IMG/VR virus record: IMGVR_UViG_3300025326_000243 | Span: 1 to 20,452 of that record | Strand: one strand, 5' to 3' | DNA length: 20,452 nucleotides | Source of the DNA: a virus | Shown here: positions 1-20,452 of the stretch, in pieces | Position numbering within the stretch: the stretch's first letter is position 1 | Layout of the letters: the number at the start of each line of letters is the position of its first letter | Notes under the pieces: model-generated | Databases searched by the model: none | What the model saw: the letters and a program-made list of their open reading frames with translations, nothing else | What the model was told of the DNA's origin: nothing | Program-made: the position numbers and the translations under genes

Positions 1-1637
1 GTCAGGCCCGGTCGGGCGCGGTCGCCGAGCGCGTTGATAGAGCTGTCTCCTCCGCCAGGCGTGCTGATCCAGGAGCCGTCGCTGAACTGTGACAGGTTGG
101 TGCCGCGGTAGTGGAGCCACTTCGCGATCATCGTCGGTATTCCCGACCCGAATGCCGGCGTGCCAGGAGTAAAGGCATACGGGATCACCGGCACCACAAG
201 GTACGTACCAGTCAAGGTCGGCGTGAGCGTTTTCCCGGTGTCGATGATCGCGACGCGCGGGACCAGTCGCACGCCGGGCACAGCGTTTTGGTCGGAAGGA
301 AACGTGTAGATCGTGGTCCCATTCTTCTCGATGGTGAAGACGTTCGACGCGACCTTGATCTTGATCTCCTCGCCGCCGTTAAATGTTCCGACACTCGCGA
401 TGATTGCCCCGTTGTATACCGGGTGAATATTAGCCGTCCCGCTGTTGTTGAAGACGCCGGCTCTGAAGCCCTTGTAGCCGGCTAGCCGCGGTTCACCGCT
501 GAATCCAAGGAAAAAATCAGCCGTGCCGTCAGCGATGTCTGCGATCGAACCGTCGCCGCTCAGGTAGCCATCGTACCAAGCGCTTCCCTCAGAAGTGGAC
601 AGAGCATCAATCTTCGTGATCGTAGTGTTCGTCGTGGCAACGGAGGAGCCGCCGACCCACTTCTTCCAGTCGCCGCCGCGCCAGATCTTGACGTCGGCGC
701 TCGGTTCACCGGCATAGTACGTGAGGAACGCGATGCGGCCCGTGGCGTACGTTGCCGCGCTCGTGTAGATGACGGAGCCGTTCACCAAGTATGTCACGGC
801 CCCCGCGGCTGAGATGTTGATGCGCAGGACGTCTCCGTCGTAATAAGACGCTGGTCCAAACTTCTGGGACCCGCTCTCGTAAATAAATACGGAGCCGGAA
901 AGGATGTAGAAGCAAAACTGAAACTGAGATAATTGGTTTACTGACGACGCGGTCGAGAGCCCGAGGAGGAACTGACTATCGGTTAAACCGTGGTCCATGA
1001 CATACTCAACCCACGCGTTGTCGGTGAGTGCCGCCTGGCGCATGTCGAGCAGGCCCGACTCGACGTCAGAAGAACTTCCAGAGTAGGCGCTGCTGAAATA
1101 CCACGTCCCGTCCGTCCACTGGTACATCCGAGCGCCTTGACGGCCGCCATACTTGTCGAACTCTACCAGGACGTCTCCGGCTGTCGGCTGTCCGTCGTCG
1201 GCTAAGGCGGTGAGGTCCCCGGTGAGCACCGGGGTGATCGCCGCCCCAGGAGTGATGATGTTGATAGCGGGAAACACCCGGACGCCGCCGCCCATGTCCT
1301 GCGTCGACGGGAAAGAGTAGACGACCGGCCCGTTCCTCCGTATGTAAAACTTCCCGCCCTCGAGCGACACCTTGATCACGTCTCCAGCCGAGATGCTCGT
1401 GATGAACGCTGTAGTAGTGTCGTACAGCGCGTACAGAGTCAATGAGGAGATGTACGCGCCCGCGCGATATGATCCCTGGCTGGACAGCTTCGGCGCCCCG
1501 ATGAAGCCGAAGTTATAGAAGTGATCGTCAAACTGCGTGACCTCGATCACCGCGTCGTTGCCGGTGGTATATCCCGGAAACCACGCGCTCCCTTCGCGAA
1601 ATGTCCCGGACGTTCCGTTCTTGGTTATGGTGCTCAT
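1..1637 (-). CDS. Tail fibre / receptor-binding protein with repeated lectin-like domains (3' end cut by window)
   Basis: The frame from ATG 1637 stays open for 545 codons to the window edge, so the C-terminus is missing. The start overlaps the stop of the upstream tail gene (ATGA). The protein is built of repeated beta-sandwich units of about 130 residues. Residues ~15-140 and ~348-478 align clearly: both have GSAW...GY, a GF.G.P.L..Y.(A)G block, (D/E)(V/I)IK(V/I) ...NG..(V/I)Y(S/T)FPS.Q, GVR..P and TP.LTG. A diverged copy lies at ~202-330 (QFLLGLS, DVLRINIS, VNGSVIYTS). A short Trp-rich element follows each unit: YQWTDGTWYF at 172-181, WRGGDWKKWV at 319-328 and FSDGSWIS at 518-525. The layout resembles concanavalin/SPRY-like lectin domains in tail fibres, which bind host glycans. 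Gene position after the tape measure and hub genes supports this. The exact family is not identified, and enzymatic activity is not evident. Confidence 0.85.
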   Translation of the reverse strand, partial: MSTITKNGTSGTFREGSAWFPGYTTGNDAVIEVTQFDDHFYNFGFIGAPKLSSQGSYRAGAYISSLTLYALYDTTTAFITSISAGDVIKVSLEGGKFYIRRNGPVVYSFPSTQDMGGGVRVFPAINIITPGAAITPVLTGDLTALADDGQPTAGDVLVEFDKYGGRQGARMYQWTDGTWYFSSAYSGSSSDVESGLLDMRQAALTDNAWVEYVMDHGLTDSQFLLGLSTASSVNQLSQFQFCFYILSGSVFIYESGSQKFGPASYYDGDVLRINISAAGAVTYLVNGSVIYTSAATYATGRIAFLTYYAGEPSADVKIWRGGDWKKWVGGSSVATTNTTITKIDALSTSEGSAWYDGYLSGDGSIADIADGTADFFLGFSGEPRLAGYKGFRAGVFNNSGTANIHPVYNGAIIASVGTFNGGEEIKIKVASNVFTIEKNGTTIYTFPSDQNAVPGVRLVPRVAIIDTGKTLTPTLTGTYLVVPVIPYAFTPGTPAFGSGIPTMIAKWLHYRGTNLSQFSDGSWISTPGGGDSSINALGDRARPGL

Positions 1638-3754
1638 GAGATCGTGACTCGCGACCCGCCCTCCCAGGCTTCAGGCGGGACTGACGGACTGGGTGACGCC
1701 GACTCGGACGTGCTCGGTGACTTCGAAGCCGACACGGAGGCGGACTCAGACGCGCTTGGTGACTGCGAGGCCGACGGAGAGATCGACAGAGACGTCGACG
1801 CGCTTGGCGACGTTGAAGCGCTAGGTGACTTCGATGCTGATACTGAGGCACTCGGTGATGTCGCCGCCGGCATCGACAGCGTTCGGAAGAGGGGCTGGAA
1901 CTCGCAGATCGCCACCCCGCGGTCGCGCCACCATACTCGTTTACCCTCCGGGTTGTCGACCGTGAGCTCGTCCGCGACGCGGGTGATCTGCGCCCCGAGG
2001 GTCACGAGGACAGGCTTGGCGCCGTACGCCCCGAGCTGAACGCTCACGAGGCCCAGGATGAACGTGCCGTTGATCACGGAGGTAGACCGCCCGATCTTGA
2101 CCGTGTATGTGGGCGGCGAATCAGCGTCGCGGTCACACGGGATCGCGTCCATCACGAGTTCGCCGAACGGCTCCGCGGATGATATGTCGTTGTAGGTAAC
2201 GGTCGGGGTCCAAATCCGGGCCGCTTCGTCCCAATACTCGGTGAACGCACCGCCGAACGTACCGATTCGCTTGAGCTGGAACTCCAGGTGGTTCGCGGCC
2301 GGGTCGCTGACGCTCGAGTTCCGCACACGCGCGGTCACGCTGATGAACTTCCCGGTGTTATGGTTGATGGCTCCGATGCCCTGCTGCCACGCGCGCTTAC
2401 CGGCGCTGTAATCAACCTCCAAAGCCTCAAGGTAGCCGAGCTCGTCGACCATCCCGTTCCCGGTGGTGTTCGTTACGGTGACCGTCCCACCCGAATCGAC
2501 AACAGTCCAGGCTGCATTCCCGAGATTCGAGTTCCTAAGCACGATCTCGGTGTCGTTGCCGTCACACACCGCTAGCCCATCGCTCGATAAGTTCGGCGAG
2601 TCCGGCAATACGCGCACGAGCTGACCGTCTCCAGGCCGGCGCGACCACGCGTTCTGATTCCGACTGTGGAGGAACCCGCCGCCCTTATCGAGGTAGGCCA
2701 GGCCACTCATCTCTGGCGTCCATGCCGCGTCGATCATGAACGCGCCCCACAGGTTCGTCACCACGTCCTGCAGGTCGAAGAGCTCGTCCACATACTTGAA
2801 GCTCTCAGGCCAGATCGTGCGCTGCAAGACCTGCGCTGGTCGGCGCGCCAACTTTTCCGCCCCCCACCCGCGCTCGTCGGACGTCGGACCCTGGGAGTGC
2901 TGAATATACGCACGCTCACCCATCCCGATAGGTGCCTGGTGCGCCGGCATATTCAGGCTGATAATGTTGCGGGCCTTCCGGTAGAGGCGCAACGTGTGCG
3001 ACGCATCCTCGCGCACATCGTCAACGTAACCGCCGAGGTCCTCGACCTCGAGCTCTACGTGGAAGTGAAAGACCCGAAGCCTGGGGTTCGACGCCGAGGG
3101 TGAGTAGGCTGGCTGGGCGACGTCGACCTGCACGCCGGCATCGAGCGTGGCTAGATCAGCCAGCTCCCAGGGCCCACCCTCCGGGTGGCCGGTCGTCTCG
3201 TAGGTGATGTGTATTACGCCGTCGTAACCGGTGCCGCAGTTCGGCTGAGTCGAGTTGCAGTAGCGGTTGCCAACCGGGTTCCCCGTGAACTCGTCGTAGC
3301 CGCCTTCCGTCATCGGCGAGTAAATGTAGCCATCTTTCGCGCGATTGCGGATCGCGATCTTGACCTGCGGGCCGTGCTCGTTCGTCAGCCCCGATCCCAG
3401 GTCAACCGGGAATATCCATGGGTTCGACCCGAGCGCGCCGTAGTCCCAGTAAGCGTGGAATGTCACCTTGTTGTAGCGGGCGAGCGTCGGCGGCGCGTCG
3501 AACAGACACGTCATCCACGCCTGACAGCCAAAGTTTCGCAGCATCCACGTCTCGGTGTAGGAGCAGTTATTACCGAGGCCGCAGCCGACTTCTGCAAAGG
3601 TGGCGCTGCCTCCGTCGCGCCAAGCCTCGAAAGCAGAGCTGACGGGCGGGTTCCAGAAGATGAAGCCGCTCGACCCGGAGTTAGAACCGTCGTGGCGCGT
3701 ACCCGTGTTGACGGAGTCAGCGCGCGGAAAGAGGTTGACAGCGCGGGTCGTCAC
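1634..3754 (-). CDS. Minor tail / receptor-binding type protein with C-terminal Ser-rich tract
   Basis: This is a 706-aa protein with a GTG start preceded by AAGGA. It overlaps the 44-aa gene upstream and the fibre gene downstream by four bases each. The N-terminal ~180 residues are aromatic and contain several Cys (58, 64, 77, 83, 166, 173), unusual for a tail protein. Residues ~400-590 alternate short beta strands (AWTVVDSGGTVTVTN, KFISVTARVRN, TYTVKIGRS, FILGLVSVQLG), like a carbohydrate-binding jelly-roll module. Residues 633-691 are a Ser/Pro/Ala tract with Lys, Glu, Thr and Gln substitutions. A non-repetitive 15-residue tail ending in SRVTIS follows. A mini SPSAS also occurs at 218-222. 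Its place between hub and fibre genes suggests a tail-tip structural or adhesion protein. Family membership is inferred from context and fold pattern only. Confidence 0.8.
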   Translation of the reverse strand: MTTRAVNLFPRADSVNTGTRHDGSNSGSSGFIFWNPPVSSAFEAWRDGGSATFAEVGCGLGNNCSYTETWMLRNFGCQAWMTCLFDAPPTLARYNKVTFHAYWDYGALGSNPWIFPVDLGSGLTNEHGPQVKIAIRNRAKDGYIYSPMTEGGYDEFTGNPVGNRYCNSTQPNCGTGYDGVIHITYETTGHPEGGPWELADLATLDAGVQVDVAQPAYSPSASNPRLRVFHFHVELEVEDLGGYVDDVREDASHTLRLYRKARNIISLNMPAHQAPIGMGERAYIQHSQGPTSDERGWGAEKLARRPAQVLQRTIWPESFKYVDELFDLQDVVTNLWGAFMIDAAWTPEMSGLAYLDKGGGFLHSRNQNAWSRRPGDGQLVRVLPDSPNLSSDGLAVCDGNDTEIVLRNSNLGNAAWTVVDSGGTVTVTNTTGNGMVDELGYLEALEVDYSAGKRAWQQGIGAINHNTGKFISVTARVRNSSVSDPAANHLEFQLKRIGTFGGAFTEYWDEAARIWTPTVTYNDISSAEPFGELVMDAIPCDRDADSPPTYTVKIGRSTSVINGTFILGLVSVQLGAYGAKPVLVTLGAQITRVADELTVDNPEGKRVWWRDRGVAICEFQPLFRTLSMPAATSPSASVSASKSPSASTSPSASTSLSISPSASQSPSASESASVSASKSPSTSESASPSPSVPPEAWEGGSRVTIS
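1682..1858 (-). repeat. SPSAS-type Ser/Ala/Pro tract in the 706-aa tail protein
   Basis: The stretch encodes 59 residues, mostly SPSAS or SASxS units with periodic K, E, T, Q and I substitutions. Serine is encoded by both TCN and AGY codons (TCA, TCG, TCC, TCT, AGC, AGT), so the repetition is stronger in protein than in DNA. Confidence 0.9.
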
Positions 3755-3885
3755 CGGGGATCCTTGAAGGTGGTATCAACCGGCGGCCGCGGCTCAGGGT
3801 CGCGTCGCCACGTCGGTAAGAACAGCTCGCGTGGCTCGCCCGTATCCTCGAAGACGCGCTCCTTCGGGTCGTGCTGAATTGTCAT
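3751..3885 (-). CDS. Small 44-aa Pro-rich hypothetical protein
   Basis: An open frame of 44 codons runs from ATG 3885 to TGA 3751-3753. Its ATG overlaps the stop of the hub-like gene (ATGA). Its TGA overlaps the GTG start of the 706-aa gene (GTGA). It therefore fits exactly into the only gap between these genes, in the same style as the rest of the operon. The product starts MTIQHDPKERVFEDTGE and is rich in Pro, Arg and Asp, with no membrane segment or Cys. I do not recognise the family. It may be a small tail-tip component, or may serve mainly for translational coupling. Confidence 0.65.
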   Translation of the reverse strand: MTIQHDPKERVFEDTGEPRELFLPTWRRDPEPRPPVDTTFKDPR

Positions 3886-5288
3886 GACGGGCTCGGCGAG
3901 GCTGACGGCGAAGCAGAATGCGACGGCGACGTTCCGACGGCGCCGATCTTATATCGACCGTGAGACCACACGTTCGGCACGTCTATCAGTACGTGCGGGT
4001 CGAGACGAAGCGTTAAGTCGTGCGCCTCATATGAGGCGAGAAACTTCTGCTCAGCCGGCGAGTAAAGGTAGTCGACCTTCACCTTGTCGACTAACTCCCT
4101 GCGGTCGCCCGGCCTGAACTCGAACTTCCCCGCCTCGCAGTACACGTCGGCTCGCACGCGGTCGGCAGGAGGGTCGTCATCGGCGTAGTCGATGATGGTG
4201 ATAGCGACGGTCCCGCTCGGCGTCCAGAACATCCTGACGTACGGGTAGGAGTCGAGGAACGACTCGACCACGTCGAGCAGCGTCGGATTATTGCGCTCTC
4301 CCCCGATGCGCTTCCCGCAGTCGTACCCGTGGAGGTTAAAGAAAGTCTCGACCTCGTCCCACGTGTCGGCGTCGATGCGCGAGTGAGGCCCCACCCAGAC
4401 CCCGTCGCGGTTGTCACGCAGCCCGTACTCCTCCATGATCGTCCGGAGCTGACGAACCGGGTTGACCATCGTGGCGCCAACCTGTCCGTCTTGAGATGGG
4501 CCATCGAAGTCAAACGACACGACCTGCCCGTGGTCAGGCGCGTTCGCTTTAGCGACCTGTATTACAGTCATGAGCGTCCCGCCGAGTACCGCCCGCTTGA
4601 CGGTGAAGTTCGCGATCGGTTTCTCGTCTCCGTCATAGTATACGTGCGTCACGATGCCGTTAGTGATCGAGGCAACCCACCAGAATCCGAGGGCATCATC
4701 GTAGCGGATGTTGACGGCCGGTACGAACCCGCGCCTGGTGATCTCGAACCCTGATAGATGACCGAAGCAGGCGGGCATCGCCTTGCCCCAGACTGTCTGG
4801 TCGTCGGCAGTCGCCCAGTCAGATTTGCTAATGAGGCGCTTCGGCACCGATGACTGCATGAAAGCGTCGTCGATCTTCACCAGCACCTCAAGTAACCCAG
4901 GCTTCGCCGTCCAGTCCTCGACTACCCCAGAGAACCACGTCTCCCAGTCTGACTCCACGAGATCTTGAGCGCCGCACCGGATCGTGGCCGCGCTTCCCCG
5001 CGGGTCGTAGGTCTCGACCATCCGGGCTAAAATCCTCTTCTCGTCGATGATCAGCACCGACGTCCGGGTAGGCGAGAGCGTTGACCCGCGCACGCCAGGT
5101 CCGTAGGTGATCTCCTTGAAACCTCCTGCTGGTACGAGCCCTTCTACCGGCCGACCGTCGGAGAGCACTCGCCCCGAAGTGCCGTAACGCCCGGGCGTTA
5201 GGTCTAAGCCGCGGGCTTTCCAGGCGACGTCGAACACCGGGAATACGGAGCCACCAAGCTGAAGAACCTCTCGGAGAGCCGGATTCAC
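3882..5288 (-). CDS. Distal tail / baseplate-hub-like structural protein
   Basis: This is a 468-aa protein with a GTG start and GGAGG eight bases upstream, just inside the tape measure 3' end. It is the first gene after the tape measure protein, where siphophages encode the distal tail or hub protein that closes the tube and anchors fibres. The sequence is a mixed beta protein with many Trp and Tyr. Residues ~55-130 (ITYGPGVRGS ... LLEVLVKIDDAF) and ~170-260 (PACFGHLSGFE ... NFTVKRAVLGG) resemble the N-terminal and PxxxG-type segments of hub/tail-associated proteins; this is inference. The last 15 residues are an abrupt SPSHSASPSASPSPS tail, a short version of the Ser-rich tract in neighbouring virion genes. 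No protease or lysozyme motif is visible. The structural role is well supported by context, the precise name is not. Confidence 0.75.
   Translation of the reverse strand: MNPALREVLQLGGSVFPVFDVAWKARGLDLTPGRYGTSGRVLSDGRPVEGLVPAGGFKEITYGPGVRGSTLSPTRTSVLIIDEKRILARMVETYDPRGSAATIRCGAQDLVESDWETWFSGVVEDWTAKPGLLEVLVKIDDAFMQSSVPKRLISKSDWATADDQTVWGKAMPACFGHLSGFEITRRGFVPAVNIRYDDALGFWWVASITNGIVTHVYYDGDEKPIANFTVKRAVLGGTLMTVIQVAKANAPDHGQVVSFDFDGPSQDGQVGATMVNPVRQLRTIMEEYGLRDNRDGVWVGPHSRIDADTWDEVETFFNLHGYDCGKRIGGERNNPTLLDVVESFLDSYPYVRMFWTPSGTVAITIIDYADDDPPADRVRADVYCEAGKFEFRPGDRRELVDKVKVDYLYSPAEQKFLASYEAHDLTLRLDPHVLIDVPNVWSHGRYKIGAVGTSPSHSASPSASPSPS
3885..3929 (-). repeat. Short C-terminal SPSAS tail of the hub-like protein
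   Basis: The last 15 codons of the hub-like gene encode SPSHSASPSASPSPS and then stop. It is the shortest of the four Ser/Ala/Pro tracts in the window and the only one at an extreme C-terminus with no following folded segment. Confidence 0.85.
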
Positions 5289-5291
5289 GGG

Positions 5292-8200
5292 TTATGCCTC
5301 CGCGTCTGCAAGACGGGAGATCCGGTCCTCAATCGCGTTGGCGATCATGGTGACGGTCATCTCACGGACCTGCGCGGCCGTCTCGGCGGCGACGAGCGGA
5401 TTCTCCTGGATCGCGAGGTTCACGGTGACGTTCGGACGTGACCACCCAGCATCCTTCGGCATCGGCCCGCCCTTCGGGACGACGGCCTCCTCGCCGTGGA
5501 GCATGGCGAGCGTGCCGCGGCCAAAGTCCGTGAAGCCGCCGGTGCCACCCGCGTAACTCTTGGGCGGCTCTCCTTCTCCTCGGACGATGTCGCCGTATTC
5601 TGCTGGAGTCACCCCTCCAACAGCCCCGCCGATGCCTGCAATCGCATTTGCGGCGGTATTCGCAGCGGCAGGGATAGTAGCCCCGAGCACCTTGGCGATG
5701 GCTTCGAGGACCTCCACGACGCGCAGGAGCGGGTCGACCGGAAAGGAGATGCCGGCAGCCTTCGCTTCGTCAATGAGGCTCTGAGTATTCTGGTCGATGG
5801 CGGCGCCGGTCTGCTCGTGGACGCGCTGGATGTTCGCGAGGAGCGGCGCGACTGCCAGGAGCGCGTCACGCTGACTCGCCCCGCCAGCGATCGCCTGCGC
5901 GTAGGCTGATTGAGCGACGGTGCCGAAGTCCTGGAACATCTGGACGTCGAGGTAGCCCGCAGCCGCGATCCCGGCGAGCTGCTGGGCGAACCCGAACGCC
6001 GCGTCGGCCGCGTCGCGCGCGGGGCCGGAGCTGAAAGCGGTGATGACCGACTTAAGCGCATCGGGGATTTTCTCAGGTGCTATGTCCTTGAACGCGTCGA
6101 CCGCGGCACCGATGCCCTGCGTCGCCGCGATGGCTGCGAACGAGGTGGCGAAGATCCGCCCCGCAGCCTCTCCGGCCCCTGCCAGCTTGCCAGCTGACGC
6201 CTGGACGCCCGAGAGGATCGTTGAGACGGCGTTAGCCTGCTCTTGGATTTTCTTGTTCTCAGCCTCGAGGACCTCGGAGAGCTTGAAGTGTTCGGCAGCC
6301 TTCTTGAGCGTAATCCCCATCTTCTTGGCATACTCTGCGACCTGCTTAGCCATCTCTTCGCCTACGTCGTGGCCGAAGACTTTTCCGATCACCTTGGCAT
6401 CCTTCTGCCACTGAGGCTTCTTGAACACGCTGATGAGCGTCTTCGCCAGCCCGGTCGCACCAGCGAGGATCGCGCCGAACATGTCGCCCTTTGACAGCGC
6501 GCTGAAGACGCCCTGCGCCGTGTGTGCCAAGCCAGACATGAGCTTGATCGACTTACCGATTCCGGACTCAGCTTTTCCGCCGAGCGAGGCGAAGATGTCG
6601 CCGATCGCGTCGATGCCGCTCGCGATGTTGCCAGCGATGCCCGCGGCTTTTTCCATTCCCTTAGCAAAGTCGGACGTCCCGAGTGCAGCTTTCTTCAGCG
6701 CTTCCACCTGTTCCTTTGTAAACTCCACGCCAGAGCTAAGCAGGTCATTGATGGCCCTGTTATTCGCGATGCGCTCCTGTTCGGCAGCCAGAGCCTGCGC
6801 GGCTATATCTTCCGCACGTGACGCCGCGAGCGCCGGGTCCTTAGAGCTAGCGAGCAACTTTTCTCTTGCAGCGGCAGCCTGCGAAAGGATGACATCCCGG
6901 ATCTCCTTCTGGCGGGTGAGGTCTTTCTCTAGAAGAGCGTTCTGCTGAGCTACCTGTTTATTTGCGTCGTTGATCTTCTGCCCGATGTCCGTCCAGTTTT
7001 GACCAGTGAGGATAGCCTCATCTCGCATCTTTTCAAGGTTTGAGATGTCGGCAGATGTAATGATTCCGTGTCCAGCTCCCGCAGCGAGAACCTTCTGGAT
7101 GTTGGCGAGGAACTCAGCGCTTTCCTTGGCCTTCGCGAGGGGAAGTAAGCCATGCTCAAGAGCAAAGGAGTAGTCTCTCGCGGCGAGGGCCGCGTCCTTC
7201 GTCGCGTCAGCCAACTTCAGTGCGTTGTCTCGGACGGTAGCTGCTTGCGTAGCTTGCCGCGAGTACTCCTCTGCGGTCATACCCGTCACAACCGCATTCT
7301 GCAGTTGCACCTTGAGGGTGTCGATGGTCGCGGTGTAGGTGTCTCTCGCAGCTTTGCTAGAAGCATCGTAAGCAATGCCGATCTTCTCGACCTCGGTCGC
7401 AGTCGCATTCAGCGTGACGGACAGGATGGCAGCCTGCGCCGCTTGGTTCATCGTTCGGTTAGTGATATCCTGCGTAGTGATGCGGAGCCGCTCCTGAGTA
7501 TTTTCTATAGTTTGCTGCGTAGCAGCCTGCTGTAACTGTACCTCTAGCTGCTCCTTAGCCGCCTGGGTCCCTTGCATCTGCGCGTCTTTGGCTAAGTTGA
7601 GTAGTCCTACATTAGCTTCATCTTGCTTAGCTGCCTCCTGTGCAAGGACTACTTTCTCATTGAGCCCCCGGATCACAGAACCGTAGGCTTCTTCTGCTGC
7701 GGCCTTCGCTACGTTATATTTCGCTGCAGACTCAGCGATGGCACCTCCCTCCTTCGCAGTCGCAGCCACGAGCTGAAGTTTCATCCCGATCAGCTTAGCT
7801 TCACTGGCTGCCTTCTCCGACGCGAGCGCGCGGAACGCGCCCGCCTCCGCTGCGGTGCTTAGCTCGATGCCAGGTATAGCCCCGCCTTGGACTGCCTCTT
7901 TTCTGGCCGCCTCAAGTGCTTGAGATTCTGCTGCTTTGGCAGCTATACTCGCTTTCCACGCGGCCGTACCCATCTCAGTAGCTTTCGTCAAGCGCTTGGT
8001 GCGCTCCTCAGTCGACTCGATCGACTCCCCGAGATTCTTCCACGCCCCCTTAAAGTTACCGCTCAAAAGGTTCCCGGTCATACCGAGCATCGAATCGGCA
8101 TAGTTGACGAGGTACTGTGCGCCTGTGTCGAGCGCCCGCGACAGACCTGGAAGATATTGGTCTATCATCGAACGGACCCACTCACCGAACTTGTACCCCG

Positions 8201-9470
8201 CGTATAAAGCAGCGAGGGCAGCCGCGCCCCACAGCGTCCAGACTCCCGCGGTCTTCAACAAGTTCCCCGCCACGTCCTTGATATTGATGCCCATATTGGC
8301 GAGGATCGTAGCGATTCCAGATAACGGCCCGATCGTAGCAGCTGCAGCGCCAGCAGCGACCGCGCCAACCGACGCCAGCACTCCAAGCACTGCACGAACT
8401 GGAGCGGGCATATCCGCTATTTTCTTTGACAGCGCGCCGAAAGCGTCGGTCAACCCGATAACTGACTCTTTGACAGTCGCCGAGCCCGTCACTGACGTCG
8501 CCATATTATTGACGAGGCCCTCAAGGGTCAACTTGAGCTCGCCGATGGCATCCCCAAGGTCGTCGGCGGCCTTCACGGTTGCCGGATCCATCACAGCGCC
8601 GAGGTCTTTAGCGCGCTGCATTACCTCTTTGAGGTGATTGCCGAGCGGGATGAGCTGTGCGCCGCCTCGGCCGAGAAGCTGCATCGCGAGAGTAGTCCTC
8701 TTAGCCGGATCCTCCATGGCCGCGAGGCGTATCACGATCTCCTGGAGCTGCTTCTCGGGGGCCAAGCTCCTCATTTCTGCGGTTGACGTCCCAAGTTTTT
8801 GAAGAGCCGCGCTCACCCCGTCACTGTTGACCGACATCGCGCGCTGGAGTCGCATCAGCGCGAAAGCGATCTGATGACCTGACAGACCTACAGCTTCCCC
8901 CGCGAAGGCAAACTGTTGTAGCGCATCTGTCGCGATCCCAGTTTGGTTCGACAGCTCGTCCAGCTCACCTGACACACGGAGAACGTGTGTAACAGCCGCG
9001 ATTATCAAGCCAGAAACGACGACGAGCGTTTGGCCCATGGCCTCGTGCGCATCTGCTACGGCCTTAACAGCTTCTTCCTCAAGCTTGTGCGCCCGGGCGG
9101 CATCTTCAGCGACCGCGGCTTCTTGATCCTGAGCTATTACAAACTCCGTTATCTGATCTGTCAGCTGTATCAGCGAGGCAGTTTGCTCTTCGTTGAGTCC
9201 TATAGACTTGAGCTGAGCTTCGATGGACTCCCGTAACGTTTCTGTCCCTTCACTTACTACCTCTTCTAGACCAGCCTGCTTTTCAATAATCTCTTGCAGA
9301 GAAGCTTCAAGAAACTTGAAGCCTGCAGCCGCTTCTTGGGCGGCATTAGTAGACTTTCCTATCTCTTCTGCTGCGCTGCTGACGGCCGCAGCAACTTGGT
9401 CCAGTACAGGGGATATCTCGTCGCGGAGCTTCAGGGCTGCGCTGATCGTCCCAACGTCGATGTCAGCCAC
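5292..9470 (-). CDS. Tail length tape measure protein
   Basis: This 1392-aa protein is the largest here and lies directly after the frameshifted chaperone pair, the standard siphophage order. It has a GTG start with AAGGAG ten bases upstream; the start overlaps the stop region of the chaperone extension. It is Ala-rich and mostly helical, with long coiled-coil stretches (residues ~20-145 and ~480-900). Residues ~168-212 (DELSNQTGIA ... RLQRAM) match the conserved TP901-type tape measure core. Hydrophobic segments lie at ~148-160, ~360-391 and ~407-427, as expected for a protein inserted in the host membrane during DNA injection. Near the C-terminus a GGTGGFTDFG ... LHGEEAVVPKGG motif is typical of tape measure proteins. 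By the common rule of about 0.15 nm per residue, the tail would be near 200 nm. No muralytic motif is evident. Confidence 0.95.
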   Translation of the reverse strand: MADIDVGTISAALKLRDEISPVLDQVAAAVSSAAEEIGKSTNAAQEAAAGFKFLEASLQEIIEKQAGLEEVVSEGTETLRESIEAQLKSIGLNEEQTASLIQLTDQITEFVIAQDQEAAVAEDAARAHKLEEEAVKAVADAHEAMGQTLVVVSGLIIAAVTHVLRVSGELDELSNQTGIATDALQQFAFAGEAVGLSGHQIAFALMRLQRAMSVNSDGVSAALQKLGTSTAEMRSLAPEKQLQEIVIRLAAMEDPAKRTTLAMQLLGRGGAQLIPLGNHLKEVMQRAKDLGAVMDPATVKAADDLGDAIGELKLTLEGLVNNMATSVTGSATVKESVIGLTDAFGALSKKIADMPAPVRAVLGVLASVGAVAAGAAAATIGPLSGIATILANMGINIKDVAGNLLKTAGVWTLWGAAALAALYAGYKFGEWVRSMIDQYLPGLSRALDTGAQYLVNYADSMLGMTGNLLSGNFKGAWKNLGESIESTEERTKRLTKATEMGTAAWKASIAAKAAESQALEAARKEAVQGGAIPGIELSTAAEAGAFRALASEKAASEAKLIGMKLQLVAATAKEGGAIAESAAKYNVAKAAAEEAYGSVIRGLNEKVVLAQEAAKQDEANVGLLNLAKDAQMQGTQAAKEQLEVQLQQAATQQTIENTQERLRITTQDITNRTMNQAAQAAILSVTLNATATEVEKIGIAYDASSKAARDTYTATIDTLKVQLQNAVVTGMTAEEYSRQATQAATVRDNALKLADATKDAALAARDYSFALEHGLLPLAKAKESAEFLANIQKVLAAGAGHGIITSADISNLEKMRDEAILTGQNWTDIGQKINDANKQVAQQNALLEKDLTRQKEIRDVILSQAAAAREKLLASSKDPALAASRAEDIAAQALAAEQERIANNRAINDLLSSGVEFTKEQVEALKKAALGTSDFAKGMEKAAGIAGNIASGIDAIGDIFASLGGKAESGIGKSIKLMSGLAHTAQGVFSALSKGDMFGAILAGATGLAKTLISVFKKPQWQKDAKVIGKVFGHDVGEEMAKQVAEYAKKMGITLKKAAEHFKLSEVLEAENKKIQEQANAVSTILSGVQASAGKLAGAGEAAGRIFATSFAAIAATQGIGAAVDAFKDIAPEKIPDALKSVITAFSSGPARDAADAAFGFAQQLAGIAAAGYLDVQMFQDFGTVAQSAYAQAIAGGASQRDALLAVAPLLANIQRVHEQTGAAIDQNTQSLIDEAKAAGISFPVDPLLRVVEVLEAIAKVLGATIPAAANTAANAIAGIGGAVGGVTPAEYGDIVRGEGEPPKSYAGGTGGFTDFGRGTLAMLHGEEAVVPKGGPMPKDAGWSRPNVTVNLAIQENPLVAAETAAQVREMTVTMIANAIEDRISRLADAEA

Positions 9471-10238
9471 GGCTGATCTTCTCCTTGTGCTCCGCCTCGA
9501 CTTGCGCGATTCGCTTCTGATGTAGGTCGAAAGTATTACGCTCGACCTGCTCCATCATCGGCGAGCCGCGCCACGGCTTGAGGTCATCGGGACTCTTCGT
9601 ATCTCGGAACGCGCGATGTGCGTCGGCGTAACGCAGCATAGCTGCGCACTCGATCGCCGAGCGCTCAGGATCGCGATCCAGGTCCCGTGCCACCTGGGAC
9701 GGTAGAACGTGGTAGGTGTTCGCCAGCACCGCCAAGGTCCACAGCCTCCCAACGTCCGGGTCGTCCGGCTCCTCCTGGTCAAGGAGCTGATGGAGGGACC
9801 TCAGACGTTTTTTGACTTCGTCTCCTCAGCGGCAGGATCAATCGCGGGCAGCGACAGGTCGAGGATCGCTTCGCAGAGCTGTTGCGCGGCCTGCTCGTCG
9901 AGATCCTCGATGCTCTCCGGGCAAAGCTTCTCCGCTGCGGTCCAGGATACGATGCCCTTGTTGAGGACCGTCTGGCGGTCATACGACGTGTAGCGAGCCT
10001 TCCGCTTCTCATTAGCGGTCAGCTCTGCGGGCTTCTCCTCCGTCTTCTTCTCGTCGGCTGCGTCGCGGAATGACTTGATCATCTCGGATCCCATCTTGGA
10101 CGAGAATCCGATGACCGTGAGCTGACGGGTCTCCGCTGCCTTCTCAAGAGCCAGGGCAGACAGCTTTCGGACAACCACCGACACGAAACCGTCCGGGTCT
10201 TCGACCTGGACGGTTGAAGTCACGCGTGATGCGAACAT
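9463..10238 (-). CDS. Tail assembly chaperone, frameshifted long form (gpGT-like)
   Basis: The long product forms by -1 slippage at AAAAAAC (9807-9813) near the end of the short chaperone gene. About 144 codons of the first frame join 114 codons of the second, giving roughly 258 residues ending at TGA 9463-9465. The second frame has an upstream in-frame stop at 9826-9828 and no good start of its own before TTG 9733-9735. It runs straight through the slippery site as KKRLRSLHQLLDQ. The frame relation (codon first bases shift from 2 to 0 modulo 3) is exactly a -1 shift. The extension is charged and helical (ARDLDRDPERSAIECAAMLRYADAHRAF), as in T extensions. In lambda-like phages the G and GT products bind the tape measure and recruit tube subunits. 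The next gene is the tape measure. Confidence 0.88.
9801..10238 (-). CDS. Tail assembly chaperone, short form (gpG-like)
   Basis: This 145-aa protein lies between the tail tube and tape measure genes, the fixed place of the G/GT pair. I chose ATG 10238 because AAGGAG sits seven bases upstream; an open extension further upstream lacks such a site. The protein has an N-terminal beta region (VTSTVQVEDPDGFVSVVVRKLSAL), a central charged linker with many Lys and Glu (residues ~60-82) and a helical end (EDLDEQAAQQLCEAILDLSLP) typical of this family. It ends at TGA 9801-9803, two codons after the slippery heptamer. It most likely binds the tape measure during tail assembly and is absent from the virion. 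Confidence 0.88.
   Translation of the reverse strand: MFASRVTSTVQVEDPDGFVSVVVRKLSALALEKAAETRQLTVIGFSSKMGSEMIKSFRDAADEKKTEEKPAELTANEKRKARYTSYDRQTVLNKGIVSWTAAEKLCPESIEDLDEQAAQQLCEAILDLSLPAIDPAAEETKSKNV
9807..9813 (-). other. Programmed -1 ribosomal frameshift site (A AAA AAC)
   Basis: Read on the minus strand in the zero frame, the codons are TCA AAA AAC GTC TGA. The heptamer A AAA AAC is the classic X XXY YYZ slippery sequence and lies two codons before the stop of the short chaperone. Slipping back one base enters the long chaperone frame, which is open here and for 114 further codons. Confidence 0.9.
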
Positions 10239-10321
10239 GCTACGTCTCCTTGGAAGAGCCACCTCGGGAGGTCGGGCGGGATTGCCCGGCGAACCGTCGG
10301 GGCTGAAGCTCTACGAATCCT
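10239..10321 (-). other. Intergenic leader of the chaperone gene
   Basis: This 83-base gap is one of the longer gaps in the tail operon. It contains two short GC-rich inverted repeats (ACCT/AGGT around 10260-10271 and CGGGC/GCCCG around 10273-10288) and the AAGGAG ribosome site for the chaperone. No U-run follows, so I do not call a terminator. The stems may tune expression after the abundant tail tube gene. Confidence 0.4.
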
Positions 10322-10750
10322 TTACGCCTCGACCACCGGTCCGGTCGGCAACAGCTTTGCCTCGTACTTCGTCAGCGCGCCGCGGTCGGCCTTGCGGGTG
10401 TACGACGCCAAGAACGTCTCGAACGACGTAGTCTTGCCGCTCGTCCGCCACGTGATTGTGATCGTCCGGGTCGGCGTGTTCGGGTCCTCCGGGACGCGGC
10501 CGGCGAACAGCGAATCAGGGCCTCCAGCTTGGTCATCGTACAAACCACCGATGGTGATCTCACCGAGCTTGCCGATCCCGATGGCGATGTTCTCTTCCCA
10601 CAGGTCGCCGAAGGAGTGCGTCTCCTCGGTGATCTGCTCGACCACGATGTCGTTGATGGTCATGACGAACTGCGAGATGTCAACGGGGGTTCCCCCCGCG
10701 TTGTCATACTCGATCTTTATCTGGCTCGGTGTAGAGTAGCCGGTAGCCAT
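10322..10750 (-). CDS. Tail tube protein (short paralogue)
   Basis: This 142-aa protein has an ATG start preceded by AAGGAGGA at ideal spacing, the strongest ribosome site in the tail region and fitting a highly expressed major tail protein. It is beta-rich, beginning IKIEYDNAGGTPVDISQFVMTINDI, as in many siphophage tail tube proteins. Residues 41-60 (TEETHSFGDLWEENIAIGIG) and 121-132 (ADRGALTKYEAK) are almost identical to the larger paralogue two genes upstream, although the rest has diverged. It directly precedes the tail assembly chaperones. I infer it forms the tube lumen ring. Which paralogue is the main tube subunit and which the minor or decorated one is not settled by sequence. Confidence 0.82.
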   Translation of the reverse strand: MATGYSTPSQIKIEYDNAGGTPVDISQFVMTINDIVVEQITEETHSFGDLWEENIAIGIGKLGEITIGGLYDDQAGGPDSLFAGRVPEDPNTPTRTITITWRTSGKTTSFETFLASYTRKADRGALTKYEAKLLPTGPVVEA

Positions 10751-10752
10751 GT

Positions 10753-10932
10753 TTACTCCTCCTTAATGCTCCAACGGTCTAGTTTACGTCGCAGCCCAAT
10801 CGCGAGCCGGAGGATCGTACGCGCCTCATACTCGCTGTGCTGATCCGAGTCTGACACAATGCGATACGCGAACTTCTCGACGTCGCGGATGGCCGACCGA
10901 ACGTACTCGACATCACGGAGCTGCGATGACAT
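10753..10932 (-). CDS. Small 59-aa hypothetical protein between tail tube genes
   Basis: The frame from ATG 10932 starts 20 bases inside the end of the large tail tube gene and stops at TAA 10753-10755, two bases before the short tube gene. The product (MSSQLRDVEYVRSAIRDVEK ... KLDRWSIKEE) is charged and helical, with ordinary composition, so it looks like a true protein. No good Shine-Dalgarno sequence is seen, so translation may depend on coupling. A TGATG-linked alternative in another frame gives an Arg/Ser-rich, non-protein-like product and was set aside. Function unknown; it could be a small chaperone or tail accessory protein. Confidence 0.55.
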   Translation of the reverse strand: MSSQLRDVEYVRSAIRDVEKFAYRIVSDSDQHSEYEARTILRLAIGLRRKLDRWSIKEE

Positions 10933-11935
10933 ACGGGATGAACCAGAACGCGCCCGGCGACGGCGAAGCTGACGAAGATGGCGAAGCTGAGGCTGACGGC
11001 GTATACGAAGCCGACGCGCTCGGCGACGCCGATCCGCTCGGCGACTTAGACGGCGAATCCGAGCCGCTGATTGACGCGCTCGGCGTGGGGCTTCCGCTCG
11101 CGCTCGGCGAGGCGGAAACAGAGGGTGTTGGGCTCTCGCTGGCGCTCGGCGAAGCCGACGCCGACGGTGACGCCGAGGCAGAGGGCGACTTCGAGGAAGA
11201 TTCAGAGGCCGACGGCGATGCTGATGCACTGGTAAAGTCCCACCTGATCGCAAGGAACTTCTTGACGAACCCCGCCACCTTCTTCCGCTCAGCCACTCCG
11301 GCCACGGAGACTGGCGAGAAGGACACCAAGTCTGTCCAGATCGCGCCGTCAGCGCTGTCTTCCACCGTCACCGTGACCTCCTGGAACGATCCAAGGTCTA
11401 GGCCAGGGACGTGCAGGTCAAAGATCCCTCCGACCTTCCCGCCGCGATCGACCGGCGTGCTCTCGGTATTTCCCGGGTCAGCCGTCTCGACGTCCAGGCC
11501 GTGGAGCAACCGCCCCTCAATGCGGAGAGGGTCGGTATCGCCGACGTCGCGCGTCATCACGTACTTCGCGTTCGCCTTGGTGAGCGCGCCGCGATCCGCG
11601 ATCCTCGTCCAAATCGCTGCAAGGGCGCCGTCCATCATCACGGCCTTCTCGCCAATCTCGTCACCTGCGAAACCGTACGACACGAGCTGACGAACCGTGC
11701 CCTGCTCCTGGACCGCGTCCATCAGATGGAGCTGTTCCTCGTTGTAGATCCCGCCGCTCGCTTCGAGCGTCACGCTGCCGAGGCCGATCGCGACGTTCTC
11801 CTCCCACAAGTCACCGAACGAGTGGGTCTCCTCAGTCGTCTGCTGGATCGCTTCATCCAGGGTAAAGTGGTCGCCCGACAAGTTCTTTCCGCCGAGGAGC
11901 AGGAAAACTTCCGAAGGTCCGTGCACTGATGCCAT
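10913..11935 (-). CDS. Large tail tube paralogue with Ig-like domain and Ser-rich insertion
   Basis: This 340-aa protein has an ATG start directly after the previous stop (TAAATG) and GGAGAGA upstream. Residues ~20-125 form the tail-tube-like domain; 33-53 and 112-124 nearly match the 142-aa tube paralogue. Residues ~180-235 form an Ig-like/beta-sandwich domain: VTVTVEDSADGAIWTDLVSF, then a final-strand-like FLAIRWDFT. The chain is then broken by a 92-residue Ser/Ala/Pro tract (236-327) and resumes with a short hydrophobic strand, FWFIPYVIAAP, at the C-terminus. Ig-like domains are common C-terminal decorations of tail tube proteins and project outward from the tail. Here the Ser tract would extend from that domain as a flexible brush. 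Stoichiometry relative to the short paralogue is unknown. Confidence 0.82.
   Translation of the reverse strand: MASVHGPSEVFLLLGGKNLSGDHFTLDEAIQQTTEETHSFGDLWEENVAIGLGSVTLEASGGIYNEEQLHLMDAVQEQGTVRQLVSYGFAGDEIGEKAVMMDGALAAIWTRIADRGALTKANAKYVMTRDVGDTDPLRIEGRLLHGLDVETADPGNTESTPVDRGGKVGGIFDLHVPGLDLGSFQEVTVTVEDSADGAIWTDLVSFSPVSVAGVAERKKVAGFVKKFLAIRWDFTSASASPSASESSSKSPSASASPSASASPSASESPTPSVSASPSASGSPTPSASISGSDSPSKSPSGSASPSASASYTPSASASPSSSASPSPGAFWFIPYVIAAP
10955..11230 (-). repeat. SPSAS-type Ser/Ala/Pro tract in the large tail tube protein
   Basis: The stretch encodes 92 residues of SASPSAS units with occasional T, K, E, D, G and Y. It lies between two beta strands of the C-terminal Ig-like domain. 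The opposite strand reads as an artificial Asp/Glu/Ala/Gly-rich frame. Confidence 0.9.
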
Positions 11936-12187
11936 TTAAATCTCTCCCCCAACAGGTGGATCGCCGACTCCGCGGTCAAACTCCAACCCGCAGGAGCAGA
12001 GCACCCGCCAGTTCCCACCGAAGCTCGTCACCACCTGCCGCGCCTGGATACCGGCACCGCAAGCTGCGCACTTGCGCTCGTCCACCAGCGGCTGACCCGT
12101 TACCGACACGAGCTGCTTGCCGCGCTGAATCTGCAGCCGGCGCGCCTCAGAGAGGGACCGCGCGCCGTAGGCTGCTGGATCTTGCAT
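11936..12187 (-). CDS. Small zinc-ribbon protein
   Basis: This 83-aa protein starts at ATG 12187, which overlaps the upstream stop as TGATG and has AAGGAG eight bases upstream; this fixes the start over an open extension to 12208. It has Cys40-x2-Cys43 and Cys64-x-Cys66 (KCAACGAG ... RVLCSCG) about 20 residues apart, a plausible zinc ribbon with one CxC knuckle. The N-terminal half is basic and helical (SLSEARRLQIQRGKQL). It sits between the minor capsid/terminator-like gene and the tail tube. Small zinc-ribbon ORFs are common in phage structural operons but their role is usually unknown. I do not assign a function. Confidence 0.7.
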   Translation of the reverse strand: MQDPAAYGARSLSEARRLQIQRGKQLVSVTGQPLVDERKCAACGAGIQARQVVTSFGGNWRVLCSCGLEFDRGVGDPPVGGEI

Positions 12188-12576
12188 CACTGAAACTCCT
12201 TCTCGCACAGGAAGTTGACTGCGAATACGCAGCGCTCGCTGGAGTCGCGCTCGAGGATGAATGGCACCTGCTGCGGCTTGATCATTCGGTACATCGTTCC
12301 GGACAGGAGCTGACCCTGCACCTTTGGCAGTTCGCGGTAGATCGTCTCGATCACGTCGCGCGGACCCGGGTAGTCGTCCCGGACACCGCGGACCTTGACC
12401 TGCAATCCGGGCAGCTCGTCTTGCAGTCCCGGGAAGCCGAAGCCTGTCTCCGCGCCGCCTCCCGCGTACTCGTTCAAGGCGACCGCTCGGTCAGGCGTCG
12501 CCGGCATCTGGCCCTTCACGATCAGGCCCAGGTCGAGCAGCGCGAGGCGGTCGGCGATCTCGTCGAGCAATGCCAC
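12187..12576 (-). CDS. Minor capsid / tail terminator-like protein
   Basis: This 129-aa protein has a GTG start immediately after the upstream TAA. It begins MALLDEIADRLALLDLGLIVKGQMPATPDRAVALNEYAGG and later has LPGLQVKVRGVRDDYPGPRDVIETIYREL. An N-terminal helix, a PDRAVAL strand, a short VQVxVRG strand and an (A/I)xxxIYxxL helix are the signature of the phage minor capsid/tail terminator group, which caps the tail tube and joins it to the head. Its place just before the tail tube genes agrees. The assignment rests on pattern recognition rather than on any catalytic residue. Confidence 0.75.
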   Translation of the reverse strand: MALLDEIADRLALLDLGLIVKGQMPATPDRAVALNEYAGGGAETGFGFPGLQDELPGLQVKVRGVRDDYPGPRDVIETIYRELPKVQGQLLSGTMYRMIKPQQVPFILERDSSERCVFAVNFLCEKEFQ

Positions 12577-12926
12577 TTACTGGCCTCCGACATATTGGTT
12601 ACCGCGGAACGGGTGGCCAGAGAAGTCGCCGACGTGGCCGCTGCCCGCAGGCATGAACCCGCGGCTGCGGTCATAGATCCACGACTCTCCGTTCGACCGT
12701 CGGACCTCGACAGTCGCTTTCACATCACGGTCTGACTCAGTTCGACCGCGGCTCATCGCGTTGGTGATTCCCTTCACGTCTCCTACCTTCTGTCCGTTCA
12801 CGAAGATCTCATACGGCTCTTCAAAAGGCCTCGCCGCGATCGACTCAGCGCCCGTCGGCTTCCGCTTTTCAGAAGACACGAAGGAGAACTGCTCCTGACG
12901 CATCGCCTTAATCTGCTCGCGCTTCA

Positions 12927-12927
<1 letters not shown>
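12577..12927 (-). CDS. Small hypothetical protein with C-terminal GHPFRGNQY tag
   Basis: This 116-aa protein starts at ATG 12927, which forms TGATG with the stop of the lipoprotein gene and has GGAG upstream; a GTG further upstream at 12948 is less likely. It is charged, with a basic N-terminus (MKREQIKAMRQEQF) and a central segment YEIFVNGQKVGDVKG. It ends VGDFSGHPFRGNQYVGGQ. The same VGDxxGHPFRGNQY ending occurs in the 47-aa ORF 2 kb upstream, with different codons. This motif recurs at protein ends in phage structural operons, from general memory, but its role is not known to me. The gene sits among neck genes and I do not assign a function. Confidence 0.7.
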
Positions 12928-13972
<1,045 letters not shown>

Positions 13973-13976
<4 letters not shown>

Positions 13977-14359
13977 GCTCCGTGCTCCTTCAGGTACTCG
14001 GTGAACCGCTGCGCGACGTGGTTGAAGTACTCCTCCCTCGACGTGAGCACCGCAAGTTCGAGAAACTTCGCCTGGCCGTACTTGTGGAAGGCGTCGAGGT
14101 TCTCGTGGACATAGACGGCGTACGGCGCTGCGGGCCCGCCGACGGTGATCGCGCAGAGCACGTCATCCGCCGTGAATTCCGGCTTGCCGGTGATGTGGCT
14201 ACCCTCGAGCACGCCGGTATCATACGGAGTCATGTCGCGCGAAAATCTCTCGACCTCGAGCGCCGACTCGTAGACGGCCTGGCTGAGCACCTTCTTGGCG
14301 TTCTCGCCGATCGACTTGAGGTTGTCGAGGACCTCCTTGAGCCCTGTGATCTCAGCCAA
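13973..14359 (-). CDS. HK97 gp10-like tail completion / neck protein
   Basis: This 128-aa protein has a probable TTG start at 14359, overlapping the upstream gene, with GAGGT six bases upstream; no better start lies nearby. The sequence fits the HK97-gp10 family: LKEVLDNLKSIGENAKKVLSQAVYESALEVERFSRDMTPYDTGVLEGS, then a strand with VGGPAAPYAVYVHENLDAFHKYGQAKFLELA. The P.DTG.L.. motif and the (Y)A.YVH....... ..G.AKFLE signature are diagnostic. Members act at the head-tail junction or in tail completion. It is about the usual length and neighbours the other connector genes. Confidence 0.88.
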
Positions 14360-14741
14360 CGGCCACCTCGTACATGTAGGGTCGGTTCGTGGTCGGGTCG
14401 GTCAGGCCGCGCACATCCATGATCAGGCCCCACGACCCGTCGGGCAACGTCAGGCGGTCGCGCGGGTCAATCGGCTCGGCCCGGTACGCTGCGCCGTTCG
14501 GGCTGACCGGCGCGATGAGCGTGAGCTGAAAGCGCTGCACGATCTCCTTTCCATCCTTCGCGACCTTCAACGTGTTCTTCGGCTCGATCAGGCACTTCCG
14601 CGTGACCACGGTGTCATAGAGCGGATCGCTGTAGCCCGCCTTGTTACCGATCCAGGCTTCGTGCTGCACGCTTACCTGCAACGACTTGGTGATCCCGTCG
14701 ATCGTCGCGATGCCGGAACGGACCAAGCTATCGAGCCCCAC
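14352..14741 (-). CDS. Head-closure / neck-like protein
   Basis: This 129-aa protein has a GTG start at 14741. It is beta-rich (SLQVSVQHEAWIG, VQRFQLTLIAPV, DRLTLPDGSWGLIMDVRGL), with a central KDGKEI turn. Small beta-barrel proteins at this site, between the connector and the gp10-like gene, are usually head-closure proteins that seal the portal after packaging. DG.WG.I..V.G.. near the C-terminus matches that group loosely. It overlaps the TTG start of the gp10-like gene by eight bases. The role is inferred from position and fold pattern. Confidence 0.7.
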   Translation of the reverse strand: MGLDSLVRSGIATIDGITKSLQVSVQHEAWIGNKAGYSDPLYDTVVTRKCLIEPKNTLKVAKDGKEIVQRFQLTLIAPVSPNGAAYRAEPIDPRDRLTLPDGSWGLIMDVRGLTDPTTNRPYMYEVAVG

Positions 14742-14838
14742 GCTTCCTCTTCAGCTTCTTGAGCTTGATCGTCTTCTCGTAGCGCCCCGGCTTCACAGTC
14801 ACGATGTGCAGCGGCGTCACGACAGAGAGGTCGTTCAT
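14728..14838 (-). CDS. Tiny 36-aa Lys/Arg-rich ORF
   Basis: The frame from ATG 14838 to TAG 14728-14730 encodes MNDLSVVTPLHIVTVK followed by a strongly basic C-terminus (KLKKLKRKRGAR). The ATG overlaps the stop of the 47-aa ORF (ATGA), and the end overlaps the GTG start of the neck gene by 14 bases. AGGGGA lies 11 bases upstream. It fills the only uncovered space here. The high Lys content in a GC-rich genome argues for a real peptide. Family and function unknown; the basic tail could contact DNA or RNA. Confidence 0.5.
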   Translation of the reverse strand: MNDLSVVTPLHIVTVKPGRYEKTIKLKKLKRKRGAR

Positions 14839-14978
14839 GAATACTGGTTTCCCCTGAACGGATGCCCCGGCTTGTCGCCAACTTGGCCACCACCAAGTGC
14901 TGACTTGAACCTTGTAGCCAACTGAGCCAGCTTTTTGTAGTAGTGTGCAGGAGACTTGATCCCGATTTTTCTCATCAT
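14835..14978 (-). CDS. Small 47-aa basic protein with GHPFRGNQY C-terminus
   Basis: The frame from ATG 14978 (ATGATG, overlapping the upstream TGA) to TGA 14835-14837 encodes a basic helix (MMRKIGIKSPAHYYKKLAQL) and ends VGDKPGHPFRGNQYS. The final motif is shared with the 116-aa protein at 12577-12927, with 12 of 14 residues the same (V33-Y46 here). Shared residues often use different codons (CAT/CAC, AGG/CGC, GGA/GGT, CAG/CAA), so this is not a recent DNA copy. It lies among head-tail connector genes. Function unknown. The conserved ending makes the ORF convincing despite its size. Confidence 0.68.
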   Translation of the reverse strand: MMRKIGIKSPAHYYKKLAQLATRFKSALGGGQVGDKPGHPFRGNQYS

Positions 14979-15523
14979 GCTCTCACCAAGTCACGGGTGC
15001 CACGCACTCGGCCGTGCACCCAACCCCACCAGTCGGGGATCATGTTCACGACCGCGTCGGGCACAACCTTCGCCCGGATGGAGCCGACCTGGCCGAAGCT
15101 GATCGATACAGGACCTGCCGTGAGGGACTGGATGCCTTTCGTCTCAATGTCCAGGTCGAGCGTCCGGTCCTCGGTGATGAGCTGCATCGCAAACTCGGCG
15201 GTCGCGTTCTTGAGGCCGAGCGGGATCTCGTCGTTCCCGATGAAGTCCCGATACCGCTCGTCGAGGACGCCGGTGCGGGGCCACTGGAGGATCTGCCCGC
15301 CCTGGCTCCGCGGCACGCGCTGCGTCGTCCACGATGCCCAGGTGTAGAGCCGGTCGAGTAGTCGCGTCGCCTCGATGAGCGCGATCGTCTTCGTCGCGTC
15401 GTCGCTGCCCGTCCATGCTTCGCTGTGCAGCCGCGAGTCGAAGTAGGAGTTTGCCTCTGCCAGCGTGCAGTAGCTATTGGCATTGCCGGCGCCGGGCGTT
15501 GCTACGAGGGTTGGGGTAGCCAT
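14975..15523 (-). CDS. DnaT-like / head-tail connector protein
   Basis: This 182-aa protein begins MATPTLVATPGAGNANSYCTLAEANSYFDSRLH. The pattern of a GxxNANSY start followed by (L/V)AEAN.YF..R.......W and later I..A...LD.LYTW.. is that of phage proteins usually annotated 'DnaT-like ssDNA-binding protein', which in structural operons act as gp6-type head-tail connectors. The C-terminus has LKNATAEFAMQLI and a Trp-rich end (DWWGWVHGRVRG). Its place after the capsid genes and before the gp10-like gene supports a connector role; DNA binding is not shown. ATG 15523 sits four bases after the previous stop. Confidence 0.82.
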   Translation of the reverse strand: MATPTLVATPGAGNANSYCTLAEANSYFDSRLHSEAWTGSDDATKTIALIEATRLLDRLYTWASWTTQRVPRSQGGQILQWPRTGVLDERYRDFIGNDEIPLGLKNATAEFAMQLITEDRTLDLDIETKGIQSLTAGPVSISFGQVGSIRAKVVPDAVVNMIPDWWGWVHGRVRGTRDLVRA

Positions 15524-15526
15524 CTA

Positions 15527-16291
15527 TTACGCGAAGACCCCCGTGAGCGCGACCGAGCTATGAGCGGGATACGGGAAGCCGCTGGTGACCACCTTAACGC
15601 GAAGCCGGTCGCCAATGATCCCGTTGATGATGGTGTTCGCCGAGAGCGAGCCATCAGTCGGCGCGAATGCCTGGCTTGCTGGCGCGATCGCCCGGTTGAC
15701 AGCCGAGACCTTCACGGCGCTCGTCTGAGCGAACTCGAAGTTCATGATGTCGATCCAGTTTGCGCCTCCATCGAGGCTGGTCTGGATGTAGACGTCTAGA
15801 GCTGCGTCGCCAATCGACGGGCTGACCGACTCTGAAGGGCTGACCGATGCCGACGCGCTAACCGACGCTGAAGGACTAGCTGACGCAGATGCCGATGCCG
15901 ACGGGGATTCCGAGGCCGACGCCGACGCGCTTGCTGATGCCGAAGGAGACTCTGAGGCTGAGGGGCTAGCCGACGCAGATGCCGACGCGCTGGCCGATGC
16001 CGACGGGCTGGCCGATGCCGACGGGGTCGCGCTGGCAGATGAAGACGGCGTCTCACTTGGAGTACGCGACGGGCTGGCAGACGGCGTGGAGCTGATTGAT
16101 GCTGACTTGCTGAGCGACTCAGACGTCGACGGCGACGACGAGATAGTATCGTAGATGAACCGCGCCTCGACAGCGACGTACTGCGACCCGCCCGGCGTAA
16201 TGGCGAACTCGTCTCCGACCCACGTGCCGACGGGCCCGAGCTGATGCTTCTCTACGAAGACCTTTTGACGATCAGGGGTCAACGAGCCCAT
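15527..16291 (-). CDS. Structural beta-sandwich protein split by a long Ser-rich tract
   Basis: This 254-aa protein has an ATG start with GGAGG six bases upstream and overlaps the previous gene by 20 bases. Residues 1-50 form a short beta region (KVFVEKHQLGPVGTWVGDEF). Residues 51-159 are an almost pure Ser/Ala/Pro tract. Residues ~162-254 form an Ig-like beta-sandwich (ALDVYIQTSLDGGANWIDIMNF ... DRLRVKVVTSGF ... SSVALTGVF) matching the pattern of the C-terminal domain of the large tail tube protein (V.V..S.DG..W.D...F). It lies just after the decoration-like genes and before the connector, so it may be a head decoration or neck fibre. The folded part is the evidence; the role is inferred. 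Confidence 0.7.
   Translation of the reverse strand: MGSLTPDRQKVFVEKHQLGPVGTWVGDEFAITPGGSQYVAVEARFIYDTISSSPSTSESLSKSASISSTPSASPSRTPSETPSSSASATPSASASPSASASASASASASPSASESPSASASASASASESPSASASASASPSASVSASASVSPSESVSPSIGDAALDVYIQTSLDGGANWIDIMNFEFAQTSAVKVSAVNRAIAPASQAFAPTDGSLSANTIINGIIGDRLRVKVVTSGFPYPAHSSVALTGVFA
15815..16141 (-). repeat. SPSAS-type Ser/Ala/Pro tract, partly repeated at DNA level
   Basis: This is the longest tract of the four, 109 residues with many SASASPSAS units. Unlike the others it includes clear DNA-level repetition: two exact adjacent 18-bp copies at 15990-16007 and 16008-16025. Elsewhere Ser codons are mixed between TCN and AGC/AGT. Confidence 0.9.
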
Positions 16292-16493
16292 CGGGCACCT
16301 CCGCTTCGGTTACGGCCTCGGGTTCGGGCTGTAGCTCGGGCGTCGGAAGCACCTGCTTGCGGCGCTGCTTTCGCGGTGACGGCGCGGAGCCCTCGTCGAG
16401 CTCCGCGTGTACCGCCGGGTTGAAGTCGCTGACGTTGATGGTGCAGACGTGCCCGCTCGCCCGCACCCTGACCTGCTTTGTCGGTAGCCGCAT
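16272..16493 (-). CDS. Small 73-aa hypothetical protein
   Basis: It starts at ATG 16493, five bases after the preceding stop, with no strong ribosome site. It has a short N-terminal beta segment (KQVRVRASGHVCTINVSDFNPAVHAEL) followed by a disordered half: basic (SPRKQRRKQ), then Pro/Glu-rich (PTPELQPEPEAVTEAEVPDG). Similar short proteins with a beta-hairpin and a charged tail sit next to capsid decoration genes in many phages, but I cannot name the family. It overlaps the next gene by 20 bases, so translation is probably coupled. Confidence 0.65.
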   Translation of the reverse strand: MRLPTKQVRVRASGHVCTINVSDFNPAVHAELDEGSAPSPRKQRRKQVLPTPELQPEPEAVTEAEVPDGLVDP

Positions 16494-16498
16494 GGTGA

Positions 16499-16795
16499 TC
16501 AGTAACCCACGGCTACGTAGCTGAACGTCTCGTCGTTGGAGATTGACTCAATGAGTGTCGGGTCAGCGCCGTCGGCGGTCGACCAGGCGTAGACGTTGAC
16601 CCGACCGCCGCTGGTATCGTAGCTTAGGACCTTCGTGTCATCAGCAGGGGCAACGCTGCCGCTGAGCGACAGCGCCACGGCGAGGATGGTGTGAAGGCCC
16701 GTCTCGACCGACGTGGGGTTCGTGCCGTCGAGGACTGCCTCTCCGGATACGATCTTCACGTTGCCCGAGCGGGTTTCAGGAGAGAGGAGCGCCAT
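16499..16795 (-). CDS. Putative capsid decoration protein, paralogue B
   Basis: This 98-aa protein starts at ATG 16795 with GGGAGGT upstream. It is all-beta (SGNVKIVSGEAVLDG, TGLHTILAVALSL, GRVNVYAW, TFSYVAVGY). It is a tandem paralogue of the adjacent gene at 16808-17101, with somewhat over half of aligned residues identical by eye, including MALLxPETxSGNVKxV, VAPxDxT, VYAW and DPTL. Small beta proteins directly after the major capsid gene are usually decoration or head-fibre subunits on the capsid surface. No enzymatic motif is visible. Confidence 0.75.
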   Translation of the reverse strand: MALLSPETRSGNVKIVSGEAVLDGTNPTSVETGLHTILAVALSLSGSVAPADDTKVLSYDTSGGRVNVYAWSTADGADPTLIESISNDETFSYVAVGY

Positions 16796-16807
16796 GTCGC
16801 ACCTCCC

Positions 16808-17101
16808 TTACCGGCCGACTACGACGTAGCCGAACGTGTCCGTCCCGGTCGACGCAGCCAGGGTCGGGTCGCTGCCGCTGATGTTCTTCCAGGCGTAGAC
16901 GCTGAGCTCTCCGACGCTCGTGGTGTACGTCAAGACCTGCGTACTGTCACCCGGCGCAACAGTCGTCTTCAACGTTAGAACGACGCCGTAGATCTCCTTG
17001 AGCCCGGTGCTGATTACTGTGGGGTTTCCGCCGTCGAGAGCGGCCTCACCGGCCACGACCTTGACGTTGCCGGACTTGGTTTCGGGGGCGAGAAGAGCCA
17101 T
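16808..17101 (-). CDS. Putative capsid decoration protein, paralogue A
   Basis: This 97-aa protein starts at ATG 17101 with GAGGT six bases upstream. It lies downstream of the major capsid gene beyond a 12-bp hairpin. It has a beta-rich pattern (SGNVKVVAGEAALDGG, TGLKEIYGVVLTLKTTVAPGDST, GELSVYAW, TFGYVVVGR) and is the closest relative of the following gene. The pair arose by duplication and has diverged. A decoration or fibre role on the head is inferred from position, size and fold. Confidence 0.75.
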   Translation of the reverse strand: MALLAPETKSGNVKVVAGEAALDGGNPTVISTGLKEIYGVVLTLKTTVAPGDSTQVLTYTTSVGELSVYAWKNISGSDPTLAASTGTDTFGYVVVGR

Positions 17102-17136
17102 CTGAGTACCTCGCGTAACCGTCGGTCGTCAGTTGC

Positions 17137-17170
17137 CCACCGACCGGGCCCGACGGAACCCGGTCGGTGG
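17137..17170 (-). other. 12-bp perfect hairpin after the major capsid gene
   Basis: Left arm CCACCGACCGGG (17137-17148) and right arm CCCGGTCGGTGG (17159-17170) are exact inverse complements with a 10-base loop, 18 bases after the capsid stop. No T-run follows on the minus strand, so it is not a classical terminator. It could act as an attenuator, an RNA processing or stability element that sets capsid above decoration expression. Confidence 0.75.
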
Positions 17171-17188
17171 TGACAGCGGTGGAGACGG

Positions 17189-18322
17189 TTACTCGCCTGC
17201 GAGCCGGCAACCGTACTCGGGGCGCACGAGCTGGACGCCGTACAGGATGTCGTAGCTGAACCGGGTCCGCTTGTGCTCGCGGGTGACTTCGAGCCGGAGC
17301 GTGAGCCCCGACACGGGGTCGACGGCCGCGAGGTACTGGCCGAGGTTCATCGGGTCGGCGCCCGCGAATGGCCGCGTGGCCAGGGCGAAGGCGTCGCGGT
17401 GGAACGCGAGGTTGACACGGTGGCTCGCCTTCGTGGTGATCGCGACGGGCGAAGTGGGGATGACGACCTTCAGACCCGGGACGAAGCTGATCGCACCGCC
17501 GTCGCTGACGTCGGTGTCACCCTCGGTCACGGCGTAGGTCTGGTCGTCGCCCGCGAAGGTGATGATGTCACCCACGAGGATCGTCCCGGTGCCCGCGGAG
17601 GCCAGGGTGACCGTCTTCACGCCGAGAGCATAGCCGGCGCTGTCGGTCGTGGCGCCGGAGTTGGTCCCGGCGGTGTGGCGAGGGACGTTCTGGTCCATCG
17701 CCCAGCTGTAGCCGAGCACGAACCCGATCTCCGAGCGCCGCATGGCCTCGGGGTCGTTGCGCCAGGACGCGTCCTGGATCGCGCGGAGCCCCTTGGCGTT
17801 GCCGGTCGCGCGGGCGTTGAGGATCACGGCGCGGGGATCGACGGCCGCGAGCTGATCGTTGAGCACCTGGTCAGCGGTCAGGAACTCGGACAGGTCGTTG
17901 GCGAACGGCGTGGAGCCCGCGGCGCCCGCGAACCCATAGACCGACTTGTAGAGGTTCAGGATGTCCTGGTCGACCTTGTTGGCGACGGCCTTGACGGCCT
18001 CGGACGCCTGCATCGGGATCGTGCCGTCCATGACCTCGAGCACGTCCTTGTCCGTCAGGTAGAACGGCGCCTCCCACCACTCGGACAGCGCGATCGCGAC
18101 CTTGGTGGGCGCGACGTCGGCGGTCGAGGGAGGTGTGGCGGCGGGGGAGACGGCCGCGATGGCGATCGCGGAGGGGATGGGGACGTCGATCGTGCTGCCC
18201 TTCTCGCCGGCCAGCGTCTCGTACGCCCGGTTGACGAACCGGGGCATGATCGACTGTTGCCGGAGAGCCAGGAGACCCTGCGCGAGCAGCTTCGGCAGGA
18301 CCTCGGTGACGGTGTTGGCCAT
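17189..18322 (-). CDS. Major capsid protein, P22-coat-like
   Basis: This 377-aa protein has an ATG start with AGAGGA upstream. It begins MANTVTEVLPKLLAQGLLALRQQSIMPRFVNRAYE and includes KGSTIDVPIPSA, VAIALSEWWEAPFYLTDKD and DQDILNLYKSVYGFAG, the pattern of P22 gp5-type coat proteins with the HK97 fold. Residues ~222-300 form a beta insertion (GYALGVKTVTLASAGTGTILVGDIITFAGDDQTY), equivalent to the inserted domain of P22 coat. It is preceded by the scaffold gene, as expected. It should be the most abundant virion protein. Codon usage is strongly GC-ending, even by local standards, consistent with high expression. Confidence 0.92.
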   Translation of the reverse strand: MANTVTEVLPKLLAQGLLALRQQSIMPRFVNRAYETLAGEKGSTIDVPIPSAIAIAAVSPAATPPSTADVAPTKVAIALSEWWEAPFYLTDKDVLEVMDGTIPMQASEAVKAVANKVDQDILNLYKSVYGFAGAAGSTPFANDLSEFLTADQVLNDQLAAVDPRAVILNARATGNAKGLRAIQDASWRNDPEAMRRSEIGFVLGYSWAMDQNVPRHTAGTNSGATTDSAGYALGVKTVTLASAGTGTILVGDIITFAGDDQTYAVTEGDTDVSDGGAISFVPGLKVVIPTSPVAITTKASHRVNLAFHRDAFALATRPFAGADPMNLGQYLAAVDPVSGLTLRLEVTREHKRTRFSYDILYGVQLVRPEYGCRLAGE

Positions 18323-18391
18323 TTGTGGAATCCTCTAAGAACGGCCGCTTGACGACACGACAACTCTCGAGGTCCCACCGGGTTGCCTCAC

Positions 18392-18431
18392 CGCCCCGCC
18401 GGGGCGCTCGGGCCTTTCACGCGTGCCCGAG
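18392..18431 (-). other. Two GC-rich hairpins between scaffold and capsid genes
   Basis: The 130-base gap 18323-18452 holds CGCCCC/GGGGCG (18392-18397 with 18401-18406) and, next to it, CTCGGGC/GCCCGAG (18407-18413 with 18425-18431). No U-run follows either one. They lie in the capsid leader and may mark mRNA processing or attenuation. Confidence 0.55.
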
Positions 18432-18452
18432 GTGTTTCGCGCCCGCTTACAA

Positions 18453-19202
18453 CTAGTTGACTACGGCCTCTCCCTTCGCCAGCGCCTCCAGGTTCCGCCC
18501 GATCTCGAGCGGGTCCCTGCTGACGACACGCTTCCCGGCTGCGCCCTGGCCGCCGGTCGCCCCGCTGCCTGCGGAGCGCTTGAACAGATGCGGCGCGTCG
18601 GCCGCCAAGCCTTGCGCCCACTCCTCGAACCCGAGCGGCTCCGCCGGCTTGACCTTGCTGAAGAGCGGCGTCTCGCCGTTCTTCGCCGTGCCATCGTAGT
18701 CAAAGACCTCCAGGCCGCGGTTCAGAAAGTCCGGCATCGCCTTCTCGTCGACGCCCAGCTTCATGCCGACGCTCGTGAGCTGCTGCTCAAGGTCGCGGAA
18801 CGCGAGGCGATTCTCCGCCTCTAGGCGCTTCGCCTCGACCTGAGCGAGCTGCTCGACTAGCGGAGCGTTGGCCTCGGCGATGGCCTGCTTGAGCTTCGCG
18901 TCGAGGTCTTCGGCCTTCGTGACCCCGCCCTTCTTCTCGAGGTCCTGAAGACGTGACTTCATCGTGCCGTACTCCTTCGGGTCGACGCCCTCGAAGGCCT
19001 TGAGCCGCCCCTCCAACTCCGCCTTGAGCTTGAGAAGGTTGATGTTGTTGTCGCGGAACTCGGTCAGCTTGCTGTGTGCCTCGGCGACCTCGGGGAGTGG
19101 GTCACCCTCGGTCCGCAGCCGGTAGCGGCCGTCGGGTAACACTTCGTATTCGTTGCGCAGCGGCTCAGGAATTTCGGACAGCGCGGAGACAATGGTCTTC
19201 AT
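18453..19202 (-). CDS. Capsid scaffold protein
   Basis: This 249-aa protein starts at ATG 19202 with AAAGGA about six bases upstream; a TTG one codon earlier is too close to that site. It is highly charged and helical, with coiled coil over residues ~40-150 (KLTEFRDNNINLLKLKAELEGRL ... QLAQVEAKRLEAENRL), and ends in a Gly/Ala linker (SAGSGATGGQGAAGK) and a short C-terminal helix (LEIGRNLEALAKGE). This architecture and the place between head morphogenesis and major capsid genes are those of gp20-type/P22-like scaffolds, which guide procapsid assembly and are then removed. The C-terminal helix would contact the coat. Confidence 0.88.
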   Translation of the reverse strand: MKTIVSALSEIPEPLRNEYEVLPDGRYRLRTEGDPLPEVAEAHSKLTEFRDNNINLLKLKAELEGRLKAFEGVDPKEYGTMKSRLQDLEKKGGVTKAEDLDAKLKQAIAEANAPLVEQLAQVEAKRLEAENRLAFRDLEQQLTSVGMKLGVDEKAMPDFLNRGLEVFDYDGTAKNGETPLFSKVKPAEPLGFEEWAQGLAADAPHLFKRSAGSGATGGQGAAGKRVVSRDPLEIGRNLEALAKGEAVVN

Positions 19203-19213
19203 CAAAATCCTTT

Positions 19214-19230
19214 CGCTCCCTCCGGGAGCG
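19214..19230 (-). other. Hairpin in the scaffold leader
   Basis: CGCTCCC and GGGAGCG are exact inverse complements with a 3-base loop, just upstream of the scaffold ribosome site. In the transcript it would lie between the promoter and the AAAGGA site. It may protect the 5' end or tune initiation. Confidence 0.5.
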
Positions 19231-19261
19231 GAACTGGTGTTAAATCTATGTGTATGCCTTT

Positions 19262-19291
19262 ATTATAACACGGCCTGTTGGCGGATGTCCA
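19262..19291 (-). promoter_or_regulatory. Extended -10 sigma70-type promoter for scaffold and capsid genes
   Basis: Read on the minus strand, TGGACA (19286-19291) is separated by 18 bases from TATAAT (19262-19267), and the -10 box is preceded by TGT, an extended -10 element. It lies in a small AT-rich island in otherwise GC-rich DNA, just after the MuF stop and about 60 bases before the scaffold start. Transcription would start near 19255. Confidence 0.7.
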
Positions 19292-19298
19292 GCGGTAT

Positions 19299-20452
19299 CT
19301 ACAGGACCGGCCCACCTAACGCCCTATACAGGTCCATCACTTCGGCTGAGTAGCGGGCGCCATACTTGTAGCCCTGGAAGACCTCGGCTACGAACTCCGT
19401 GGGCCCGCTGGCCGCGTAGTTGCTCACCTGTTGGGCGATCGTCTCCATCTTACGAGCCGTATCTGCAACCGAACTCGACAAGAACCGCTCGAGTTCAGGC
19501 TGGAACGTGTGGTATGTCCAGGTCTCGTATCCCTTGGGCCCGAGGTTGAACGTGCGCCCGCCGCGTATCCTTCGGCCTAGCTCAGTTTGGAGCTGAAGCT
19601 CGTGCGCGATCTCGTGGACGATGTTCTTACCTGCACCGCCAGGCGGATGGTGCCGCGACGCGACGTCGAGCCTAGTAAATTCTGCGAGTCTCTTCTCATT
19701 CTGCCACGCGATCGACGCGACGTTGACCCTGATCCCGTTGAACGCCGTGAGGTAAAGATTCTTGGTCTTGTCGACGTAGAACTTGAGGGCCCCGTTCGGG
19801 ACCATGACGTCTGCCACCTCGAACGCCTCGGCCGCGTCTCTGACCCCCGTCTTGAACGCGTTCTCCACCCACGTTTTCATCCGATCATCAGACATCTTAC
19901 CGCCCCGGAACGCCTCGACCCCAGACGTCTTCAGGTTGGCGACCAGCAGGTCGACGTCTGGCACCTCCACCGTCACCCCGTACCCGCCGATCTGCTCGAT
20001 CAGTCCGTAGATCTCCTCCGCGTCCTCCCCGGCGAGCGCCTGGACGTCCTCCGGTATCTCTGTAGGAGGTGGCACTGGCTCGCTAGGAGTCGGTAGGCGC
20101 CCCTCGGCGGGGATCTCAGCGGGTTTCACCTTGCCCGGGATGATCCGGATGCTGCACCGACAGTGAGGGTGAAGCGGAGGCGCGTCGATCGGTCCCTCGT
20201 CCGTCTCGAAGTCTTCGTCGAGCGGCACGCGCACGCCGTCTATCAGGACGCACGCCTCCTGCGGGTCCTTGTTGACCTCCGCCGAGTCGTCGCGCGTGTG
20301 CCACTCCTTCTCGGCGTCGGCGCCCAGCAGGCCCTCCTCCTGCGCCTGCCGCCCAGCTTCCAAGACGCCGGCGTTCAGCGCGTCCATGATCTCAGTCCTG
20401 GCGATCGCCCTCGAGCGGGCACGGATCTGCTTGTCGGTGTACTTCGTCAGAG
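19299..20452 (-). CDS. MuF-like head morphogenesis protein fused to a zincin-like metallopeptidase (5' end cut by window)
   Basis: The frame is open to the right edge. The first Met at 20387 is internal, because the preceding residues (RARSRAIARTEI) already belong to the MuF pattern. The MuF part continues with MDALNAGVLEAGRQAQEEG, EKEWHTRDD and PPLHPHCRCSI, the hallmark C-terminal motif of Mu gpF / SPP1 gp7 minor head proteins at the portal. After a Pro-rich linker (PTPSEPVPPPTE), about 245 extra residues form a second domain. It contains HEIAH (19602-19616) and a downstream PTEFVAEVF with a candidate third ligand Glu, as in zincins. Known MuF proteins often carry C-terminal effector domains delivered with the DNA, called polyvalent or MuF toxins. 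A metallopeptidase effector or maturation protease is therefore inferred. The active site looks intact. Confidence 0.87.
   Translation of the reverse strand, partial: LTKYTDKQIRARSRAIARTEIMDALNAGVLEAGRQAQEEGLLGADAEKEWHTRDDSAEVNKDPQEACVLIDGVRVPLDEDFETDEGPIDAPPLHPHCRCSIRIIPGKVKPAEIPAEGRLPTPSEPVPPPTEIPEDVQALAGEDAEEIYGLIEQIGGYGVTVEVPDVDLLVANLKTSGVEAFRGGKMSDDRMKTWVENAFKTGVRDAAEAFEVADVMVPNGALKFYVDKTKNLYLTAFNGIRVNVASIAWQNEKRLAEFTRLDVASRHHPPGGAGKNIVHEIAHELQLQTELGRRIRGGRTFNLGPKGYETWTYHTFQPELERFLSSSVADTARKMETIAQQVSNYAASGPTEFVAEVFQGYKYGARYSAEVMDLYRALGGPVL

What the first reader, a model, noticed from the sequence alone, without database searches (positions are those of the whole stretch)
1682..16141. 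Mucin-like SPSAS tracts in four separate virion proteins of one phage
Near-identical Ser/Ala/Pro composition occurs in the 254-aa head/neck protein, the large tail tube protein, the hub-like protein and the 706-aa tail protein. Each tract adds 15 to 109 disordered residues to a different structural gene. This looks like a portable module spread along the particle, perhaps a flexible brush, a site for O-glycosylation or phosphorylation, or adhesion to mucus or matrix. A single shared function across four proteins would be new to me.
Basis: partly seen in the sequence, partly recalled or inferred. Interest (0 to 1): 0.75.

Follow-up and report, generated by a model that had tools for sequence, protein, structure and literature searches.

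The report
Mucin-like, probably sugar-coated phage proteins
Four shell and tail proteins of this phage carry long serine-alternating, mucin-like tails or loops, and related environmental phages with the same tracts encode, usually close by, an enzyme resembling the animal enzymes that start mucin glycosylation, so these phages probably build their own sugar coat.

Summary
Four minus-strand virion genes carry tracts of 16, 60, 93 and 108 aa in which Ser/Thr alternates with Ala/Pro/other (88-95% switching against about 50% after shuffling). The tracts are alike as protein, not as DNA. In g254 and g340 they replace a short loop that tract-free homologues keep.

Such tracts are widespread in IMG/VR phage contigs. 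The new result is an enzyme that accompanies them. A phage glycosyltransferase family (alignment A1) occurs in 26 of 28 tract-bearing contigs and 0 of 41 random contigs. In reverse, 52 of 67 independently fetched enzyme loci hold a tract, against 0 of 137 random loci. By sequence profile and predicted fold its nearest solved relatives are polypeptide GalNAc-transferases (GT27), with the DxH motif and the C-terminal His kept.

The window itself (20 kb, a fragment) holds no such enzyme. Two relatives with the tract in the same loop of the same tail protein (L093, L095) do.

Best reading: the tracts are acceptors for phage-encoded, mucin-type-like O-glycosylation of the virion. Activity, donor sugar and benefit are inferred. 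Virion glycosylation by phage enzymes is known in mycobacteriophages; dedicated mucin-like acceptors with a GT27-like enzyme appear new.

The parts
15527..16291 (-). g254: head/neck-region protein carrying a 108-aa tract in a loop
   Evidence: Lies between coat gene g377 and connector g182. With the tract deleted it aligns to the tract-free homologue in L004 at 44% identity over 115 aa with no large gap.
15815..16138 (-). Tract in g254, aa 52-159, (S-x)n; S 49%, A 23%, P 12%
   Evidence: homologues L003/L004 have a short GSGGT loop here
10913..11935 (-). g340: major tail protein
   Evidence: phrog_9522 E 2.5e-12; homologues in L010, L093, L095/G082 and L040
10952..11230 (-). Tract in g340, aa 236-328
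   Evidence: L010 and L093 have tracts at the same site, L040 has a short TGSGSVT loop
3882..5288 (-). g468: hub-like protein following the tape-measure gene
   Evidence: position only; no PHROG or Pfam match
3885..3932 (-). Short C-terminal tract in g468, aa 453-468 (TSPSHSASPSASPSPS)
1634..3754 (-). g706: distal tail protein
   Evidence: position only; no family match
1682..1861 (-). Tract in g706, about aa 632-691, followed by 15 residues at the C-terminus
17189..18322 (-). Major capsid protein, P22-like (context)
   Evidence: Pfam PF11651 E 7.2e-20; about 50% identity to Vibrio phage SSP002 coat protein
14975..15523 (-). Head-tail connector Ad1 (context)
   Evidence: phrog_477 E 4.8e-29
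5292..9470 (-). Probable tape measure protein, 1392 aa (context)
   Evidence: length and position; weak similarity to ORFs in L040 and L093

Best explanation
The tracts are dedicated O-glycosylation acceptors. They are long, disordered Ser-x repeats placed in loops or at the C-termini of virion proteins. Phage-encoded glycosyltransferases related to polypeptide GalNAc-transferases probably add a sugar to many of the serines, and further phage or host enzymes may extend it, giving the particle a mucin-like coat. Shown: the tracts, their loop positions in g254 and g340, the two-way association with the enzyme family, and its similarity to GT27 by sequence and predicted fold. Inferred: that the enzyme acts on the tracts, which sugar is used, that this phage has the enzyme outside the sequenced 20 kb, and the benefit (shielding from proteases or antibodies, or controlling adsorption).
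For: Family A1 is in 26/28 tract-bearing contigs and 0/41 random contigs (Fisher 5e-17). In reverse, 52/67 GT loci fetched by the enzyme alone, outside the tract set, hold a tract of 30 aa or more, against 0/137 random loci (Fisher 3e-35). Pfam GT2 (PF00535) is over cut-off in 27/28 tract contigs and 2/41 controls. In 20 fully read contigs, 34 of 53 GT2 genes (64%) lie within five genes of a tract gene against 28% expected, and 14 are directly adjacent against a null mean of 3.4 and maximum of 10. The first 14 PDB hits of one phage enzyme are ppGalNAc-Ts, as are the best 13 of profile A1 (GALNT1 E 8.3e-16). All 50 listed Foldseek hits of its model (pLDDT 88) are GalNAc-Ts. D86, H88 and H248 are invariant in 26 members, matching the DxH motif and C-His of GT27 (PMC7185993; PMC11074326). 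L093 and L095 contigs, with the tract in the same loop of the g340 homologue, encode full-length members (E 9e-206 and 4e-209). G020 has a sugar gene cluster between its tract genes. Tract codons are mixed, so the protein pattern is what is kept.
Against: No such enzyme lies in the window, which is a fragment. Two of 28 tract contigs lack it (G013, G016), and 15 of 67 GT loci show no tract of 30 aa within the fetched stretch. The second domain (profile positions about 305-532) is not the ricin lectin of animal enzymes and has no solved relative. The tracts are almost Thr-free (T 1.1%). The random control contigs are not matched for environment or lineage, and the tract contigs are not all independent (about 11 groups among the 20 read in full). 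No glycan has been measured. The structure model of g340 failed (pLDDT 31), so the surface position of its tract rests on alignment only.
Confidence: 0.72

Rival explanations
1. The tracts are plain flexible spacers or an entropic brush, not glycosylated; Ser/Pro/Ala composition only keeps them soluble and unfolded.
For: Composition is typical of disordered linkers; bacterial genomes carry similar but mostly shorter Ser/Pro/Ala linkers without the enzyme; Hiyaavirus minor tail proteins have a different repeat after a homologous N-terminal domain.
Against: Does not predict the two-way association with a GT27-like enzyme nor strict Ser alternation.
Confidence: 0.14
2. The glycosyltransferases modify something else (host surface sugars or phage DNA) and merely travel in the same phages as the tracts.
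For: Family 2 glycosyltransferases in phages can act on host surface polysaccharide (established knowledge).
Against: Nearest solved relatives act on polypeptide Ser/Thr; DxH is reported for GT27 and GT60, which share polypeptide Ser/Thr O-glycosylation (PMC7185993); enzyme and tract genes are neighbours more often than chance.
Confidence: 0.06
3. In this particular phage the tracts are glycosylated, but by host enzymes, not by its own.
For: No enzyme in the 20 kb window; two tract contigs lack the family.
Against: L093 and L095, sharing its tail genes and the same tract site, encode the enzyme.
Confidence: 0.07
4. Assembly artefact or selfish microsatellite expansion.
For: Repeats are prone to slippage; g254 has one internal 19-base repeat slightly above the recoding null.
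Against: Codons are mixed (TCN and AGY), tracts are in frame, and homologues of g340 from other samples carry them at the same site.
Confidence: 0.01

Closest known systems
Virion glycosylation of mycobacteriophages (Che8, Corndog, Myrna), as cited in PMC12363180
   Same: Phage-encoded glycosyltransferases modify capsid and tail tube proteins.
   Different: No GT27-like enzyme or mucin-like (S-x)n acceptor tract is described in the papers read here; the primary paper (Freeman 2023) was not held, and the phage enzymes were not compared directly. A tblastn of two A1 members found no relative in 50,697 phage records.
Polypeptide N-acetylgalactosaminyltransferases (CAZy GT27), starters of mucin-type O-glycosylation
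   Same: Fold, DxH motif and C-terminal His; nearest solved relatives by sequence and by structure.
   Different: The one modelled member is about 14-20% identical to the solved enzymes; no ricin lectin domain seen; the long form has a Cys-rich insert and an unknown C-terminal domain; activity and donor unknown.
[quoted passage not shown]
   Same: Serine-rich repeats (alternating SASxSAS, from memory), O-glycosylated (PMC6973325 abstract).
   Different: Those are cell-surface adhesins with their own enzymes (GtfA/GtfB, from memory) and accessory secretion; these are phage proteins with a GT27-like enzyme.
Animal mucins
   Same: Ser/Pro/Ala-rich repeat tracts paired with GT27-type enzymes.
   Different: Secreted animal proteins, Thr-rich (from memory); the relationship of the tracts is compositional only.

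Membership tests
CAZy GT27 (applies to enzyme family A1 of relatives, not to a gene in the window) | DxH motif and C-terminal His as metal ligands | tested here: met
   D86, H88, H248 invariant in 26 members, aligned with GALNT sequences
CAZy GT27 (applies to enzyme family A1 of relatives, not to a gene in the window) | GT-A catalytic fold closest to GalNAc-Ts | tested here: met
   the 50 listed Foldseek PDB hits are all GalNAc-Ts; TM 0.67 against the 276-residue chain 4d11_F
CAZy GT27 (applies to enzyme family A1 of relatives, not to a gene in the window) | C-terminal ricin-type lectin domain | tested here: not met
   Pfam scans of long members list no lectin domain; a stand-alone copy of the C-terminal domain has no solved relative. 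So 'GT27-like', not filed as a member.
CAZy GT27 (applies to enzyme family A1 of relatives, not to a gene in the window) | Transfer of GalNAc to Ser/Thr of polypeptide | not testable with these tools
   needs enzyme assay
Phage-encoded virion glycosylation (mycobacteriophage type) | Glycosyltransferase gene in the same phage genome | tested here: inconclusive
   absent from the 20 kb window, present in relatives L093 and L095
Phage-encoded virion glycosylation (mycobacteriophage type) | Sugar found on capsid or tail proteins | not testable with these tools
   needs virion mass spectrometry
SRR glycoproteins | Alternating Ser-x repeat | tested here: met
   0.88-0.95 switching in the three long tracts
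SRR glycoproteins | Cell-surface adhesin exported by accessory Sec | tested here: not met
   the four genes lie in a phage head-tail gene cluster; g340 is a major tail protein; accessory Sec itself was not searched for

The most novel reading that the evidence does not exclude
A large, so far undescribed group of environmental phages makes its own 'mucins': virion proteins with (Ser-x)n tracts glycosylated by phage-encoded relatives of GT27 polypeptide GalNAc-transferases, a type of modification regarded as absent from bacteria (abstract of PMC5504323).
Probability: 0.6. Interest if true: 0.9.

Novelty: new variant of a known kind. Interest (0 to 1): 0.84.

Why it matters
If true, mucin-type-like O-glycosylation is not confined to eukaryotes but is common in environmental tailed phages: at least 577 enzyme relatives were confirmed among the first 600 pattern matches in IMG/VR, while two members found no relative in 50,697 phage records. 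It would explain a widespread low-complexity tract, predict a glycan coat on these virions that could affect adsorption, decay and immune recognition, and offer soluble bacterial-type enzymes for making O-glycoproteins. It is directly testable with one enzyme and one peptide.

Tried and rejected
Recent DNA copying between tracts: rejected by the recoding null. Searching cultured phages with the tract itself: no match, expected because BLAST filters low complexity. Close relatives of g340 by protein scan: none. Cultured-phage homologues of g340 or of the part of g254 after the tract: none. Hiyaavirus minor tail proteins: homologous N-domain, no SPSAS tract, a different repeat. PHROG annotation of tract genes: mostly no match. 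PF00534 glycosyltransferases: only 6/28 over cut-off. Bacterial tracts as the source: mostly short linkers or doubtful frames, and 0/29 such genomes hold a true A1 member (best hits E 4e-12 and 8e-11 on the generic GT2 N-terminus). Structure of g340: failed, not used. The first control scan with a 16-mer gave only 17 contigs and was extended. Relatives of the G020 terminase gave only short contigs or G020 itself, so no lineage-matched control.

Full report
What was given. The window is a whole IMG/VR record of 20,452 bases, probably a fragment. Every gene I could assign lies on the minus strand: MuF-like protein, scaffold-like protein, P22-like coat protein (PF11651 E 7e-20; about 50% identical to Vibrio phage SSP002), small head genes, g254, Ad1 connector (phrog_477), neck proteins, a lipoprotein-like gene, two major tail proteins (phrog_9522, phrog_10528), a probable tape measure gene, a hub-like protein g468, g706 and g545.

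The observation. Four of these genes contain Ser/Pro/Ala tracts: g254 (108 aa, internal), g340 (93 aa, close to the C-terminus), g468 (16 aa, C-terminal) and g706 (about 60 aa, near the C-terminus). Ser or Thr alternates with another residue almost strictly. Switching is 0.88-0.95 in the three long tracts against about 0.50 after shuffling, with no shuffle of 20,000 reaching it; the 16-aa tract is weaker (11 of 20,000). Serine codons are mixed, and the longest DNA words shared between tracts are no longer than after random synonymous recoding. The likeness is therefore kept, or reached, at the protein level.

Where the tracts sit. In two homologues of g254 (L003, L004) the tract is absent and a GSGGT loop stands at its place. 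With the tract removed, g254 aligns to L004 at 44% identity over 115 aa through the site (E 1e-29). In g340, L010 and L093 carry tracts of about 92 and 70 aa at the same point and L040 has a short TGSGSVT loop. In these two proteins, then, the tract is an insertion into a loop. Surface exposure is inferred; the structure model of g340 was too poor to use.

How widespread. Some are chance frames, but most lie in long open frames with tracts, often in two or more genes per contig. Over 159 distinct tracts of 40 aa or more the median length is 146 and the maximum 1488 aa; Ser 51%, Pro 15%, Ala 15%, Thr 1%. In 32 long contigs all matches fell on one strand per contig and the reversed control pattern gave none. 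In G019 and G020 the first tract gene directly follows the coat gene (phrog_267). Most tract genes have no annotated family, so whether every one is a virion protein is not shown.

The enzyme. I searched 28 tract-bearing contigs of 34-124 kb for glycosyltransferases. Pfam GT2 (PF00535) was over cut-off in 27, against 2 of 41 random contigs of 31-82 kb drawn with arbitrary 14- and 16-base words. In the 20 contigs read in full, 34 of 53 GT2 genes lie within five genes of a tract gene (64%, null 28%, 0 of 2000 draws), and 14 are directly adjacent (null mean 3.4, maximum 10). Most belong to one family with a short form of about 290 aa and a long form of about 520-620 aa. Its profile A1 matches 26 of the 28 tract contigs, with best E-values from about 1e-104 to 1e-257, and none of the 41 controls at E 1e-3. 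Many rows of A1 come from these same contigs, so the E-values are flattered; the presence count, the zero in controls and the reciprocal test below are the evidence.

Reciprocal test. Leaving out 13 already in, or taken to duplicate, the tract set, 52 of 67 hold a tract of at least 30 aa, against 0 of 137 random loci of similar total length. In 27 of 70 loci the gene starting right after the enzyme carries the tract. Fisher tests give 5e-17 and 3e-35. They treat contigs as independent, which is not quite true: by gene sharing the 20 read contigs fall into about 11 groups (counted by eye).

What the enzyme resembles. One phage sequence alone finds ppGalNAc-Ts as its first 14 PDB hits (E 9e-6); profile A1 finds GALNT1 at 8e-16, and ordinary GT2 enzymes match only its first 100 positions or so. 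An AlphaFold2 model (pLDDT 88) has GalNAc-Ts as all 50 listed PDB matches. D86, H88 and H248 are invariant. The replacement of DxD by DxH is reported for GT27 and GT60, which share polypeptide Ser/Thr O-glycosylation (PMC7185993), and in Toxoplasma GalNAc-T3 the Asp and His of DXH and a further His bind the metal (PMC11074326). The phage enzyme lacks the ricin lectin domain, so I call it GT27-like only.

Link to the window. The window has no A1 member. The contigs of L093 and L095 carry homologues of g340 with the tract in the same loop; L093 also has relatives of g142, g153 and the tape measure gene, and L095's contig relatives of g142 and g153. Both encode full-length A1 enzymes, and in the L095 contig (G082) a short A1 gene directly follows another tract gene. 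The enzyme genes lie upstream of the region matching the window in both, which would be beyond the end of this record if the order is alike. That the window's phage has one is an inference.

Other controls. Bacterial genomes with Ser/Pro/Ala linkers hold no true A1 member (0 of 29; best E 4e-12 over the generic GT2 N-terminus). Two A1 members found no relative in 50,697 phage records. Sugar epimerases (PF01370) are in 10 of 28 tract contigs and 1 of 41 controls, and G020 has glycosyltransferases, UDP-sugar dehydrogenases and a PF02719 enzyme between its tract genes.

Verdict. Phage-encoded virion glycosylation is known (Che8, Corndog, Myrna, cited in PMC12363180). A dedicated mucin-like acceptor tract with a GT27-like enzyme, common in uncultured phages, was not found in the papers searched, a library that lacks most subscription journals. 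I hold the glycosylation reading at 0.72 and mark enzyme activity, donor and benefit as untested.

Noticed in passing
window 12927-13976 (-): 349-aa protein with a signal-peptide-like start, a possible lipobox (FVGCS) and a Pro-Thr repeat (13725-13847), inside the tail gene region; a different kind of linker.
   Followed up: no
L188 9501-12833, L189 8522-11833 (Streptomyces phages Hiyaa, Galactica): Minor tail proteins share the N-terminal domain of the G034 tract protein but carry a different repeat of the type xTAHAVxxRK after it.
   Followed up: partly
L147:9385-10941, residues about 121-149: Long A1 enzymes have a CxxC...CxxC insert (rubredoxin-like NF045720, E 0.006) that the short form lacks.
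   Followed up: no
A1 profile positions about 305-532; e.g. L145:9145-9855 (-): The C-terminal domain of the long enzyme also occurs as separate ORFs of about 230-250 aa in many tract contigs, with no Pfam or solved relative.
   Followed up: partly
L170:8826-18163 (G020): Cluster of glycosyltransferases, UDP-sugar dehydrogenases, epimerases and a methyltransferase between head and tail tract genes.
   Followed up: partly
window 10926-11690 (+): A 254-aa open frame antisense to the g340 tract, rich in Asp/Ala/Glu/Gly; looks like a mirror of the repeat, not a gene.
   Followed up: no
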